Translations under genes and position numbers: made by a program
Notes under the pieces: generated by a model
The model's input: only the letters and a program-made list of their open reading frames with translations
Told to the model about the DNA's origin: nothing
Databases searched by the model: none
DNA from: Prolixibacteraceae bacterium
Lineage (GTDB): Bacteria > Bacteroidota > Bacteroidia > Bacteroidales > Prolixibacteraceae
Assembly: GCA_019856515.1 (NCBI GenBank)
Contig: CP082230.1
Location: forward strand, 4,836,001 to 4,900,000
Length of the DNA stretch: 64,000 nucleotides
Reading direction: 5' to 3'
Part shown: positions 1-64,000 of the stretch, one piece after another
How the letters are laid out: each line of letters starts with the position of its first letter
How positions within the stretch are numbered: the first letter of the stretch is position 1

Positions 1-2
1 AT

Positions 3-1268
3 GGCGTAATAAAGTATCATACCAAACACTATGGTGCTCCTGATAAATTTAACTACCATGACTTTATTCCTATGTTTAAAGCATCACAGTTTGACGCCAA
101 TGAGTGGGCTGGGCTTTTTAAAACAGCAGGTGCAAAATTTGCTGGTCTTGTCGCAATTCATCATGATGGGTTTGCGATGTGGGATAGTAAAGTGAATCCA
201 TGGAACAGTAAAGATAAAGGTCCACACAAAGATATTGTTGGCGACATGGCAAAAGCCCTGCGTAAAAATGATATGAAATTAATAACGACCTTCCATCATG
301 CTAGAAATAGACAAAGACATGAAGGCGATTCGACAAAATGGTTTAACTACAATAGCCATTTTGCATACCATCCTGACTATGCTACTTCATCAACCGACCC
401 AGACACTGCTAAATTTTATGGTAACCTTCCAGAGGAGCAGTTCGATGAATATTGGTTCCAGCAAATTAAAGAGGTGACGGATCAATATAGTCCTGATATC
501 ATATGGTTTGATTCGTGGTTAAACTTAATCCCAGATGCCTATAGAAGAAAAGCGGTAGCCTACTTCTTCAACAAGTCAAAAGAGAAGAATCCAGATGCCT
601 TGATTATTAGTAAGCAGAATGATCTGCCTCATGGAATCGGGGTTCTAGATATAGAACAAGGAGGAAAGAAAGATCTCTCAGAGTCTGTATGGCTTAGTGA
701 CTTTACTTTAAGCAAGAACTCTTGGTGTTATGTCAAAGGTCAAAAATATAAGTCTGCCACTTTGATTGTTCGAAATATGATTGATGTTTGGAGTAAAAAC
801 GGAATTGTTCTTCTGAATATCTCTCCTACCGCAGATGGCGTTATTCCTCAAGAACAACGTGAGGTATTGACCACAATGGGAGAGTGGATGCATGCCAATG
901 CAGAAGCGGTGTATGAAACAAGACCTTTTGACTATTCAGGGTTTGGAACAGCAAAAGCTGAAGATGGACACTTTGGAGGACAATCATCAACAGTGAAATA
1001 CACGAAAGATGATGGTCGTTTTTTAATTTCGAAAGACCGAAAAACACTCTATCTATTTATGTTGGGTAAACCTGACGTGAATAGCGAAATTGAAATACGA
1101 GGATTAGCCAAACATGACTACTTCCCAGAAAATGGTATCAAAAAAATTACAGTACTTGGAGACAACACTCCTGTGAAATGGCATATGGCATTACGTAATT
1201 TCATTCTTACCGTTCCAGATAGTAAAATGAATGATATTGCGACAGTCTTTAAATTCGAATTAAATTAA
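3..1268 (+). CDS. Alpha-L-fucosidase, GH29 (5' end outside the window)
   Basis: Retaining exo-glycosidase that removes terminal alpha-L-fucose from fucosylated glycans such as algal fucans or host glycans. The reading frame is open to the window edge (YHTKHYG, then DFIPMFK before the first visible Met at 72), so the N-terminus and any signal peptide are missing. GH29 hallmarks in order are KAGAK-like FKTAGAKFAGLVAIHHDGF, MWDSKVNPW, a TTFHHAR segment, and PDIIWFDSW, whose Asp (nt 510-512) is in the place of the family nucleophile. The C-terminal ~100 residues look like the usual beta-sandwich. Family assignment is firm; exact substrate is not visible. It is followed by a hairpin at 1301-1338 and probably ends its transcription unit. 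Confidence 0.93.
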   Translation, partial: GVIKYHTKHYGAPDKFNYHDFIPMFKASQFDANEWAGLFKTAGAKFAGLVAIHHDGFAMWDSKVNPWNSKDKGPHKDIVGDMAKALRKNDMKLITTFHHARNRQRHEGDSTKWFNYNSHFAYHPDYATSSTDPDTAKFYGNLPEEQFDEYWFQQIKEVTDQYSPDIIWFDSWLNLIPDAYRRKAVAYFFNKSKEKNPDALIISKQNDLPHGIGVLDIEQGGKKDLSESVWLSDFTLSKNSWCYVKGQKYKSATLIVRNMIDVWSKNGIVLLNISPTADGVIPQEQREVLTTMGEWMHANAEAVYETRPFDYSGFGTAKAEDGHFGGQSSTVKYTKDDGRFLISKDRKTLYLFMLGKPDVNSEIEIRGLAKHDYFPENGIKKITVLGDNTPVKWHMALRNFILTVPDSKMNDIATVFKFELN

Positions 1269-1300
1269 GCAACGACTTAATCTGAAAATAATTGATAAAT

Positions 1301-1338
1301 GTCTCCATATGATGTACCATGTGACATCCTATGGAGAC
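1301..1338. terminator. Strong stem-loop downstream of the fucosidase gene
   Basis: Two 15-bp arms starting GTCTCCAT and ending ATGGAGAC pair with one mismatch around an 8-nt loop. There is no long T run, only a pyrimidine-rich stretch, so it may be a terminator or a transcript-end stabiliser. The rest of the gap up to 1646 is AT-rich; I see only a TATATTTG -7-like box at 1601-1608 with no good -33 partner, 39 bases upstream of feoAB. The short ORFs drawn here look like chance. Confidence 0.55.
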
Positions 1339-1646
1339 TACTTCTCCTCTTTAGGCTTACCTTTTGTATTATCTGTAGCACACTGCGCTCTCTTACTTTT
1401 GATAATACGGCCAATGGTACATTTAATCTTCTCTTTCCCTTTTCTTATCCGTGCCATCTCATCCTCACTTTTTCTACTCTTTTCCATAATATAGGGATTT
1501 TGTCTCGTCTATTTCAATCGAGTGAATTAACAATGTAAAATTATTTAATCATACTTCACATATTGTTATTAATCTCTAGTCTAAATTAACACAAAAAACC
1601 TATATTTGTTTATATTTAATCTAGATAGAACATCAACAAGCCAAAT

Positions 1647-4016
1647 ATGCACTTATCAGAGGTAAGCCATAATCAGAAAGTATATGTAGAGTCTATTGGG
1701 GGAGACCAAGACATCAAACAACGACTCTATGAGCATGGTATTTCAAAAGGAACAGAGTTAATAAGGATCAAATCAGCACCACTACAAGATCCTGTAGAAT
1801 TCAAAGTAGGGGGGAACCACCTTTTTATTCGTAAAAATGATCTAGCATACATTCAAGTAACAGATTCCTACGTAGAGAAAGATAAAAAAAAGAAGCTTAA
1901 TACAAAACTGAAACAAAAAGAGAACCAAAATAATAGTAAAGAGATTAAGGTTGCACTGGTGGGACACCCTAATAGTGGAAAGAGTACTATCTTCAATCGA
2001 CTGACCAAATCTAATGTAAAGATTGCCAACTATAACGGGGTAACCGTGGAAGTCAAACGTGCCAAGATATCATTCGGTGGCTATGACATTACTTTTATTG
2101 ACCTGCCTGGTCTGTACTCAATGAGTCCATACTCTCCTGAGGAGATTGCCACTCGAGATCTACTACTGGATGAGAGACCCGATATGATCCTAAATATCGT
2201 GAACCACACAAATTTAGAGAAAGATCTTGTCTTGACAATGGAACTTATGGAGCTTGAGATTCCAACGATTCTCGTGCTCAATATGAAGGATGAGTTCGAT
2301 CGTTTAGAGGGGCAAATGAACTACATGACGCTGTCCGAGACCATTCAAATGAAGGTGGTTACCACCAATGGTAAAGCCAAGAACAACCGCGCCTTACTCC
2401 TCGAAAGCATTGTATCTCGCTTTGAAGAGAATAGCTATTCCTTTGTTCGTCCAAACTATACCGAGGATATAGAGAAACAGCTAGCTTCGACCGGCGCAAA
2501 AGCCTCTAAAGAGAAGACCTTCTTCGAGTCGTTAAGTCGTATCGAATCCATCGGAACTATAGAAAAGATCAAAGAGCAGAGAAAAGAATTCATCTCACAA
2601 CTTCTTCTTATTTGTGGTTACAAACACCTTAATGCAATTGACTACAAAACCGTCTCTCAAAAAATAGACGAAGTCGTTACAAATAAATACATCGGGCTAC
2701 CTCTACTTCTCTTGTTGATGACCTGCATGTTCTATGTGACTTTCTCTTTAGGTGCCTATCCTGCAGATGCGCTAGAGAGCCTGATAGCCATGGGAAGCCA
2801 CTGGATCGACACAGTTATGTTCGACGGGGTACTCAAAGATTTCCTATTAGGAGGAATTGTCCAAGGTATCGGAGCCGTACTGGTCTTCCTTCCAAGCATA
2901 TTGATACTATTTTTCTTTACCACCCTGTTCGAAGACTCTGGGTATATGGCACGTGCCATATTCATTGTTGATAGGGTGATGAAAAGGTGGGGGTTACAAG
3001 GAAATGCATTTGTGCCACTACTTATGGGATTTGGATGTAATGTTCCAGCAATCATGGCCACACGAACCATCAAACAGACCAACGAACGCATCCGAACCAT
3101 GTTGGTTGTACCGTTAATGTCATGTAGCGCAAGAATACCTGTCTACATCCTATTCACCGCATCTCTATTCTCAAATTACAGAACAATCATTATCATTGGT
3201 CTCTACCTTCTAGGGATCATCATTGGTCTAATAGTATCTAAGATTCTTCAAAAAAGTATACTACCATCCACCACCACCCCTTTTATCTATGAACTGCCTC
3301 CCTATAGAATGCCAAGTTCACGTAATATGGCCTTCCAACTGTGGGATAAAACACGAAACTATCTACAGAAGATCGGAACCACTATTCTGCTTGGTGTGAT
3401 CCTTATCTGGACCTTAAGCTATATTTCTGCGGACACCAAAGAGAGCGAATGGTTAGATTTCCAAATGGCACAGCTGGATCAAAGCCACCAAATTAATATA
3501 AAAGAGAAAGATAATTATAGTCACAGCGAATGGCTCTACCTCGAAGGGTCTTATATGAAAAGTCGCCATGAATATGAAGTTCTCAAACAAAAAACACAAC
3601 TAGAGAGCTCTGCCTTAGGACAAATCGGTCAGTGGATGGTTCCAGTGATGAAACCGCTTGGATTTGATTGGAAAATGAGTGTCGCCCTATTGGCTGGCGT
3701 TTCAGCCAAAGAGATCGTCGTAAGTACCTTAGGTATACTATACCAAATCGACACCGTCGCCGATGGTGAGATGAGTCTTACACATGTTGTCTCGGCCTCT
3801 TTAGAACAGAACAATGACAACCATCAAATGGCAATACTTAGTGGGATCTCATTCCTTATCTTTATTCTAATCTACTTTCCTTGTCTAGGAGTGCTATCCT
3901 CCATCAAAGCCGAAACCAGTAGTTGGGGTTGGGCCATATTTACATTAGTCTACACTTCTGGACTGGCCTATCTTCTATCCTTAATGGTCTTTCAGATAGG
4001 AAAGCTATTCATCTAG
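1647..4016 (+). CDS. feoB: Ferrous iron transporter, FeoA-FeoB fusion
   Basis: Inner-membrane Fe(II) importer. Residues 1-75 form a FeoA SH3-like domain, then a lysine-rich linker (77-100), then the FeoB G-domain: G1 GHPNSGKST at 106-114, G3 DLPG at 152-155 and G4 NMKD near 212. A helical GDI region and then the polytopic permease with two Gate/FeoB-core blocks follow (for example GFGCNVPAIMATR and the related C-terminal LLAGVSAKEIVVS). At 789 residues it is complete for a fused protein. FeoA-FeoB fusions are usual in Bacteroidota. The start gives the full FeoA domain. No Fur box was recognised by eye. Transcription should stop at the bidirectional hairpin at 4046-4098. Confidence 0.96.
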   Translation: MHLSEVSHNQKVYVESIGGDQDIKQRLYEHGISKGTELIRIKSAPLQDPVEFKVGGNHLFIRKNDLAYIQVTDSYVEKDKKKKLNTKLKQKENQNNSKEIKVALVGHPNSGKSTIFNRLTKSNVKIANYNGVTVEVKRAKISFGGYDITFIDLPGLYSMSPYSPEEIATRDLLLDERPDMILNIVNHTNLEKDLVLTMELMELEIPTILVLNMKDEFDRLEGQMNYMTLSETIQMKVVTTNGKAKNNRALLLESIVSRFEENSYSFVRPNYTEDIEKQLASTGAKASKEKTFFESLSRIESIGTIEKIKEQRKEFISQLLLICGYKHLNAIDYKTVSQKIDEVVTNKYIGLPLLLLLMTCMFYVTFSLGAYPADALESLIAMGSHWIDTVMFDGVLKDFLLGGIVQGIGAVLVFLPSILILFFFTTLFEDSGYMARAIFIVDRVMKRWGLQGNAFVPLLMGFGCNVPAIMATRTIKQTNERIRTMLVVPLMSCSARIPVYILFTASLFSNYRTIIIIGLYLLGIIIGLIVSKILQKSILPSTTTPFIYELPPYRMPSSRNMAFQLWDKTRNYLQKIGTTILLGVILIWTLSYISADTKESEWLDFQMAQLDQSHQINIKEKDNYSHSEWLYLEGSYMKSRHEYEVLKQKTQLESSALGQIGQWMVPVMKPLGFDWKMSVALLAGVSAKEIVVSTLGILYQIDTVADGEMSLTHVVSASLEQNNDNHQMAILSGISFLIFILIYFPCLGVLSSIKAETSSWGWAIFTLVYTSGLAYLLSLMVFQIGKLFI

Positions 4017-4045
4017 GTCGATGCCATAAAATAGAACAAAAAGCG

Positions 4046-4098
4046 AAAATACGATATGAAAGAGAGAGACGATAGATCACTCTTTTATGTCGTATTTT
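4046..4098. terminator. Bidirectional terminator between feoAB and the sigma-factor operon
   Basis: Arms 4046-4064 and 4080-4098 (AAAATACGA... against ...TCGTATTTT) pair at 17 of 19 positions around a 15-nt loop, with A and T runs on the two outer sides. It sits between convergent genes and overlaps the last codon of the minus-strand gene. Confidence 0.75.
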
Positions 4099-4445
4099 TG
4101 TGTCATATACTTCATCACCACTTCGTTGAGGAAACTAACATATACTATCAGGAAAATAACAGAACCGATAACTACACCTTTGGAGACCAAAATCTCCTGT
4201 GTCGTAGAGATCTCATCAGGAGAACCAAACAGAAATGCAGCCACACCAATAAGCAACAACATACCGATAAATAAACACTGACCTCCCCAATGTTTAAAGA
4301 AAAGTTTCCAACTCTCCTTCGAAACCGCTTTTTGGGTCACACGGCTCGCAAAGTTAGATGGCAAAACCATCTTATTCTTACTCTCATTAAATGTCATCGA
4401 TATCAACTGATCGATCTCTCTATTTTGATCTTTTATCTCTTTCAT
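4077..4445 (-). CDS. Small two-TM membrane protein coupled to an ECF sigma factor
   Basis: A 122-residue protein of unknown family. The N-terminal ~50 residues are charged and helical (DQLISMTFNESK), followed by two hydrophobic segments at about 55-72 (FIGMLLLIGVAAFLFG) and 88-105 (GVVIGSVIFLIVYVSFL). The start codon overlaps the sigma-factor stop as ATGA (4442-4445), so the two are translationally coupled. By position and topology it could be the membrane anti-sigma partner: a short cytoplasmic N-terminal segment with a membrane anchor. I see no zinc-binding HxxxCxxC motif, so this is inference from context only. Confidence 0.75.
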   Translation of the reverse strand: MKEIKDQNREIDQLISMTFNESKNKMVLPSNFASRVTQKAVSKESWKLFFKHWGGQCLFIGMLLLIGVAAFLFGSPDEISTTQEILVSKGVVIGSVIFLIVYVSFLNEVVMKYMTQKYDIKE

Positions 4446-5011
4446 ACCCTCTCTATTTTCAACCCCTTTTTATACCTCTTCTCTACAATCTCTTTCACCT
4501 TCGCTCTAGCCCTATTCAGATTCGACTTTACCGACCCTAACGGAATGCCCGTAATATCCACAATCTCCTCATAGGTAAACTCTTCGGTATAGAATAAATT
4601 CATCAACCCTTGATATTTAGGGGGTATTAGTGCAATAGCATTCGAAATAACCTCTCTCTTCTCCTCCGTCTCAAGTCTACTAAAAAAATTATCCTCCGCA
4701 AAATGAGATTCATTTTCATTTGAAACCTCATCATATTCTACAAAATACACATGCCTCTTACGCATAAAATCCACCGAATACCTCCATGCCACAGAAGCAA
4801 TCCACGTAGACAACTTCGACGCTTCCCTGAATGTGCCGATTTGCTGGTAGATTTTGATAAAGATATCTTGAGCCACATCCTCTACATCCGAAGCGTGTAC
4901 CCCCATCTTCCATATCATATGAAAAACCAGCTTCTGGTACTTGTTGACCAAAAACTCGAAGGCATGCCCATTTCCTCTCTTTATCTGTATTACAAGCGTT
5001 TTATCATCCAT
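4442..5011 (-). CDS. ECF-type RNA polymerase sigma factor
   Basis: A 189-residue sigma-70 family protein with only regions 2 and 4. Region 2 is seen in AFEFLVNKYQKLVFHM and VEDVAQDIFIKIY (region 2.2) and STWIASVAWRYSVDFMRKR (2.3-2.4). Region 4 is seen in ALIPPKYQGLMNLFY and YEEIVDITGIPLGSVKSNL, the recognition helix-turn-helix. It is the first gene of a two-gene operon with the membrane protein that overlaps its stop codon. The target regulon is not visible; the divergent side is the repeat tract beginning near 5040. Confidence 0.93.
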   Translation of the reverse strand: MDDKTLVIQIKRGNGHAFEFLVNKYQKLVFHMIWKMGVHASDVEDVAQDIFIKIYQQIGTFREASKLSTWIASVAWRYSVDFMRKRHVYFVEYDEVSNENESHFAEDNFFSRLETEEKREVISNAIALIPPKYQGLMNLFYTEEFTYEEIVDITGIPLGSVKSNLNRARAKVKEIVEKRYKKGLKIERV

Positions 5012-5237
5012 AACATTTAGAAGACGAAAAAGATATCCTTAAGGTTTCAAAACAGCTAAACTTTTTTTAATAATAATCAAAAAAAACCTTTCCCCACTCC
5101 AATCCACACCTTTCTCCTCCTCCAAACAGCCCCCCAAACATAACCTACAACCCAACACCACCTCCTACCATCCCCAACGCCATATTTCCCTTTCTCCAAC
5201 ACCATGCCTTTCTATAGGATTACAAGCTACCTTCCCC

Positions 5238-5455
5238 TGCCTTTCCCCCAACTTAATCCATCCCTAATCCGTCTTTAAACCGTCCCTAACCCGTCCTTTG
5301 TCCATGATTCCTCCATCATTGATCCATGGTTCAGTCATCAAAAACCCCGAAATCGATGGACAAACCATGGAGGAACCATGGCTGAACCATGGACAAAGGA
5401 CGGATTAAGGGCTTATTAGGGATGGATTTAAGACGGGTTAAGTCAGGGGAAGGTC
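5238..5455. repeat. Large imperfect palindrome rich in CCATGG motifs
   Basis: The left half (about 5238-5340) contains CCCCCAACTTAATCC, GTCCTTTGTCCATG and GATCCATGGTTCAG. The right half (about 5355-5453) carries their approximate reverse complements, CTGAACCATGGAC, AAAGGACGG and GGGTTAAGTCAGGGG. Short CCATGG palindromes recur inside it. The surrounding 5040-5580 stretch holds no gene that I can support. It is the leftmost part of the palindromic tract that continues to 7400. Confidence 0.6.
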
Positions 5456-5588
5456 GCATGAATGCATGAGGAAAGTATAATTACAGTGATTTAAAAACAG
5501 TATATTTAAAATCACTACGAAAAATAACCCAGACAGAGTTTAATTTACACTACCACGGATCAATGGACCAGCTTGATTTTCATGGATC

Positions 5589-6171
5589 TTTTTGATGCAA
5601 TGAATTTTAATGTTTCAATATTCCCTGAAAGGGAAACCGAACTTAGCCCAATGGTGTAATGTATATGAAGTGCTTTAGCTCTGAATATAAAATGGAGCCT
5701 TGGGTAGTATGTTGCTCCACCAACCATGGGCTGAAGGCCTGGCCCTGTTATCGAGGTAGAATTGTTATTGAATATGGTATAATGTTTTGGGCCAGGCTTT
5801 CAGCCTTTGATGTTGGATGGGTATTGTTTACCCAAGGCTCCATCCGATATAATGCGCTACTGCGCATTATGTGGATTCCACCGTTGGGCTAGGTTCGGTT
5901 TCCCTTTCAGGGAAAGTTGAAGAGTGGTGTTATGGTTGAGGTTTCCCTCTCGTGCCAAGGTATTGGCACAAACTAAGCATTATTTGTTGTGGAATGGATG
6001 ACATTGTTGTGTGGTGGTTTGTGCCAATTCATTGGCACGCCTTGCGCCTAGGGTTGATGTATGGTTGCCGAGTTGGAGTTCAGTGTTTCCTGTGTTTGAG
6101 ATTATTACGGCTTAGGGTTGTTGTGTACGAATGGAACACCTATGATACTGATGTAACGGGCTATTTCGGAT
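5589..6171. repeat. R1 palindromic repeat, copy 1
   Basis: First of three direct copies of a long repeat that starts TTTTTGATGCAATGAATTTT. The first ~330 bases form nested inverted repeats: an outer arm (TCCCTGAAAGGGAAACCGAAC, in the right arm as GTTCGGTTTCCCTTTCAGG), a middle arm GGAGCCTTGGGTA/TACCCAAGGCTCC and an inner arm around GGCTGAAGGCCTGGCCC. A second hairpin built on GTGCCAAnnnnTTGGCAC follows (about 5952-6035). The open frames across it show no family resemblance and no conserved start, so I treat it as non-coding. Confidence 0.8.
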
Positions 6172-6689
6172 TTTTTGATGCAATGAATTTTAATGCTTCA
6201 ATATTCCCTGAAAGGGAAGCCGAACTTAGCCCAATGGTGTAATGGTATATGAAGTGCTTTAGCTCTGAATATAAAATGGATCCTTGGGTAGTATGTTGCT
6301 CCACCAACCAAGGGCTGAAGGCCTGGCCCTGTTATCGAGGTAGAATTGTTATTGGATATGGTATAATGTTTTGGGTCAGGCTTTCAGCCTTTGATGTTGG
6401 AGGAGTATTGTTTACCCAACGATGGAATCCCTTTCAGGGAAAGTTGAAGAGTGGTGTTATGGTTTGTGTTTCCCTCACGTGCCAATGAATTGGCACAAAC
6501 TAAGCATTATTTGTTGTGGAATGGATGACATTGTTATGTGGTGGTTTGTGCCAATTCATTGGCACGCCTTGCGCCTAGGGTTGATGTATGGTTACCGAGT
6601 TGGAACTCAGTGTTTGAGATTATTACGGCTTAGGGTTGTTGTGTGCGAATGGAACACCTATGATACTGATGTAACGGGCTATTTCGGAT
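6172..6689. repeat. R1 palindromic repeat, copy 2 (internally shortened)
   Basis: Direct copy of the preceding unit with very high identity. It lacks about 65 bases of the right outer arm, including the ATAATGCGC hairpin: the text jumps from TTTACCCAA to CGATGGAATCCCTTTCAGGG. The GTGCCAATGAATTGGCAC hairpins are retained at about 6479-6565. Confidence 0.8.
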
Positions 6690-7113
6690 TTTTTGATACA
6701 ATGAATTTTAATGCTTCAATATTCCCTGAAAGGGAAGCCGAACTTAGCCCAATGGTGTAATGTATATGAAGTGCTTTAGCTCTGAATATAAAATGGAGCC
6801 TTGGGTAGTATATTGCTCCACCAACCAAGGGCTGAAGGCTTGGCCCTGTTATCGAGGTAGAATTGTTATTGAATATGGTATAATGTTTTGGGTCAGGCTT
6901 TCAGCCTTTGATGTTGGAGGGGTATTGTTTACCCAAGGCTCCATCCGATATAATGCGCTACTGCGCATTATGTGGATTCCACCGTTGGGCTAGGTTCGGT
7001 TTCCCTTTCAGGGAAAGTTGAAGAGTGGTGTTATGGTTTGTGTTTCCCTCACGTGCCAATGAATTGGCACGCCTTGCGGCTAGGGTTGATGTATGGTTGA
7101 TGCAAGGTAATTA
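6690..7113. repeat. R1 palindromic repeat, copy 3
   Basis: Third copy, with the complete nested hairpin: outer arms 6723-6757 and 6980-7014 (32 of 35 paired), middle arms 6795-6807 and 6930-6942 (13 of 13), inner arms about 6830-6846 and 6890-6906, and a small ATAATGCGC/GCGCATTAT hairpin at 6950-6971. The 3' part is shortened and runs directly into the R2 module. Confidence 0.8.
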
Positions 7114-7397
7114 TAGTCACGGATTCAATGGATAAGGCGGATTGACAAGAACCACTAAGACACTGACGGGGTCAAAGCGCAGGGATGGGACAGCTGCTGG
7201 GAATGGGGTGTTGCCGCTCGGCATCGTGTGTCAACCCTACCATCGAGCAACTTGCCCGTGATGCAACTTACGCTACGCAGATGAATACTACGGTTGTCGC
7301 TCTCTTGTGGTACGATGCCGAGCGGAGCTCAGCGTTCCCAGCGGTTGCGATTACGATTGCTGAAACGAGGCGATATAGTCACGAATTCAATGGATAA
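7114..7397. repeat. R2 hairpin module, left copy flanking the defence island
   Basis: GC-richer than its surroundings. It opens with TAGTCACGGATTCAATGG (7114) and closes with a near-identical TAGTCACGAATTCAATGG (7374-7391). Between them GCTGGGAA...CCGCTCGGCATCGT and ACGATGCCGAGCGG...TTCCCAGC form another long inverted repeat. The same module occurs three times at 17503-18470, on the other side of the island and in the same orientation. Confidence 0.8.
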
Positions 7398-7478
7398 AAC
7401 GATGATTTCGAACGTTTATTTTTGTTCATAAAATCACACATACAACGTTGTGAAACTTTACATCAAATCATTAATTTT

Positions 7479-7687
7479 ATGGATAAGTATTATGTGAATA
7501 AGAATGCACAGTTCAATGGAGATCACTCTTACATAAGAGTGATTGTTCACGTCTTCCAAATGTCGATAATTGTTTGAGCTTGGGAGAACATTATACATGT
7601 ACAAGTGCAATTAGTGTAGCGAAAGTAAAAGGCTATACAACAGCCGATGGTTGTTATTACTGTTGTAAAGCTTGTCACACGAGTTAA
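7479..7687 (+). pseudogene. Frameshifted small Cys-rich protein
   Basis: The ATG at 7479 opens MDKYYVNKNAQFNGDH. The frame is then lost near 7523-7530, and the neighbouring frame continues LHKSDCSRLP, CLSLGEHYTC and ADGCYYCCKACHTS to a TAA at 7685-7687. The joined product (about 69 residues) resembles a small Bacteroidota protein family that begins YYVN...NGDHEVH and ends GCYYCSKxCHT; this match is from memory. One missing base accounts for the break. It is followed by a near-perfect terminator, which supports it having been a real single-gene unit. Confidence 0.6.
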
Positions 7688-7688
7688 T

Positions 7689-7733
7689 TAAAATTTATCA
7701 GCGAATATGATACGTATTCGCTGATGAATTTTA
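7689..7733. terminator. Rho-independent terminator after the Cys-rich pseudogene
   Basis: Arms 7689-7707 (TAAAATTTATCAGCGAATA) and 7715-7733 pair at 18 of 19 positions around a 7-nt loop, with AT-rich ends. It could also serve the abiH fragment arriving from the opposite strand. Confidence 0.75.
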
Positions 7734-7773
7734 ACGTGGTTTTTATTAATCAGCTTATCATGTAAATAAATTA

Positions 7774-8594
7774 TTACAATTTAAAGAGGCGTTGGTTAAA
7801 ACAAACAAATATTCTGTCTTCCACCTCATTATTTTTGATTGCATCCATAAGTTTCGCTTTATCATTCTTATATTCACTCCTATAATGTCTTGTTTGACTA
7901 TTAATGATATTCATTTGTTCGTTTGTTTTGTACGAGTATAATATGATAATACACTTTTTATTTTTATTTAGATGTTCACCGATATACTCCCACCACCTTT
8001 TATCGGTTGCTCCGAGTGAAATGCCAAAAATGCAAATTATTTCGGAATCGGATATCTTTCCCAAAATAATGTTGTCTGATCCAGTATCTGACTCAACATT
8101 CTGTGACTCTTTCACAATTGCACTTAAGATATCTGGATCTTTTTGAAATTTGGTGTTTAATATTTGACTTGGATCATTTACCCCTAATATAGCATTGCGT
8201 TTTATTTTACCATGTATATGGTTGACTGTTCTGAAGTGGTATCGCCCAAAGGAATTACTATGGTTAGATGAACCTATTGGAATCAATTTATCAATATTAT
8301 TGGTGTAATTGAAAGTAATTATATCTATATTCTGTTTCTTGCTTTTATCGTCTTTGTATATACTTATTTTATCTCTTAGAATCGTTCTTTCAGAAAACCA
8401 CTCTTCAGGACTAATGAAGTTGTTGATAATTTTGGCATTAGGTCTTGTTTGTGAGTTAAATTCTTCATCTACAATCTCTAAATATTTCATGAGATGAAGG
8501 TGAATATCATCGATTATAGTCAGATATTCTATTTTATCAACTTTATTGGAATATCCTCCTAGGGCTAATTCTAAATCAGACCAATTGAATTTAC
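7774..8594 (-). pseudogene. abiH: AbiH-like abortive infection protein, C-terminal part (split by IS66)
   Basis: The 3' part of a gene whose 5' part lies at 10254-10427. Read on the minus strand from the insertion point it continues NWSDLELALGGYSNK and HLHLMKYLEIVDEEF, then 238 residues with FNYTNNIDKL, HIHGKI and IFGISLGATDKRWW, which are typical of AbiH-family phage-exclusion proteins. When the IS66 element and one target copy are removed, the two parts join in frame to give a 328-residue protein, a normal length for the family. The ATG at 8490 could start a truncated product, but that would lack the N-terminal GNGFD motif. Confidence 0.85.
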
Positions 8595-10253
8595 GTAACT
8601 ACTCAGGTTCTTCAGATAGGTTTTAACCGACAAAAACTTCAAATACGTTGATTTGGTGTACAATGTTGATAAATAACAATGTATTTGTTGATTACTTTTA
8701 GTTGTTATCTTTTCTATTTTGACCATAAGAATAGATCTTTGCAGGCATGAATAAAGTTGATCGTTTAGAAAAAGAAAACAAGGCATTAAAAGAGCAAGTA
8801 CAATCTTTACTGGCAAAATTAGACATTGTTATGTCGGAGGTAAGAGCTTTGTCAGAAGAAAATGCGATGCTTCATGCTAAGATTAAGACTCTTGAAGATC
8901 AACTATCACGTAGCAAGAAAAATAGTGGTAATAGCAGTTTTCCTCCATCTAGAGATTTATCAACAGTAAAGAAGAACCAATCTCTTCGCAAGAAATCTAA
9001 TAAAAAATCAGGAGGTCAACTTGGTCATAAAGGCATGACTTTATTTCAAGATGCCACACCGACCGATATCGAATCTCATCATCCTTTAGCTAAGTGTAGT
9101 TGTGGAAATAGACTGAATCCTGAGGATGCTAGGTTGCTATGCAAGCGTCAAGTTTTTGATATCCCCCCTGTTATTGAACCTATATGTATTGAGCATCGTC
9201 TTTATGAGAATAGATGCAGTTGTGGACAAATCCATAAAGGAGCTATGCCATCCAATGTTAATGCACCAGTTCAATATGGTCCCAACATACGTTCGCTAAT
9301 TCTTAGTCTGCATATAGAGCACTATATCCCTTTAAATCGGATTAGTTCGCTAGTAGAAGAGCTGACTTCCTATAAAATAGGAGATGGAACTATTGACAAT
9401 ATTTTAAAACATGCAGAAAAGGTATTCACTCCCCTATATGAATCTCTACGTCAATCTATTGAAGATGCCAATATAGTTGGATCTGATGAAACAGGTTGTA
9501 AAATAGATGGCAGTAAAGGATGGATGTGGGTTTGGCAAAATTATGAACTAACTTTTATCACAGCACATAGATCTAGAGGGTATAAAGTTGTGGAAGAAAA
9601 TTTCAAAGATGGATTTACTAATGCTACTTTAGTAAGTGACTGCTATGCTTCTCAACTAAAGACCCCTGCCAAACATTATCAACTATGTCTAGCTCATTTA
9701 CAACGCGAATTAATCTACATAAAGCAACAGACCAATAATAGATGGGCACAAGATATATTAGATCTCTTTTCAGAAGCCATGAAATTAAAACGGGAAGCTG
9801 AAGAAAAAGATTTCCCACTAGATAAGGAAGCATCATTTAAGACCAAATTATTAGAACTTCTGAATATCGACATAAATGACGATCAGCTCGATGAAATCAG
9901 AACATTACGACAACGATTAATAAAGAAAATCGATAGTGTGTTTACTTTCTTAAATCATTATGAAGTACCGTTTGATAATAATGCTTCGGAAAGAGCAATG
10001 CGTAACATCAAGGTAAAACAGAATGTGTCTAAGGGATATCGCACAGAAGAAGGGGCGCAGAGGTATGCCATGTTGCGATCTATAACCGACACATTAAAGA
10101 AACAAGGAAAGAGTGTTCTGAACATGATCGCATATTGGCTATCATGCAATAATGTTAACTTAAGCTGGGAATAGATAATTTTGAAAGTTATCTTCTTGAA
10201 GCTCTATTTAAAATCTAATAGAGGCTAAACTATAATACTACCTGAGTAGTTAC
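8595..10253 (+). mobile_element. IS66-family insertion sequence (single-transposase type)
   Basis: A complete 1659-bp element. Its ends are inverted repeats GTAACTACTCAGGT (8595-8608) and the reverse complement at 10240-10253. It is flanked by a perfect 8-bp target duplication GAATTTAC (8587-8594 and 10254-10261), the duplication length known for IS66. It carries one transposase gene and no tnpA/tnpB accessory ORFs, as in the ISBst12-like branch. Intact ends and transposase suggest a recent, possibly still active, insertion into abiH. Confidence 0.93.
8747..10174 (+). CDS. IS66 family transposase
   Basis: A 475-residue transposase. The N-terminus is a leucine-zipper-like coiled coil (KENKALKEQVQSLLAKL), followed by a KNSGNSSFPPS segment, a Cys-rich zinc-finger region (CSCGN, RCSCGQ at about 115-165) and the DDE core. 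Candidate core residues are the Asp in VGSDETGCK (about 247), the Asp in LVSDCYAS (about 300) and the Glu in FDNNASERAMRNIKVKQNVS (about 412). The length is slightly short but complete for the family. The frame is intact and the element has clean termini, so the protein is probably functional. Confidence 0.95.
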   Translation: MNKVDRLEKENKALKEQVQSLLAKLDIVMSEVRALSEENAMLHAKIKTLEDQLSRSKKNSGNSSFPPSRDLSTVKKNQSLRKKSNKKSGGQLGHKGMTLFQDATPTDIESHHPLAKCSCGNRLNPEDARLLCKRQVFDIPPVIEPICIEHRLYENRCSCGQIHKGAMPSNVNAPVQYGPNIRSLILSLHIEHYIPLNRISSLVEELTSYKIGDGTIDNILKHAEKVFTPLYESLRQSIEDANIVGSDETGCKIDGSKGWMWVWQNYELTFITAHRSRGYKVVEENFKDGFTNATLVSDCYASQLKTPAKHYQLCLAHLQRELIYIKQQTNNRWAQDILDLFSEAMKLKREAEEKDFPLDKEASFKTKLLELLNIDINDDQLDEIRTLRQRLIKKIDSVFTFLNHYEVPFDNNASERAMRNIKVKQNVSKGYRTEEGAQRYAMLRSITDTLKKQGKSVLNMIAYWLSCNNVNLSWE

Positions 10254-10427
10254 GAATTTACTACTATCTTCATTGGATATAAAATTAGAAATACTAGATC
10301 TCAATTTTGTTATTTCTTCAGAGGGATTGTCTTTAAGCTTTGTGTAGTAGTTATAGAAATCGTTATAAGAGGTTTTAAGACCTAGCTGAAGGTCAAAGCC
10401 GTTACCGAGGATGTATAGAATATTCAT
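10254..10427 (-). pseudogene. abiH: AbiH-like protein, N-terminal part (split by IS66)
   Basis: Encodes MNILYILGNGFDLQLGLKTS and continues to residue 58, ending ...SKF exactly at the IS66 boundary. The GNGFD motif is the AbiH N-terminal signature. Codons end precisely at 10254, so removing the element and one 8-bp duplicate joins it in frame with the C-terminal part ending at 7774. In the present sequence translation runs six residues into the IS end and stops at 10230. Confidence 0.85.
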
Positions 10428-10579
10428 AAGCGTAATAACTTTTGGTCTATGTCGATAAAGATAACGATTTTGAATGACTCTATTATATTTTAATTATTTT
10501 TATCCTTACGATTATATTATTTGAAGGTGAGGGGCTGGCAATAACGATAATATCGGTTGAGGTGAATGTATAAGTTTAG

Positions 10580-10744
10580 ATAAAAGATATAGACAGAGAT
10601 CATTTTATTTATGACCTCTTGTTGGCTTATAGTGCTTCTAAAGCAACGATTTCGAAGATCAAGTATTCTGAAAGATATGATTTCTGTGATAATGTATCTT
10701 CTTATAAGGTTGTAGAAAAGGATGATTTAGATATATTATCTTAA
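10580..10744 (+). pseudogene. Remnant of a type IIG restriction-methylation enzyme (N-terminal piece)
   Basis: An open stretch reading DIDRDHFIYDLLLAYSASK, then ATISKIKYSERYDF and ending DDLDILS before TAA (10742-10744). The FIYDLLLAY...KATI core resembles the N-terminal region of Eco57I-like type IIG enzymes (usually FIYDLLLAYGLPKATITRL, recalled, not searched). It is preceded by a stop, has no start codon and lacks the rest of a >1000-residue protein, so it is a scrap. The rest of 10428-10580 is AT-rich and featureless. Confidence 0.5.
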
Positions 10745-10805
10745 TACGTATGATTATATCAAGTAGGAGGAGAGAGAATTAGGAATGGAAACTTGTCCGT
10801 CGTAA

Positions 10806-10964
10806 ATATTCTCTAAAATAAAACAACCATATCTACTTCTTCAAGAACAAGAGACGATAGCCTCATTTCTATCGAAGATCGACCAGCAGTTGGTTGCATT
10901 AGATGGACCGATTGAAGAGAGTGAAAGATTAAAAAAAGGGTTATTGAAGCAAATCTTTGTATAA
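10806..10964 (+). pseudogene. hsdS C-terminal remnant 1
   Basis: The open frame reads KIKQPYLLLQEQETIASFLS, then KIDQQLVALDGPIEESERLK and KGLLKQIFV before TAA. This is the conserved C-terminal end of type I restriction specificity subunits (P..EQ..IA.FLS.ID..I, then KKGLLQ.MFV). There is no start and no target-recognition domain upstream. It marks where an hsdS gene once ended, upstream of the coiled-coil gene at 11069. Confidence 0.7.
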
Positions 10965-11068
10965 TCATTTTGTATAAAGAAAACATAAACTAAAGGTTGA
11001 TTTCATTTGAAATTGACCGTATTAATTAAATCTAACCATGTAATTGATCAAACTAATCTAATTAGACT

Positions 11069-12562
11069 ATGGAGGAACAAATTGACTACCTTAACAACGA
11101 AAGAGTTTTACTTTGGAAAGAGATCGAAGAGATTAAGAATGAACGAGATCAACTCAGGTTGGAAATCGTAAAGATAAATGAAGAGTTAGTAAAGACTTCA
11201 GATGATTACATTAAAGACGCAAGGAGGGATGTTAGCAATACAACACGATCTCTAAATAATGCAAAGGCTAAAGTTAAGGAGATTGAGGCGTTGTTTGAAG
11301 ATGTAGATCTTCAAAAGGTTGAAATAGAAGAGTATAAAGAAAATATCAAAGATCTATTAGATACATCAGAGGAAACATTAGGCTCGATTAAAGAGTTAAA
11401 GGATTGTAATCAATCGATATTTGATGAGTTTAATCAACGTATTGTAGAAGTTAAAGAAACAATTGAATTTGTTGAGAATTACTTATCGGATCATCCTGAT
11501 TTATCTGAGGAGTTGGAGTCTCTTAAAAAGAAAGAAGATGAATTAGATCAAGCTCATAACAAGTCACTTACTCTACAGAAGTCTATTTCAAAGGTCAAAA
11601 ATGAAATTGATAAAGTGAAATTTGAGTTGTTTGGTTTTGAAGAAGAGGATGAGAGTGGTGAAGTGAAGACTCATGAAGGAACTGTTGATGAGTTAAAGAC
11701 AGCATATGATGAATTGAAGAATACAAAGGATTCGTTGCAAAAAGATATAAAGAATACAATTAAAGAATCAAGTGAATCAATTAAACAGTTTAATGATAAC
11801 AATGATACCGAGTTTAAACGTTCGTTAGAAGGATGGAATAAGGAGGCAACGGATGCGAAAGATCAAATTAAAAAACTACTTCCGGAAGCTCTTACTGTAG
11901 GTTTAAGTCATGCGTATTCTGAGAAAAAGAAGTCGGAGGAAAAAAATGAGAATAAATTGCGTTGGCAGTTTATTGGTGGAATTTTTCTTATGATTCTTGT
12001 TTCATGCATTCCATTTTTTGTGAGTTATGATTCATTTAAAAATGGTGTTCCATTGGTAGATGTGATTCAAAGGTTGCCGCGATTAACTTTAGCTATTCTC
12101 CCTCTTTATATACCCGTGATGTGGATCACTTATTCTGCAAATAGAAAACAGAGTTTGGCAAAAAGACTTATTGAGGAGTATTCTCATAAAGAGTCATTAA
12201 GTAAAACATTTGAAGGTTTATCTACTCAAATTTCGAAACTCGATGATGATGTAATAAGTAAAGAGTTGCGTAATAAATTATTATATAACCTTCTTGATGT
12301 AAGCTCTGAGAACCCTGGTAAATTAATCTCAGATTATAATAAAGCAGATCACCCTGTAATGGATGCACTGGACAAGAGTGTAAAATTAGCCAATGCAGTA
12401 GATAGGTTAAATAAGTTTCCAGGGTTAAGCAAAGTAAGTGAAATGATTCATAAACACTCTAAAGATTTATTGTCAGAGGAGAGTGAAAAGATCGAAAAGG
12501 GAATGTCTCTTGTTAATGATGAGAAAGAGGACGAAGATGAGGGGGGCGAAAAGGAGTCGTAG
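11069..12562 (+). CDS. Coiled-coil two-TM membrane protein in a restriction locus
   Basis: A 497-residue protein that I cannot assign to a named family. Residues 1-290 are almost continuous charged heptad-like helix (LNNERVLLWKEIEEIKNERD onward), predicting a long coiled coil. Two hydrophobic segments follow at about 308-325 (FIGGIFLMILVSCIPFFV) and 343-362 (LTLAILPLYIPVMWITYSA). Then comes a conserved-looking cytoplasmic tail with RLIEEYSHKESLSKTFEGLS and a Glu/Asp-rich end. No signal peptide. It lies between two hsdS C-terminal scraps and ahead of TIR-like and hsdR genes, all on the plus strand, which suggests a defence role at the inner membrane. Codon use is AT-rich like its neighbours. 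The function is unknown. Confidence 0.85.
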   Translation: MEEQIDYLNNERVLLWKEIEEIKNERDQLRLEIVKINEELVKTSDDYIKDARRDVSNTTRSLNNAKAKVKEIEALFEDVDLQKVEIEEYKENIKDLLDTSEETLGSIKELKDCNQSIFDEFNQRIVEVKETIEFVENYLSDHPDLSEELESLKKKEDELDQAHNKSLTLQKSISKVKNEIDKVKFELFGFEEEDESGEVKTHEGTVDELKTAYDELKNTKDSLQKDIKNTIKESSESIKQFNDNNDTEFKRSLEGWNKEATDAKDQIKKLLPEALTVGLSHAYSEKKKSEEKNENKLRWQFIGGIFLMILVSCIPFFVSYDSFKNGVPLVDVIQRLPRLTLAILPLYIPVMWITYSANRKQSLAKRLIEEYSHKESLSKTFEGLSTQISKLDDDVISKELRNKLLYNLLDVSSENPGKLISDYNKADHPVMDALDKSVKLANAVDRLNKFPGLSKVSEMIHKHSKDLLSEESEKIEKGMSLVNDEKEDEDEGGEKES

Positions 12563-12565
12563 ACA

Positions 12566-12658
12566 ATGAAGACAGTTCAGCAGGTGGCCCCATTCGTTAA
12601 ACAGATTGAAGAGAGTAGTAGATTCAAAAAAGGGTTATTACAACAGATGTTTGTGTGA
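12566..12658 (+). pseudogene. hsdS C-terminal remnant 2
   Basis: A 30-codon frame, MKTVQQVAPF then VKQIEESSRFKKGLLQQMFV and TGA. The last 20 residues match the conserved end of type I specificity subunits and nearly repeat remnant 1 (EESERLKKGLLKQIFV). The two scraps flank the coiled-coil gene as direct copies, as expected if that gene had been inserted next to, or recombined through, hsdS. It begins 3 nt after the coiled-coil stop codon. Confidence 0.65.
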
Positions 12659-12697
12659 TTTCGGATTAATCGATATTAAAATTAATATATAAAGCTT

Positions 12698-13462
12698 ATG
12701 ATCTTTTTAAGTTACCATTCAAAGGATAAAGGTGTTGTTGTGCCTATTGCAGAACGTTTGATAAGGATTTATGGACAGGACAATGTGACCTGTGACTGTT
12801 GGTCGAGGCGACCAGGGTATGATTTGATTAAAAAGATGAAGAAAGGCATCGACAAAGATTGCTGTGTGTTTATCTTTTTAACTCCTAATAGTATGAAAAA
12901 CCCAATGGAGTTGGCGAAGTGGCAAAACGCGTTAGTGATATCAAGTCAGGAGCAATGTCTTACGATTCCTGTGATATCTAGTAAGGAAGAGGTGCCCATG
13001 TCTTTTCCTAGCGATTCTTATATCGATCTGAATTGTAGTGATAAGGAGATGGTAATGCTACAGATGATACAAGTTGTTAGAGATCATAGTGGGGAAGGGA
13101 GCTCTAATTTGGTTTATACTAAGGAGTATGTGTCGGATAGTGAGGTGATTATTACCCTTAAAGCTATGTGTCGCTTGGAAGAACCTTGTCGTTTTTTGTT
13201 TCTGACCACTTTAGGGCGGAATGAGATGAAGGTCACTCCGGTTGTTGAATCGATGTTGTTGTTGCGACATTTTATGGAAGATCTAGGGGATAACACGGAA
13301 AATATAAATGGCATGTTTGTAGAAATCAATGAAGAGGTTGATCCTGACTATCCTGTGAGGTTTAGGGTGAAGAATCCCAAAGGCGATAAGATCATTGTTA
13401 CGGGAATACTTCATCAAGAAAGCAATAGGGAGTGGTCAAGACTTCCTCTCGAAAGCAAGTAA
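12698..13462 (+). CDS. TIR-like domain protein of a defence locus
   Basis: A 254-residue protein. Residues 1-110 have the TIR/SEFIR layout: strand A IFLSYHSKDK, a helix, the CDCWSRRPGYDLIKKMKKGI segment (the BB-loop and helix region) and CVFIFLTPNSMKNP. Bacterial TIR proteins sense infection and cleave NAD+, or act as scaffolds. The usual catalytic Glu position, in a (W)xxxEWxxAL context, appears here as AKWQNAL, with Lys74 where Glu is expected and Glu71 three residues earlier, so activity is uncertain. Residues 125-254 are an unrecognised mixed alpha/beta region. The gene follows hsdS remnant 2 and ends 30 bases before the preferred hsdR start, suggesting co-transcription. Confidence 0.75.
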   Translation: MIFLSYHSKDKGVVVPIAERLIRIYGQDNVTCDCWSRRPGYDLIKKMKKGIDKDCCVFIFLTPNSMKNPMELAKWQNALVISSQEQCLTIPVISSKEEVPMSFPSDSYIDLNCSDKEMVMLQMIQVVRDHSGEGSSNLVYTKEYVSDSEVIITLKAMCRLEEPCRFLFLTTLGRNEMKVTPVVESMLLLRHFMEDLGDNTENINGMFVEINEEVDPDYPVRFRVKNPKGDKIIVTGILHQESNREWSRLPLESK

Positions 13463-13491
13463 TCATAAAATCAACCAATCCAATCCAAACT

Positions 13492-16400
13492 ATGAACTAT
13501 ACAACCAAAAGTACTCCTGATACGAAAGAGTTGGTGCGATCGCAGTTGCCAGCCTTAAAGCAGTTGGTGAAGATGGGCTATCGCTATCTGTCTCCTGTGG
13601 AGGTGATGGAGATGCGAGGCCATAAAACCAGCGGTGTGCTGCTGGAAGGGGTTTTGCTAGAGTGGCTTTCGGCCAATAATCATATTGTGCAGCGAGGGGA
13701 TCGATATGATTTTGAAGAGGGTAAATTACGAGAGGCGGTACGTCTTTTGAAGAATTTTAGTACGACCGAAGGATATATGAAAGCCAATGCGTTTGTGTAT
13801 GATATGCTTACGATGGGGGTTGATATTTCTCAAACGATAGAAGGGGATAGTAAAGACCGTCCGCTAAAATATATCGATTGGGACTGTTGGGAGAACAACG
13901 TGTTTCATGTGACCGAGGAGTATTCGGTGATGAGAGATGGAATGGATGAGACTTATCGCCCCGATATTGTGGTGTTTGTAAATGGTATTCCACTGGTGGT
14001 GATAGAGTGTAAGCGTCCGGGTGGCACAGGGGCTAAGTCGCCTATTACTTTGGGGATTGAACAGCATATACGAAACCAACAGCGCGATGGGATACGTAGC
14101 TTATACTACTATTCTCAACTGCTCTTTTCGTTGTCGGGAACAGAAGGGAAGTATGGCACTTCGGGGACGCCAGAGGAGTTTTGGAGTGTTTGGAAAGAGG
14201 TGTTTTTGAGTGTTGAGGAGAAACAGGCCTATTACCAAAAGTTGGATGCGCTGTTGTCACAACCCTTGGAGTTGCAGGAGGAGCGAGCCATATATGCCCA
14301 ACGTGAATATCTAAAAGAAGATAGTGGTACGGCAAGTGGTCAAGAGCGTTTGCTCTACCGTTTGATGCAACCTAAGGTCTTGTTAGATTTCATACGTAAT
14401 TATACTCTGTTTGATAAGGGAGTGAAGAAGGTCGCCCGTTATCAGCAGTATGCTGTCATTGGAGAGGCGATGTTACGAATAGAGCAATTGGACCGAAATG
14501 GACAGCGTCAAGGCGGGGTTGTTTGGCATACACAAGGGAGTGGTAAATCGCTTACGATGGTGATGTTGGCACAGTTGATTGCGAGAAGCAGTGATCTTAT
14601 TCCTCGTGCTAAGATTATCTTGGTGACGGACAGAGTGGATTTGGATAAACAGATCACTGACACTTTTAAGCATTGTGGGATAGATACCATTCGTGCAACC
14701 AGTGGTATTCATCTTGCTACGTTGGTTAAAGAGAAGAAGAAGGTGGTGATCACTACGATTGTCGATAAGTTTGAGAATGCAGTTCGTAATACGAAACCAG
14801 ATCCTTCGGAGGATGTCATTGTGATGATCGATGAGGCCCATCGAAGTCAATATGGCGGTCGCTTTGTGGAGATGCAACGTCTTTTTCCCAATGCCTGTTT
14901 CTTGGCATTTACGGGAACTCCCTTGATGAAGGAGGAGAAGACAAAGAATAAGTTTGGTAGTTATATCGGCAAGCCTTATACAATGGAGGCCGCTGTGGAG
15001 GATGGTGCGGTGGTCCCTTTGGTGTATGAAGGGCGTATGGTGCCTGTGATGGCAAACGACAAAGCATTTGAGGCACAAGTGGAGCGTGTGATTGGAGATC
15101 TTGATGAAGAGGTGCAGGTGGTGTTGCGTAATAAAGTGATGACGTTGAATCGTTTGAAAGCGACCGATTCGATGCTTCGAGAGATTGCCATGGATATTAG
15201 TGATCACTATGTGAAGAATATCCAGACTTCGAATCCGCAAGGGAAGGCCAAGGCACAGTTGGTGGCGCCTACAATTGCTACTGCTCTGAAGTATAAGAGA
15301 TATATTGAGGAGTATAGAAAAGTGACGTGTGCCGTGGTGGTGTCCGAAACAGACAATAGAGAAGGGGCGCAGAGTGTTTTAAGTGAGGGTGATCTAAAGG
15401 CAGAGGAGAAGGCATTTTTTAAGTGGGTGAAGGATGAGTTTGGAAATATGAAGAACTACACCGAAAGGATTACGGATAACTTTAAGAATGGGAACAAGCC
15501 AGAGATACTGATTGTGGTTGCGAAGTTGTTGACGGGTTTTGATGCACCATGTGATACCGCGTTGTATTTGTGTCGTAGTTTGAAGGAACATACGTTATTG
15601 CAAGCAGCAGCACGAGTGAATAGACTGTTTCCTGGGAAAGATTATGGCTTTATCGTGGATTATTGGGGTAACCTGAAGAATTGGCAGGAGGCCAAAGAGA
15701 TGTATACGGATTTAGGAGATCTGGAAAAGGAGGACTTGGAACGTATGGAAGGCACTCTTACTCCTGTGAATGATTTGGTGCGCGATTTGCCAGAGCGTCA
15801 TGATGAGTTGCTTCGATTGTTTGCTCAAAGAGGGGCAAAGGATCGGGATTATAATAGCTACTCTGAGCTGTTGGCAGAGGAGACATTAAGAGAGAAGTTT
15901 TATGATGCTTTGCTTGCTTTTTCTAAGTTGTTGAAGGTCTGTATGGCTTCGGTATATTTTGTGAATAACACTCCTGCTGAAGAGATCGAGAGGTATAAAA
16001 AAGATCTGAAGTTCTTTGTGGTGTTACGTAACGATGTACGTTTTCGTTATGGGGATGAGCACGACTATAGTTCATATGAATATCAATTGGAGCAGTTGAT
16101 GAATCAATATGTGTTACCAGAAGGGACTACCATTCAGTTGACTAAGAGAGTGAATTTGCATGATGATGAGGCTTATATGAAGGCTTATGAAGCACGTTAT
16201 GGAAAAGCAGGAAAAGCAGACGTTATTGCGAGTAAGATAAAGAAGAATATCTCCATTCGTATGGATGAAGATGCAGCCTATTATAAAAATATTGGTGAAC
16301 AGCTGAAAGAGTTGGTGGCTCTGTATAGAGCCGATCGAATTGGAGAGTTGGATTACCTAGACCAAGTAGAGCAGTTGGAGTCAGAGGTGAGAGAGAAAGA

Positions 16401-16755
16401 AGCGGGGATGGAGAGGGCCGACAATGGAGTTCCAAGTAGTGTAAGAGAACATCCGAGTGTCTTCCCTTTCTTCCGATTGAGTGAGGAGAATTGGAACGAT
16501 ATTCAAGATAGAGACGGATTTCATGCTGCATTGGCACTAAAGACAGAAGAGGTGGTGTTTGAGAAGATCTATTTTGACGATCAAGTGCGAGTGGATTGGG
16601 TGGGTAATATCGATATTGAAAATGCTTTTAAACAGCAGTTGGAAGATGTTGTGTTTGATCTGCTTGAACCTTATGAAGGGAAGCGTGTTGATTGGAATAG
16701 GATCGATGATTATATTCGAGAGGTTCTACGAAATGTGAAAGCAAATCATCAATAA
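13492..16755 (+). CDS. hsdR: Type I restriction enzyme R subunit (HsdR)
   Basis: Motor and nuclease subunit of a type I restriction-modification complex, 1087 residues from the chosen ATG. The PD-(D/E)xK nuclease is DIVVFVNGIPLVVIECKR at about residues 157-175. The SF2 translocase has Walker A TQGSGKSLT (about 346-354), the DEAH box IDEAHRSQYGG (about 446), motif III FTGTPL, and later LTGFDAP and AARVNR. An upstream ATG at 13432 would overlap the TIR gene by 31 nt; the ATG at 13492 is preferred because MNYTTK... matches the usual HsdR N-terminus and avoids the overlap. No hsdM is present and hsdS survives only as scraps, so any function would need partners encoded elsewhere. GC is higher than in the flanking accessory genes. 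Confidence 0.95.
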   Translation: MNYTTKSTPDTKELVRSQLPALKQLVKMGYRYLSPVEVMEMRGHKTSGVLLEGVLLEWLSANNHIVQRGDRYDFEEGKLREAVRLLKNFSTTEGYMKANAFVYDMLTMGVDISQTIEGDSKDRPLKYIDWDCWENNVFHVTEEYSVMRDGMDETYRPDIVVFVNGIPLVVIECKRPGGTGAKSPITLGIEQHIRNQQRDGIRSLYYYSQLLFSLSGTEGKYGTSGTPEEFWSVWKEVFLSVEEKQAYYQKLDALLSQPLELQEERAIYAQREYLKEDSGTASGQERLLYRLMQPKVLLDFIRNYTLFDKGVKKVARYQQYAVIGEAMLRIEQLDRNGQRQGGVVWHTQGSGKSLTMVMLAQLIARSSDLIPRAKIILVTDRVDLDKQITDTFKHCGIDTIRATSGIHLATLVKEKKKVVITTIVDKFENAVRNTKPDPSEDVIVMIDEAHRSQYGGRFVEMQRLFPNACFLAFTGTPLMKEEKTKNKFGSYIGKPYTMEAAVEDGAVVPLVYEGRMVPVMANDKAFEAQVERVIGDLDEEVQVVLRNKVMTLNRLKATDSMLREIAMDISDHYVKNIQTSNPQGKAKAQLVAPTIATALKYKRYIEEYRKVTCAVVVSETDNREGAQSVLSEGDLKAEEKAFFKWVKDEFGNMKNYTERITDNFKNGNKPEILIVVAKLLTGFDAPCDTALYLCRSLKEHTLLQAAARVNRLFPGKDYGFIVDYWGNLKNWQEAKEMYTDLGDLEKEDLERMEGTLTPVNDLVRDLPERHDELLRLFAQRGAKDRDYNSYSELLAEETLREKFYDALLAFSKLLKVCMASVYFVNNTPAEEIERYKKDLKFFVVLRNDVRFRYGDEHDYSSYEYQLEQLMNQYVLPEGTTIQLTKRVNLHDDEAYMKAYEARYGKAGKADVIASKIKKNISIRMDEDAAYYKNIGEQLKELVALYRADRIGELDYLDQVEQLESEVREKEAGMERADNGVPSSVREHPSVFPFFRLSEENWNDIQDRDGFHAALALKTEEVVFEKIYFDDQVRVDWVGNIDIENAFKQQLEDVVFDLLEPYEGKRVDWNRIDDYIREVLRNVKANHQ

Positions 16756-17472
16756 ATGAGTGAAAAGATAGCGTGGCAATGTGGAGGAAGAGAAGTCTCT
16801 GTGGAGGTAATACGGGGCAATAGAAAGCATGCAGGATTGGAAGTGGAAGTTTCGGGTGTTGTGCGACTGAAAGTTCCTGAAAAGGCTTCTATTGAGCAAG
16901 TAGAGAGGTTGTTGGAGAAGAAAAGAGATTGGCTGCGAAAGCAACTTAATGAGTTGGTGGATCAGCCTATGCCTCCATCGGTGAAACGCTATGTTAGTGG
17001 AGAGTGTTTTATGTTGTATGGCAAGAGTCTTCGCCTGAAGGTGAAGCCTATAAACTTTGAGATGGTGAAGCTAGAGGGAGGATATCTCACTCTTTATTTA
17101 GGAAAAGAGGCCACTAAAGCTCGTGCGGCACAGTTGGTGGATCGATGGTATCTGAATAGGGCAAAAAAGGATATCAGACCGATGTTTGAGGAGCAATGGA
17201 AACGATGTTGTCGAACTCTGGCTACGAATAAAGAGGTGACCATGGAGTTTCGTAAGATGGAAAGACGTTGGGGTAGTTGTAGTGTGGAAGGTAAGATTCT
17301 ATTGAATCCCTCTTTGGTTCAGGCTCCATTACATTGTATACGCTATGTGATTGTACATGAACTGTGTCATGTGAAGTATCATCACCATGGCCCTCAATTC
17401 TACGCTTTGTTGGATCGTCTTTTGCCTGATTGGAGGGTAAGTAAAAATGAATTGGATCGAATGGAGTTTTAG
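16756..17472 (+). CDS. YgjP-like (DUF45/M48-type) metallopeptidase
   Basis: A 238-residue protein with the zinc-peptidase motif HELCHVKYHHHGPQFY at about residues 201-216 (HExxH plus a downstream His), preceded by the family signature MERRWGSCS and LNPSLVQAP. Its ATG follows the hsdR stop codon with no gap, so it is translationally coupled to hsdR. YgjP-like proteins commonly follow hsdR in type I loci of many bacteria (recalled), where their role is unproven. It is the last gene before the right-hand R2 repeat array, which starts about 30 bases after the stop codon. Confidence 0.9.
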   Translation: MSEKIAWQCGGREVSVEVIRGNRKHAGLEVEVSGVVRLKVPEKASIEQVERLLEKKRDWLRKQLNELVDQPMPPSVKRYVSGECFMLYGKSLRLKVKPINFEMVKLEGGYLTLYLGKEATKARAAQLVDRWYLNRAKKDIRPMFEEQWKRCCRTLATNKEVTMEFRKMERRWGSCSVEGKILLNPSLVQAPLHCIRYVIVHELCHVKYHHHGPQFYALLDRLLPDWRVSKNELDRMEF

Positions 17473-17502
17473 TTTGGACCAGGGGAGAGGGATGACGTAT
17501 CA

Positions 17503-17879
17503 ATTAGCCACGGATTCAATGGATAAGGCGGATTGATAAGAACCGCTAAGACACGGACGGGGTCGAAGCGCAGGGATGGGACAGCTGCTGGGAATGGGGT
17601 GCTGCCGCTCGGTATCGTGTGTCAACCCTACCATCGAGCAATTTGCCCGTGATGCAATTTACGCTACGCAGATGAATACTACGGTTGTCGCTCTCTTGTG
17701 GTACGATGCCGAGCGGAGCTCGGCGTTCCCAGCGGTTGAGGTTTCCCTCTCGTGCCAAGGCATTGGCACAAACTAAGCATTATTTGTTGTGGAATGGATG
17801 ACATTGTTATGTGGTGGTTTGTGCCAATTCATTGGCACGCCTTGTGCCTAGGGTTGATGTATGGTTGATACAAGGTAAT
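17503..17879. repeat. R2 array right of the island, copy 1
   Basis: Opens TTAGCCACGGATTCAATGG and carries the same GCTGGGAA...CCGCTCGGTATCGT / ACGATGCCGAGCGG...TTCCCAGC inverted repeat as the left-hand R2 copy at 7114-7397. It also contains, at about 17741-17870, the GTGCCAA...TTGGCAC double hairpin found in R1, so R1 and R2 are mosaics of shared sub-modules. Confidence 0.8.
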
Positions 17880-18167
17880 TATAGTCACGGATTCAATGGA
17901 TAAGGCGGATCGACAAGAACCACTAAGACACGGACGGGGATCGAAGCGCAGGGATGGGACAGCTGCTGGGAACGGGGTGCTGCTGCTCGGTATCGTGTGT
18001 CAACCCTACCATCGAGCAATTTGCCCGTGGTAACCTACGCTACGCAGATGAATACTACAGTTGTCGCTCTCTTGTGGTACGATGCCGAGCGGTTGAGGTT
18101 TCTCTCTCGTGCCAAGGCATTGGCACGCCTTGCGCTTAGGGTTGATGTATGGTTGATACAAGGTAAT
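17880..18167. repeat. R2 array, copy 2
   Basis: Second direct copy, starting at TATAGTCACGGATTCAATGG. It is about 90 bases shorter than copy 1: the second GTGCCAA hairpin is reduced to a single GTGCCAAGGCATTGGCAC, and the right arm of the long hairpin lacks the GAGCTCGGCGTTCCCA stretch. Confidence 0.8.
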
Positions 18168-18470
18168 TATAGTCACGGATTCAATGGGTAAGGCGGATTG
18201 ACAAGAACCACTAAGACACGGACGGGGATCGAAGCGCAGGGATGGGACAGCTGCTGGGAACGGGGTGCTGCTGCTCGGCATCGTGTGTCAACCCTACCAT
18301 CGAGCAATTTGCCCGTGATGCAACCTACGCTATGCAGATGAATACTACGGTTGTCGCTCTCTTGTTGCACTATGCCGAGCGGAGCTCGGCGTTCCCAGCG
18401 GTTGTGGTTTCCCTCTCGTGCCAATTCATTGGCACACCTTGCGCGTTAGGTTGATGTATGGTTGCCGAGT
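18168..18470. repeat. R2 array, copy 3
   Basis: Third direct copy, ending in a GTGCCAATTCATTGGCAC hairpin (18419-18436) and TTGATGTATGGTTGCCGAG, which also ends the corresponding stretch of R1 copies 1 and 2. The following 18470-18598 holds no further repeat unit. Confidence 0.8.
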
Positions 18471-18545
18471 TTGGGGGTTGTGTTTTCAAGGGGGAGCTTG
18501 ATGTTTTTGAAATAAGTTTACTTTTTTTGAAACCTTGGAGGGGAT

Positions 18546-18568
18546 GTTTCCGTCCTATGGACAGAAAC
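18546..18568. promoter_or_regulatory. Short hairpin upstream of a small membrane protein gene
   Basis: GTTTCCGTCC and GGACAGAAAC pair at 9 of 10 positions around TAT, ending 31 bases before the ATG at 18599. It could be an operator, a leader hairpin or the terminus of the repeat tract. No promoter boxes are clear. Confidence 0.35.
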
Positions 18569-18598
18569 AAAGAATATAACATTTAATTATAGATAATT

Positions 18599-18985
18599 AT
18601 GGAAGATATTTTAATTCCTTTAGGTTTTTTCTTGATGACGTACAAGATCATTGATATCATTCTTAAATCGAAGAATAGAGGTCGTCTTTACAAGTTGCTT
18701 GCAGAGAAGCAGCTAAATGCAGGAGATGTGTCGGATGTGGTAAAATCGTTAGATCAAGTGACGGAGAATTTTACGGATAAGTGGGCTAGTTTGAAGTGGG
18801 CAGTGGTATCTATTTTCACTGGGATGGGACTGTTTTTAATTGATTATTTGAATCGTAATATGTATGATGGAGACCGATTTACATCACATCAAGCCTTTGG
18901 TGCTGTAGGAATTTTGTCGATTTCGGTTGGGCTAGGTTTTTTAGTCTATTTCTTGATTGTTTATTTGAGGCGTAATAAGGATTAG
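18599..18985 (+). CDS. Small three-TM membrane protein (DUF6249-like)
   Basis: A 128-residue protein with hydrophobic segments at about 5-22 (LIPLGFFLMTYKIIDIIL), 62-82 (LKWAVVSIFTGMGLFLIDYL) and 100-122 (FGAVGILSISVGLGFLVYFLIVY). The region between the first two contains a regular amphipathic KLLAEKQLNAGDVSDVVKSL helix. It resembles the small DUF6249 membrane proteins of Bacteroidota, which are often near ECF sigma factors, but this match is only by layout. It is a single-gene unit with a clear terminator downstream. Function unknown. Confidence 0.75.
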   Translation: MEDILIPLGFFLMTYKIIDIILKSKNRGRLYKLLAEKQLNAGDVSDVVKSLDQVTENFTDKWASLKWAVVSIFTGMGLFLIDYLNRNMYDGDRFTSHQAFGAVGILSISVGLGFLVYFLIVYLRRNKD

Positions 18986-19017
18986 TGGCTCTGTTATCTT
19001 GGTGCTTTACTGTCAAT

Positions 19018-19056
19018 AGCGTTGTACAAACTTTGGGTTGTGCAACGCTTTTTTTG
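19018..19056 (+). terminator. Rho-independent terminator after the small membrane protein gene
   Basis: AGCGTTGTACAA (19018-19029) pairs with TTGTGCAACGCT (19038-19049), 11 of 12, followed by a run of seven T. Confidence 0.85.
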
Positions 19057-19240
19057 TTGGGACTTATTTGTTGTGATTTTAAATACGGTAAAAATCGATA
19101 TGAATACGATTTACAATAGTCTTAATAAAAACATTTATGGCTTTTATTTGTTAAGAAATCGGTACTAAAAAAGAACAAATCAATACAAAAACCTTATTGA
19201 TCCTTGTTGCTGAAATTAGATAAATAAAAGAATTAAGACT

Positions 19241-21502
19241 ATGGCATTCGATTTTGACTTGATAAAAGGCGTCTATCAACAGATGGCTTCTAAGATTATT
19301 ACTGCAAGAGAGACTTTAGGTAGGCCTTTGACCTATACAGAGAAGGTTCTTCTTAGTCATCTATATAGTGGGAGTGATGTAAGAGATTTTCAGCGGGGTG
19401 TGGATTATGTGAATTTTGCACCTGATCGTGTAGCAATGCAAGATGCCACAGCACAGATGGCAATCTTACAGTTTATGCAAGCTGGTCGACCTAAGGTTGC
19501 AGTTCCTTCTACGGTACATTGTGATCACCTTATCCAAGCAAAAGATGGAGCAAAGAGAGATTTAGAGGTGGCGGAAGTGACAAATAAAGAGGTTTATGAT
19601 TTTCTTTCGAGTGCGTCACAGAAATACGGTCTTGGCTTTTGGAAACCAGGTGCAGGAATTATTCACCAAGTTATTTTGGAGAATTATGCTTTCCCAGGCG
19701 GAATGATGATTGGAACCGATTCGCATACTCCTAATGCTGGAGGTTTAGGAATGGTGGCTATTGGTGTTGGTGGTGCTGATGCTGTGGATGTAATGACAGG
19801 GTTGTCGTGGGAGTTAAAGTTTCCAAAGATCATTGGTATTAAGCTTACAGGTCAATTAAATGGCTGGTGTTCGGCTAAAGATGTTATTCTTAAAGTGGCA
19901 GGTATCCTAACGGTAAAAGGAGGAACTGGTTCTATTGTAGAGTATTTTGGGGAAGGGGCACAATCGCTATCATGTACAGGTAAAGGTACGATATGTAATA
20001 TGGGTGCTGAAATTGGAGCGACAACCTCTCTGTTTGGTTATGATGAGCAGATGTATGACTACTTGGTGGCAACAGGGCGTAAGGATGTTGCGGAGTTGGC
20101 TAACTTATATAAGAATTTATTGACCGCTGATCAAGAGGTTTATGCCGAGCCTAATAAGTATTTTGATGAAGTGATTGAGATTAATTTAGATACATTAGAG
20201 CCATATATCAATGGTCCTTTTACTCCTGATTTGGCTACGCCATTGAGTGAGTTTGCTGCGACGGCAGTGAAAAATGGTTGGCCATTGAATATGGATGTGG
20301 GTTTGATTGGATCGTGTACTAACTCTAGTTATGAGGATATCGCTCGTGCTGCATCTATAGCTAAACAGGCTATAGCGAATAATATTGATTTTAAATCAGA
20401 GTTTACTGTAACTCCAGGGTCTGAACAGGTTAGATATACCGTAGATAGAGATGGTTATCTGGGCGTGTTTGAGAAGATAGGAGGACAGGTTCTTTCGAAT
20501 GCTTGTGGTCCATGTATTGGACAGTGGGCAAGACATAATGCGGCGGATTTGGATGAAAATAGTATTATGACTTCATTCAATCGTAATTTTGCGAAACGAA
20601 ATGATGGTAATCCAAAGACACATGGTTTTGTGGCTTCGCCTGAAATTGTTACAGCATTCTCTATAGCAGGTCGTTTAGATTTTAATCCGATGACTGATAC
20701 CCTTATTAATAAAGATGGGGTAGAGGTTCGACTTGTAGAACCTTCGGGTGATCGATTGCCTATGAAAGGGTTTGATGTAGACGATCTTGGGTTTATTGCA
20801 CCTGATGATCGTAAAGATGTGGCGGTTGTGATAGATCCAGATTCAGATCGACTGCAAGAACTTACTCCTTTTAATGTTTGGGATGGTAAAGATTTGGTAG
20901 ATCTTCCGCTGCTGATTAAAGCAAAAGGAAAATGTACTACAGATCATATCAGTATGGCTGGTCCATGGTTGAAGTATAGAGGTCATTTGGATAATATTTC
21001 TAATAATTTATTGATCGGTGGCGTAAACTTCTTTAATGAGAAGACAAACAGTGTAAAGAATCAGTTGACTGGGGAGTATGGTGCTGTTCCAGATGTGGCA
21101 AGAGTCTATAAGGCGAACCATATTCAATCTGTGATTGTTGGAGATGAGAATTATGGGGAAGGATCTTCAAGAGAGCATGCTGCAATGGAGCCTCGCCACT
21201 TAAATGTTGGTGCTGTATTGGTTCGATCTTTTGCTCGAATTCATGAAACGAATCTTAAGAAACAAGGTATTCTTGCTGTTACTTTTAAGGACCCTAAGGA
21301 TTATGACAAGGTGAAAGAAAATGATCGTTTCTCTTTTCTTGGCTTAGCGGAGTTTACTCCCGGTAAAAGTATATTGGTGAAAATTGTTCATGACGATGGT
21401 TCCGAAGATCTTTTTGAAGTGAATCATACATATAATGAATTGCAAATTGAGTGGTTTAAAGCTGGCTCATGTCTGAATTATATTAAGCGAATAAATAAAT
21501 AG
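19241..21502 (+). CDS. acn: Aconitate hydratase (mitochondrial type)
   Basis: TCA-cycle enzyme that interconverts citrate and isocitrate using a [4Fe-4S] cluster. At 753 residues it matches the mitochondrial/Bacteroidota aconitase length. The cluster ligands are visible: Cys359 in [11 protein letters not shown], and Cys422 and Cys425 in CGPCIGQW. Other family motifs are [14 protein letters not shown], the cis-aconitate loop [10 protein letters not shown] and the swivelling-domain [14 protein letters not shown]. It is monocistronic, with a terminator at 21524-21555. No promoter match was convincing in the 180 bases upstream. Confidence 0.97.
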
Positions 21503-21523
21503 TACTTAGTGTTTAATTTTTAG

Positions 21524-21555
21524 AAAAAAGGGAGCCGTTGTTGTTCCCTTTTTTT
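21524..21555 (+). terminator. Terminator of acn
   Basis: AAAAAAGGGA (21524-21533) pairs with TCCCTTTTTT (21545-21554), with the T run directly following the GGG/CCC stem. Confidence 0.85.
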
Positions 21556-21599
21556 GTTTGTATATTATCGGTACCAATACCAACTGGTGGGCATGATTG

Positions 21600-21623
21600 G
21601 CATATTTTTATATAAAAATATGC
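21600..21623. promoter_or_regulatory. Perfect 24-bp AT-rich palindrome
   Basis: Each half is GCATATTTTTAT or its reverse complement, with no mismatch and no spacer. It lies about 10 bases upstream of the candidate -33 box of the propeller regulator gene, a position suited to an operator or to DNA bending. Confidence 0.5.
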
Positions 21624-21632
21624 TCCGAATAG

Positions 21633-21661
21633 TTGTTTTTTGGGTGAACTAGATATATTTG
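21633..21661 (+). promoter_or_regulatory. Bacteroidota-type promoter for the propeller regulator
   Basis: TTG at 21633-21635 and TATATTTG at 21654-21661, spacing 18. This fits the TAnnTTTG -7 box exactly. The start codon is 54 bases downstream of the -7 box. Confidence 0.5.
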
Positions 21662-21715
21662 TAAACATAATATAGTGTAATACTGTCTATAAAAGTAAAT
21701 TATCAAAAAATAACT

Positions 21716-24619
21716 ATGCGGTTGAGGGCCATAAATCTTATTCTTTTATATCTTCTTTTTCAATCTGTAGTTGCATTATCTGCAGCTAAGAGTATGTCTA
21801 TCCCTCTATATGATGTGGTGAATGTTAGTAAGTATGAATATGGTGCTTGTAATAAGAATTATGGCATAGCCTCTGATGATAAAGGGCGCATATTTCTTGC
21901 CAATGATATGGGGTTGGTGGTATATGATGGCTTGAAATGGAATTTATATCCTCATCCACGGAAGTTTGCTTTAACTCAAATATATATATCTAAGAAAGGA
22001 ACTGTTTATTCGAGTAGTGCCTCAGAAATGGGAGTTTGGTATATAAATCCTAGAGGCCAATATAGTTATAGACAGTTGACTACTCCATTTATAGATCATA
22101 GAGAAGTTGAGATTTGTAATATATGTGAATCTAAATCTGGAGCAATATATTTTAATAGAGCAGGTAAGGTATATTCAATAACAAATTCGGTTGTTGAAGA
22201 TACACAGATAAATATGGATTTGTCACTTCTATACGAAGATCATGGAACCATCACTGATTTGGATAACGGTCAATTGTCGTATTTTCAGGAGACCAAAGAA
22301 GAGGTTGACAAACTTTTGGGTCATGTAGATGGTGTAGAAGTAAAGAAGATAATAAAACTCAATAAGGATAATTTTCTTTATCTAACTCTAAAAAATAGGT
22401 TGTACCTCCATTGTAACAAAACGTCATTGGAGTTGTGGAACACTATGCTTGCTCACAAGCTTGGTAATTGTAAGATAAATAAGATACAGCGTTATAATAA
22501 CCAGTTGATTTTTAGTACTCAAAATCGAGGACTATATATATATGACCTTTTTACGGATCGTCATATTGAGATCAATAAGATGAATTACTTGAATAGTAAT
22601 AGGATTACTGATTTTGTTGTTGATCAACATGGGCGAATTCTAGTTTCCACGATGTTAGGTGTGTCATTTATTGAGCCTAACTATTCGAAGCAAACCTATT
22701 ATCTTCATAGTAGTATTGGAAATGAGATATATACTATCGCTAAGATGAATGATTGTCTGTTGATTGGTACGGAGAGAGGTCTGTTCTCAATTCATCAGAA
22801 TGATCTCTCAAAATCAAAGATGATCAAGAGATATAAGGTGCTTCCGATTCCTTTTGGTCGTGTTTGGTCGTTGACAAGAACGGATGAGGGAATCGTATGT
22901 GGGCATAGTAAAGGGACATATTTAATAAATAAGTGTTTTGAGGTTGTGAAAATCTCTGGGTATAAGAATGGGCAGAGTTTTCAGCCTATTCGGTTTAATG
23001 GTGTTACGGGGCGTTTTTGGATACAAAATGCTAGTGATGCGATTGTTTTGTATAAAGAACCTTTTGATCAAAATAAGCCCATAAAATATAGTCAGATTAA
23101 TAATCCAGGTCAATCTTTGGCAGTATATGATGAGTATTTGTGGACCATAAAATCAGGAGAACATGATATCTATCGAATTCCAATAGAGTATCCTAGAAAA
23201 GGCCCTATTAAAGAGCAGTTGTTTTTGAGAAATAATGGTATATATGCAGAACGGACAGAGGTGCTTGATGGGGATCTAGCGTTTTTTACAGAGAAAGGTA
23301 TTTTTCGATATGATACACTTAAAGATACTATTCGTGAAGCTACCTTTGCTAAAAAACCATTAGGTCAGTATTTCAACTCAAGTAAGACTTTTCGAGTTTC
23401 TCCTTTTACCTATTGGTTTTTGCATGGGAATGACATTGCTCTTTTTAAGAAGAATGATGAGCAAGTGAATCAATTATCACACTATGCCTTTGATGATCAT
23501 CAGCATAGTTTAGTGGATGAATTTGAGTATATTTTTCCGTTAAATAGTAGTCAGTCTATTGTCTGTATTCAAAATGGCTTTACCATTGTGAATCATGATG
23601 AAACCCTTCATAATAATGCCTTGAAACTATGGATTGGAGAGCTAGAAGTTTATAGTTCGGACCATAAACTTGATCTATATAATGCGAATGATATCCCGTC
23701 TAATATCGTATTGACTTCCCCTGTAAAGAAGCTTTCGTTTAGTATTGGATCGGAACAACTTCCAAAGAAGAGACTTGTTACTAAGTACCGAATAAATAAG
23801 AGAGATAGTATCTGGACTGAGTTTGATCATACCAGACCTTTAACATTTTGTGAGTTAAAGCCTGGGAGTTATGCGTTGCAGATACGTAGTTGGAATGAGT
23901 TGGGAGTTGAGGAGGGGAACCTAACTCTTCCTTTTAAGGTCAATCAGAAATGGTATGAGTATATTAACTCGTTTGTGATTGGATCGATCTTATTTTTTAT
24001 AACCATCTTTCTTATTGTGGTCCATTATATTGGGAAATATAATAGGCGTAAGATTCGTATCTTGACGTTAAAAAATCAACAGATTAAGCAGAGAGAGCAT
24101 CGTAAAAAGCTTGAAGTAGAGAAGAAGGTTGTAGAGTTTCGGAATCAGAATCTAAGAAGTGAGTTGGATGCGAAGAGTCGACAGCTTATTCTTTTTGCGA
24201 TGGATAAAGATCAGACCTCTAGAATACTAAATGATATAAAATTACGCTTTGCATCGTTGAAACAGGACCTAAAATATAGGCTGCCTGATAAATATTATGA
24301 TGCACATGTAGCTTATCTCGATGAACTTATTGATAAGTATAGTGATACAGAAGAGCTACGTAAGTTTATTGATCAGCAACATAAGGATTTTATAAAAGAG
24401 TTGTTGTTTAGATGTCCAAGTTTGACTGATAAAGAGTTGAGGACTGCCATCTTAATAAAGATGGATTTTTCGAATCAGAAGATTGCTGAACTATTTCAAG
24501 TATCTGTTCGTTCTATTGAAATATACAGGTACAACATCCGTAAAAAGATGTCTCTAGATCATGCTGTGAATCTAAAAGATCACTTGATTGAGTTGTTTAA
24601 TACGATGCAAATTCAATAA
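21716..24619 (+). CDS. Membrane-spanning beta-propeller/Y_Y_Y regulator with LuxR-type HTH
   Basis: A 967-residue one-component regulator. Signal peptide about 1-23 (LILLYLLFQSVVALSAA). A periplasmic two-component-type propeller follows, with repeats such as YGIASDDKGRIFLANDMGLV and ITDFVVDQHGRILVSTMLGV, then a Y_Y_Y Ig-like domain ending CELKPGSYALQIRSWNELG. One TM segment lies at about 750-772, a coiled coil at about 775-830, and a C-terminal helix-turn-helix at about 902-960 (LTDKELRTAILIKMDFSNQK, then IAELFQVSVRSIEIYRYNI). No kinase or receiver is present, so it must signal by conformation across the membrane. Similar regulators in Bacteroidota control polysaccharide or envelope genes, but no target cluster adjoins it. 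Confidence 0.92.
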   Translation: MRLRAINLILLYLLFQSVVALSAAKSMSIPLYDVVNVSKYEYGACNKNYGIASDDKGRIFLANDMGLVVYDGLKWNLYPHPRKFALTQIYISKKGTVYSSSASEMGVWYINPRGQYSYRQLTTPFIDHREVEICNICESKSGAIYFNRAGKVYSITNSVVEDTQINMDLSLLYEDHGTITDLDNGQLSYFQETKEEVDKLLGHVDGVEVKKIIKLNKDNFLYLTLKNRLYLHCNKTSLELWNTMLAHKLGNCKINKIQRYNNQLIFSTQNRGLYIYDLFTDRHIEINKMNYLNSNRITDFVVDQHGRILVSTMLGVSFIEPNYSKQTYYLHSSIGNEIYTIAKMNDCLLIGTERGLFSIHQNDLSKSKMIKRYKVLPIPFGRVWSLTRTDEGIVCGHSKGTYLINKCFEVVKISGYKNGQSFQPIRFNGVTGRFWIQNASDAIVLYKEPFDQNKPIKYSQINNPGQSLAVYDEYLWTIKSGEHDIYRIPIEYPRKGPIKEQLFLRNNGIYAERTEVLDGDLAFFTEKGIFRYDTLKDTIREATFAKKPLGQYFNSSKTFRVSPFTYWFLHGNDIALFKKNDEQVNQLSHYAFDDHQHSLVDEFEYIFPLNSSQSIVCIQNGFTIVNHDETLHNNALKLWIGELEVYSSDHKLDLYNANDIPSNIVLTSPVKKLSFSIGSEQLPKKRLVTKYRINKRDSIWTEFDHTRPLTFCELKPGSYALQIRSWNELGVEEGNLTLPFKVNQKWYEYINSFVIGSILFFITIFLIVVHYIGKYNRRKIRILTLKNQQIKQREHRKKLEVEKKVVEFRNQNLRSELDAKSRQLILFAMDKDQTSRILNDIKLRFASLKQDLKYRLPDKYYDAHVAYLDELIDKYSDTEELRKFIDQQHKDFIKELLFRCPSLTDKELRTAILIKMDFSNQKIAELFQVSVRSIEIYRYNIRKKMSLDHAVNLKDHLIELFNTMQIQ

Positions 24620-24729
24620 AAATGAAACAAAAATAAAACAGATAAGTTGTGTTATATATCTAGACTATTTTTGTCATCTTTGCCGACCATAGCAAGTTGT
24701 TTAAATAATAAATTGAAGAATACAGTTAC

Positions 24730-25251
24730 ATGATCTATTTTTTTCGTATACTTTCACCTGATCACCCTGATTTTATTTGTGAAATACAAGTGGATGGAAC
24801 TTCTACACTTTTCACATTTCATAAAGCAATTCAATCTGCATGTGATATTGATGAGTCATTTTGTTCATTCTTTACATGTGATGAAGATTGGAATAAGGAG
24901 AAAGAGTATACAGCAGTAGATATGGGTATCGAGGGCGATGAATTTGTTTCGATGGAGAAGATAACCCTTTCTGAATTGATTGTTGAGAAAAAGCAAAAAC
25001 TGATTTATGCATACGATATTATCGAAAATCGTAGTTTATATATCGAGGTAACAGAGTTTTGGAATGACAGAAATCTAGATATGCCAGTATTGTGTCATAT
25101 TGAAGGAGATGTAAAGGCACCTGTTGTTCGTCAAGAGATTGGAGTGGATAGTGGTTTTGTGGACGAATTAGATGACCCTTACTTTGATGATAGCTCATGG
25201 GATGATGAGATGGGAAGTGAGTTTGACTCCATTGATGATCTAGATATTTAA
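24730..25251 (+). CDS. pRiA4b ORF-3-like (IS1096 passenger TnpR-type) protein
   Basis: A 173-residue acidic protein opening MIYFFRILSPDHPDFICEIQ, with the family-like LHxAIQ..FCSFFTCDEDW segment and LIYAYDIIENRSLYIEVTEF, and an Asp/Glu-rich C-terminal tail (DDPYFDDSSWDDEM). The family is named after a mobile-element passenger but is common on Bacteroidota chromosomes. It lies 20 bases upstream of miaA, the same strand, and this pairing is familiar from related genomes. A TATTTTTG -7-like box lies about 60 bases upstream of the start. The molecular function is unknown. Confidence 0.8.
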   Translation: MIYFFRILSPDHPDFICEIQVDGTSTLFTFHKAIQSACDIDESFCSFFTCDEDWNKEKEYTAVDMGIEGDEFVSMEKITLSELIVEKKQKLIYAYDIIENRSLYIEVTEFWNDRNLDMPVLCHIEGDVKAPVVRQEIGVDSGFVDELDDPYFDDSSWDDEMGSEFDSIDDLDI

Positions 25252-25271
25252 TTTCTACGAAAATCATAGAG

Positions 25272-26168
25272 ATGAAAACATTAGTCGTAATAACCGGACC
25301 TACGGGAGTTGGAAAGACAGATTTAAGTATTCGAATTGCGGAAACATTTCAGACGGAGATTATTTCGTGTGATTCTAGGCAGCTCTTTAAGGAGATGACA
25401 ATAGGTACGGCGGTACCAACGCAAGAGGAGTTGTCAAGAGTACCTCATCACTTTATTCAGACTCATTCTGTTCATGATTACTATAATGCCGCACAATTTG
25501 AGGTGGATGTATTAGCAAAGTTGGACGACCTATTTGAATCAAAGCAATTGGTTGTGATGACTGGCGGCTCAATGATGTACATCGATGCAGTGTGTAAAGG
25601 TATTGATGATCTACCCACTGTGACTCCAGTGGTTCGTAATGGTTTACTAAAACAGTATGAGGAAGAGGGAATTGATAATATCATGCAAGAGCTTAAGGAG
25701 CATGATCCTGTCTATTACACTCAGGTGGACTTAAATAACCATAAGAGAGTGATCCATGCTGTTGAGATTATTAGAATGACAGGTGGACCTTACTCTGAAT
25801 TACGAACAAATACAGTTAAGAACCGTCCTTTTAATATTATAAAAATCTGTGTCAATCGCGAACGTGAAGAGGTGTATGATCGAATTAACCGAAGGGTATT
25901 GATGATGATAGATCAAGGATTAGAAGCGGAGGCACGATCGTTATACGACTATAAGGATTTACCTGCATTAAACACCGTTGGGTATAGAGAGTTCTTTAAC
26001 TACTTTGGTGGAGAAAAAGACCTCGATTATGCTATTGAGAGAGTTCAAGCAAATAGTAGAAAGTATGCCCGAAAACAGTTGACATGGTTTAGAAGAGATA
26101 AGGCTTATGAATGGTTTCATCCTGATGAGCAAGAACAAATTGTTGACTTTATCAAATCACAACTTTAA
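25272..26168 (+). CDS. miaA: tRNA dimethylallyltransferase
   Basis: Adds a dimethylallyl group to A37 of tRNAs reading UNN codons. The P-loop GPTGVGKTDLS is at residues 9-19. Other family motifs are SCDSRQLFKEMTIGTA (substrate site), VMTGGSMMYIDAVCKG, and the C-terminal NTVGYREFFNYF and YARKQLTWFRRD. At 298 residues it is the normal length. It follows the pRiA4b-type gene closely and probably shares its transcript. A bidirectional terminator at 26194-26243 separates it from the convergent ohrR-type gene. Confidence 0.96.
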   Translation: MKTLVVITGPTGVGKTDLSIRIAETFQTEIISCDSRQLFKEMTIGTAVPTQEELSRVPHHFIQTHSVHDYYNAAQFEVDVLAKLDDLFESKQLVVMTGGSMMYIDAVCKGIDDLPTVTPVVRNGLLKQYEEEGIDNIMQELKEHDPVYYTQVDLNNHKRVIHAVEIIRMTGGPYSELRTNTVKNRPFNIIKICVNREREEVYDRINRRVLMMIDQGLEAEARSLYDYKDLPALNTVGYREFFNYFGGEKDLDYAIERVQANSRKYARKQLTWFRRDKAYEWFHPDEQEQIVDFIKSQL

Positions 26169-26193
26169 TTCGTTGATATGTTGTGCAAATGTT

Positions 26194-26243
26194 TAGGCCC
26201 TAATTACTTCAGTTGTTTGTTTGAGTGAAGTCATTAAGGCCTA
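26194..26243. terminator. Bidirectional terminator between miaA and the MarR/OhrR gene
   Basis: TAGGCCCTAATTACTTCA (26194-26211) pairs with 26226-26243 at 16 of 18 positions around a 14-nt loop. Confidence 0.7.
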
Positions 26244-26261
26244 GATATCTTTTCTTGTAAT

Positions 26262-26702
26262 TTAATCTTCAGATAGAGATTTGTTGAGTAGTCCAATGAC
26301 ATCTTCTAAATCTTTTTTGATGCTTTGCATCTTGTCCATCGGCATATCCAATTTTTCAAATAAAGTGGTTGGAACACATGCGATATCACTCTTTAACTCT
26401 CTCGCCTTAGTGGTTAATTCGATAAATACCTTGCGTTCGTCTTTTGTGTCACGGGTGCGTATTATTAGCTCCATGGCCTCCATACGTTTTAGGAGTGGCG
26501 TTAAGGTATTACTATTTAGGTATAACTTTTCTCCTATAGACTTAACTGGTAAAGGAGATTCCTCCCATAGAACCATTAATACCAAGTATTGAGGGTAGGT
26601 CAACCCATATTGCTCCAATAGAGGTTGATAGAGCTTTGTTATCATTCTGCTTGCCACATAGAATGGAAAGCAGAATTGATTGGATATCTTTAGTTGTTCC
26701 AT
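26262..26702 (-). CDS. ohrR: MarR family regulator, OhrR-like peroxide sensor
   Basis: A 146-residue winged-helix repressor. The N-terminal NQFCFPFYVASR puts Cys11 in the place of the reactive sensor cysteine of OhrR, followed by the dimer/HTH core YGLTYPQYLVLMVLWEE, then LYLNSNTLTPLLKRME (recognition helix) and the wing DERKVFIELT. OhrR senses organic hydroperoxides and represses detoxification genes. It lies 10 bases downstream of the glutathione peroxidase gene on the same strand, so the pair is probably one operon; no ohr gene is visible. No operator was identified. Confidence 0.85.
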   Translation of the reverse strand: MEQLKISNQFCFPFYVASRMITKLYQPLLEQYGLTYPQYLVLMVLWEESPLPVKSIGEKLYLNSNTLTPLLKRMEAMELIIRTRDTKDERKVFIELTTKARELKSDIACVPTTLFEKLDMPMDKMQSIKKDLEDVIGLLNKSLSED

Positions 26703-26712
26703 ATATTTCTTG

Positions 26713-27192
26713 TTATTTCTCTAGTAACTTTTTAATGAGAGTCTCCATTTTCTCTGGTTTTGCAACAGGAGCGAATCGTTTGATTGGTTTACCCTCTCTA
26801 TCGATTACAAACTTAGTAAAATTCCATTTTATCTTCGAACCAAACCATCCTCCAAGTTCTCCTTTTAGATATTTAAAGATAGGATGTGATTGATCCCCAT
26901 TAACATCTACTTTGCTAAACATAGGGAAAGATACACCGTAGTTAATTAGGCACCCTTCACTTATCTCTTTTTCGCCACCAGGCTCTTGGTTTCCGAATTG
27001 GTTACAAGGAAAACCTAAGATAACTAACCCTTGATCTTTGTACTTTTGGTATAGCGCCTCTAATCCTTCGTATTGAGGGGTTAATCCACATTTGCTTGCT
27101 GTGTTTACGACAACAACTACTTTGCCATCGAATTCAGACATGTTTAACTCTTTTCCTTGTAGTGTGCGGGCTGTAAAATCGTAGAATTTCAT
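26713..27192 (-). CDS. Glutathione peroxidase (thiol peroxidase, Cys type)
   Basis: A 159-residue thioredoxin-fold peroxidase that reduces H2O2 and organic hydroperoxides. The peroxidatic Cys35 is in [12 protein letters not shown]. The second motif [13 protein letters not shown] and the [12 protein letters not shown] segment supply the Gln/Trp/Asn part of the catalytic tetrad. Bacterial Cys-type enzymes usually take electrons from thioredoxin rather than glutathione. There is no signal peptide, so it acts in the cytoplasm. It is transcribed from the promoter at 27227-27257 together with the OhrR-like gene. Confidence 0.95.
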
Positions 27193-27226
27193 AATCGTAT
27201 ATTGTTTGTTTTGTTTAAATCTTATG

Positions 27227-27257
27227 CAATTATATCGCTTACGATTGAATTGTGCAA
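27227..27257 (-). promoter_or_regulatory. Promoter of the gpx-ohrR operon
   Basis: On the minus strand, TTG (27255-27257), a 20-base spacer and TATAATTG (27227-27234), one mismatch to TAnnTTTG. It lies 34 bases before the gpx start codon. The rest of the 27193-27621 gap shows only this and the pheT promoter. Confidence 0.5.
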
Positions 27258-27528
27258 GTTTTTCATTGAATATTTACTATGAATTATTAGAGTTGTATCT
27301 CTATTGTTTGTGTGTAATCGGGTGGTATATAGAGAATTGGATGGTGTTTTTTGCTTGTGGGTATTTGTTGGTGTAAAAGAAGCGCGGATTGTGTTAAAAG
27401 TAATACTCTTCACGAATGTGCTGCCAAAGTTACTTTTATTGGAGTCGTCTGAATTTCTTAATAATTGTATTAATAGGAGTCGTTTTCTTTGAAAAGATTA
27501 GTTCAATATGAAATAACGAAAAGACGAT

Positions 27529-27559
27529 TTGTCCAATAGCACTGTTTTGGTTACATTTG
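27529..27559 (+). promoter_or_regulatory. Promoter of pheT
   Basis: TTG at 27529-27531, a 20-base spacer and TACATTTG at 27552-27559: an exact match to the Bacteroidota -33/-7 pattern. The start codon is 62 bases downstream. Confidence 0.65.
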
Positions 27560-27621
27560 TTCTTCTTATGTTTTAGACATAAAAAAGTGATCAAAAGCAA
27601 GTTAAAAATACCTTATATAAG

Positions 27622-30081
27622 ATGAATATTTCGTATAGTTGGTTAAAGGATTATATAGACACAGATCTATCTCCTGCAGAGCTCTCTTCCATTCTTACAC
27701 AGACTGGATTAGAAGTTGGTAGTATTGAGGAAGTGGAAACCATTAAAGGTGGTTTAAAAGGGTTAGTAATTGGTGAAGTGAAGAGTTGTGAAGCCCATCC
27801 TGATTCGGACCACTTATCAAAAACTACTGTGGATGTAGGGGAAGCAGAGTTGTTACCAATTGTTTGTGGTGCGCCAAATGTGGCAGCAGGCCAAAAAGTT
27901 GTAGTAGCAGTAGTAGGTACTATTCTATACGATGGAGATAATGAGTTTAAGATCAAGAAGTCGAAGATTCGTGGTGAAGTTTCGATGGGTATGATCTGTG
28001 CTGAAGATGAGATCGGTTTGGGGGAAAGTCATGATGGTATTATGGTATTGCCATCAGATGCTCCTGTAGGAAAAGCTGCATCTGAATATTTCAACGTTGA
28101 GAATGACTATATCATTGAGATCGATTTAACACCTAACCGTGTGGATGGATCATCGCATATTGGTGTGGCAAGAGATTTGGCTGCATTCTTGAAACAGCAA
28201 AACGATAACATTACCTATAGTAAGCCATCTGTAGATGACTTTAAAGTTGATAATGACCAAGTGCCTGTTACGATAGATGTACGTAACTCAGCAGCATGCC
28301 CTATATATACAGGAGTAAGTATTCGTGGCGTTAAAGTAGAAAGCTCTCCAGAGTGGTTACAGAAGCGCTTAATTGTGATCGGTTTAACTCCAATCAATAA
28401 TATCGTAGATATTACAAACTACGTTCTATTTGAAACAGGTCAACCATTACATGCTTTTGATATGGCTAAAATCAAAGGCAATAAGATTGTTGTGGAAACC
28501 TTAGCACAAGGAACAAAGTTTACAACATTAGACGAAGTTGAAAGAGAGCTAGATGCGAAAGATCTGATGATTTGTAATGAATCGGAAGGAATGTGTATTG
28601 CAGGAGTGTTCGGAGGTTTAGATTCAGGAGTAAAGGATACAACTACTGATATATTCTTGGAGAGTGCATATTTCAATCCAGTTTACGTACGTAAGACTGC
28701 ACGTCGTCATGGATTAAGTACAGATTCGTCTTTCCGTTTTGAGAGAGGTGTCGATCCTAATGGAAATGAGTATGCTTTAAAGCGTGCTGCATTGTTAATT
28801 AAAGAGATTGCAGGTGGACAAATTTCTGGAGACATCCAACGTGTTGCTGCAGATGATGCTCCAACGGCTCCTTTTGAAGTGGTATTCAAACCATCTAATG
28901 CTCGTCGATTGATTGGTAAAGATATTGATGATGCTACTATCGAAAAGATTTTGGTTGCTCTAGAGATCGAGATAAGTAAGTCAGACGATGACACATGGAA
29001 CCTAAAAGTTCCTGCTTATAGAGTGGATGTTCAAAGGGAAGCTGATGTGGTCGAAGACATTCTACGTATCTATGGCTACAATAATGTACAACCAGGTACT
29101 GCAGTAAAGTCTACAATACAATATTCACATAAACCAAATAAGCATAAGTTACAGAATATGGTTTCTGACTCACTCTCAGCATGTGGGTTTAATGAGATCT
29201 GGAGTAACTCATTAGGAAAAGCTTCAAACTATGATGGATTGAACTCTTATCCTGAGGCTAATCTGGTTAAATTATTCAACCCTCTATCACAAGACCTTAA
29301 TGTGATGAGAGAGAATCTTCTGTTTGGTGGATTAGAGGCTGTTGAGCGTAATACTAACTTTAGAAATGGAGATCTATCTCTATATGAGTTTGGTAATGTT
29401 TATACCTATGATGAGTCTATTGAAACGGATAATCATGTTAATAGATACCATGAGGAAGAGCATCTAGGTTTATGGTTGTCAGGGAATAGAGATAATGAGG
29501 GATGGCAAGGCGAAGCAACAACTTCTTCTTTCTATACTTTGAAATCATATGTTATCAATATCCTTGAGAAACTTGGTATTACGGAAGATAAGATCCAAAT
29601 TAAGAGTTGTACTGAAGATATCTATAGTGATGCGATTCAGATTTGTCAAGGACCAAAAGTGTTGGCTACTCTAGGATATGTTGCGCCGTCTTTACTAAAG
29701 AAGAACGGGATTAAGACAACTGTATTCTATGCTGATATTCATTGGACAACGGTACTTACGACGTTGAAGAAACAAAAAGTTCAGTATACACCGCTTCCAA
29801 AATATCCTGAGGTACGTAGAGATCTTGCTTTATTGGTGGATAAGAGTGTAACATTTGATCAATTGAAAGCGATTGCACTTAAGGGAGAGAAGAATCTTCT
29901 TCGTAAAGTCGATATCTTTGATGTTTATGAAGGAGAGCACCTTCCTGAAGGAAAGAAATCATATGCATTGAGTTTCATCTTACGTGATGATAAAGGAACG
30001 CTTAAAGATAAGCAGATTGATAAAATCATGAACAAAATGATTAAGTCATTTGAACATCAGGTGGGAGCTTCTTTGCGATAA
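27622..30081 (+). CDS. pheT: Phenylalanine-tRNA ligase beta subunit
   Basis: The beta subunit of the alpha2-beta2 enzyme that charges tRNA-Phe. At 819 residues it has the full domain set: an N-terminal MNISYSWLKDYID start, an OB-fold tRNA-binding domain (about 40-150, with VVCGAPN-like IVCGAPNVAAGQ), B3/B4 editing domain (LMICNESEGMCIAGVFGG), B5 (VPAYRVDVQREADVVEDILR), a catalytic-like core and a C-terminal anticodon-binding FDX-ACB domain (YPEVRRDLALLVDKSV and KGTLKDKQID). The alpha subunit pheS is not next to it, as is usual in Bacteroidota. It is monocistronic, with its own promoter and terminator. Confidence 0.97.
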   Translation: MNISYSWLKDYIDTDLSPAELSSILTQTGLEVGSIEEVETIKGGLKGLVIGEVKSCEAHPDSDHLSKTTVDVGEAELLPIVCGAPNVAAGQKVVVAVVGTILYDGDNEFKIKKSKIRGEVSMGMICAEDEIGLGESHDGIMVLPSDAPVGKAASEYFNVENDYIIEIDLTPNRVDGSSHIGVARDLAAFLKQQNDNITYSKPSVDDFKVDNDQVPVTIDVRNSAACPIYTGVSIRGVKVESSPEWLQKRLIVIGLTPINNIVDITNYVLFETGQPLHAFDMAKIKGNKIVVETLAQGTKFTTLDEVERELDAKDLMICNESEGMCIAGVFGGLDSGVKDTTTDIFLESAYFNPVYVRKTARRHGLSTDSSFRFERGVDPNGNEYALKRAALLIKEIAGGQISGDIQRVAADDAPTAPFEVVFKPSNARRLIGKDIDDATIEKILVALEIEISKSDDDTWNLKVPAYRVDVQREADVVEDILRIYGYNNVQPGTAVKSTIQYSHKPNKHKLQNMVSDSLSACGFNEIWSNSLGKASNYDGLNSYPEANLVKLFNPLSQDLNVMRENLLFGGLEAVERNTNFRNGDLSLYEFGNVYTYDESIETDNHVNRYHEEEHLGLWLSGNRDNEGWQGEATTSSFYTLKSYVINILEKLGITEDKIQIKSCTEDIYSDAIQICQGPKVLATLGYVAPSLLKKNGIKTTVFYADIHWTTVLTTLKKQKVQYTPLPKYPEVRRDLALLVDKSVTFDQLKAIALKGEKNLLRKVDIFDVYEGEHLPEGKKSYALSFILRDDKGTLKDKQIDKIMNKMIKSFEHQVGASLR

Positions 30082-30117
30082 GCGAATGTGAGCCTGCATA
30101 TAATATAATATTTAAGT

Positions 30118-30150
30118 AAAGGTCAACCGTATGTGGTTGACCTTTCTTTT
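30118..30150 (+). terminator. Terminator of pheT
   Basis: AAAGGTCAACC (30118-30128) and GGTTGACCTTT (30135-30145) pair perfectly around a 6-nt loop, followed by CTTTT. Confidence 0.9.
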
Positions 30151-30341
30151 AGGTTTGATACGAATACTATCATTAAAAGTGAGGTGTATTTCCTTTCTAT
30201 TTTGTTTGAAAATAACAGATGAAGGGGTTATGGTATTATCATAGCCTTAACAAAACAAGATATCTTTGAAGTGATTTACCACTCCATTAAAAATAGAATT
30301 GGTATAGGAATAATAACTGTATAATTAAACGACCGAATATC

Positions 30342-31241
30342 ATGAGTGATAACAAAAAAGGAATACTCTTTGCTTGCTTCACCGCACTTTTATGGGGTTT
30401 TCTTGCGATCATATTAAAGATGGCATCCCAATTTCTGGATTCCCACACTATTGTGTTTGCTCGTTTTTCTATTGCTTTCTTAATTCTCTTAACCATTGTG
30501 TTGAGTCGGGGTCGATATACCACTCTGCAGATATTTAGAAAACCTCCATTGATGTTGATGGTCGCAACAGTTTGCCTGTCCCTTAACTATTATGGATATA
30601 TGCAGGGGATCCATTTGACCTCTCCAGGGAATGCACAGATATTAATTCAATGGGGTCCCATTCTACTTGCTCTTTCTGGTATTTTTATTTTTAAAGAGAA
30701 ACTGAGTCGATGGCAAGCCCTTGGCTTTGTCATTGCATTGTGTGGCTTTACACTCTTTTTTAGAGAAAAGCTGATAAATCTAATTGATTCTTCCAACGAG
30801 TATATTGAAGGTAATGTATGGACTTTGTTTGGTGGAACAATGTGGGCTATATATGCCATCTTACAAAAGAAGTTGGTGCAACGATTCAGCACCACTCAAT
30901 TAAATTTATTCATTTATGGTGTCGCTTCATTGTTGTTTTTGAGTCAAGCAGACCTGTCACAATTAGGAGTGTTAAGTCTGAAACAATGGGCAATTGTTGT
31001 GTTTTTAGGATTGAATACACTTTTGGCATATGGTGCATTAGCAGAAGCATTGAAATATACTAAAGCAAAGAATGTGAGTATTATCATTACGCTTAATCCT
31101 GTACTTACGTTTATCTTATTAGGGATTATGAGTGAGGTTGGTTTGCATTGGGTGGCCCCAGAACAACTGACTATTTTATCCATTGTTGGTGCAGTAGGGG
31201 TGTTAAGTGGTGCAATAATGATTATTGGAGGGAAAAAATAG
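30342..31241 (+). CDS. EamA/DMT family transporter
   Basis: A 299-residue inner-membrane permease with ten predicted helices arranged as two EamA repeats. The first begins KGILFACFTALLWGFLAIIL and contains SPGNAQILIQWGPILLAL. The second begins GNVWTLFGGTMWAIYAIL and ends LLGIMSEVGLHW and GAVGVLSGAIMI. The family exports or imports metabolites such as amino acids; the substrate cannot be told from sequence. The XRE-S24 regulator starts 12 bases after the stop codon, suggesting an operon. Confidence 0.92.
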   Translation: MSDNKKGILFACFTALLWGFLAIILKMASQFLDSHTIVFARFSIAFLILLTIVLSRGRYTTLQIFRKPPLMLMVATVCLSLNYYGYMQGIHLTSPGNAQILIQWGPILLALSGIFIFKEKLSRWQALGFVIALCGFTLFFREKLINLIDSSNEYIEGNVWTLFGGTMWAIYAILQKKLVQRFSTTQLNLFIYGVASLLFLSQADLSQLGVLSLKQWAIVVFLGLNTLLAYGALAEALKYTKAKNVSIIITLNPVLTFILLGIMSEVGLHWVAPEQLTILSIVGAVGVLSGAIMIIGGKK

Positions 31242-31253
31242 AAGAGACTAATT

Positions 31254-31946
31254 ATGAAATATCTAGCATCGAATTTAAAGTATTTAAGGACGGAATTTCT
31301 TTTGTCACAGAAGAAATTGGGCGAAAGGATTAATATCTCTGCGTCTTCCATTGGTTGTTATGAAAAAGAGAGGAGTACTCCTTCATTACGTAATATTCAG
31401 AAACTATCTACCACTTTCGGAGTGGATATCGATACCTTGCTTCATGTTGATTTAACAACAGAGCATAGAGAGATCTCTAGAGAAGGTAAGAATATACGTG
31501 TTCTTCCCATTGTTGTGGAGAGTGATAATAAAGAGAAAGCTTCGATTGTTCCTGCAAAAGCTGCTGCAGGTTATACTGAAGGGTATGCAGAACCTCAATT
31601 CGTTTCGAGTTTAGTCAATTTCGATCTGCCATTTCCTGAATTACAGAAAGAACAGACATATCGCGTGTTTCAGATTACAGGAGATTCAATGTTGCCAATT
31701 AAGAATAACTCTTATGTGATCACCAGTTATTTGCAAAATTGGAGGGATGTGAAGTTTGGTTCTTGTTATATTGTTCTTACTAAAGAAGATGGAATTGTAT
31801 TTAAACGTATAGAAAAAAGTGAATCAACACATCGTTTAAGAATGACTTCTGACAATGACCAATATGATCCATACGAGATTCATATTAATGATATTAAAGA
31901 GATCTGGGTTGCGAAGGGTATTATTGATTTTGACCTTGATTCGTAG
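31254..31946 (+). CDS. XRE-family regulator with S24 (LexA-like) peptidase domain
   Basis: A 230-residue protein. The N-terminal Cro/C1-type helix-turn-helix occupies about 7-60 (LKYLRTEFLLSQKKLGERIN then SASSIGCYEKERSTPSLRNI). The C-terminal S24 domain has a catalytic Ser in ITGDSMLPI (about 143) and a Lys in GIVFKRIE (about 183). An AKAAAGYTEGY stretch near 104-114 resembles a self-cleavage loop. Such proteins act as stress- or phage-type repressors, but chromosomal Bacteroidota members adjacent to transporters are also common. It follows the DMT gene by 12 bases and ends at a terminator. Confidence 0.9.
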   Translation: MKYLASNLKYLRTEFLLSQKKLGERINISASSIGCYEKERSTPSLRNIQKLSTTFGVDIDTLLHVDLTTEHREISREGKNIRVLPIVVESDNKEKASIVPAKAAAGYTEGYAEPQFVSSLVNFDLPFPELQKEQTYRVFQITGDSMLPIKNNSYVITSYLQNWRDVKFGSCYIVLTKEDGIVFKRIEKSESTHRLRMTSDNDQYDPYEIHINDIKEIWVAKGIIDFDLDS

Positions 31947-31969
31947 CATAAAAATATCAAAATATATAG

Positions 31970-32000
31970 AAAAAGGAGAGGCTATGGCATCTCCTTTTTT
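31970..32000 (+). terminator. Terminator of the DMT/XRE-S24 operon
   Basis: AAAAAGGAGA (31970-31979) pairs with TCTCCTTTTTT (31990-32000) over a GGCTATGGCA loop. Confidence 0.85.
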
Positions 32001-32048
32001 GTATCTTAGAAACTCATAACCATTAAGATCTTTTTTTGTAATAGACAT

Positions 32049-32897
32049 ATGAATTCGTCTCCTATCTCAATATATCATTTTAAAGAAGCCGCAATACAGT
32101 TCGAGGTGGTAGATATCCAAAAGATTCTTTCTATGAAAGAGAAGTCTTTGGTAGCACATCGTTTAAGATTTCATCAAATATTAGTTATAACAGATGGAAG
32201 TGGGTTTCACGAAGTGGATTTTAAGGTAATTGAATTTCATAAGAGTACTATTATTCCTGTTGCTATGGGACAGGTACAACGTTTTGAGCCCAATTCTGAA
32301 ATGCGAGGATATGCGATTGTCTTCACTTCTGATTTTCTTATCAAAGAGTCGTTAGACTATAACTATCTATTTAATTTTACGATATTTATTCATAATATCA
32401 CGCCAATATTGTGTGAATGCAATGAGTCAATAGAGGTGTTAGTTGGAGAGATGCTTAGAGAACAGTTTGCCGGAGGACAATTTGAACAAGAAGCTTATTT
32501 AAGAAATTTACTCCTTAGTTTTTTAATTCAGATAGAAAGAAAGAAAAGGTCCTATTCCGAGATTGAGCCTAATCAGACATTGAATTTATATTTGAACTTT
32601 AGATGTGAGATTGAGCAGAATATTAGTTATAAACTTAAGATTGTTGATATTTGTGAGAAGTTATCGATCTCTCCAAAGCAGTTAAATCGTCAATTAAAAC
32701 AATATCATAATACTACAGCAAAGAAGTATATTGATGAGCGTATACTTCTTGAGATTAAAAGACTTTTATCTTATTCTACACTTTCAATGAAGGAAATTGC
32801 ATATCGAATTGGTTTTGACGATCCAACCAATTTTACTAAATACTTCAAGGGAAAGACTGGTCAGTTGCCTTCAGTGTATCGATTAAGATACCAATGA
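32049..32897 (+). CDS. AraC family transcriptional regulator
   Basis: A 282-residue regulator. The N-terminal ~170 residues form a cupin-like sensing region (HRLRFHQILVITDGSGFHEV and PVAMGQVQRFEP). The C-terminal ~100 residues contain two helix-turn-helix motifs: LKIVDICEKLSISPKQLNRQ and LSMKEIAYRIGFDDPTNFTK, ending YFKGKTGQLPSVYR. The effector is unknown. It lies directly upstream of, and in the same direction as, the ferredoxin and metallo-hydrolase genes, so it may control them, although a TAACTTTG -7 box suggests the ferredoxin gene has its own promoter. Confidence 0.93.
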   Translation: MNSSPISIYHFKEAAIQFEVVDIQKILSMKEKSLVAHRLRFHQILVITDGSGFHEVDFKVIEFHKSTIIPVAMGQVQRFEPNSEMRGYAIVFTSDFLIKESLDYNYLFNFTIFIHNITPILCECNESIEVLVGEMLREQFAGGQFEQEAYLRNLLLSFLIQIERKKRSYSEIEPNQTLNLYLNFRCEIEQNISYKLKIVDICEKLSISPKQLNRQLKQYHNTTAKKYIDERILLEIKRLLSYSTLSMKEIAYRIGFDDPTNFTKYFKGKTGQLPSVYRLRYQ

Positions 32898-32953
32898 CCT
32901 TTATTTACCATCCAATACCGTTTATTTACCTTTCTCCGTTGATTACAGGGTGC

Positions 32954-32961
32954 TAACTTTG
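32954..32961 (+). promoter_or_regulatory. -7 promoter box before the ferredoxin gene
   Basis: TAACTTTG fits TAnnTTTG exactly; no TTG lies at the proper upstream distance, as expected if an activator is needed. The box is only 13 bases before the ATG at 32975 but 79 before the ATG at 33041, which favours the later start codon for the ferredoxin. Confidence 0.4.
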
Positions 32962-33040
32962 CCTTTGTAATTGTATGGATTCATGCTCTATATGTCATGA
33001 AATCATTGTGAGGTTTACGTTTGTACTAATATTAATTGAG

Positions 33041-33349
33041 ATGGGACTAAAAAATAAACTTTTCGCAAAAGAACTAGATAAAGAACTTCGTATTAAGAAT
33101 GGGATATTAACCATTGATCAGAATTCATGTGATGGTTGTGGTGTTTGTGTTCAAAAATGCCCATTTGATGCAATGACGATTATTGAATTATCAAGAGAGC
33201 AAATTGAACAATTGTCATTTAAGGGACGTTTAAAAGTCCGAATCAAAGGAGCGAATAAAGCTTTTGTCGATGACCATCTTTGTACGGTGTGTGGTGCATG
33301 TATGAAAACATGTCATGAATTTGCGATTCATAAAGTTGTACAGGATTAA
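33041..33349 (+). CDS. 4Fe-4S dicluster ferredoxin-type protein
   Basis: A 102-residue iron-sulfur protein. The first cluster motif is CDGCGVCVQKCP, about residues 28-39; the second is CTVCGACMKTCHEF near the C-terminus, in which the usual final Cys-Pro is Cys-His. Between them is a basic insert (LKVRIKGANKAFVDD). The ATG at 33041 (MGLKNKLF) is chosen because it leaves a normal leader behind the -7 box at 32954; the alternative ATG at 32975 would add MDSCSICHEIIV and a hydrophobic stretch. It probably transfers electrons in a redox step linked to a neighbouring gene, but the partner is unknown. Confidence 0.85.
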   Translation: MGLKNKLFAKELDKELRIKNGILTIDQNSCDGCGVCVQKCPFDAMTIIELSREQIEQLSFKGRLKVRIKGANKAFVDDHLCTVCGACMKTCHEFAIHKVVQD

Positions 33350-33387
33350 GGTTATAGGTGTTGGAAATAGATAAACTGTATAGGACT

Positions 33388-34767
33388 ATGAAGAAAATGA
33401 ATAATGAAGGATATAGAAGGTTTAGAACTGCTATGTCATTAGCTCTAATGTTGTTGTTGACGACTAACTTCTCTTGTAAAACGGTTAACTCGGAGAAGAA
33501 AAAAGAGCATCCAAACCTTACTAAATTAAAGGCTCACTCTTCGGAATTTACTCCTGAAATCATTGCATTAGGTCATAATGTATATACTGCAGTGGGTTTT
33601 GATGGCTCAAATACTTCAATGATTGTAGGGGAAGATGGTGTGATTATTATTGATGCTTTACGTGCTTTGGGTGCAGCAGAGAAAGTGGCAGTTAAGTTTA
33701 GAGAGATTACACCGAAACCTGTAAAAGCGATAGTTTATACGCATGGTCATGGTGATCATACGGGTGGTGCTTCTGCTTTTATTACTAATGAAAAGGATGT
33801 TATTATTATTGCTAGAGAGGGTTTTAAAGAGGAGCTACAAGATCTTTCACCGGTAGGTGAGGTTTTGAAGAGAAGGAATGCGAGACAATTTGGGCGTAAT
33901 CTCCCTAAAAAAGATATTATCAATAGGGGAGTGGCTCCAGGTTATACATCTAAAGATCGTGTTGGACAAGGTTACTTGCCTCCCAATAGAACTTTCAATG
34001 ACTCTCTTTTTATTAAAGTTGCTGGAGTTCAACTAGAGCTATATGCAGCGGATGGAGAAACTAATGATCAACTATTTGTGTGGACTCCACAACTTAAAAC
34101 ATTATTTAGTGGTGATAACTATTATAAAGCTTTTCCTAATTTATATGCTATTAGAGGTTCTCGATATAGAGATGTGAAGGAGTGGGGTGAGTCTATCATG
34201 AAAATGAGTGGATTTCCAGTAGAACATCTTGTTCCTGGACATACACGTCCTTTAAGTGGAAAACATCGCATACACCAGTGTTTAGATAATTATGGAACAG
34301 CAATTCTGAGTGTATATGATCAAACCATTAAGTGTATGAATGACGGTTATTCTTTACAACAGACTGTAGATCATGTAAAACTGCCTAAAACATTAGCAGA
34401 ACAGCCAAATTTACAAGAGTTTTATGGGATGATTCCGTGGGGAGTGCGCTCTATATATCTACATTATGTTGGCTGGTTTGATGGTTCACCTTCTAATCTG
34501 TTACCACTGTCCGAAATGAGTGAGGCAAAGCATATGATTGAAATGGTGGGAGGAGAACGTAAGATGCTTCAGTATGTTAAAGATGCGATCAAAGAGAGCA
34601 GCTTTCAATGGGCACTACAACTGACAGATTATCTTGTTTGTGTGGGATATGAAAAAGCCAAAGTGATTGACCTTAGGATATTGATACTTAAGAGTCTTGC
34701 TTCTCAGCAGTTGAATGCACCTGCAAGAAACTATTACCTATCTTGTGCATATGAGCTTGAGAATTGA
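33388..34767 (+). CDS. Alkylsulfatase-like metallo-beta-lactamase-fold lipoprotein
   Basis: A 459-residue secreted hydrolase from the ATG at 33388 (a GTG at 33358 would add ten residues ahead of the signal). The signal peptide ends LLTTNFSC, a lipobox. The MBL core has the zinc motif THGHGDHTGG, the linear-sulfatase-like ARE..KEEL region, an AADGETNDQLFVW stretch and VPGHTRPLSG, followed by the helical dimerisation part (GWFDGSPSNLLPL). This order is that of SdsA1/BDS1-type alkylsulfatases, which release sulfate from alkyl sulfate esters. Those enzymes are usually ~650 residues; this one ends before the SCP2-like C-terminal domain. It follows the ferredoxin gene by 38 bases. Confidence 0.85.
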   Translation: MKKMNNEGYRRFRTAMSLALMLLLTTNFSCKTVNSEKKKEHPNLTKLKAHSSEFTPEIIALGHNVYTAVGFDGSNTSMIVGEDGVIIIDALRALGAAEKVAVKFREITPKPVKAIVYTHGHGDHTGGASAFITNEKDVIIIAREGFKEELQDLSPVGEVLKRRNARQFGRNLPKKDIINRGVAPGYTSKDRVGQGYLPPNRTFNDSLFIKVAGVQLELYAADGETNDQLFVWTPQLKTLFSGDNYYKAFPNLYAIRGSRYRDVKEWGESIMKMSGFPVEHLVPGHTRPLSGKHRIHQCLDNYGTAILSVYDQTIKCMNDGYSLQQTVDHVKLPKTLAEQPNLQEFYGMIPWGVRSIYLHYVGWFDGSPSNLLPLSEMSEAKHMIEMVGGERKMLQYVKDAIKESSFQWALQLTDYLVCVGYEKAKVIDLRILILKSLASQQLNAPARNYYLSCAYELEN

Positions 34768-34775
34768 TAGATAAT

Positions 34776-34806
34776 AAAAAAGGATGCCAAGTCGGCATCC
34801 TTTTTT
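34776..34806. terminator. Bidirectional terminator between the hydrolase gene and floA
   Basis: AAAAAAGGATGCC (34776-34788) pairs perfectly with 34794-34806 around a 5-nt loop, with A and T tracts on both sides. Confidence 0.9.
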
Positions 34807-34824
34807 ATTTATTATGGAATGGGC

Positions 34825-35817
34825 TTACTTTTCTTCAGTAGTTCCATGTTCAAGATCATCTCCAGAGATAGATCCTCTCATTTTAGTGTCTGCTTGGATG
34901 TTCTGATACTTCATATAATCCATTACACCTAAATTACCTGTTCTAAATGCTTCAGCAATTGCTAATGGTACTTCCGCTTCCGCTTGAATTACTTTTGCTT
35001 TTGCTTCTTGTGCTTTTGCGATCATCTCTTGCTCAAGTGCTACAGCCATTGCTCTACGCTCTTCTGCTTTTGCTTGTGCAATATTCTTATCTGCTTCAGC
35101 TTGATCCATCTGTAGGTAAGCACCAATGTTTTTACCTATATCGATGTCTGCAATATCAATAGATAAGATCTCAAATGCGGTACCAGCATCTAATCCTTTT
35201 TCTAATACAACACGTGAAATTGAATCAGGGTTTTCTAATACTTCTTTGTGTGAAGCTGAAGAACCAATAGAAGATACGATACCTTCCCCAACACGAGCAA
35301 GTACAGTATCTTCACCAGCACCACCAACCAATTGGTCGATGCTTGCGCGAACTGTAACTCGGGCTTTACATATCAACTGGATACCATCCTTTGCAACAGC
35401 TGTTACAGGAGGAGTGTTGATTACCTTAGGGTTTACAGACATCTGTACTGCTTCGAATACATCACGACCTGCTAAGTCAATTGCCGTTGCATCTTTGAAA
35501 GATAGCGCAATACCTGCTTTTGATGCTGATACTAAAGCATGAACAACTAATGCAACGCGTCCACCTGCAAGGTAGTGTGCTTCAAGGTCATCTCTTTTAA
35601 TTTCTGCTAAGCCTGCTTTGTGTGCTTCAACCATTGCTCTAACAATCACCCCTGGAGGTACTTTACGGAATCGCATTGCGAACAATTGAACAAGAGATAC
35701 ATGAACTCCTGAAGCTAAAGCTGTGATCCAAAGTCCTACCGGTACTAGGTAGAAGAAAATAAGGATCAGAACGAGAATAATTGGCAATAATACTGCCAAT
35801 GGAATAATACTACTCAT
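34825..35817 (-). CDS. floA: Flotillin-like protein FloA
   Basis: A 330-residue membrane scaffold that organises lipid microdomains. An N-terminal hydrophobic hairpin (about 5-40, [20 protein letters not shown] and [14 protein letters not shown]) is followed by the SPFH/band-7-like region ([37 protein letters not shown]). Then comes a long Ala/Glu-rich coiled coil ([20 protein letters not shown] to [20 protein letters not shown]) and a [14 protein letters not shown] end. Length and features are those of the FloA/YqfA family. It lies 13 bases downstream of the nfeD-type gene, in the classical nfeD-floA operon. Confidence 0.96.
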
Positions 35818-35830
35818 TACTTATTAGGTA

Positions 35831-36316
35831 TTAATTATTATTATCTGATTCGACTGGTTTTACATATACTTTGTTATTCTCAATTTTCACCACTTCAATG
35901 TCTATATCTCTATCAATTACTCTTTCAATAGAGTAAGTTTGAATTCGTTGGTTATTTAAGATAGAGAAACCAACAGGTGCCATACGGGTTTCTGAAACTC
36001 CATGATCCCCAATATTGACTGTGATATCTTTAAGCGGATTCACTACACCATCGATGGTTGTATTTAACTTTGGAAAAAGGTGTTTATTCTTTTCCATGAT
36101 ATATTTGACAAGAAATGGTATGATAGCAGCATATGCTATCAAAGTGATTGTTGTCCCCCATATTCCATAGCTTATATAACTATAATATAAAGCGAAAGCT
36201 GCAACGAGTAACGCAAAAATTCCTGAGATAGATAATCCTGGTAGGATTCCCACTTCAACAATAATAAGAGCAGTTACAACCAATAGCAGAATGAAAAGTA
36301 TTAATATCGAAAGCAT
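35831..36316 (-). CDS. NfeD-like membrane protein
   Basis: A 161-residue protein with three or four N-terminal TM segments (LSILILFILLLVVTALIIVE, GLSISGIFALLVAAFALYYS, TTITLIAYAAIIPFLV) and a C-terminal OB-fold domain (GDHGVSETRMAPVGF... DIEVVKIENNKVYVKPV). This is the short NfeD1b-type form that partners with flotillins and lacks the protease domain. It is the promoter-proximal gene of the nfeD-floA operon. Confidence 0.92.
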   Translation of the reverse strand: MLSILILFILLLVVTALIIVEVGILPGLSISGIFALLVAAFALYYSYISYGIWGTTITLIAYAAIIPFLVKYIMEKNKHLFPKLNTTIDGVVNPLKDITVNIGDHGVSETRMAPVGFSILNNQRIQTYSIERVIDRDIDIEVVKIENNKVYVKPVESDNNN

Positions 36317-36377
36317 GATCCTGAGGTTTTAAATATTTTGATCTTGTTAAATTTAACAAAAAGATAGTGATTATTTA

Positions 36378-38288
36378 TTACTGTAGCAACTTTTTTGCAT
36401 CAGCAAATGATATTCTCTCCCCTTTTTCATTCAACGCTACTGTAAATGCATCAGAAAACCCACCAGATCTTAATGACGATTTAGTGGTTGCTGCTTCTTT
36501 TAAGTTGTTGAAATACCCAACGATATAATAACGAGTTGTACCTTTGGAATAGTAGTGTAATGGTGCTGATACTGCAGTTGAAACTTTGTTCTTCACATCA
36601 TCACTTACGTCCCCTTTAGATGCTACAATTTGAATTGCATAATAAGCTTTAGGACTTTCCGTTTTATCTTTTTTTACCGAAGGTTTCTCTACAATCTTGT
36701 TTGTGTTTTGGGTCTCAACTGGAGTGGTAGTAGGGGTGTTGTTTGCAACTTCAAAAGTCATGTCTTCATCAAAACTTACAGAAGGAACATCTACATTCTC
36801 TACTTGCTTTTTAGGTTCATTCTTAGTTGATGAAGTTGCAACAGAAGTAGTAGTAACGACAGCAGCAGTAGTAACTTCTTTTTTTACGACGCTTTGTGTC
36901 GGCTTTACTGTATTTGTCACTACATTTTTTTGTGCAGATTTGGTTGTCGAAGAAGTTGTTTCTCTTTTAATCTCTTTCTTAGTAGAAGGAGAATCTATCT
37001 TTTTGCTCTTTTGAGGTGCCTCTGTTTGATTTGTTTCTACTTTTGGTTTAGCTTCATTTGCTTTTTTAGAGCCACCTGTTGTTTCTGCTACTTGAGCTGT
37101 AACAATATCCTCTTTTACATTACTACTCTTCGTAGTAGGGATATTGTCCTTTTTTGTTGATTTCGTGTTTATCTTTGTAGAATCAACCATCTCTTTGGGA
37201 GCTTCTTGTTTTTGTACAGGTGGTGATGTCAAACTTTTTACCGGCTCTTTAGGTGTTGTTTCGGCTTCTTCTACTTTTGTTTCAAATAGAACTGCTTCAG
37301 GATCATATTTTTTCAGAAGTTCATTGGCATACGCTTTTTGTTTGTTCAATGAATAGTCCTTCCAATATGTCTGTTCAACCACTTTTGATTGTGCAAAACG
37401 TTGTTGTTCTTGTTTTAATAGAGGATAAAGTTTATGCTCTAGTTTAATAATCTCATCTGTCAATGACTGTCTTTTGGATTCCGCTTCTGATTTTGAATAG
37501 CTATTTTGATCTCTTTCAATACTATTAAATTCCTTGCGCAGGCTATCAATTGTTTCGGATAAACCAACTCTCTTCATCTTGAGCTCTAATCCTTTTAGAT
37601 AAAGTTGACGTGCCGATGCTTCTTTAAAATCACCAACTCTATGGTAGGTTAAGGTTGAGTTGATATTAAAATGGATGTCATAATTGTCCAATTGAATGGA
37701 TTTAGAAGAGCTCTTTTCATCTTGAATATTGGTTACACCACTCTCTTCTTTAATCTCTTTCTTTACTTCGGCCAGTTGTTTCTGTTCTTTCTCTTCCTTG
37801 ATTCTCTCTACTCGACTTCTGCCAACTGCCAACGAGAAAGGATTCTTCTTCTCATATGCTAGCTCTTTGAATTTCTTTACTTCGAGCTGTTTCTGCTCTT
37901 TCTTCTTTGATTTCTCTTCAAACCGAGCATATGCATCTATGGCTTTCTCATATTGTTCAAAGGCATGGTAAGATTGTCCCAAATAGAAGAGTGCATTGGT
38001 TGGAGTTTGATTACTCACTAAAGCACTTCTTAATGAAGTGATAATGTCTTGATCAAAACGACCAACTTTCACTTTAGAAACACCATAATAATAATTCATC
38101 AATGGATCTGATGAGTACAATTCGTGTAACTGAACAAATAGAGGATATGCGCTCTGATAGTTCTCCTTTTTGAAATAGGCTATCGCCTCCTCTTTTGCTC
38201 CCTGTTGTTGTGCAAAACCAGTAGTGATAAAACACATTTGTAGCAAAAAAGCCAATAAGAACACCTGATTGAATTTAAGCTTAATCAT
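36378..38288 (-). CDS. TPR protein with long Lys/Thr-rich linker and C-terminal SPOR domain
   Basis: A 636-residue envelope protein. Signal peptide about 1-26 (FLLAFLLQMCFITTGFA). N-terminal TPR-like repeats follow (AIAYFKKENYQSAYPLFVQL, ALFYLGQSYHAFEQYEKAID), then a charged helical middle. The linker (about 345-540) is low-complexity, rich in Lys, Thr, Val, Glu and Ser. The SPOR domain (about 548-610, YYAIQIVASKGDVSDDVKNK, YYSKGTTRYYIVGYF) binds denuded peptidoglycan glycan strands. Together this suggests a periplasmic scaffold at division or remodelling sites. It lies 62 bases upstream of nfeD on the same strand but reads as its own unit. The linker DNA is repetitive. Confidence 0.85.
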   Translation of the reverse strand: MIKLKFNQVFLLAFLLQMCFITTGFAQQQGAKEEAIAYFKKENYQSAYPLFVQLHELYSSDPLMNYYYGVSKVKVGRFDQDIITSLRSALVSNQTPTNALFYLGQSYHAFEQYEKAIDAYARFEEKSKKKEQKQLEVKKFKELAYEKKNPFSLAVGRSRVERIKEEKEQKQLAEVKKEIKEESGVTNIQDEKSSSKSIQLDNYDIHFNINSTLTYHRVGDFKEASARQLYLKGLELKMKRVGLSETIDSLRKEFNSIERDQNSYSKSEAESKRQSLTDEIIKLEHKLYPLLKQEQQRFAQSKVVEQTYWKDYSLNKQKAYANELLKKYDPEAVLFETKVEEAETTPKEPVKSLTSPPVQKQEAPKEMVDSTKINTKSTKKDNIPTTKSSNVKEDIVTAQVAETTGGSKKANEAKPKVETNQTEAPQKSKKIDSPSTKKEIKRETTSSTTKSAQKNVVTNTVKPTQSVVKKEVTTAAVVTTTSVATSSTKNEPKKQVENVDVPSVSFDEDMTFEVANNTPTTTPVETQNTNKIVEKPSVKKDKTESPKAYYAIQIVASKGDVSDDVKNKVSTAVSAPLHYYSKGTTRYYIVGYFNNLKEAATTKSSLRSGGFSDAFTVALNEKGERISFADAKKLLQ

Positions 38289-38583
38289 AGATTCAGTATA
38301 TTAATTATTAGGAGGGTAGTAGTTCGTTTTGGTCCACAAAAACCACTACAGTCCAATTGTTTACATATTTGTACTAAGTATTTTTATGCTAATATAACTG
38401 TATTCGACTAGATACACAAAAGATATACGAACTACATTTAACAATTCATTGCAAATAAAATAATATCACAATTGCTATCATGTGTTGAGTTTCATGTTAT
38501 TAGAGTCGATCGTATTGTGCAACTTTAATTATGTTCTATATGGTTTTGTATAAAAACTATTTTAAAAGAACTCTATCAGAATA

Positions 38584-38835
38584 ATGCCGAGATCTTTCCA
38601 TTTTAGTTTCACTCAATTAGAAAGTACTATTCGAGATTATTGAGATGTCTATTCTCTGAAAACAGGGCCTGTTCATAAAAAGAAAACAACATTACTATAT
38701 CTCTTTCTCAAGATCTTAGTATCCTCATATTCTCATATTAAAAAAGGAAGTGGAATACAACACCTTGAAAAAGTATTACTTTCTATACCTAAGTACATCA
38801 GCCTATTTAGTTTGTTTTTAAGATTACTTAAATGA
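38584..38835 (+). pseudogene. Decayed small ORF of unknown family
   Basis: The frame opens MPRSFHFSFTQLESTIRDY, has one TGA (38641-38643), then continues DVYSLKTGPVHKKKTTLLYL to IPKYISLFSLFLRLLK and stops at 38833. The last 17 codons closely resemble a second fragment at 45457-45522 at both DNA and protein level (CCTAAGTACATC, CTATTTAGTTT). Two related fragments, both beside insertion sequences, suggest a lost mobile-element passenger or host gene family. The flanking 38289-38580 shows nothing I can support. Confidence 0.35.
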
Positions 38836-38886
38836 AACACTATTGTCTTAACAATATGCACATTACTCCATGCAAGTCATGTGGAG

Positions 38887-39020
38887 ATAGCATAAAACAT
38901 ATCATTGTTAAGTTCATCTAGCGTCTCTTTTAGATTATCATACGTTTCTCTGAATATCGTAGCTGATTTAATAGTTTCATTGACCCTTTCAACTATCCCA
39001 TTGCTTTACGGTGTGAATGG
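38887..39020 (-). pseudogene. IS481-family transposase remnant, C-terminal piece
   Basis: On the minus strand an open-with-stops frame reads KPFTP, a stop, then SNGIVERVNETIKSATIFRE and TYDNLKETLDELNNDMF. NGIVERVN is the rve-type transposase signature just before the catalytic Glu region of IS481 transposases. It is interrupted on its upstream side by the IS4-family element at 39029-40610 and is otherwise decayed. Confidence 0.55.
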
Positions 39021-39028
39021 TTTAGTTA

Positions 39029-40610
39029 CTGATGTTTCCCATGTAGGCTAACATCTTGATTTACAGCATAAAAAGAAGCATGTTTATTTTGATAATTCAT
39101 TAATTATCAGTAAATTAATGTTGTTCCAATAACCAAATAAATCATGCTTCAGAATAAAAGTACAAAAGTTTTTTCAGAGACACAGAGTTTTTTCAGTTCA
39201 AGTGATAAAGGAATTAATCGAATTATTAGCCTTTACAAGTTACTCAACTTAAGACAACTGAAATTAGGAAATAAAGAGTTGCCTCAGTCTACTTACTTCA
39301 AAGGTGACATACTATTAGGCTTACTACTTTTCCCAATTTTCTCTATCCCTAATATTTATAGCTACAGTAAGCATTATCTATCAGAGATGTTAGAAGCACA
39401 AAAGAATACATTCTATCGATTTAAAAATAACAGCCAGATAGATTGGCGTACTATAGTTTCATCATGTAATAATAAACTCTTTGGTCAAATAGCCAAAAAC
39501 TCTCACTCTGATGACTGTAATCAAGCAGAAAGATGCTTAATTATTGACGATACTGATTTTGAGAAGTCTACCTACAAAACTGAACATGTTAGTAAAATAT
39601 GGTCGCATGTAACCCATCGTTATATATTTGGTTTTAAAGGATTATTTCTAGGTTTATGGGATGGCAAAAGCTATTTTACATTGGACTTCTCTCTACATAA
39701 AGAAAGAGGGAAGAATAAAAAGACTCCATTTGGACTCACTGCCAAACAACGTAAAAAACAGTTCTCAAAGAAACGATCAACAAAGAGTAATGGGTTTAAC
39801 CGAGAGAAAGAACTCGTTATTGATAAAATAACGATGGCAAAAGAGATGATGGTAAATGCTATTAAACAAGGAATTACAGTAGACTACATACTTATGGACA
39901 GTTGGTTCTTCTGTGATTCAATATTAAAAACTGTGATCTCTAATGGTATGCATCTTGTTGCAATGGCTAAGATGTCTAGTGCTAAATATTCTTTCAAAGA
40001 CAAAGAATATAGCACCAAAGAACTTGCTCTCTTACTTAAACAGCGAAAGAGAGTAAAATGGGTAAAGTCACTTAGTCTATATTGTGCAGAAGTCACAGTG
40101 AAATATAAAGGTACAGATGTAAAACTATTCTTTTGCAAGAACAGTAAGCGAGGGAAATGGCATTTATTGGTATCTTCAAATACAAAGCTGAGCATAGAGA
40201 AAGCTTATCAGATATATAGTATTAGATGGAGTATTGAGGTCTTTTTTAAGGAATCAAAGAACTATTTTGGTTTAGGAAAATCTCAATCGAGTGATTTTGA
40301 TGCTCAAATAGCAGATCTATCTGTAGCTATTATTGAGTTTAACGTTTTTAGTTTAGCAAAAAGGTTCGAGGCATATGAGACGCTAGGTGGAATCTTTGCT
40401 CATGTAAAAGATCAAGGAATGGAACTTGTAATAGTACAACGAATTTGGGGTTTTATCCTCGAATTGATGAGAACTCTCGCAGAAATCATCGATAGTGATT
40501 TTAATGAATTGATAATCAGTGTACTTAAAAATAAACCCGAAAATAATAAATTCTTTAGGCTCATTGAATCAATGGTTTATGAACCTGAATAAAGACATGG
40601 GAAACATCAG
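39029..40610 (+). mobile_element. IS4-family insertion sequence
   Basis: A complete 1582-bp element with perfect 16-bp terminal inverted repeats CTGATGTTTCCCATGT (39029-39044 and, inverted, 40595-40610) and an 8-bp target duplication TTTAGTTA (39021-39028 and 40611-40618). It carries one intact transposase gene and sits inside an older IS481 remnant, so it is the younger insertion. Confidence 0.93.
39144..40592 (+). CDS. IS4-family transposase
   Basis: A 482-residue DDE transposase. Candidate catalytic residues are the Asp in LIIDDTDFEKS (about 132), the Asp in YILMDSWFFCD (about 253), and the Glu in the family YSIRWSIEVFFKESKNYFGL signature (the YREK-type motif, about 366). The N-terminal ~115 residues are a helical DNA-binding region. 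The frame is intact and the element has perfect ends, so it is probably active. The reading frame ends 2 bases before the right inverted repeat. Confidence 0.93.
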   Translation: MLQNKSTKVFSETQSFFSSSDKGINRIISLYKLLNLRQLKLGNKELPQSTYFKGDILLGLLLFPIFSIPNIYSYSKHYLSEMLEAQKNTFYRFKNNSQIDWRTIVSSCNNKLFGQIAKNSHSDDCNQAERCLIIDDTDFEKSTYKTEHVSKIWSHVTHRYIFGFKGLFLGLWDGKSYFTLDFSLHKERGKNKKTPFGLTAKQRKKQFSKKRSTKSNGFNREKELVIDKITMAKEMMVNAIKQGITVDYILMDSWFFCDSILKTVISNGMHLVAMAKMSSAKYSFKDKEYSTKELALLLKQRKRVKWVKSLSLYCAEVTVKYKGTDVKLFFCKNSKRGKWHLLVSSNTKLSIEKAYQIYSIRWSIEVFFKESKNYFGLGKSQSSDFDAQIADLSVAIIEFNVFSLAKRFEAYETLGGIFAHVKDQGMELVIVQRIWGFILELMRTLAEIIDSDFNELIISVLKNKPENNKFFRLIESMVYEPE

Positions 40611-40618
40611 TTTAGTTA

Positions 40619-40812
40619 TTCTATGGACTAAATTTCTTAGCTTTCTGTGATGTACTCTGTTTATTAATACCTTCCGATGTAAGAGTGAGATAAACAGAAC
40701 TCCTGCTTACTGTCGAATCCATATTATCCATATATCATCCAATCCTAAAATAGTTCTTAGGAGCCGAAGAACGATCAGTTAAACTATCTCTGGATAACCA
40801 TCTGTGTACCGT
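40619..40812 (-). pseudogene. IS481-family transposase remnant, N-terminal piece
   Basis: On the minus strand the frame reads TVHRWLSRDSLTDRSSAPKN, then YFRIG, a stop, and SSVYLTLTSEGINKQSTSQK before further stops. The VHRWLxRDxLxDRSSAPKN core is the helix-turn-helix end of IS481-type transposases. Together with 38887-39020 it frames the IS4-family insertion; most of the central catalytic region has been lost. Confidence 0.55.
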
Positions 40813-40815
40813 TGT

Positions 40816-42801
40816 TTAAGGCTTTTGAATAGTTTTTATGAATTCGTTGTAAAGATTATTGTAGCTAATTGTTTTAAATGGGCTTATTATTTTTCCATTA
40901 ATATCAATTACTCCACAATAGTTATAGCTGGATGAAGCAATGTAGAATTGACCGTTTGTTTCAGGAATAACGATTAGTTCTTCGTATTTGCAGGGTATAA
41001 GTTGTTTTAAATGATTATCTAAATCGATCAGTCCCATTTTACCATTAAGGCTGACCATCTGCAAAAAGTATTTCATGTCTTCATCTCGTCGATCAAAACC
41101 AATATCTAGCATGTCATATTTAGGTTTAATTAGCCATTCTCCAGTAGAAGCCATATAGCCAATCTTGTTGTTCACTGTTACGCGATAAATTCCTTTATAA
41201 TGAGGTGCAACAGAAGTTACGTAATAGGGGAGGACTTTTTGACCATTACCATCATAAATATGACATTTAAATATTGAAGTATTATACAAACGACATTGAA
41301 GTTTTTTAGCAATAATCAGTTCTCCATTTAGTTCGATCTTATCGTATGTAGAGTCATTGATGGCAATCATATTCTTGTCAAGAATACAGAGATTATAATT
41401 TTTATTATCCCATACTTTTACAAGGTTAGAAGATAAAGCTCCTTTTAAACTATATGTATTCATTTTTGTGATGCTCTTCTTCTCAATGTCGAAATGGTAA
41501 TTCTCCTCAGAATTCTTAAGGTAGTGAACGTTTTCAAATCCACGGTCAATACTATTGTAACTACGTGAGGTGGCAAAATTCAATTGACCTATCGGTAATT
41601 TATGAACCACTTCCCCTTTACGATTGAGTATTTCAGTTTTATCATTAAAACCATTTGTAAACAATTGTTGGTTAGGGTTAGCAGCCCTAAACATGGCATC
41701 AAAGACAATGTTATCGCGTTTTAGAATTCGGTAAATCACAACTTCCTTTATATTGCCTTTGTAAAATAGATAGTTTTCACAGAGGTTGGCACTAGGATCA
41801 AGTTCACTGTCTAGAAAGCTATCTTCAAGTAATCGCAGTGCATCCTCTTTATTATCAATAGCATCAAGTTTTTTCTTAAGCAGTCTATTCTCTTCAATAA
41901 ATTTATCGTAAGCTTTCTCGCTGCGACAAGGGGTTGAATCAGTAAATCTATACTCATCTTCTAAGTACATTCCTCTGTCGTTTCGACATACTATTTTAAT
42001 TATTTTATCGTTATTGCTTTCTAATGAAATAGAATTATTTTTCAGCTCATGAAGCGTGATGTCGTTATAGGTTTTTCCAACATCATCGACGGTTAATACC
42101 AAAGTATCGCATTCAAAGATGCTATTTAATGAGAAGTTTACGAGTAAGCTATCAATAGGTGCTTTTCTACCTATTTTACACGATTGGCTAAAGAACCCAC
42201 ACCAGTCAGAACTAACATTTTTTTCAATCTTACCGTTGGAAAAGAACACCTTACTAAGTTTGTAAGTAGGGTAGGTATAGAAATCACATGATTTTCCTGA
42301 TGATAAGCTTTTTCCATCGGACATTGAGAAAGTAGTGAATGTACTCAGATCGGGTTCACGAATAATATAAATATTGTTGGTGTCCTTCCTGAAATGTTGA
42401 CCAAATACATGTCCTTGTTTTACGAAGGTCATGTATGACGAATCATTCTTAGTAAAATTAAAGTCAACTCGTCGTGATAATTCTACCTCATCTTGTGGAG
42501 CATATTTTTTTAGCATTTCCCTATGAGTGTTCTTAAAATCCTCTAGATGTGAACCCGCAATTCCTTCTATTTTTTTGCTATTTTGACCAATGTTCTTACG
42601 CAACTTCCTTAACGACAACAGACGACAATCTTCCATGGTTTGATTGTGTTTGTTCTGCTCTCTGATACTTAATAACGCTCGCTTTTGTTCTAATTCCATA
42701 TCTGTTGGAATATGAACATGAATTTTAGTTGAGAAACTGTTGCATGCTGAGTTTATAAAAAAGAGACTTATGGCAAGTAAGTAAGCTGTTTTGATATTCA
42801 T
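40816..42801 (-). CDS. WG-repeat lipoprotein
   Basis: A 661-residue exported lipoprotein with signal peptide and lipobox FFINSAC (Cys20). The middle part is an unrecognised mixed region with a helical stretch near 290-330. The C-terminal ~200 residues hold WG-type repeats (GIYRVTVNNKIGYMASTGEW, MVSLNGKMGLIDLDNHLKQL, YNYCGVIDINGKIISPF), which form a beta-propeller-like fold and are common in Bacteroidota surface proteins. A TACTTTTG -7-like box (minus strand, 42833-42840) lies 32 bases before the start. Insertion-sequence debris flanks it on both sides, but the gene itself looks intact. The function is unknown. Confidence 0.8.
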   Translation of the reverse strand: MNIKTAYLLAISLFFINSACNSFSTKIHVHIPTDMELEQKRALLSIREQNKHNQTMEDCRLLSLRKLRKNIGQNSKKIEGIAGSHLEDFKNTHREMLKKYAPQDEVELSRRVDFNFTKNDSSYMTFVKQGHVFGQHFRKDTNNIYIIREPDLSTFTTFSMSDGKSLSSGKSCDFYTYPTYKLSKVFFSNGKIEKNVSSDWCGFFSQSCKIGRKAPIDSLLVNFSLNSIFECDTLVLTVDDVGKTYNDITLHELKNNSISLESNNDKIIKIVCRNDRGMYLEDEYRFTDSTPCRSEKAYDKFIEENRLLKKKLDAIDNKEDALRLLEDSFLDSELDPSANLCENYLFYKGNIKEVVIYRILKRDNIVFDAMFRAANPNQQLFTNGFNDKTEILNRKGEVVHKLPIGQLNFATSRSYNSIDRGFENVHYLKNSEENYHFDIEKKSITKMNTYSLKGALSSNLVKVWDNKNYNLCILDKNMIAINDSTYDKIELNGELIIAKKLQCRLYNTSIFKCHIYDGNGQKVLPYYVTSVAPHYKGIYRVTVNNKIGYMASTGEWLIKPKYDMLDIGFDRRDEDMKYFLQMVSLNGKMGLIDLDNHLKQLIPCKYEELIVIPETNGQFYIASSSYNYCGVIDINGKIISPFKTISYNNLYNEFIKTIQKP

Positions 42802-43026
42802 GAAATTTACTCCGTTAAGTTTTAGTGTGCAACAAAAGTATAAAAATTCTTAGCACATGCCGTTTTATTGTGTGATTAAAATTCAATAGTTTGGTAACTC
42901 TTAGGTCGCATTTGTCCAATCGTCTTGGGTTTCTTTAATCACTTTATGTATTTTATTTTAGCTTGTATTTATTTCAAACTTTGATAAAAGTGTTTCTAGT
43001 AATAATTGACTACCTCCCGTTTTTTA

Positions 43027-43931
43027 TCAGAAATCTAATTGAAGTTTCATTTGTGCTAGATCTAACGGAGGTTGTTTACTATGTATAGCATGTCTAGGGT
43101 AAGTGTTTGACAATAAAGGTTTAATTATTACACTTATCTTATAATAGATGAAATTCCGAAGTTTAGATACTTTGTTTTTATCAAGTATCTGAATCTTACT
43201 ATCTAACAACAACCGAAGATACATTGTCTCTAACGTGTTATACAGGATTCCCGTTGCATTTGTTAAGATTGCCAACATGCTTTGCAACCCATCAAATTTA
43301 TTTATTTGTATATACTCTATATCATAGCTTGACTTGATATGTCTATGGTATTCTTCTATTTTCCAACGAAAGCCATATGTTTCAAATGCTTCTTTTATGA
43401 TTTCCGTTATTGAGCCCTTGGGTGAATTGGTCAACAACCAACATTTCCCTCCTGATTTTCGTTTAGTCGTAACAAGCCGTAGTTCATACTCCTTCTGCTT
43501 TATGCGATATTTAACTTTTAAGGCACCACACTGAAAACATATCTGTTTACTTTTGTTCTTACCTGTTTTATTCGCAGTTAATTCCATGAAGAATGGAATC
43601 TTTGTACCAATTGTAGAAACTGTAACTTCTTTGCCTTTGTACTCTAACTTAGTATTCTTTTTTAATCTTATTATGAAATTAGATTGCTGGCTAACAATAT
43701 GATCCTTAAAAATTTGTCGATCATAACCTCGATCAAACACATAAGTTATTTTCTTTGATATGGCATTCTAAACTTCCTATACGGCCTCTATTGCTTCTTT
43801 ATTTTCACTCTTTGCTCCATGATCGAAGCTGTACAATTTGTTGTACAAAGGCGTCATTTTCTTTGCCCTATTTATATGCACAATATTCATAAGCCAATAG
43901 TCTAATCCAATGGTGTTTTTATCACTGGATA
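43027..43931 (-). pseudogene. IS4-like transposase remnant truncated by an IS3 element
   Basis: Read on the minus strand from the IS3 boundary: SSDKNTIGLDYWLMNIVHIN, then MTPLYNKLYSFDHGAKSENK, two in-frame TAG stops (43777-43779, 43768-43770), then VFDRGYDRQIFKDHI and a 237-codon open stretch with FRWKIEEYHRHIKSSYDIEY, the Glu-containing signature of DDE_Tnp_1 transposases. The N-terminus is absent on the far side of the IS3 element. Not functional. Confidence 0.8.
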
Positions 43932-43955
43932 TGCAACAAAATATAGGACATTAAA

Positions 43956-44780
43956 TTAAGCTAAGTTTAAATAGTTTATTTTTCCGAATTCAATAGGCGT
44001 CAGATACACCAGTGTTGCATGTCTTCTCTGTCTATTATACCACACTTCGATAAATTCCACAATGTCCACTTTTGCCTGAAAATGTGAGTAATAGTATTTA
44101 TGATCTATCATTTCAGATTTGATTATTTTAAAGAAACTTTCGGCTACCGCATTATCCCAGCAATTACCTTTACGGCTCATGCTTTGAATTATTCCATTCT
44201 TAACTAACTTTTCTCTAAACTCCTTCGCTGTATATTGTACGCCTCTATCAGAGTGAAATATCATACCTGGCCTACTTTCATGATTTGTGTTAGCCATTTG
44301 CCAAGCTTTAATAATGGTGCATTCAGTAGTCATATTACTGGACAGAGATCAACCTATTACTTTACGATCAAAAAGATCAATAACAGTAGTCAAATAAAGC
44401 CATCCTTGATCAGTTGGTATATAGGTAATATCGGAAACCCAAACTTCCGATGGTCTAATTGGGTTAAAAGCTCTATTTAAATGGTTCTCGGATATCGAAT
44501 TGGAATGATTTGAATCTGTCGTTTGGACTTTATATTTCTTATTTACAATGCTTTTGATAGACTCCTTCTTCATTATTCGCGCTACTCTATTTCTAGAGGT
44601 AACAACACCTAGGGCTTTTAATTCCGCCGCAATCTTGTGACTACCATAGCGAGCCTTTGATTCAGTATATATTTTACGTATACGAATCGTATCCTCTTTT
44701 AAAACAACAGTTCTTGGGCTATCATCCCTTGATAACCAGCTATAAAAACCACTTCGGCTTACTTTTAAAATACCACACAT
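43956..44780 (-). pseudogene. IS3 transposase orfB, interrupted by TGG-to-TGA
   Basis: The frame begins upstream of the ATG at 44780 (MCGILKVSRSGFYSWLSRDD) and runs through the first catalytic Asp, VWVSDITYIPTDQGWLYL, to DRKVIG. A TGA at 44349-44351 replaces the Trp of the usual DRKVIGWS. The same frame then continues SLSSNMTTEC, FHSDRGVQYTA (second Asp), WDNAVAESFFKIIK (Glu) to the end. It is therefore one complete integrase-type ORF with a single nonsense change. Expression depends on frameshifting from orfA. Confidence 0.88.
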
Positions 44781-44812
44781 ATCCTCGACAGTAAATTCAG
44801 TCCTATACTTTT

Positions 44813-45130
44813 TTATAAACTTAAATTTGTATTGTCGCTCTTGGAGAATATGCTCACTGCCTTTTTTAATATATCACGTTCTATTTGTGTCTGGCGTAGC
44901 TCTACTTTTAGTTTTGCGATTTCTTCTTGTTCTACAGTCCGAACAGGATTGCCATTTCCTTGAAAACTATTGCTTTCATACTTCTTGTGCTCGCGAACCC
45001 ATCGGCGAACCATTGTTACTTCAAGATCCATATCAGCGGCTACTGATTGTGCTGTTTTGCCACTAAAACACAAATTGACAACCATAATTTTAAATTCTTT
45101 ATCGTAACGTTTTCTTGTTTGCTTTCTCAT
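44813..45130 (-). CDS. IS3 transposase orfA (HTH protein)
   Basis: A 105-residue helix-turn-helix protein: MRKQTRKRYDKEFKIMVVNL, then GKTAQSVAADMDLEVTMVRR (HTH) and a C-terminal leucine-zipper stretch (EEIAKLKVELRQTQIERDIL). It is the first ORF of the IS3 element. Near its end the codons ACA AAT TTA contain A_AAT_TTA (44822-44828, minus strand), a canonical -1 slippery heptamer that would shift ribosomes into the orfB frame. Confidence 0.88.
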   Translation of the reverse strand: MRKQTRKRYDKEFKIMVVNLCFSGKTAQSVAADMDLEVTMVRRWVREHKKYESNSFQGNGNPVRTVEQEEIAKLKVELRQTQIERDILKKAVSIFSKSDNTNLSL

Positions 45131-45456
45131 AATCTAAAGATAAGGAGCTTAATTAAATGTCCGATCAAATGTAGCACATCCATAGTATTGATTTTAAGTA
45201 TCTTAATTTGTGTGTGAAATGCAATATTTAAGTTGATTACAGATGTAAGAAACGATATATAGGAGTTACTAAGAAGGTCTAGTTTATTTATTGTCAAATA
45301 AATATGTGTTTTGTATTAGCTTTTAGTAATCATTTTTTATCTTCAATGAATCTAAAAGCACGAAGACAAGGTAAAAGTGAAAGTTGGATTGCTTCAATGT
45401 GTCTTTTGTAGAATTTAATGAAACTTCAAAGAAAACTTATACAGAAGTTTTCTTTT

Positions 45457-45522
45457 GTGCCTAAGTACATCATTCTATTTAGTTTATGTTATTATATTTG
45501 CTTGATACTTATGTTTAAGTGA
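45457..45522 (+). pseudogene. Fragment related to the decayed ORF at 38584
   Basis: Twenty-one codons reading VPKYIILFSLCYYICLILMF and a TGA, matching the tail (IPKYISLFSLFLRLLK) of the decayed ORF at 38584-38835. The surrounding 45177-45755 is AT-rich and holds nothing else I can support. Confidence 0.3.
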
Positions 45523-45755
45523 TTAAAAATGAGTGATATATATGGTGTCACGTATCGTAAGATATCATAAATTACGTCATTGGAAGTACTTATCTGAAAT
45601 TAAAGTGTGTTTTAGCGATTCTAAGACACTTTCTTTTTTGAAAATGCAGATTGTAATCAGTGGAGTGAAAATAGAGGTGCTGGACCAATTTTATTTTCTT
45701 GAAACTTTCTGAGCAATCCCTATTTAAGGAGTGTGTTTCTCGAACACTCTTCAAT

Positions 45756-45875
45756 ATGTTAGATATTAGTTTGGCAAGACGTAATTTAATGATTGAGACA
45801 ATTTATTTATTCTTCAGCATTATGGGAAAGGTAAACTTTCTACAGTTGTCTCGTTGTGAATCTATTTTACGTTAA
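45756..45875 (+). pseudogene. Transposase N-terminal fragment
   Basis: An open stretch MLDISLARRNLMIETIYLFF then SIMGKVNFLQLSRCESILR and TAA. The R.LMIE....F..I.GK.NFLQL.R pattern resembles the start of IS4/DDE_Tnp_1-type transposases of Bacteroidota. It lacks a catalytic domain. The gap to 46064 shows no other coding signal. Confidence 0.4.
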
Positions 45876-46064
45876 TGATGACGGAGATGGGAAATGCTCT
45901 TTCTGAGTAAGGAAAATAAGCAGAGGCAAGCAGCTTTCACTGTTGCCTCCACAAAGGAATATGTTATGGAACTTATAATACAAGAGTTACAATATGTGAT
46001 AGGATATTTTCGGATATGAAAAGTCGATCTCTTGTCTCTCTCTTATTATAAATGAACTCTAAGA

Positions 46065-47093
46065 CTATTTACTTAGTACTTTAAAAGTTTTTTGATCACC
46101 ATTGGTGAAAATTACTTTTACTAAAATTATTCCATCATAATTAATTGAAATAACTTCGTTAGTTGAGTTTGAATTTACTTCTTTAAGTGTTGTTCCTAGT
46201 ATGTTAAACACTGAAACTTTCTTAAGTTGTTTATCACTCTTGATATTTAATTGCTTGTTTGAAACATAGATGTTGCAATCTGATTTTTTATCAAAGCTAG
46301 AAGTAGAGACTACCTCGGTGATTGATTTAAAGCTTTTCCCATAATAAGCACTTCCCCATTGACTATGGTTTTGATATGCTACTAATGTTCCTTCAGGTAC
46401 AATTAGCTCAGGATAGCTTTTGTCTTTCTCAGGAATTCCTAATGGATTATTATAAACATCCAAAAAAGGGTTCCATGAATAACCGTTATAGTTCGGATCC
46501 CCAACATTCGCGGTGAAATCTGGAAATGGGTTCTCAAGTCTAGAAGGATCGATGATTTTAGATTCAATCTTAGGTATGTTTGATTGTCCTAATAAGTTGT
46601 CTCCTATAAAATCAATATCTGCTGGTATAACGAAACGTGTGATACCTGTAGTGTGTCCAAAAGCACCATCTCCTAAACGCTTTACTTTATTACTCAAATC
46701 AACAGGTCCATTAAAATTAGTCGATTCAAAAGCACGTTCTCCAATGTTCACTAAATTCTTCGGTAATTTAATATTGGTTGTTAACCCAGTTAAGTTCGAG
46801 CATGAATTAGCACCAATTTCTTTTATGTAGTTGGCTTTACTGAAGTCCAACGATGTTACTTGGTCAGTCGTAATAGTACTACCCTTGGTATCATCAATTA
46901 ATTTGGTTATACTATAAACTTTCACCCCATCAATATATTTAGGGACTTGAATGTCTGTGTCAGATCCTTTATAGGCTGTAATCGTAGCATATTCTACCCC
47001 TTCAATAGTAACATTTTGTGTATTCCAATCTTTGTGGGCCATGGCAGCTTGACATACCAATCCCATTAGGCATAAAAATAAAATTCTTCTCAT
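46065..47093 (-). CDS. BspA-type leucine-rich-repeat surface protein with T9SS C-terminal domain
   Basis: A 342-residue secreted protein. Signal peptide MRRILFLCLMGLVCQAAMA (1-19). Residues 25-240 carry LRR_5/BspA repeats (FSKANYIKEIGANSCSNLTG, LPKNLVNIGERAFESTNF, KRLGDGAFGHTTGITRFVIP). Residues about 265-342 resemble a type IX secretion sorting domain (NIYVSNKQLNIKSDKQLKKV, SVFNILGTTLKEVNS, KVIFTNGDQKTFKVL). It is expected to be exported by T9SS and attached to or released from the cell surface; BspA proteins often mediate adhesion. It is a single-gene unit; the 600-base gap upstream (47094-47706) is AT-rich with no recognised element. Confidence 0.88.
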   Translation of the reverse strand: MRRILFLCLMGLVCQAAMAHKDWNTQNVTIEGVEYATITAYKGSDTDIQVPKYIDGVKVYSITKLIDDTKGSTITTDQVTSLDFSKANYIKEIGANSCSNLTGLTTNIKLPKNLVNIGERAFESTNFNGPVDLSNKVKRLGDGAFGHTTGITRFVIPADIDFIGDNLLGQSNIPKIESKIIDPSRLENPFPDFTANVGDPNYNGYSWNPFLDVYNNPLGIPEKDKSYPELIVPEGTLVAYQNHSQWGSAYYGKSFKSITEVVSTSSFDKKSDCNIYVSNKQLNIKSDKQLKKVSVFNILGTTLKEVNSNSTNEVISINYDGIILVKVIFTNGDQKTFKVLSK

Positions 47094-47706
47094 AAATAAA
47101 TGTTTATTAAAAAATGGTTGTTTTTGAGGGGATAAAAGGAAACCATATAAGCTTTATAACACGTTTATTGAATTACAGAACTAATAGTTTCAATGGCGAA
47201 TATATATTGTTAAATAATACTTTGTTGATGTGTTATAATTATTTAACTACTATGGGCTTGTGTTTTGCGAACCAAATCATATTGTGTTTGTGATTGTGCT
47301 TATTTATAGTTGTTTGAGTGAAATAAAATGATGTGGGATACAAAAGAGAATAGGCTCTTAGTAATTATTGATGTTTTTGATAATTTATAATAGTGGTTAA
47401 AATAGGTGTTAATAAATGTATTATGTTAATATGTGGTCTCTATTTTTCTCTTGTTTTAATGTAAATTAACATACGAAATTAATTGTAAATAGTGTATCTT
47501 GATATCTTTAACTTAACTTGGTCTATTGAATAATTATCAGTCATTAAGTATTTTAGATATATTAACATAATACATCTTTGTCTTTAATATCAATAATGAC
47601 CATTTTGTAGTAAATTTTTGAGCTATCTCGTCTTCGCCACTCTATTTTATTGTAAATTTGATCTACATAATTCACATTTATAACATTTATTATAAGTAAG
47701 AAAACT

Positions 47707-48714
47707 ATGTGTAAGGATATCACTATAAGATGGGGAATCATTGGTTGTGGGAATGTCACAGAGAAGAAAAGTGGCCCTGCGTTTAATAAGGTCCCAAACT
47801 CGAAGTTAGTTGCAGTGATGAGAAGGGATAAGTCGAAACTAGAAGATTATGCAATGCGTCATGATGTGCCATTGACATTTACTGATGCTAATGCATTAAT
47901 TGCTTGTCCTGAAGTCGATGCTGTCTATATTGCCACTCCCCCGAATTTACATGCTGCTTATGCTATCGCTGCCATGAAGGCTGGTAAGCCTGTTTATGTA
48001 GAGAAGCCTATGGCTACTACTATAGAAGAGTGTCTAGAGATGAATAGGGTTTCGATGGAAACCGGTATTCCGTTGTATGTTGCCTACTATCGTAGAGCTT
48101 TGCCAAGTTTCTTAAAGGTGAAGTCACTTCTTGATGAGGGTACATTAGGCAAGCCAATAGAAGTTGAAGTGGAGTTGTATCAACATCATGAACCAGAGAA
48201 ATATGAAGGTGAGCTTCCGTGGAGAGTGATCCCTGAGGTTGCTGGTGCTGGACTATTTTATGATCTAGCGTCCCATACATTAGATTACTTAGTGTCACTG
48301 TTTGGTCCGATATTAAAAGCAGGAGGAGAGGCGATTAATGTTCGACAACTTCATCGTGCTGAGGAGCGTGTACATGGTGCTTTTGAGTTTGAAAATGGAG
48401 TTAAAGGTGTAGGTCGATGGATGTTTGATGCCAATTATGAAGATTTTTCTGATAAAATAGTTATAACTTGTGAAAATGGAACCATAGAGATGTCTACTTT
48501 CCAATTTACACCTATAGTTGTGAAGAGGAGAGGAGAGTCAGATCAAATCTTAGAGTATCCACGTCCTGAGCATGTTCAGTTGAACTTGATTGACTCTATT
48601 GTTAAATCACTGCGTGGAGAAGGAGATTGTCCAAGTACTGGGATGTCTGCAATGAATACCAATTGGGCAATGTGGTCTATGGTCAAGAAATTTTATATGG
48701 ATCAAAATAAGTAG
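47707..48714 (+). CDS. Gfo/Idh/MocA family NAD(P)-dependent oxidoreductase
   Basis: A 335-residue sugar-type dehydrogenase. The N-terminal Rossmann fold has GIIGCGNVTEKKSGPAF, the AVMRRDKSKLEDYA NAD-binding segment and YVEKPMATTIEECLEM (the family EKP motif, about residues 98-101). The C-terminal domain has a YDLASHTLDYLVSLFG catalytic-type His. The substrate is unknown. It lies 4 bases upstream of pdxB, in an apparent operon; a link to vitamin B6 is not implied by the family. The start codon at 47707 gives a normal N-terminus. Confidence 0.9.
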   Translation: MCKDITIRWGIIGCGNVTEKKSGPAFNKVPNSKLVAVMRRDKSKLEDYAMRHDVPLTFTDANALIACPEVDAVYIATPPNLHAAYAIAAMKAGKPVYVEKPMATTIEECLEMNRVSMETGIPLYVAYYRRALPSFLKVKSLLDEGTLGKPIEVEVELYQHHEPEKYEGELPWRVIPEVAGAGLFYDLASHTLDYLVSLFGPILKAGGEAINVRQLHRAEERVHGAFEFENGVKGVGRWMFDANYEDFSDKIVITCENGTIEMSTFQFTPIVVKRRGESDQILEYPRPEHVQLNLIDSIVKSLRGEGDCPSTGMSAMNTNWAMWSMVKKFYMDQNK

Positions 48715-48718
48715 TCTT

Positions 48719-49837
48719 ATGAAAATTGTTGTCGATGATAAAATACCTTATATCCAAGGTGTTTTTGAACCCTATGCTGAAGTGGTATATGCTCCTGGAG
48801 CAATGATTGATACTGCGATGGTAAAAGATGCAGATGCATTAATTATTCGCACGAGAACGAAGTGTAATAGAGAGCTCTTGGACGGTTCAAATGTGAAAAT
48901 TATTGCTACCGCGACCATTGGTTTTGACCATATCGATCGATCTTATTGTGATGATCATGGAATCGTTTGGCAAAATGCACCAGGATGTAATTCATGGTCT
49001 GTTGCACAATATATGGCTGCGATGTTCGCATTGTTATATCTTGAAAAAGGGATAGATGTAAAGGGGTTAACATTAGGAGTTGTAGGCGTAGGTAACGTGG
49101 GACGTAAAGTTTCAAAGTATGCATCTCTTTTAGGCATGAAAGTATTGCTGAACGACCCTCCATTAGAGCGAGAAGGTGTGGATATGGATTTTGTCTCTCT
49201 AGATAAAATAAAGAGCGAGTCAGATATTATAACATTCCATGTTCCTCTATCAATGGATGGAGATGATGCAACCTTTCATATGGTGGACACAAAGTTTCTT
49301 TTGGAGTGTGAAAAGAAACCTATTTTGTGTAACACTTGTCGAGGAGAGGTGTTCGACACGGAAGTTTTGAAACAAGTTTTTGATCGAGAGCAACTTTCAT
49401 GGCTTGTTGTTGATTGTTGGGAACATGAACCTGATATTGATCGTGTATTATTGAAAGAGGTATGGGTTACCACACCACATATTGCAGGATACTCTAGAGA
49501 TGGTAAGGCTATGGGAACGGCGATGAGTGTAGCGACCATATCAAGTTATTTTAACTTGCCTATCAAGGATTGGTGGCCAGAAACGATAGAGGTGCCACAG
49601 CAGGTGGATATTGATTTGAGAGGATTGGATAGCAGAAAGGCATTATGGTTAGCAATTTCACATACGTATCGAATGGTAGATGAGATCGAGTTATTGAAAA
49701 ATTCTCCTGAAACATTCGAGCAGCAAAGAGGATCATATCCTTTAAGAAGAGAATTTCCAGCTTATCGTGTCATAAGTGAAGACCTTTCAGTAGTTAAAAT
49801 TCTCAAAGAAATGAACTTTCAAGTGGCTGAATTGTAG
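48719..49837 (+). CDS. pdxB: 4-phosphoerythronate dehydrogenase
   Basis: Second enzyme of the DXP-dependent pyridoxal phosphate pathway, oxidising 4-phospho-D-erythronate. At 372 residues it has the D-2-hydroxyacid dehydrogenase layout: MKIVVDDKIPYIQGVFEPY, then ATATIGFDHID, the NAD-binding VVGVGNVGRKVSKYASLLGM, and a C-terminal PdxB dimerisation domain (about 285-372). The catalytic Arg is in CNTCRGEVFD and the His in TTPHIAGYS. It follows the Gfo/Idh/MocA gene by 4 bases. Confidence 0.95.
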   Translation: MKIVVDDKIPYIQGVFEPYAEVVYAPGAMIDTAMVKDADALIIRTRTKCNRELLDGSNVKIIATATIGFDHIDRSYCDDHGIVWQNAPGCNSWSVAQYMAAMFALLYLEKGIDVKGLTLGVVGVGNVGRKVSKYASLLGMKVLLNDPPLEREGVDMDFVSLDKIKSESDIITFHVPLSMDGDDATFHMVDTKFLLECEKKPILCNTCRGEVFDTEVLKQVFDREQLSWLVVDCWEHEPDIDRVLLKEVWVTTPHIAGYSRDGKAMGTAMSVATISSYFNLPIKDWWPETIEVPQQVDIDLRGLDSRKALWLAISHTYRMVDEIELLKNSPETFEQQRGSYPLRREFPAYRVISEDLSVVKILKEMNFQVAEL

Positions 49838-50005
49838 AGATTATAGTTGAAACTTATCATGTGATAGATAAAAGATATAATAGGATCTATTTGTCTTCTT
49901 TCTATTTCTAGTTATATTTGTTAGCATCAAAGTAGCCCAATAAAGACTCACGCTTTAAAGGAGATGTCTTTATTTAGTATTGTAGCATATAGAGAAAAGT
50001 ATATC

Positions 50006-51457
50006 ATGAAAAAAGCAGATATAGGATTAATTGGATTGGCAGTGATGGGCGAGAACCTCGTGCTAAATATGGAGAGTAAAGGGTATACTGTTGCGGTATA
50101 TAATCGTACGGTATCTAAAGTAGATTCTTTTGTGAAGGGTCGTGGAGAGGGAAAGAACTTCATCGGAACACATTCATTAGAAGAGTTGGTTTCATCTTTA
50201 GAGCGTCCGAGGAAGGTGATGATGTTGGTAAAAGCAGGTCAGGCTGTTGATGCGTTGATCGATCAGCTGATTCCTTTGCTAGAGCCTGGTGATATCATTA
50301 TTGATGGAGGAAATTCTCATTATCCGGATACAATTAGAAGAACGAAATATGTTACATCCCATGGGTTGCTTTATGTAGGAAGTGGTGTTTCTGGAGGAGA
50401 AGAGGGAGCTCTATTGGGACCATCTTTGATGCCTGGAGGATCTAAAGAGGCTTGGCCATATATCAAGGATATTTTTCAATCTATTGCAGCCAAAGTTGAT
50501 GATGGTACTCCTTGTTGTGATTGGGTTGGTGATGATGGTGCTGGACATTTTGTGAAAATGGTCCATAATGGTATCGAATATGGAGATATGCAGATCATTA
50601 GTGAAGCCTATGATATGATGAAGCGTGTATTACACCTATCTCATGATGAGATGAGTGAAACATTTGCTCATTGGAATAAAGGAGATCTAGATAGTTATTT
50701 GATTGAAATTACGGCCGAAATATTAGCATTTAGAGATGAAAATAACGATCCTTTGGTCGAAAAAATATTAGATGCTGCTGGTCAAAAAGGAACAGGTAAA
50801 TGGACTGCTGTTTCTGCGCTTGATGCTGGTATCCCATTGACATTGATTGGTGAGTCTGTATTTGCTCGTTGTTTGTCTGCTCAGAAAGATCTTAGAGTGT
50901 CTGCAAGTAAGATCTATGATGCTCCAAAAGTTGATTTTAAAGGTGATAAACAACAGTTTGTAGATGATTTAGAAGCTGCTTTACTTGGCTCAAAGATTAT
51001 CTCTTATGCTCAAGGTTATGATTTAATGCGTGAGTCTGCCAAAGAAAATAACTGGGATCTTAATTATGGTGATATTGCCTTGATGTGGAGAGGTGGTTGT
51101 ATTATCCGTTCCACTTTCTTAGGAAAGATAAAGGAGGCTTATGATAAAAATCCAACTCTAGAACACCTGATGTTAGATGATTTCTTTAGAGATAAGTTAG
51201 AGGCAGCCGCTAAAGGATGGCGTAATGTGGTGGCTACAGCTGTAGCTAACGGTATTGCTGTTCCTGCACTCTCATCGGCATTGTCTTATTTTGATGGTTT
51301 TAGAACTGCAGATTCTCCTGCAAATATGTTGCAAGCACAACGTGACTATTTCGGAGCACATACCTACGAAAGAAAAGATGGTAAGCGTGGTGAGTTTCAT
51401 CATACGAATTGGACTGGACGTGGTGGGGATACTGCTTCAACAACATATAACGTCTAA
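50006..51457 (+). CDS. gnd: 6-phosphogluconate dehydrogenase, decarboxylating
   Basis: Oxidative pentose phosphate enzyme giving ribulose 5-phosphate and NADPH. From the ATG at 50006 it has 483 residues: ADIGLIGLAVMGENLVLNME (Rossmann fold), VYNRTVSKVDSF, GIEYGDMQIISEAYDMM, GTGKWTAVSALDAGIPLTLI and a C-terminal YFGAHTYERKDGKRGEFHHT tail. The preferred start omits 14 residues of an upstream in-frame ATG at 49964, because MKKADIGLIGLAVMG matches the family N-terminus. It is followed within 12 bases by a small membrane protein gene. Confidence 0.96.
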   Translation: MKKADIGLIGLAVMGENLVLNMESKGYTVAVYNRTVSKVDSFVKGRGEGKNFIGTHSLEELVSSLERPRKVMMLVKAGQAVDALIDQLIPLLEPGDIIIDGGNSHYPDTIRRTKYVTSHGLLYVGSGVSGGEEGALLGPSLMPGGSKEAWPYIKDIFQSIAAKVDDGTPCCDWVGDDGAGHFVKMVHNGIEYGDMQIISEAYDMMKRVLHLSHDEMSETFAHWNKGDLDSYLIEITAEILAFRDENNDPLVEKILDAAGQKGTGKWTAVSALDAGIPLTLIGESVFARCLSAQKDLRVSASKIYDAPKVDFKGDKQQFVDDLEAALLGSKIISYAQGYDLMRESAKENNWDLNYGDIALMWRGGCIIRSTFLGKIKEAYDKNPTLEHLMLDDFFRDKLEAAAKGWRNVVATAVANGIAVPALSSALSYFDGFRTADSPANMLQAQRDYFGAHTYERKDGKRGEFHHTNWTGRGGDTASTTYNV

Positions 51458-51468
51458 TTAGATTCATA

Positions 51469-51759
51469 ATGAACGAATGGTTGTACTTGGTATTGGGATG
51501 TTGGTTTGTCTCTTCACTTTTTGTGTTTTTTCGTCCAGCCCCAGTGCCTAAAAAAGGTATTGTCTCACGTTTCTATAATTGGATATTGAACTATGCACAA
51601 TCTGTTGCATGGTTCATTTTTGGTTTCTACTGTTTGGTGCACTATAATGAAGCATCTTGGTGTTACTCTATTTCCAATGTAATGCTCATTTTTGCAGGAG
51701 CATTATATTTTATGTTTATAGGAGCCGTGATTCATGTTAAGTTTACCAAAGGTCGATAG
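51469..51759 (+). CDS. Small three-TM membrane protein of unknown function
   Basis: A 96-residue protein with three hydrophobic segments: LYLVLGCWFVSSLFVFF (about 4-20), AQSVAWFIFGFYCLVHY (about 43-59) and ISNVMLIFAGALYFMFIGAV (about 67-87). Between the first two is a basic loop (RPAPVPKKGIVSRF). No family is recognised. It lies 11 bases after gnd and 68 bases before the elbB start, all on the plus strand. Confidence 0.75.
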   Translation: MNEWLYLVLGCWFVSSLFVFFRPAPVPKKGIVSRFYNWILNYAQSVAWFIFGFYCLVHYNEASWCYSISNVMLIFAGALYFMFIGAVIHVKFTKGR

Positions 51760-51827
51760 CGTTGCGTTTTTGAACATGCAATTTGATGTTTAAGAATAAG
51801 ATTGTACACTATAAATATTTACTTGTT

Positions 51828-52487
51828 ATGAAAAAAGTTGCAGTGATCCTTTCTGGATGTGGTGTTTATGATGGTACTGAAATCCATGAAGCTACTTCTA
51901 CACTTATTGCACTCTCGATGAGAGGTATCTCCTATCAGTGTTTTGCACCGAATATAATGCAGCATCATGTGGTTAACCATCTAACTGGTGAAGAGATGGA
52001 AGAACAGAGAAATGTGTTGGTTGAATCAGCTCGAATTGCAAGAGGAGATATTAAAGAGATAGGGGATTTTAGTGCTGAGATATACGATGCAGTAATCTTT
52101 CCTGGTGGTTTTGGTGTTGCAAAAAACTTGTGTGATTTGGCATTTAAAGGGGCCGAATGTGAAGTGAATGAAGATATTCGTAAGGTGATTCTTTGGATGG
52201 TTAAAGAGGAGAAGCCAATTGGTGCTCTTTGTATATCCCCTGCTATGATTGCAAAAGTCTTACCCCATGCGGATCTCACTATTGGTCAGGACCAAGATAC
52301 AATTGATGTCATTGAAGCGATGGAGGGTGTTCATCACAAAACCAAAAGTTGTGAGGTGATTGTGGATGAGAAATATAAGCTAGCTACAACTCCGTGCTAT
52401 ATGCTTGATGTATCTATTGCTGAAGTTTTTCAGGGGGCACTGAATATTGTGGATGAGATTATTCAGTTGTGGGAAGAGAAGAAATAA
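51828..52487 (+). CDS. elbB: Isoprenoid biosynthesis glyoxalase ElbB
   Basis: A 219-residue DJ-1/PfpI-fold protein from the ATG at 51828 (MKKVAVILSGCGVYDGTEIH); an in-frame ATG at 51783 would add 15 unsupported residues. Family motifs include FAPNIMQHHVVNHLTGE, the PGGFGVAKNLCDLAFKG loop and GALCISPAMIAKVL, whose Cys sits at the nucleophile elbow. ElbB has glyoxalase activity and has been linked to isoprenoid production in E. coli. It ends its transcription unit at the hairpin 52507-52555. Confidence 0.93.
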   Translation: MKKVAVILSGCGVYDGTEIHEATSTLIALSMRGISYQCFAPNIMQHHVVNHLTGEEMEEQRNVLVESARIARGDIKEIGDFSAEIYDAVIFPGGFGVAKNLCDLAFKGAECEVNEDIRKVILWMVKEEKPIGALCISPAMIAKVLPHADLTIGQDQDTIDVIEAMEGVHHKTKSCEVIVDEKYKLATTPCYMLDVSIAEVFQGALNIVDEIIQLWEEKK

Positions 52488-52506
52488 CCACAACTCTTAT
52501 CTAGAT

Positions 52507-52555
52507 AAAAGATCGGTAATGCAGCCACCTTGTAGGGGAGCATTACCGATCTTTT
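52507..52555. terminator. Bidirectional terminator between elbB and the PafA-fold gene
   Basis: AAAAGATCGGTAATGC (52507-52522) pairs perfectly with 52540-52555 around a 17-nt loop. Confidence 0.9.
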
Positions 52556-52577
52556 GTTTTAAGTTGGGTGTGCGTTT

Positions 52578-54200
52578 CTATTTTTTGATATTTGTAATTG
52601 CTTGACCACTCGATCCGCTAGGACTTGGTATTGATATTAAATAGCTAATTGAAGGAGTCAGGTCAGTTGCATTATATAGTTTCGGATCATTATAGTGACG
52701 AATTCCATTTCCTAAGAACATAAACATTAACTGTTTATCTCCATAATAGGATGGAGTACTATAACGGTCTTTAACAGCCCAGTTTGGTCGCAATTTGAAT
52801 ACGACATCTCCCGATCTTTTGGCATTGAATCCATGGCTAAAAGGGAGGTTGTTTTGTGAGGTGAAGTCTGTTTGAAGAAGTGTTGATGCACTCCATGCCT
52901 GCGAAATGGCTTCAAAGTCTTTTAAGAAGGTGGCTGTCTCGTTCTGAAATTCGGTTAGGCTTAGCTTTCTCTTGCGGATAAGGTCTCGATCAAAAAAGAT
53001 CTGTTGGTTCTCAGATAGAAGAATCCAATTCCCTTTTTCAAATCGAATATTAAGGTAAGACTTTAGAAGTGCCGTAGCTGCTGTGGGGTCAAAGTATTTT
53101 ACAGGCATCTTCAGCTCTTCGTTAAGATATTCTACCCCATATTGCGTCGGGTTAAAATTAGCAATAGATACAAGGTAATTTCCTTTGCCATATTTTTGAT
53201 CTAGGAAGCTTAGCATGGATGCTATATTGGTGTCAAGCCTCAGAAAAGTATCTTCCATCTCCATTGAAGTTGGACCAAAATTAATACCTTCACTATCCAT
53301 GGTAGAGAAGACTATATTTAGCTGGTAAACAGATTGGTCCTTGCCTAGTTCTTCTGACTCAATGAGGTTTTTGGCAAAGTCTGATACTAGCTGATTGCCG
53401 TAAGGTGTTGACTTCAAAATTTTGTAACTGCCACTTTTTTTATGTAGGTCTTCCAAGTCATGAGGAAATGAATTGTATCGCTGTGCATATCCTTTTTCTA
53501 AGATATAATCATCTGCCAAACTCTCCGAATACTCTGATTCAGGAAGAAGAGGTTCCCATTTTCTTGTGATGTAATCATCTATAAGGCGTTTTTTATTGAA
53601 CAGAAAGGCCCATTCAGGAAAAGTCTCTAGATAGTAAGAAGAGGAGATGAAGTTCCCACTCGTATTATCTAACCAATATGCACCATCTGATATGTGGCCA
53701 CTCGCTAGAATTGCTGTGTTGCGATTTAGAGAGATTGTATAGGTTTTTGATCTCTTTAGTGAAATTTGTTTTATCTGATCTCCCATTGTAGGGACAAGAA
53801 GATGGTGTGCAGATGCTTTACCTTCATCAGAATCGCTTCCAACTGTAATATAGTAGGGGTCATCAACGGCTTCTACCTTCTCGTTATTTAGCCAATGGTA
53901 CCAATGGTTACTAACAATTCCATGAACTTGTGGCCATGAACCTGTAGTTAACGTGGTAATAGAACTTGAGCGGTCCATTACTGATTGACTCATCTGTACA
54001 TTAGAGCAAATATAACCTTGACGATAGAATCGTTTGAAACCATCTTCTCTTAAGTGTGGCCAATAGCGTATAATATAATCATTTCTCATATTTTCAATGA
54101 ATATATTTACCACAACTTTCGAAGAGTTGTTCTGTGCAAAAGATGGAATATTAACTACCAGCAGTAATAGAGGTAGTAGTAGTTTGATGGAGTGCTTCAT
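52578..54200 (-). CDS. PafA-type alkaline phosphatase superfamily protein, catalytic residues degenerate
   Basis: A 540-residue exported protein with signal peptide (LLLPLLLLVVNIPSFA). The overall order follows PafA-like phosphodiesterases: a VVVNIFIENMRNDYIIRYWP start, TTGSWPQVHGIVSNHWYHW, FGPTSMEMEDTFLRLD, GKGNYLVSIANFN and KRSGDVVFKLRP near the end. Active PafA has Asp in VVDQMR, here Glu36; the Thr nucleophile segment TTTAPGHAS is replaced by MDRSSSITT; GHxFGP has become GINFGP; ADHG has become ANFN; and the late metal-binding THGSP segment is RYSTPS. Alignment is by eye. All metal ligands and the nucleophile thus appear lost, so this is probably a pseudoenzyme rather than a phosphatase. 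Confidence 0.82.
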   Translation of the reverse strand: MKHSIKLLLPLLLLVVNIPSFAQNNSSKVVVNIFIENMRNDYIIRYWPHLREDGFKRFYRQGYICSNVQMSQSVMDRSSSITTLTTGSWPQVHGIVSNHWYHWLNNEKVEAVDDPYYITVGSDSDEGKASAHHLLVPTMGDQIKQISLKRSKTYTISLNRNTAILASGHISDGAYWLDNTSGNFISSSYYLETFPEWAFLFNKKRLIDDYITRKWEPLLPESEYSESLADDYILEKGYAQRYNSFPHDLEDLHKKSGSYKILKSTPYGNQLVSDFAKNLIESEELGKDQSVYQLNIVFSTMDSEGINFGPTSMEMEDTFLRLDTNIASMLSFLDQKYGKGNYLVSIANFNPTQYGVEYLNEELKMPVKYFDPTAATALLKSYLNIRFEKGNWILLSENQQIFFDRDLIRKRKLSLTEFQNETATFLKDFEAISQAWSASTLLQTDFTSQNNLPFSHGFNAKRSGDVVFKLRPNWAVKDRYSTPSYYGDKQLMFMFLGNGIRHYNDPKLYNATDLTPSISYLISIPSPSGSSGQAITNIKK

Positions 54201-54239
54201 TTGTGTAAAAACTTGTATGGTGTGTTTAATAATATTGGA

Positions 54240-54710
54240 TTAGGGTTCATTCGACCAGCTTGTAAAAGGGGATATGCAGAGTTGTGAATTGTAATATTTA
54301 TCCTCTCCTGAAACCTCTTTAATGATCCATTGGGGAAGTATTACCTCTTCGGTGGATTCATTTAACTCCACTTCCGCTAAATATAGTCCTCTGTTCTCAT
54401 CTTCAAAAATGTCAATCTCCCATAGATGAGGTGGATTGTGATAGTAGTACCTCTTTTTATTGATCTTATTGGAGGTCATCTTTAATAGTTGCTTTGCATC
54501 ATCGATGGGTATGGTGTATTCAAATTCATCTCTAGTAATACCTTCAGTCCTACCTTTGATGGTGAGAAAAGCAGTCGTGTCTTTTATCCGAACCCGAACT
54601 GTTTTGTTGGGATCTGTTGATAGATAGCCCTGTTCTATGCTGGAGAAGGGAAGACCCTCTAGCGGAATATCTTTTGAGATAATAAACTTTCTTTCAATTT
54701 CTTTTGCCAT
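54240..54710 (-). CDS. CYTH domain protein (triphosphate tunnel metalloenzyme)
   Basis: A 156-residue protein. It starts MAKEIERKFII, the ExExK motif of CYTH enzymes, followed by IEQGYLSTDPNKTVRVRIKD, LTIKGRTEGITRDEFEYTI and YLAEVELNES, which supply alternating basic and acidic tunnel residues. Members hydrolyse inorganic tripolyphosphate or act as adenylyl cyclases; this short bacterial form is most likely a tripolyphosphatase. An in-frame ATG at 54743 would add 11 residues ahead of the motif and is less likely. It lies 39 bases upstream of the PafA-fold gene on the same strand. Confidence 0.9.
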   Translation of the reverse strand: MAKEIERKFIISKDIPLEGLPFSSIEQGYLSTDPNKTVRVRIKDTTAFLTIKGRTEGITRDEFEYTIPIDDAKQLLKMTSNKINKKRYYYHNPPHLWEIDIFEDENRGLYLAEVELNESTEEVILPQWIIKEVSGEDKYYNSQLCISPFTSWSNEP

Positions 54711-55001
54711 AAAGATGTGTAGTTTCTGTTGCGTTGAAAGCAAAGGTAATTATATAGATGATGGTAGTCAAATAGCGATCTATTAATCTTTGACAAAAAG
54801 ATGTATATATTTAGAGCAATGATTGTCAATAACGATGAAATAATTAGAGCTTTGATTGAGAATCTTCTATTTTGAATTACTTAAAATAGAAGGATCTATT
54901 TGCAATTCTTATTATGATGTCGGTTATTGTGTGTTCTAATTTATTGAGAATGAGTTTTGTAGTTCTATTTTGAGTTCTATGATCAATATGTGGTAAATAA
55001 G

Positions 55002-55032
55002 TTGTGATCCTAAATAAAATAGTCTATTTTTG
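55002..55032 (+). promoter_or_regulatory. Promoter of the DEAD-box helicase gene
   Basis: TTG (55002-55004), a 20-base spacer and TATTTTTG (55025-55032): an exact Bacteroidota -33/-7 match. It overlaps an in-frame TTG at 55030 that could otherwise be read as a start, and so fixes the real start at the ATG 55057. Confidence 0.65.
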
Positions 55033-55056
55033 CAGTCTTATTTTTTAGAGAAACAT

Positions 55057-56964
55057 ATGAGTTTTGATACATTAGGATTACGCGAAGAGTTAGTGTTAGG
55101 GGTCAAAGAGTTAGGTTTTGAGAACCCTACACCAATTCAGTCTGAAGCGATCCCTTTATTGCTAGAGGAGCAGTCGGATTTTGTCGGATTGGCTCAAACG
55201 GGAACTGGGAAAACAGCAGCATTTGGTCTGCCATTATTGAATAGTATTGATTCTACTATTAGTGACACTCAGGGTGTCATAGTCTGTCCAACACGTGAAT
55301 TGTGCCTTCAAATCGAAAAAGATTTGAATAATTTTGCAAAGATGATGCCTTGGGTGCGTATCGTGTCTGTATATGGTGGGGCTAATATCGCATTGCAAAT
55401 CAAAGAGCTTAGAAGAGGAGCACATATTATTGTGGCTACTCCAGGGCGTTTTGTTGACCTTATTTCGAGAGGAAAGGCTCGTCTAGAGCAGGTTAAGGTT
55501 GCAGTGCTTGATGAGGCTGATGAGATGCTAAATATGGGCTTCAAGGCTGAATTAGATGCCATCTTAGAAGCAACCCCAGACCACAGATCTACTTGGTTGT
55601 TTTCTGCAACCATGCCAGCAGAGGTTAAAAGGATTTCAAAAGCTTACATGTCCAACCCGAAAGAGTTATCGGTTGGAGGAGTGAATGAAACTTCAAATAA
55701 TATTTCTCACGAATACTATGCTGTTCGTGAAAGAGATCGTTATGAAGCACTAAAACGAGTTATTGATTTTCAGCCAAATATCTATGGTGTTGTGTTCTGT
55801 CGCACTAGAATGGAGACACAAGAGATTGCTGATAAATTAATGAGAGATGGTTATAGTGCCGATTCATTACATGGTGATTTATCTCAAGCACAACGTGATG
55901 CTGTGATGAACTCATTTAGAAAGAAACGCATTCAAATGTTGGTTGCTACTGATGTAGCTGCTCGTGGAATTGACGTTTCAGATCTTACCCATGTAATTCA
56001 TTACAAATTACCAGATGATCCAGAAGTGTATACACACCGAAGTGGTCGTACTGGACGTGCGGGTAAAAAAGGTACTTCTATTGCCTTTATTACAAGCAAA
56101 GAACAACGTCGTATTCAAGATATTCAACGAACTGTAAAAGCTAAGTTTGAAGCAAAAGAGATACCTTCTATTGAAGATATTTGCCAAACTAAACTTTATT
56201 CTTTAGTTGATGACCTAAAAGATGTTACGGTTCATGATCAAGAGATTGATCAATATATTGAAAAGGTTTCGGATAAATTAGATGAGCTTTCAAGAGAAGA
56301 GTTAATCAAAAAGATTGTTTCTAAAGAGTTTAATCAATTCTTAGATTACTATCGTAATGCTCGTGATATCTCTTGTGATTTCAAACAACTGTCTAAGAGA
56401 TCAAGAGAAGATCGTAGTAGTCGTACTAGTCAGCCTACTAGGAGCGGAATGTCTCGATTCTTTATCAATGCAGGTCATCTTGATGGCTTGAACAAAGGTG
56501 CATTGGTTCGTATCATTTGTGAGTCAACAAATATGCGTGGTCACCTTATCGGTGCTATTGATATCAAATCGGCATACTCTTTCTTCGAGGTAGAAACTAG
56601 TTCTTCTGATCAAGTAGTGAACTCTTCATCTAACTTTGACTTTGAAGGAAAGAGTTTAAGAGTCGAGAAAGCCGAAGGTGGCGGTGGAAGTGATCGTCGC
56701 AGTGGCGGTGGAGATCGTCGTCGTAGTGGCGGTGGAGATCGTCGTCGTAGTGGCGGTGGAAGTGACCGTCGTAGTGGTGGAAGCGACCGTCGTGGTGGTG
56801 GAAGTGACCGTCGTAGTGGTGGAAGTTCTGATCGTCGCGGTGGTGATGGAGATCGTCGTAGTGGAAGTGGAAAATTTAATGGAGGAGATGATAATTTCCA
56901 CGATAATGGTGGTGGAAATCGCCGTTTTGGAAATAAAAGAAGAAGTTTTAAGAGAAGTAACTAA
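55057..56964 (+). CDS. DEAD-box RNA helicase with DbpA-like domain and Gly/Arg/Ser tail
   Basis: A 635-residue ATP-dependent RNA helicase of the CsdA/DeaD type. Motifs in order: the Q motif FENPTPIQSEAIP, motif I AQTGTGKT, Ia PTRELCLQ, Ib TPGR, II DEAD (VLDEADEMLNMGF), III SAT, IV VFCRTR, V TDVAARGID and VI HRSGRTGRAGKKG. A C-terminal RNA-binding domain of the DbpA type follows (FFINAGHLDGLNKGALVRII). The last ~90 residues are repeats of GGGDRRRS/GGSDRRSGG, an RGG-like RNA-binding tail. Such helicases act in ribosome assembly and cold adaptation. It is monocistronic with its own promoter and terminator. Confidence 0.95.
   Translation: MSFDTLGLREELVLGVKELGFENPTPIQSEAIPLLLEEQSDFVGLAQTGTGKTAAFGLPLLNSIDSTISDTQGVIVCPTRELCLQIEKDLNNFAKMMPWVRIVSVYGGANIALQIKELRRGAHIIVATPGRFVDLISRGKARLEQVKVAVLDEADEMLNMGFKAELDAILEATPDHRSTWLFSATMPAEVKRISKAYMSNPKELSVGGVNETSNNISHEYYAVRERDRYEALKRVIDFQPNIYGVVFCRTRMETQEIADKLMRDGYSADSLHGDLSQAQRDAVMNSFRKKRIQMLVATDVAARGIDVSDLTHVIHYKLPDDPEVYTHRSGRTGRAGKKGTSIAFITSKEQRRIQDIQRTVKAKFEAKEIPSIEDICQTKLYSLVDDLKDVTVHDQEIDQYIEKVSDKLDELSREELIKKIVSKEFNQFLDYYRNARDISCDFKQLSKRSREDRSSRTSQPTRSGMSRFFINAGHLDGLNKGALVRIICESTNMRGHLIGAIDIKSAYSFFEVETSSSDQVVNSSSNFDFEGKSLRVEKAEGGGGSDRRSGGGDRRRSGGGDRRRSGGGSDRRSGGSDRRGGGSDRRSGGSSDRRGGDGDRRSGSGKFNGGDDNFHDNGGGNRRFGNKRRSFKRSN
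56684..56880 (+). repeat. Tandem coding repeats in the helicase tail
   Basis: Short direct repeats of GGTGGAAGTGACCGTCGTAG and GATCGTCGTCGTAGTGGCGG encode the Gly/Arg/Ser tail. Copy number is likely to vary among strains through slippage, changing tail length but not frame when whole 3n-base units are gained or lost. Confidence 0.7.
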
Positions 56965-56989
56965 TCTTAAAAACTCCATTTACAATATT

Positions 56990-57025
56990 AAAAGCTACAA
57001 CACATTATGTGTTGTAGCTTTTTTT
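56990..57025 (+). terminator. Terminator of the DEAD-box helicase gene
   Basis: AAAAGCTACAACAC (56990-57003) pairs perfectly with 57009-57022 around a 5-nt loop and runs into TTTTTTT. The gap from here to 57441 is AT-rich with no gene or promoter that I can support. Confidence 0.9.
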
Positions 57026-57441
57026 ATATCCTCTCCTCTCATTGCTTCATTGAACCAAATTATATGGTAATACATACAATGGATGTAGTCCCTTTATCTT
57101 ACCTTTTTTATAAATGTCGTTGTCTATTTTATTTATGTGTCTACCCATATGGTCAAACACTATTTCAAGGCTTTATATCTTAACTGTATTGGTTTTCAGT
57201 GATGTCTAAAATCATCCAAAATATTCGCTTTTACCTCCCCTATATTGCGATCGAATTATGTTGCATTTATTCATCGCCTAATCTTGCTAAAAGTATTAAA
57301 ATGTGTAATTTAGATGTTATTAAAGAATAAAAATTATGTATCCATAAATAAAGTTGGCATATTTAAAGAATAATATGTACAACAGTAAAGGGGATAATGG
57401 TATTTAGGGTTTAAAATCACAAAACAAAATAATAACAGTCT

Positions 57442-59649
57442 ATGAAGTATCTTTTGCATTATATTGTACTCTTGTTGCTTTTAGTGGGGTGTGGCAAAAC
57501 TGGTAACAAAAGTAATGTAACAACAATTATTCCTAATCCAGTAAGATATGAAACAGCTTCAGGGAGCTTTAAGTTAAAACAGGGCCTTACGATTAAAAGT
57601 AATAGTGCATTAGTGCTATTGCAAGAGAAGGACTTGATTCATTTCTTTAAAAACTTTTGCGCTGTAGAGGTGAAGAAGGGAAAGTCGTTAGATGAGTCAG
57701 ACCTGAAGATCTATTACGATAAGAGGTTGGGTTTAGGAGAAGATGGTTATGCTTTAACCGTAACGAAAGAGAATATTATCGTTAAAGCAAGTAGTAAAGG
57801 AGGGGTAATATATGCCATTGAAAGCCTTATTCAGTTAACCAAAAAAGGAAAGGATGGCCAGTTCGATATTCCTTGCGTTGATATCACTGATAAGCCTATT
57901 TACCGAGATCGTATGCTACGCCTAGATGTCTCACAGCGTTTAATGCCCGTCGACGAAGTGAAGCGTATTATCGATTACATGACATTCATGAAACTAAATC
58001 GCTTGGTGTTAGTGATTGGCAAAGGAGATTACATGAGAGTCAATCTCTCGTCATATCCAAAATTAAGTGGGGACACAAAATCATTGTATAACCGTAATGA
58101 TGTGTCAAATATATTAAGCTATGCCCATCGAAAGAATGTAACTATCATTCCAGAAGTGGCACTGTTCGATAATAACTGTGCAGTCAAGAATCATTACCCT
58201 AAGTTTTGTGATGCTTCTAGTTATGGAGAGGTGGTAAACCATACAAATTTCGAGAAGAATTGCTATATGGATTTTCTAAATCCTACAGTGTCTACATTTG
58301 TTACCTCTGTAATAGGGGAAATTGCCACTATGTTCAAAGCAAAGTATGTTTGTATCGGTAATGTGACAGATTTATCGGTAGATAAACAATACAGTCAAGA
58401 TCTGAGTGCTGGTTCAAAATTAGATCGATTTACTGATCGTTATGGCAGAATGCAGTCTAAACTCATTAAAAGTGTTGACAAACAGTTCTTTGAAAAAGGA
58501 GTGGAGTTAGTCTTTGTGGATAATGGATGGAAGTATACCAATAGAAAGGGAGCTTTGACTATCGTGATGAGTTCCACCGCGATCTCTTATGTGAATTTAA
58601 ATAGAGGATTAAGAGTCATTGAGGCTCCCAACACTATCTATGATTTCGATCGCCCTCAGTCAATGAATAAGGTCTCTAAGACAACAAAGAACTTGACGAC
58701 ATTGAAGAAAGTCTATGAGTTTAATCCTGCGGTAGAAGGTGAGAATATCGATCGTAAAAACGTCTCTGGGGTATGTGCTATGATTGATGCAGCAAAATCA
58801 CCATCGTTGGATGTGATGACCTACAAGATGTTTCCAAGAATCCTTGCCGTTGCTGATAGAAGTTGGGGAGGAATTCGTAATGATGATTGGAAAAGCTTTT
58901 TGAGAGGTGTAAATAGAATAGAGGACGTTTTCAAGCTATATAACATCTCTTATGGAGAACCTTCATATATCGTACATGCATATAATAACTTTAATGAAGA
59001 AGGTCAGGTGGTATTGACTCTTTACAATGAGATCGGCGCACCAATCTACTATACTCTTGATGGTACTCTACCTTCTAAATCTTCGAAGGTTTATGATGGA
59101 CCGATGGTGATGTCGGATAAGTACTATGTAAATGCATGTTGCTTCCATTCTGATGGTTCGATATCAAAGGTGACCAAAAGACATTTTGTGAAGCATATGG
59201 GGATTCATAAATATGTATCAGTTAAGTATCCGTTCTCAAAATTAAAAACGAGTGGCGGAGGGATGCGTATCAGTGATGGATTTACTCAATATTTCCAGCG
59301 AATGGACCTTAATGATGTTGATTTAACTGTCGACCTAGGGCAAGAGTATCCTGTTACACGCATCGGAACAAACTGGATGGTCGACTTAAAGAAAGGTGCT
59401 TTTATGCCCTCTTCTGTAACCTATTATATCTCAAGAGATGGAAAAAATTTCTCTATGATTTATAAAGAGGTGTATGAGCAACAGCCAGACAATATGAAGA
59501 GAAGAATTGAGAATGTATCTTGTTTTCCGAATGGAAAAGAGGCAAGATATGTTCGTGTGCTTGCAAAGAACATCCGTATCATTCCTAAATGGCATAAAGA
59601 TATGGGTAAATTTGCATCATTATATGTTGATGAACTTGTGATTGAATAA
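57442..59649 (+). CDS. GH20-fold lipoprotein, probable inactive hexosaminidase homologue
   Basis: A 735-residue lipoprotein (lipobox LVGC, Cys17). Residues 27-150 match the GH20 N-terminal domain (IIPNPVRYE, GVIYAIESLIQL); 155-500 match the GH20 barrel in outline (RDRMLRLDVSQRLMPVDEVK, IIDYMTFMKLNRL, NVTIIPEV); then come a CHB_HEX-type domain (IYYTLDGTLPSK, about 530-585) and a C-terminal F5/8-type discoidin domain (DLTVDLGQEYPVTRIG to the end). Active GH20 enzymes have HLTDDQGWR, IPEIxxPGH and a GGDE pair; the corresponding places read LVIGKGDYMR, IPEVALFDN and IGNVTD (about 305-310). The catalytic Asp-Glu and substrate-contact residues are therefore absent. It probably binds amino-sugar glycans rather than cutting them. 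Alignment is by eye. Confidence 0.82.
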   Translation: MKYLLHYIVLLLLLVGCGKTGNKSNVTTIIPNPVRYETASGSFKLKQGLTIKSNSALVLLQEKDLIHFFKNFCAVEVKKGKSLDESDLKIYYDKRLGLGEDGYALTVTKENIIVKASSKGGVIYAIESLIQLTKKGKDGQFDIPCVDITDKPIYRDRMLRLDVSQRLMPVDEVKRIIDYMTFMKLNRLVLVIGKGDYMRVNLSSYPKLSGDTKSLYNRNDVSNILSYAHRKNVTIIPEVALFDNNCAVKNHYPKFCDASSYGEVVNHTNFEKNCYMDFLNPTVSTFVTSVIGEIATMFKAKYVCIGNVTDLSVDKQYSQDLSAGSKLDRFTDRYGRMQSKLIKSVDKQFFEKGVELVFVDNGWKYTNRKGALTIVMSSTAISYVNLNRGLRVIEAPNTIYDFDRPQSMNKVSKTTKNLTTLKKVYEFNPAVEGENIDRKNVSGVCAMIDAAKSPSLDVMTYKMFPRILAVADRSWGGIRNDDWKSFLRGVNRIEDVFKLYNISYGEPSYIVHAYNNFNEEGQVVLTLYNEIGAPIYYTLDGTLPSKSSKVYDGPMVMSDKYYVNACCFHSDGSISKVTKRHFVKHMGIHKYVSVKYPFSKLKTSGGGMRISDGFTQYFQRMDLNDVDLTVDLGQEYPVTRIGTNWMVDLKKGAFMPSSVTYYISRDGKNFSMIYKEVYEQQPDNMKRRIENVSCFPNGKEARYVRVLAKNIRIIPKWHKDMGKFASLYVDELVIE

Positions 59650-59666
59650 GTTTACTTTGGACAAAT

Positions 59667-59699
59667 AAAAAAAGGAGTTGTGTTATCAACTCCTTTTTT
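59667..59699. terminator. Bidirectional terminator between the GH20-fold gene and ung
   Basis: AAAAAAAGGAGTTG pairs with CAACTCCTTTTTT around a 6-7 nt loop. Confidence 0.88.
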
Positions 59700-59775
59700 A
59701 TGATTTGAATTTGCATCTTCCGACTGGATTGTCTCTGTCATGCCAGTCCAATATACCATAACTATGCAGTGGGTG

Positions 59776-60438
59776 TTACCACTGAATTGGAGTAATCCCT
59801 TTGCTCTTAAGATAACTGTTGGTGTCTGAGAATGGTTTGGTCTCAAAAAATCCCCTATGTGCCGACAGTGGGCTTGGATGGACTGATTGAAGAATAAGGT
59901 GTTTGTTTTGGTCAATCAACACTTGCTTCTTCTGTGCATAGGCTCCCCATAAAATAAACACCACATTCTCTTGCTTCTCTGAAATCGTCTTTATTACAGT
60001 ATCTGTAAATGTCTCCCACCCTTTTTTCTGATGTGATCCTGCCTTACTGGCTTCAACAGTGAGTGTGGCATTAAGAAGAAAGACCCCTTGTTCTGCCCAC
60101 GCAGTGAGGTTACCATTGGTCGTATATGGAACATTAACATCCAACTCTCTTACCTTAAATATATTTCGTAAAGATGGAGGCAATGCTATCCCCTCATTGA
60201 CTGAAAAACAGAGACCGTGGGCTTGATTGGCACCATGATAAGGGTCTTGTCCAAGAATAACCACCTTAACCTGTGTAAGTGGTGTCAGATGAAAGGCCTC
60301 AAAGACATGCTTTGCTGGAGGATAGATTGTCTTAGTGCGATACGCCTCTTTTACAAAATCAGTTAACGTCTTGAAATACGGTTGGGCAAACTCACTCTTA
60401 AGTGCCTCTTTCCAGCTAGTTTCTATTTTTACATCCAT
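59776..60438 (-). CDS. ung: Uracil-DNA glycosylase
   Basis: Base-excision repair enzyme that removes uracil from DNA. From the ATG at 60438 (MDVKIETSWK) it has 220 residues; the longer reading would add a hydrophobic 22-residue extension that overlaps the upstream gene. The water-activating motif GQDPYHG is at 63-69 (Asp65), followed by GLCFSV, the VFLLNATLTVE stretch, LWGAYAQKK, and the DNA-intercalation motif HPSPLSAHRGFF near the C-terminus. It starts 27 bases after the stop of the preceding minus-strand gene and is probably co-transcribed with it. Confidence 0.96.
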   Translation of the reverse strand: MDVKIETSWKEALKSEFAQPYFKTLTDFVKEAYRTKTIYPPAKHVFEAFHLTPLTQVKVVILGQDPYHGANQAHGLCFSVNEGIALPPSLRNIFKVRELDVNVPYTTNGNLTAWAEQGVFLLNATLTVEASKAGSHQKKGWETFTDTVIKTISEKQENVVFILWGAYAQKKQVLIDQNKHLILQSVHPSPLSAHRGFFETKPFSDTNSYLKSKGITPIQW

Positions 60439-60464
60439 AGTATTGTCTGTTGATCTCCAAAGAA

Positions 60465-61067
60465 TTATGATCTTGAATATTTTATATAAGAGAGATAAGC
60501 CCATTGATACTGCTCTTGTGACGAGAGTTTTCTTCTCTTTTTAAGCTCTATCTTACTCTTCTGAACTAAAGCACTATGGCTATTTTCTTTTGAAAAAGTC
60601 ATGGTTACTCCAGTCGATATATAGTTGTTGTCAAAAGGAATGAGTCTAGTATAGATGATAAGACCAATGGCATTCGAATGTGATAAGTTGATGTCAACCA
60701 AAGAGAGCTCTTCTCTATCAGCGTGAATCAAATCCTTCAAATGAACCTCATTGGTCTCCCTGCTACAACCAACAACTTCGTATAAAGAGTGAATACTTTG
60801 CTCCATCAAACTTGCCAAAGTCAATCCGCTCTCTTCTCTATATTGGCCTATTTGTGAGCCTTTGGCCGTGAGGGATTCATAGAAACAATACTCGAAGAAG
60901 ATCATCTTGTCTTCATCCTCCTTGTAACACAATTGATTTTTGTGCCATACCCCCAATCTAGTTGCGGCACCAATGATTTGTTCCGAACTTAGACGATTCC
61001 AATCAAATGCTTTTTGAAATACCTGTTGCATCTCTTGTCGAATCTCTTGATAACGATTCCCATCCAT
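60465..61067 (-). CDS. Conserved-looking cytoplasmic protein upstream of ung, function unknown
   Basis: A 200-residue protein of no recognised family. It has a helical N-terminus (YQEIRQEMQQVFQKAFDWNR) and then a mixed alpha/beta region (DEDKMIFFEYCFYESLTAKG, NAIGLIIYTRLIPFDNNYIS). There is no signal peptide or TM segment. It is the first gene of a pair with ung, so a role in nucleic-acid maintenance is possible but unsupported by any motif. Confidence 0.75.
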   Translation of the reverse strand: MDGNRYQEIRQEMQQVFQKAFDWNRLSSEQIIGAATRLGVWHKNQLCYKEDEDKMIFFEYCFYESLTAKGSQIGQYREESGLTLASLMEQSIHSLYEVVGCSRETNEVHLKDLIHADREELSLVDINLSHSNAIGLIIYTRLIPFDNNYISTGVTMTFSKENSHSALVQKSKIELKKRRKLSSQEQYQWAYLSYIKYSRS

Positions 61068-61431
61068 AATATGTGGCTATATGCTTTTATTATTTGCTCT
61101 TCTCGAAGAGGCAAAAATACGATTTTTATCAATCAAATACGCTGACTATAGAGGCGATACTTCATCTCATTAATGGATCTAAATATTTCACACCTCTTTT
61201 CTTTGAAATATTTACCAAAGTCATATTGTAGTTGTCGAATTGAAGATATTTCATCTAAAAGTATATTTTTAACATTGCCGTGAGCCATAACATAAAGGCT
61301 TTTTGTGTATGTTTGCGTGTTCTTCAAAAGAAGGCTTTGTTAGAGCGAGACTTCACATATAAGCTTTGCTCAAGTTTATTGTTTATAGGTGCAAAAGGAC
61401 TACTTATAGCACTCGGTTAAGTTTTTTGATA

Positions 61432-63330
61432 ATGAGAAAGTGGAGTATTGAAGATTCTCTGGAATTGTACAACATGCAAGGGTGGGGAATCAACTATTTT
61501 TCAATTAATGAAAAAGGTAATGTACAGGTGACGCCATCAAGAGATGGGAGGGCGATCGATTTAAAAGGTCTATTAGACGAACTACAGCTCCGTGATGTTG
61601 CTACTCCTGTTTTATTGCGATTCCCAGACATTCTGGATAGTCGTATTGAAGAGATGTATAAATGCTTTAAAAGAGCATCACTGGACAATGATTATAAGGC
61701 AAAAGCTTATACCATCTTCCCTATTAAGGTGAATCAGATGCAGCCTGTGGTCGAAGAGTTGGTTTCCCATGGGAAGAAATTTAATATCGGACTGGAAGCG
61801 GGATCAAAACCTGAGCTTCATGCTGTGATCGCAAACAACACCGATCCCAACTCTCTTATCGTATGTAATGGCTACAAAGATGAAGACTATATAGAGTTAG
61901 CGCTGTTGGCGCAGAAGATGGGACGACGTATATTTCTTGTGGTCGAGAAACTCAACGAACTTTGTCTGATAGCAGAGATCTCCGAAAGATTAAAGGTGCG
62001 CCCAAATATTGGAATTCGTATCAAACTTTCTAGTGCTGGAAGTGGTAAATGGGAAGGCTCAGGAGGCGACTCTAGTAAGTTCGGACTGAATGCAAGCGAA
62101 CTGTTAGATGCCGTGACTTTTCTTGAAAACAATGGACTTCATGACTGTCTAAAGTTGGTCCATTTCCATATCGGTAGCCAAGTCAATAAAATACGACGAA
62201 TTAAGATCGCATTAAAAGAGGCTGCCCAATTCTATGTTCAGCTGCAAAAGATGGGAATCCCTGTCGAGTTTGTGGATATTGGTGGTGGACTAGGGGTCGA
62301 CTACGATGGAACACGTTCATCAAATTCTGATAGTAGTGTGAACTACAGCATTCAGGAGTATGTGAACGATGCCGTCTATGCCATGGTCGATGCGAGTAAC
62401 AAAAACGGACTGCCTCATCCAAACATCATCACCGAATCCGGGCGTTCCTTAACAGCCCACCACTCTGTTTTGGTGTTCGAAGTGATGGAATCCACCTCAC
62501 AGCCTCGTTGGGATCATGAGATGCATATCGATGATCAAATGCACGACAATGTGAAGGATCTATATAGTATTTTGAAAGGGTTATCTCAACCCCATCTTTT
62601 GGAGGATTGGCACGATGCCCTTCAGCTAAGAGAGGAGTCGCTCAACCTGTTTAGTATTGGACTGCTCGATATAAAAGGGCGTGCGATGATGGAGCGACTA
62701 TTCTGGACAATTGCGAGAGAGGTCGAGAAGATGTCGAAACGTCTCAAACATATACCTCATGAACTAGAGCGACTACCACAGCTATTAGCCGATAAGTATT
62801 TCTGTAACTTCTCGCTGTTTCAATCGCTTCCCGACTCTTGGGCTATCGACCAACTGTTTCCAATAGTTCCTATTCAGAACCATTTGGAGGAGCCGTCAAA
62901 CTATGCAACCATACAGGATATCACATGTGATTCTGATGGGAAGATCGACAACTTTATTGTGACCACGAACTCTTCACAAACATTGCCTGTACATCGTCTG
63001 AAAGAGGGCGAGAACTACTATATTGGGGTCTTCCTTGTTGGGGCCTATCAAGAGATATTAGGGGATCTACACAATCTCTTTGGCGATACCAACGCGGTAC
63101 ATGTCTCTCTGGGTGACGAAGGGTACTCTATTGATCAGATCATCGATGGCGAAACCGTTGCCGAAGTGTTAGACTATGTACAGTATAATCCCAAGAAGCT
63201 TGTGAGAGCCGTAGAGACTTGGGTTACTGCCTCCGTAAAAGAGGGGAAGATTACAGCCAAAGAGGGGCGCGAATTTCTAGCAAACTATCGCTCTGGATTA
63301 TATGGCTACACCTATCTAGAGAAAGAGTAG
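61432..63330 (+). CDS. speA: Biosynthetic arginine decarboxylase
   Basis: PLP-dependent enzyme converting arginine to agmatine for polyamine synthesis. From the ATG at 61432 it has 632 residues, the normal length: it starts MRKWSIEDSLELYNMQGWG; the PLP lysine is in IFPIKVNQM; GLEAGSKPEL, KLVHFHIGSQVNKI and the Gly-rich VDIGGGLGVDYDG phosphate-binding loop follow, then ESGRSLTAHHSVLVFEV, and the C-terminal LGDEGYSIDQIIDGETVAEV. An upstream in-frame start at 61366 would add 22 residues without family support. It is a single gene, closed by the hairpin at 63388-63420. Confidence 0.96.
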   Translation: MRKWSIEDSLELYNMQGWGINYFSINEKGNVQVTPSRDGRAIDLKGLLDELQLRDVATPVLLRFPDILDSRIEEMYKCFKRASLDNDYKAKAYTIFPIKVNQMQPVVEELVSHGKKFNIGLEAGSKPELHAVIANNTDPNSLIVCNGYKDEDYIELALLAQKMGRRIFLVVEKLNELCLIAEISERLKVRPNIGIRIKLSSAGSGKWEGSGGDSSKFGLNASELLDAVTFLENNGLHDCLKLVHFHIGSQVNKIRRIKIALKEAAQFYVQLQKMGIPVEFVDIGGGLGVDYDGTRSSNSDSSVNYSIQEYVNDAVYAMVDASNKNGLPHPNIITESGRSLTAHHSVLVFEVMESTSQPRWDHEMHIDDQMHDNVKDLYSILKGLSQPHLLEDWHDALQLREESLNLFSIGLLDIKGRAMMERLFWTIAREVEKMSKRLKHIPHELERLPQLLADKYFCNFSLFQSLPDSWAIDQLFPIVPIQNHLEEPSNYATIQDITCDSDGKIDNFIVTTNSSQTLPVHRLKEGENYYIGVFLVGAYQEILGDLHNLFGDTNAVHVSLGDEGYSIDQIIDGETVAEVLDYVQYNPKKLVRAVETWVTASVKEGKITAKEGREFLANYRSGLYGYTYLEKE

Positions 63331-63387
63331 TGTTTTGAGTCTTTAACCTCACAACATGATTTAATGTAGTGGAAAAGAATAGATAGC

Positions 63388-63420
63388 AGTAGTAGCGAAA
63401 ACGATTATTTCGCTACTACT
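63388..63420. terminator. Bidirectional terminator between speA and the last gene
   Basis: AGTAGTAGCGAAA (63388-63400) pairs perfectly with TTTCGCTACTACT (63408-63420) around ACGATTA. Confidence 0.8.
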
Positions 63421-63459
63421 ATGCCTATCAATATCACTTCTAATTCTATGTAATCCTTG

Positions 63460-64000
63460 TTAGGTTAACATGATCTCAGGTAAGAGTTGACTATAATTTT
63501 TTACTCGATTCTTAAGTTCTATGAGTGTTTTAAATCCATGAAACTGATCCAGTATTGATTGTTCTTTTTCTTGTGCAAATGGGCTATACTCTTTTAGAAC
63601 TAAATTATCCTCTGATTGCGTTAAGGTCATCAGATAAGTACGATGACCTTTATTCTTCTCAAGAATATCAATAAGCTCTTCTCCATGATGGTGGTAGGAG
63701 ATGATCGTATTTCCCATCCCTTTATTATCTTCAGGATAAATTTCAAATATATTTGAATCAATACCATAATCTTGCAGTAGCACACCATTAGGTTCTATTT
63801 GATCTAATCCATGACCCACTCGTAATATATCATCGTTTCTAAGTCCAGTACATAACTGACCAAGTATCCGCTTTAGATCCATTCTTGTTAGTCCATGTGA
63901 TTCATTGACAAAAACAACCTGGTTGTGAATGACACATAGCATATTCTCCCACTCTTTTCCATTGTACCGTTGTAATATAAATCCATCTTGAATCCTTTCG
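63460..64000 (-). CDS. Protein of unknown function (N-terminus outside the window)
   Basis: The minus-strand frame is open to the window edge (ERIQDGFILQRYNGKEWENM before the first internal Met at 63942), so about 180 C-terminal residues are visible. Segments include CVIHNQVVFVNESHGLTRMD, NTIISYHHHGEELIDILEKN and DQFHGFKTLIELKNRVKNY. It appears cytoplasmic, with no TM segment in the visible part. No family is recognised. Confidence 0.7.
   Translation of the reverse strand, partial: ERIQDGFILQRYNGKEWENMLCVIHNQVVFVNESHGLTRMDLKRILGQLCTGLRNDDILRVGHGLDQIEPNGVLLQDYGIDSNIFEIYPEDNKGMGNTIISYHHHGEELIDILEKNKGHRTYLMTLTQSEDNLVLKEYSPFAQEKEQSILDQFHGFKTLIELKNRVKNYSQLLPEIMLT

Follow-up and report, generated by a model that had tools for sequence, protein, structure and literature searches.

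In TIRtron/TIRYT systems, a Y1 HUH transposase lies inside long, partly self-complementary inverted arms, and the arms are found dispersed and clustered; the published enzymes are RAYT-like (PMC3733652). The TnpA-Y1 subclass 1.2 enzymes share the signature Y---Q--HH and WQ, are found in Bacteroidetes, and are present in few copies per genome; PMC6006769 lists no REP for them and describes them as lacking, in general, typical terminal structures. In Neisseria, small palindromic repeats that form intergenic arrays have been proposed to boost the exchange of neighboring genes, and the mosaic or minimal mobile elements of this group place differing cassettes between the same conserved genes (PMC3898611). 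Replacement flexible genomic islands likewise carry different genes at the same site between conserved flanks, through homologous recombination (PMC4033161). The section of PMC5398294 on a variable defense locus does not name such repeats, and our literature search found no report of TIRtron or REP arrays bracketing exchangeable defense cargo. The turnover of defense genes in the absence of integrases and plasmids is the question to which such arrays are relevant.

Here, we analyzed a 64,000-nucleotide stretch (the window) of genome G000, in which two hairpin repeat families, R1 and R2, line a block of accessory genes. The locus resembles the neisserial elements in its intergenic arrays and cassettes; its repeats belong to other families, and both the organism group and the cargo are different. 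It also resembles the replacement islands, except that repeats of a transposon-like family line the site. We lean slightly towards the explanation that hairpin arrays are sites where cargo is gained, lost, and replaced by ordinary recombination.

Repeats and cargo in the window

The inserted block extends from 5012 to 18598, between the genes for an ECF sigma factor and a DUF6249 protein, and contains the following repeats:

5223–5460, no strand assigned: third foldback repeat, 67% self-complementary
5559–7050, plus strand: three R1 foldback units, whose arms match those around the Y1 transposase in locus L079
7114–7397, plus strand: left R2 unit, followed by the initial 24 nt of another (7374–7397); repeat families D1, D4, and D8
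17503–18464, plus strand: right array of three R2 units and R1 pieces (self-comparison, repeat scan)

The initial annotation had described one R2 unit on the left and three on the right in the same orientation, and this arrangement was confirmed (7114–7397 and 17505–18409). The best pair, 7114–7352 and 17505–17743, is 95% identical over 239 nt; the middle right-hand unit lies at about 17821–18092, and the unit at 18171–18409 reaches 77% in a gapless comparison. All four occupy the same strand with a similarity far beyond chance, and in the 61-nt core (D4) the other three units are 92–98% identical to the reference. Folds of 7180–7352 (−73 kcal/mol) and 17571–17743 combine two inverted palindromes in one hairpin, as in REP, BIME, and REPIN elements, although the units here are mosaic and about 160–280 nt long. 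The R1 unit at 5559–5930 has a minimum free energy of −194 kcal/mol. The last two R1 units are spaced by 517–518 nt, and a 133-nt piece (6461–6593) is found again in the right array (17734–17866, 95%). The third foldback was unrelated to R1 and R2 in the comparison made; its segment 5252–5454 is 87% identical to 11964–11762 of locus L077, a copy near the second AbiH site. Rfam returned no matches over the whole window at gathering scores. The 24 nt that open an R2 unit (D8) lie immediately 5' of the cargo (7374–7397) and again immediately 3' of it (17503–17526), and thus the cargo interrupts an R2 unit. The cargo and its neighbors are as follows:

4442–5011, minus strand: ECF sigma factor gene, native left neighbor (orthologs at 65% in G003 and 52% in G002)
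7774–8490, minus strand: AbiH C-terminal part, profile positions 120–258 of 260 (Pfam PF14253, E 3.3e-18)
8593–10258, plus strand: IS66-family copy with transposase ORF 8747–10174 (Pfam PF03050; 93% to the copy in L078)
10317–10663: AbiH N-terminal scrap (minus strand) and MmeI-type 5' scrap (plus strand), 78% to 10229–10589 of G001 locus L104
10874–10965, plus strand: putative HsdS 3' scrap (family D9, translations)
11069–12562, plus strand: coiled-coil protein of 497 amino acids, with weak SMC/JetC-like coiled-coil matches only
12568–12659, plus strand: second putative HsdS 3' scrap, 74% to 10874–10965 (D9)
12698–13462, plus strand: TIR-domain protein (Pfam PF13676, E 4.1e-14)
13432–16755, plus strand: HsdR, without an adjacent HsdM (Pfam, PADLOC, TIGR00348)
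16756–17472, plus strand: YgjP-type metallopeptidase (Pfam PF01863)
18599–18985, plus strand: DUF6249 gene, native right neighbor (Pfam PF19762; homologs at 36% in G003 and 27% in G002)

Accessory cargo as initially listed is present between the R2 copies, with profile support for AbiH, IS66, TIR, HsdR, and YgjP. What had been called a type IIG scrap can be refined to the start of a gene of MmeI type (its 5' end), since the matching gene in L104 is MmeI by Pfam. The abiH gene is cut in two by the IS66 copy (C-terminal part 7774–8490, N-terminal part from about 10317). We take the two D9 scraps to be HsdS from the likeness of their translations to HsdS tails. The coiled-coil protein has apparent membrane segments by eye, and every ORF of hsdM size in 7398–17502 is already assigned to something else. 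The expected neighbor acn was replaced in our analysis by the native pair of ECF-sigma and DUF6249 genes, which adjoin each other in both G002 and G003. These two genomes of the same genus carry neither repeats nor cargo at the site.

The block is sharply delimited as an insertion when compared with G002 and G003, which an integrase-driven island or prophage remnant would also produce. We consider this origin of the block very improbable: Pfam finds no integrase in the six larger ORFs of 7774–17472, there is no tRNA gene in positions 1–24000 of the window, R2 has zero matches in phage and plasmid collections, and the direct repeats at the cargo ends, when checked as att sites, are R2 itself.

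A Y1 transposase between R1 arms

Elsewhere in G000, R1 arms (85 nt at 85%, 123 nt at 71%) directly enclose an intact IS200/IS605-type Y1 transposase ORF, and R1 therefore resembles TIRtron and REP elements. A second transposase copy has the same arm layout by eye. The HUH-Y1 identity follows from PF01797 (E 9e-21) and from DHLH and YILNQPNHH in the translation. In contrast to the RAYT-like TIRtron enzymes, and also to those of REP systems, the transposase passes the NCBIfam IS200 model (58.4 against a cut-off of 55), fails the RAYT model (27.7 bits, where the cut-off is 80), and has the signature of subclass 1.2. R1 probably derives from an IS200/IS605-type Y1 transposase element by loss of the loop, which makes it a non-autonomous element that this enzyme would transpose. 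R2 is tied to the transposase by association only, as it shares arrays with R1.

Inverted arms scoring at least 35 bits flank related genes at 18 of 23 testable order-level loci, a set that includes one locus from G000 itself and excludes the rumen locus L145; among controls, they occur at 0 of 19 ECF-gene loci and in 4 of 23 cross-paired flanks. The Y---Q--HH signature is present in 22 of the 23. Arms of this kind distinguish these enzymes from subclass 1.2 as described, and may be new relative to PMC6006769, within a limited literature search on this point. They are dispersed in G000 and not in G158, where the transposase arms have two matches, both at the gene; the G158 arms are thereby ruled out as a dispersed family. 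The excluded L145, from a rumen MAG, encodes a relative at 43%; hairpins are present there, and arms on the two sides of the gene do not pair (17.5 bits).

The position of the transposase gene between R1 arms, together with the presence of cargo modules at several repeat-lined sites, would also fit composite transposition. Here, cargo flanked by a pair of hairpin ends would be moved by the Y1 transposase in the form of a single-stranded circle, and the arrays would be transposon ends instead of recombination substrates. We regard this route as improbable, since enzymes of this class would have to handle unusually long loops of 10 kb, only one of the three transposase copies in G000 is intact and the other two are broken or partial, and an unsystematic look noticed neither a consistent target motif nor a clean end.

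Dispersal of R1 and R2

R2 has at least 111 matches in G000, counted by scoring 40 of 87 first-look candidates, and is present in 2 of 140 family genomes. Grouping of the match list places the R2-like pieces of G000 in about 23 places. R1/R2 clusters occur in 24 of 34 scanned G000 stretches, namely the window and 23 stretches chosen for their repeats or transposase, and in 0 of the 10 chosen for other reasons; R1 matches occur in 19 of the 34, a non-random sample. Several lone R1 or R2 units lie between ordinary genes in G001 and G000. The initial annotation had held that R2 copies scattered over unrelated intergenic sites without cargo exchange would speak against a recombination platform, and part of this picture is seen, as some of the lone units have no evident cargo.

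All 18 R2 matches of at least 100 nt at eight scanned loci follow one pattern of orientation: 14 are on the plus strand at 4.0–4.9 Mb, and 4 are on the minus strand at 2.2–2.3 Mb. The sign change of the GC skew parallels this orientation, with locus L071 itself near zero. Orientation by chromosome arm is a further likeness to REP, BIME, and REPIN elements.

Cargo differences at array sites

G001, a relative of G000, is an assembly that is 77% complete, consists of about 150 contigs, and may be chimeric. At the tsaD array site, the cargo differs between G000 and G001, while the flanks are mostly 96–99.6% and the repeats roughly 85–95% identical; the right-hand homology starts inside a repeat. 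G002 and G003 have neither cargo nor repeats there. At the 4.62-Mb array site, the G000 and G001 flanks are 97–100% identical and the defense cargo is partly different, with a KAP NTPase in G000 in place of the MmeI of G001; the inner junctions of this difference are intergenic and outside the repeats. At each of these two sites, G000 and G001 differ in the cassette while the conserved genes on either side are the same, and the near-identical flanks would fit incorporation by homologous recombination alone. Furthermore, the AbiH/MmeI module occurs at two distinct repeat-lined sites.

Four sites (window, tsaD, 2.24-Mb, and 4.0-Mb) have relatives that are empty or carry another gene: the 2.24-Mb site is empty in three relatives, and the 4.0-Mb site is empty in G003 and holds another gene in G002. 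For the window site, only the empty relatives G002 and G003 were found. Of the two outcomes predicted by the initial annotation, empty sites do exist, but a single R2 or R1 copy does not mark them; at the threshold used, empty sites have zero R1/R2 copies, and excision by repeat recombination is therefore not seen. The other predicted outcome, different cargo at a repeat-lined site, was found at the tsaD and 4.62-Mb sites; exchange of the 10-kb segment of the window was not seen in the relatives compared.

These comparisons give partial support to the initially proposed cargo exchange at repeat-lined sites. We postulate that R1 and R2 are hairpin elements of TIRtron/REP type. Their spread probably made use of single-stranded DNA at replication forks, and it may have left long arrays in a restricted set of intergenic regions. 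Such arrays would tolerate insertion and supply portable direct homology, so that accessory cassettes, many of them defense genes, could be gained, lost, or replaced there by RecA-type recombination, which would take place in part within the repeats and in part within flanking genes. In the window, a block of repeats and cargo would have come between the ECF-sigma and DUF6249 genes, and its cargo would then have decayed, with IS66 in abiH and the MmeI and HsdS scraps.

The repeats could instead be passive markers, with hairpins piling up harmlessly around cargo that arrives by flank homology, phage-like or other elements, and idle in the exchange itself. We hold this to be possible but doubtful. 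Much cargo variation does lie away from R1/R2, including 6 of the 7 gene runs specific to G000 when 180 kb were compared with G001, which qualifies the platform as initially proposed. Cargo resembling the 2.24-Mb set is found in G001 (C89, C78) with R1/R2 absent from the 15-kb stretches examined, some lone repeats have no evident cargo, and at tsaD the 98% tract has its left boundary upstream of the gene, outside the repeats. Against a passive role, the tsaD difference on its right side and the window cargo at both ends stop at repeat positions, and the 4.02-Mb site can be read as two cassettes with common ends and repeats between them. Moreover, repeat build-up around cargo is not universal, because many strain-specific genes of Pseudomonas fall in REP deserts according to the data given in PMC3390384, whereas the arrays here coincide with cargo.

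Recombination in the repeats and in flanking genes is our slightly favored reading. Its broadest form, in which dispersed subclass 1.2 Y1 arms would serve as genome-wide joints and integrase-free cassettes of defense and surface genes would move between repeat-lined sites by array recombination, seems unlikely to us and is offered as a tentative proposal. If hairpin arrays were common joints, defense turnover could be measured by long reads at about 23 places in one genome. A five-copy gene array at 4.73 Mb has the gene at both array ends; it was therefore amplified via gene homology and not via the repeats, and we rejected it as proof of repeat recombination.

Repeats and cargo of the island

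The stretch at window 5012-18598 is an extra block relative to G002 and G003, two genomes of the same genus, because there the ECF sigma gene adjoins DUF6249 and neither R1, a foldback repeat family, nor R2, a hairpin repeat family, is present at that place. In G003 the order feoB, small gene, ECF sigma, DUF6249, acn is uninterrupted. In G002 feoB and acn lie together elsewhere, and a search of the related genome G001 found neither acn nor a close ECF match. The feoB-type and ECF-sigma genes (window 1647-5011), neighbours in G003 and in G000, the genome holding the window, are far apart in G002, which is a rearrangement within the genus.

The initial annotation had placed same-orientation R2 copies around the cargo, and four such units are indeed present. 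The repeats at the island borders are as follows.

5559-7050, three R1 units, left of the first R2 unit
7114-7352, R2 unit, 95% identical over 239 nt to the unit at 17505-17743 (best pair)
7374-7397, opening 24 nt of an R2 unit, immediately 5' of the cargo
17503-17526, the same 24 nt, immediately 3' of the cargo
17505-17743, R2 unit, same orientation
about 17821-18092, R2 unit, same orientation
18171-18409, R2 unit, same orientation

The right array also contains R1 pieces. Since the first 24 nt of R2 stand at both ends of the cargo, the cargo interrupts an R2 unit.

The island content proposed initially is borne out by Pfam for AbiH (C-terminal part), IS66, TIR, HsdR and YgjP, with HsdR additionally recognised by PADLOC and NCBIfam; PADLOC gave no match for the AbiH part or the TIR protein. 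The island is largely decayed, as an IS66 copy splits AbiH, the 5' end of an MmeI-type gene adjoins the AbiH N-terminal part, and two tails remain, which we take to be HsdS. A 497-aa protein has coiled-coil matches only. At window 11069-16755, the coiled-coil and TIR genes lie between the HsdS scraps and HsdR without HsdM, and the ORFs listed for TIR and HsdR share 31 nt.

Proposed cargo exchange at array sites

Lineage-specific content is found at five of the six array sites compared with relatives, the sixth being the 2.19-Mb site. We favour a reading in which transposon-derived hairpin arrays act as tolerant landing places and recombination joints, alongside ordinary flank homology. At the tsaD site, G000 and G001 have arrays and flanks in common but differ in cargo. 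G000 has a nuclease gene, a lipoprotein-like gene and one of 247 aa; G001 has a gene for an outer-membrane protein, two DUF4365-like genes and one of 228 aa. In 500-nt bins, the right flank is 96-99.6% identical between these genomes in 19 of 20 cases and 91% in the other, and the left flank 98-99% across tsaD (3 bins) and 71-88% in 14 bins further left. G002 and G003 have neither repeats nor cargo at the tsaD site or the window site; at the former they also lack the alpha-2-macroglobulin-like gene that G000 and G001 carry. At the 4.62-Mb site, where the G001 side was assembled from two contigs, the flanks are 97-100% identical and AbiH is common at 98%; MmeI in G001 occupies the place of the KAP NTPase of G000, and a 242-aa gene is confined to G001. 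In G000 three genes lie between arrays at the 2.24-Mb site; in G001, G002 and G003 about 60 to 330 nt separate the ends of the flanking alignments. The 4.0-Mb site is empty in G003 and holds a different gene in G002, with R1/R2 in neither.

The serious rival is that the repeats are passive markers and take no part in cargo exchange. Empty sites retaining one repeat copy had been predicted, and none was found. At the threshold used, R1/R2 are absent from the empty sites, and recombinational loss with one copy left behind was therefore not observed. Cargo resembling that of the 2.24-Mb site occurs at two other G001 loci, with no R1/R2 in the stretches read. In a 180-kb comparison of G000 with a G001 contig, 30 of the 120 G000 ORFs of at least 100 aa have no homologue in that contig; seven G000-specific runs reach a total of 200 aa or more, and of these the tsaD run alone lies at arrays. 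At 4.73 Mb an amplified gene array has the gene itself at both ends, and lone repeats without evident cargo are present in G000 and G001. In the favoured reading, R2 as a cargo platform would work like the mosaic arrays and minimal mobile elements of Neisseria (PMC3898611). The pattern in G000 is the reverse of that in the Pseudomonas fluorescens group, where many strain-specific genes are located in REP deserts (PMC3390384).

The G001 genome is incomplete and perhaps chimaeric, yet identity changes several times inside one contig. Along contig C1 against G000 4194-4375 kb, it alternates in blocks of about 70-88% and 94-99%, which, judged from sequence, suggests recent exchange of long tracts or chimaeric assembly.

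Spread of the repeats and the Y1 transposase

With 40 of the 87 first-look candidates scored, R2 matches in G000 number at least 111 and were grouped by eye into about 23 places. Among 140 genomes of the family, G000 and G001 are the two that contain R2. In a non-random sample of 34 G000 stretches, 24 contain R1/R2 clusters: the window itself and 23 stretches chosen because of their repeats or transposase. The 10 chosen on other grounds contain none. Predicted fold energies are -194 kcal/mol for R1 and -73 kcal/mol for the R2 core. All 18 long R2 matches, at 8 loci, are oriented according to the chromosome arm, which GC skew also follows, with stretch L071 near zero. IS200/IS605 elements insert into the lagging-strand template (PMC6006769); such insertion may explain the orientation pattern.

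Directly between R1 arms lies an IS200-like Y1 transposase gene (G000 4668188-4668679). A second copy with the same setting is broken; the third match, found between these two, is partial. The protein carries DHLH, WQ and YILNQPNHH; PMC6006769 lists Y---Q--HH as the subclass 1.2 signature and DH[IV]H in its Table 1. R1 and its transposase show the TIRtron features tested. R2 resembles REPINs in anatomy, and its putative tie to the transposase is one of association.

A transposase match is present in 222 of 393 order genomes. The best matches yielded 30 loci, of which 23, that of G000 included, had sufficient length for testing; 22 carry Y---Q--HH, and in 18 the gene is flanked by inverted arms scoring 35 bits or more. 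Of 20 ECF control loci, one was too short to test and none of the other 19 has such arms; cross-paired flanks show them in 4 of 23 cases. Gene ends at locus L168, one of the 23, were set from its length and are about 100 nt off. A rumen MAG locus outside the 23 (L145) has no such arms, and those of a related transposase in genome G158 are not dispersed. Subclass 1.2 is described without REPs in PMC6006769, in contrast to the arms seen here beside enzymes with its signature. The transposases concerned lie at L079 6186-6680, L090 3600-4140 and the order-level loci L154-L181.

Further modules and repeats

Defence-type families near several arrays, picked by eye from ORF starts, comprise AbiH, Abi_2, RhuM-like, AAA/DUF4276, RloB, DUF3584/JetC-like and HsdS, the last about 4 kb from the nearest array. 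An amidase-like gene accompanied by a few small ones recurs at several repeat-lined G000 sites and once in G001.

Occurrences of the amidase-like module, judged from ORF starts
L070 4947-8180
L072 10639-12333
L080 7040-10359
L149 15606-18984
L187 6715-10114

Window 39028-40612 is 99.9% identical to L076 2559-4143, which contains a 482-aa ORF, and from this match looks like a recently moved element; an ORF at L190 8863-10311 has the same start. L076 5866-12846 (G000 4.73 Mb) carries a gene repeated five times in tandem, whose 316-aa product is lipoprotein-like and has an FGE-sulfatase domain; the copies are 92-95% alike, and repeats separate them. A third foldback repeat lies at window 5223-5460, with another copy near the second AbiH site (L077 11756-11964).
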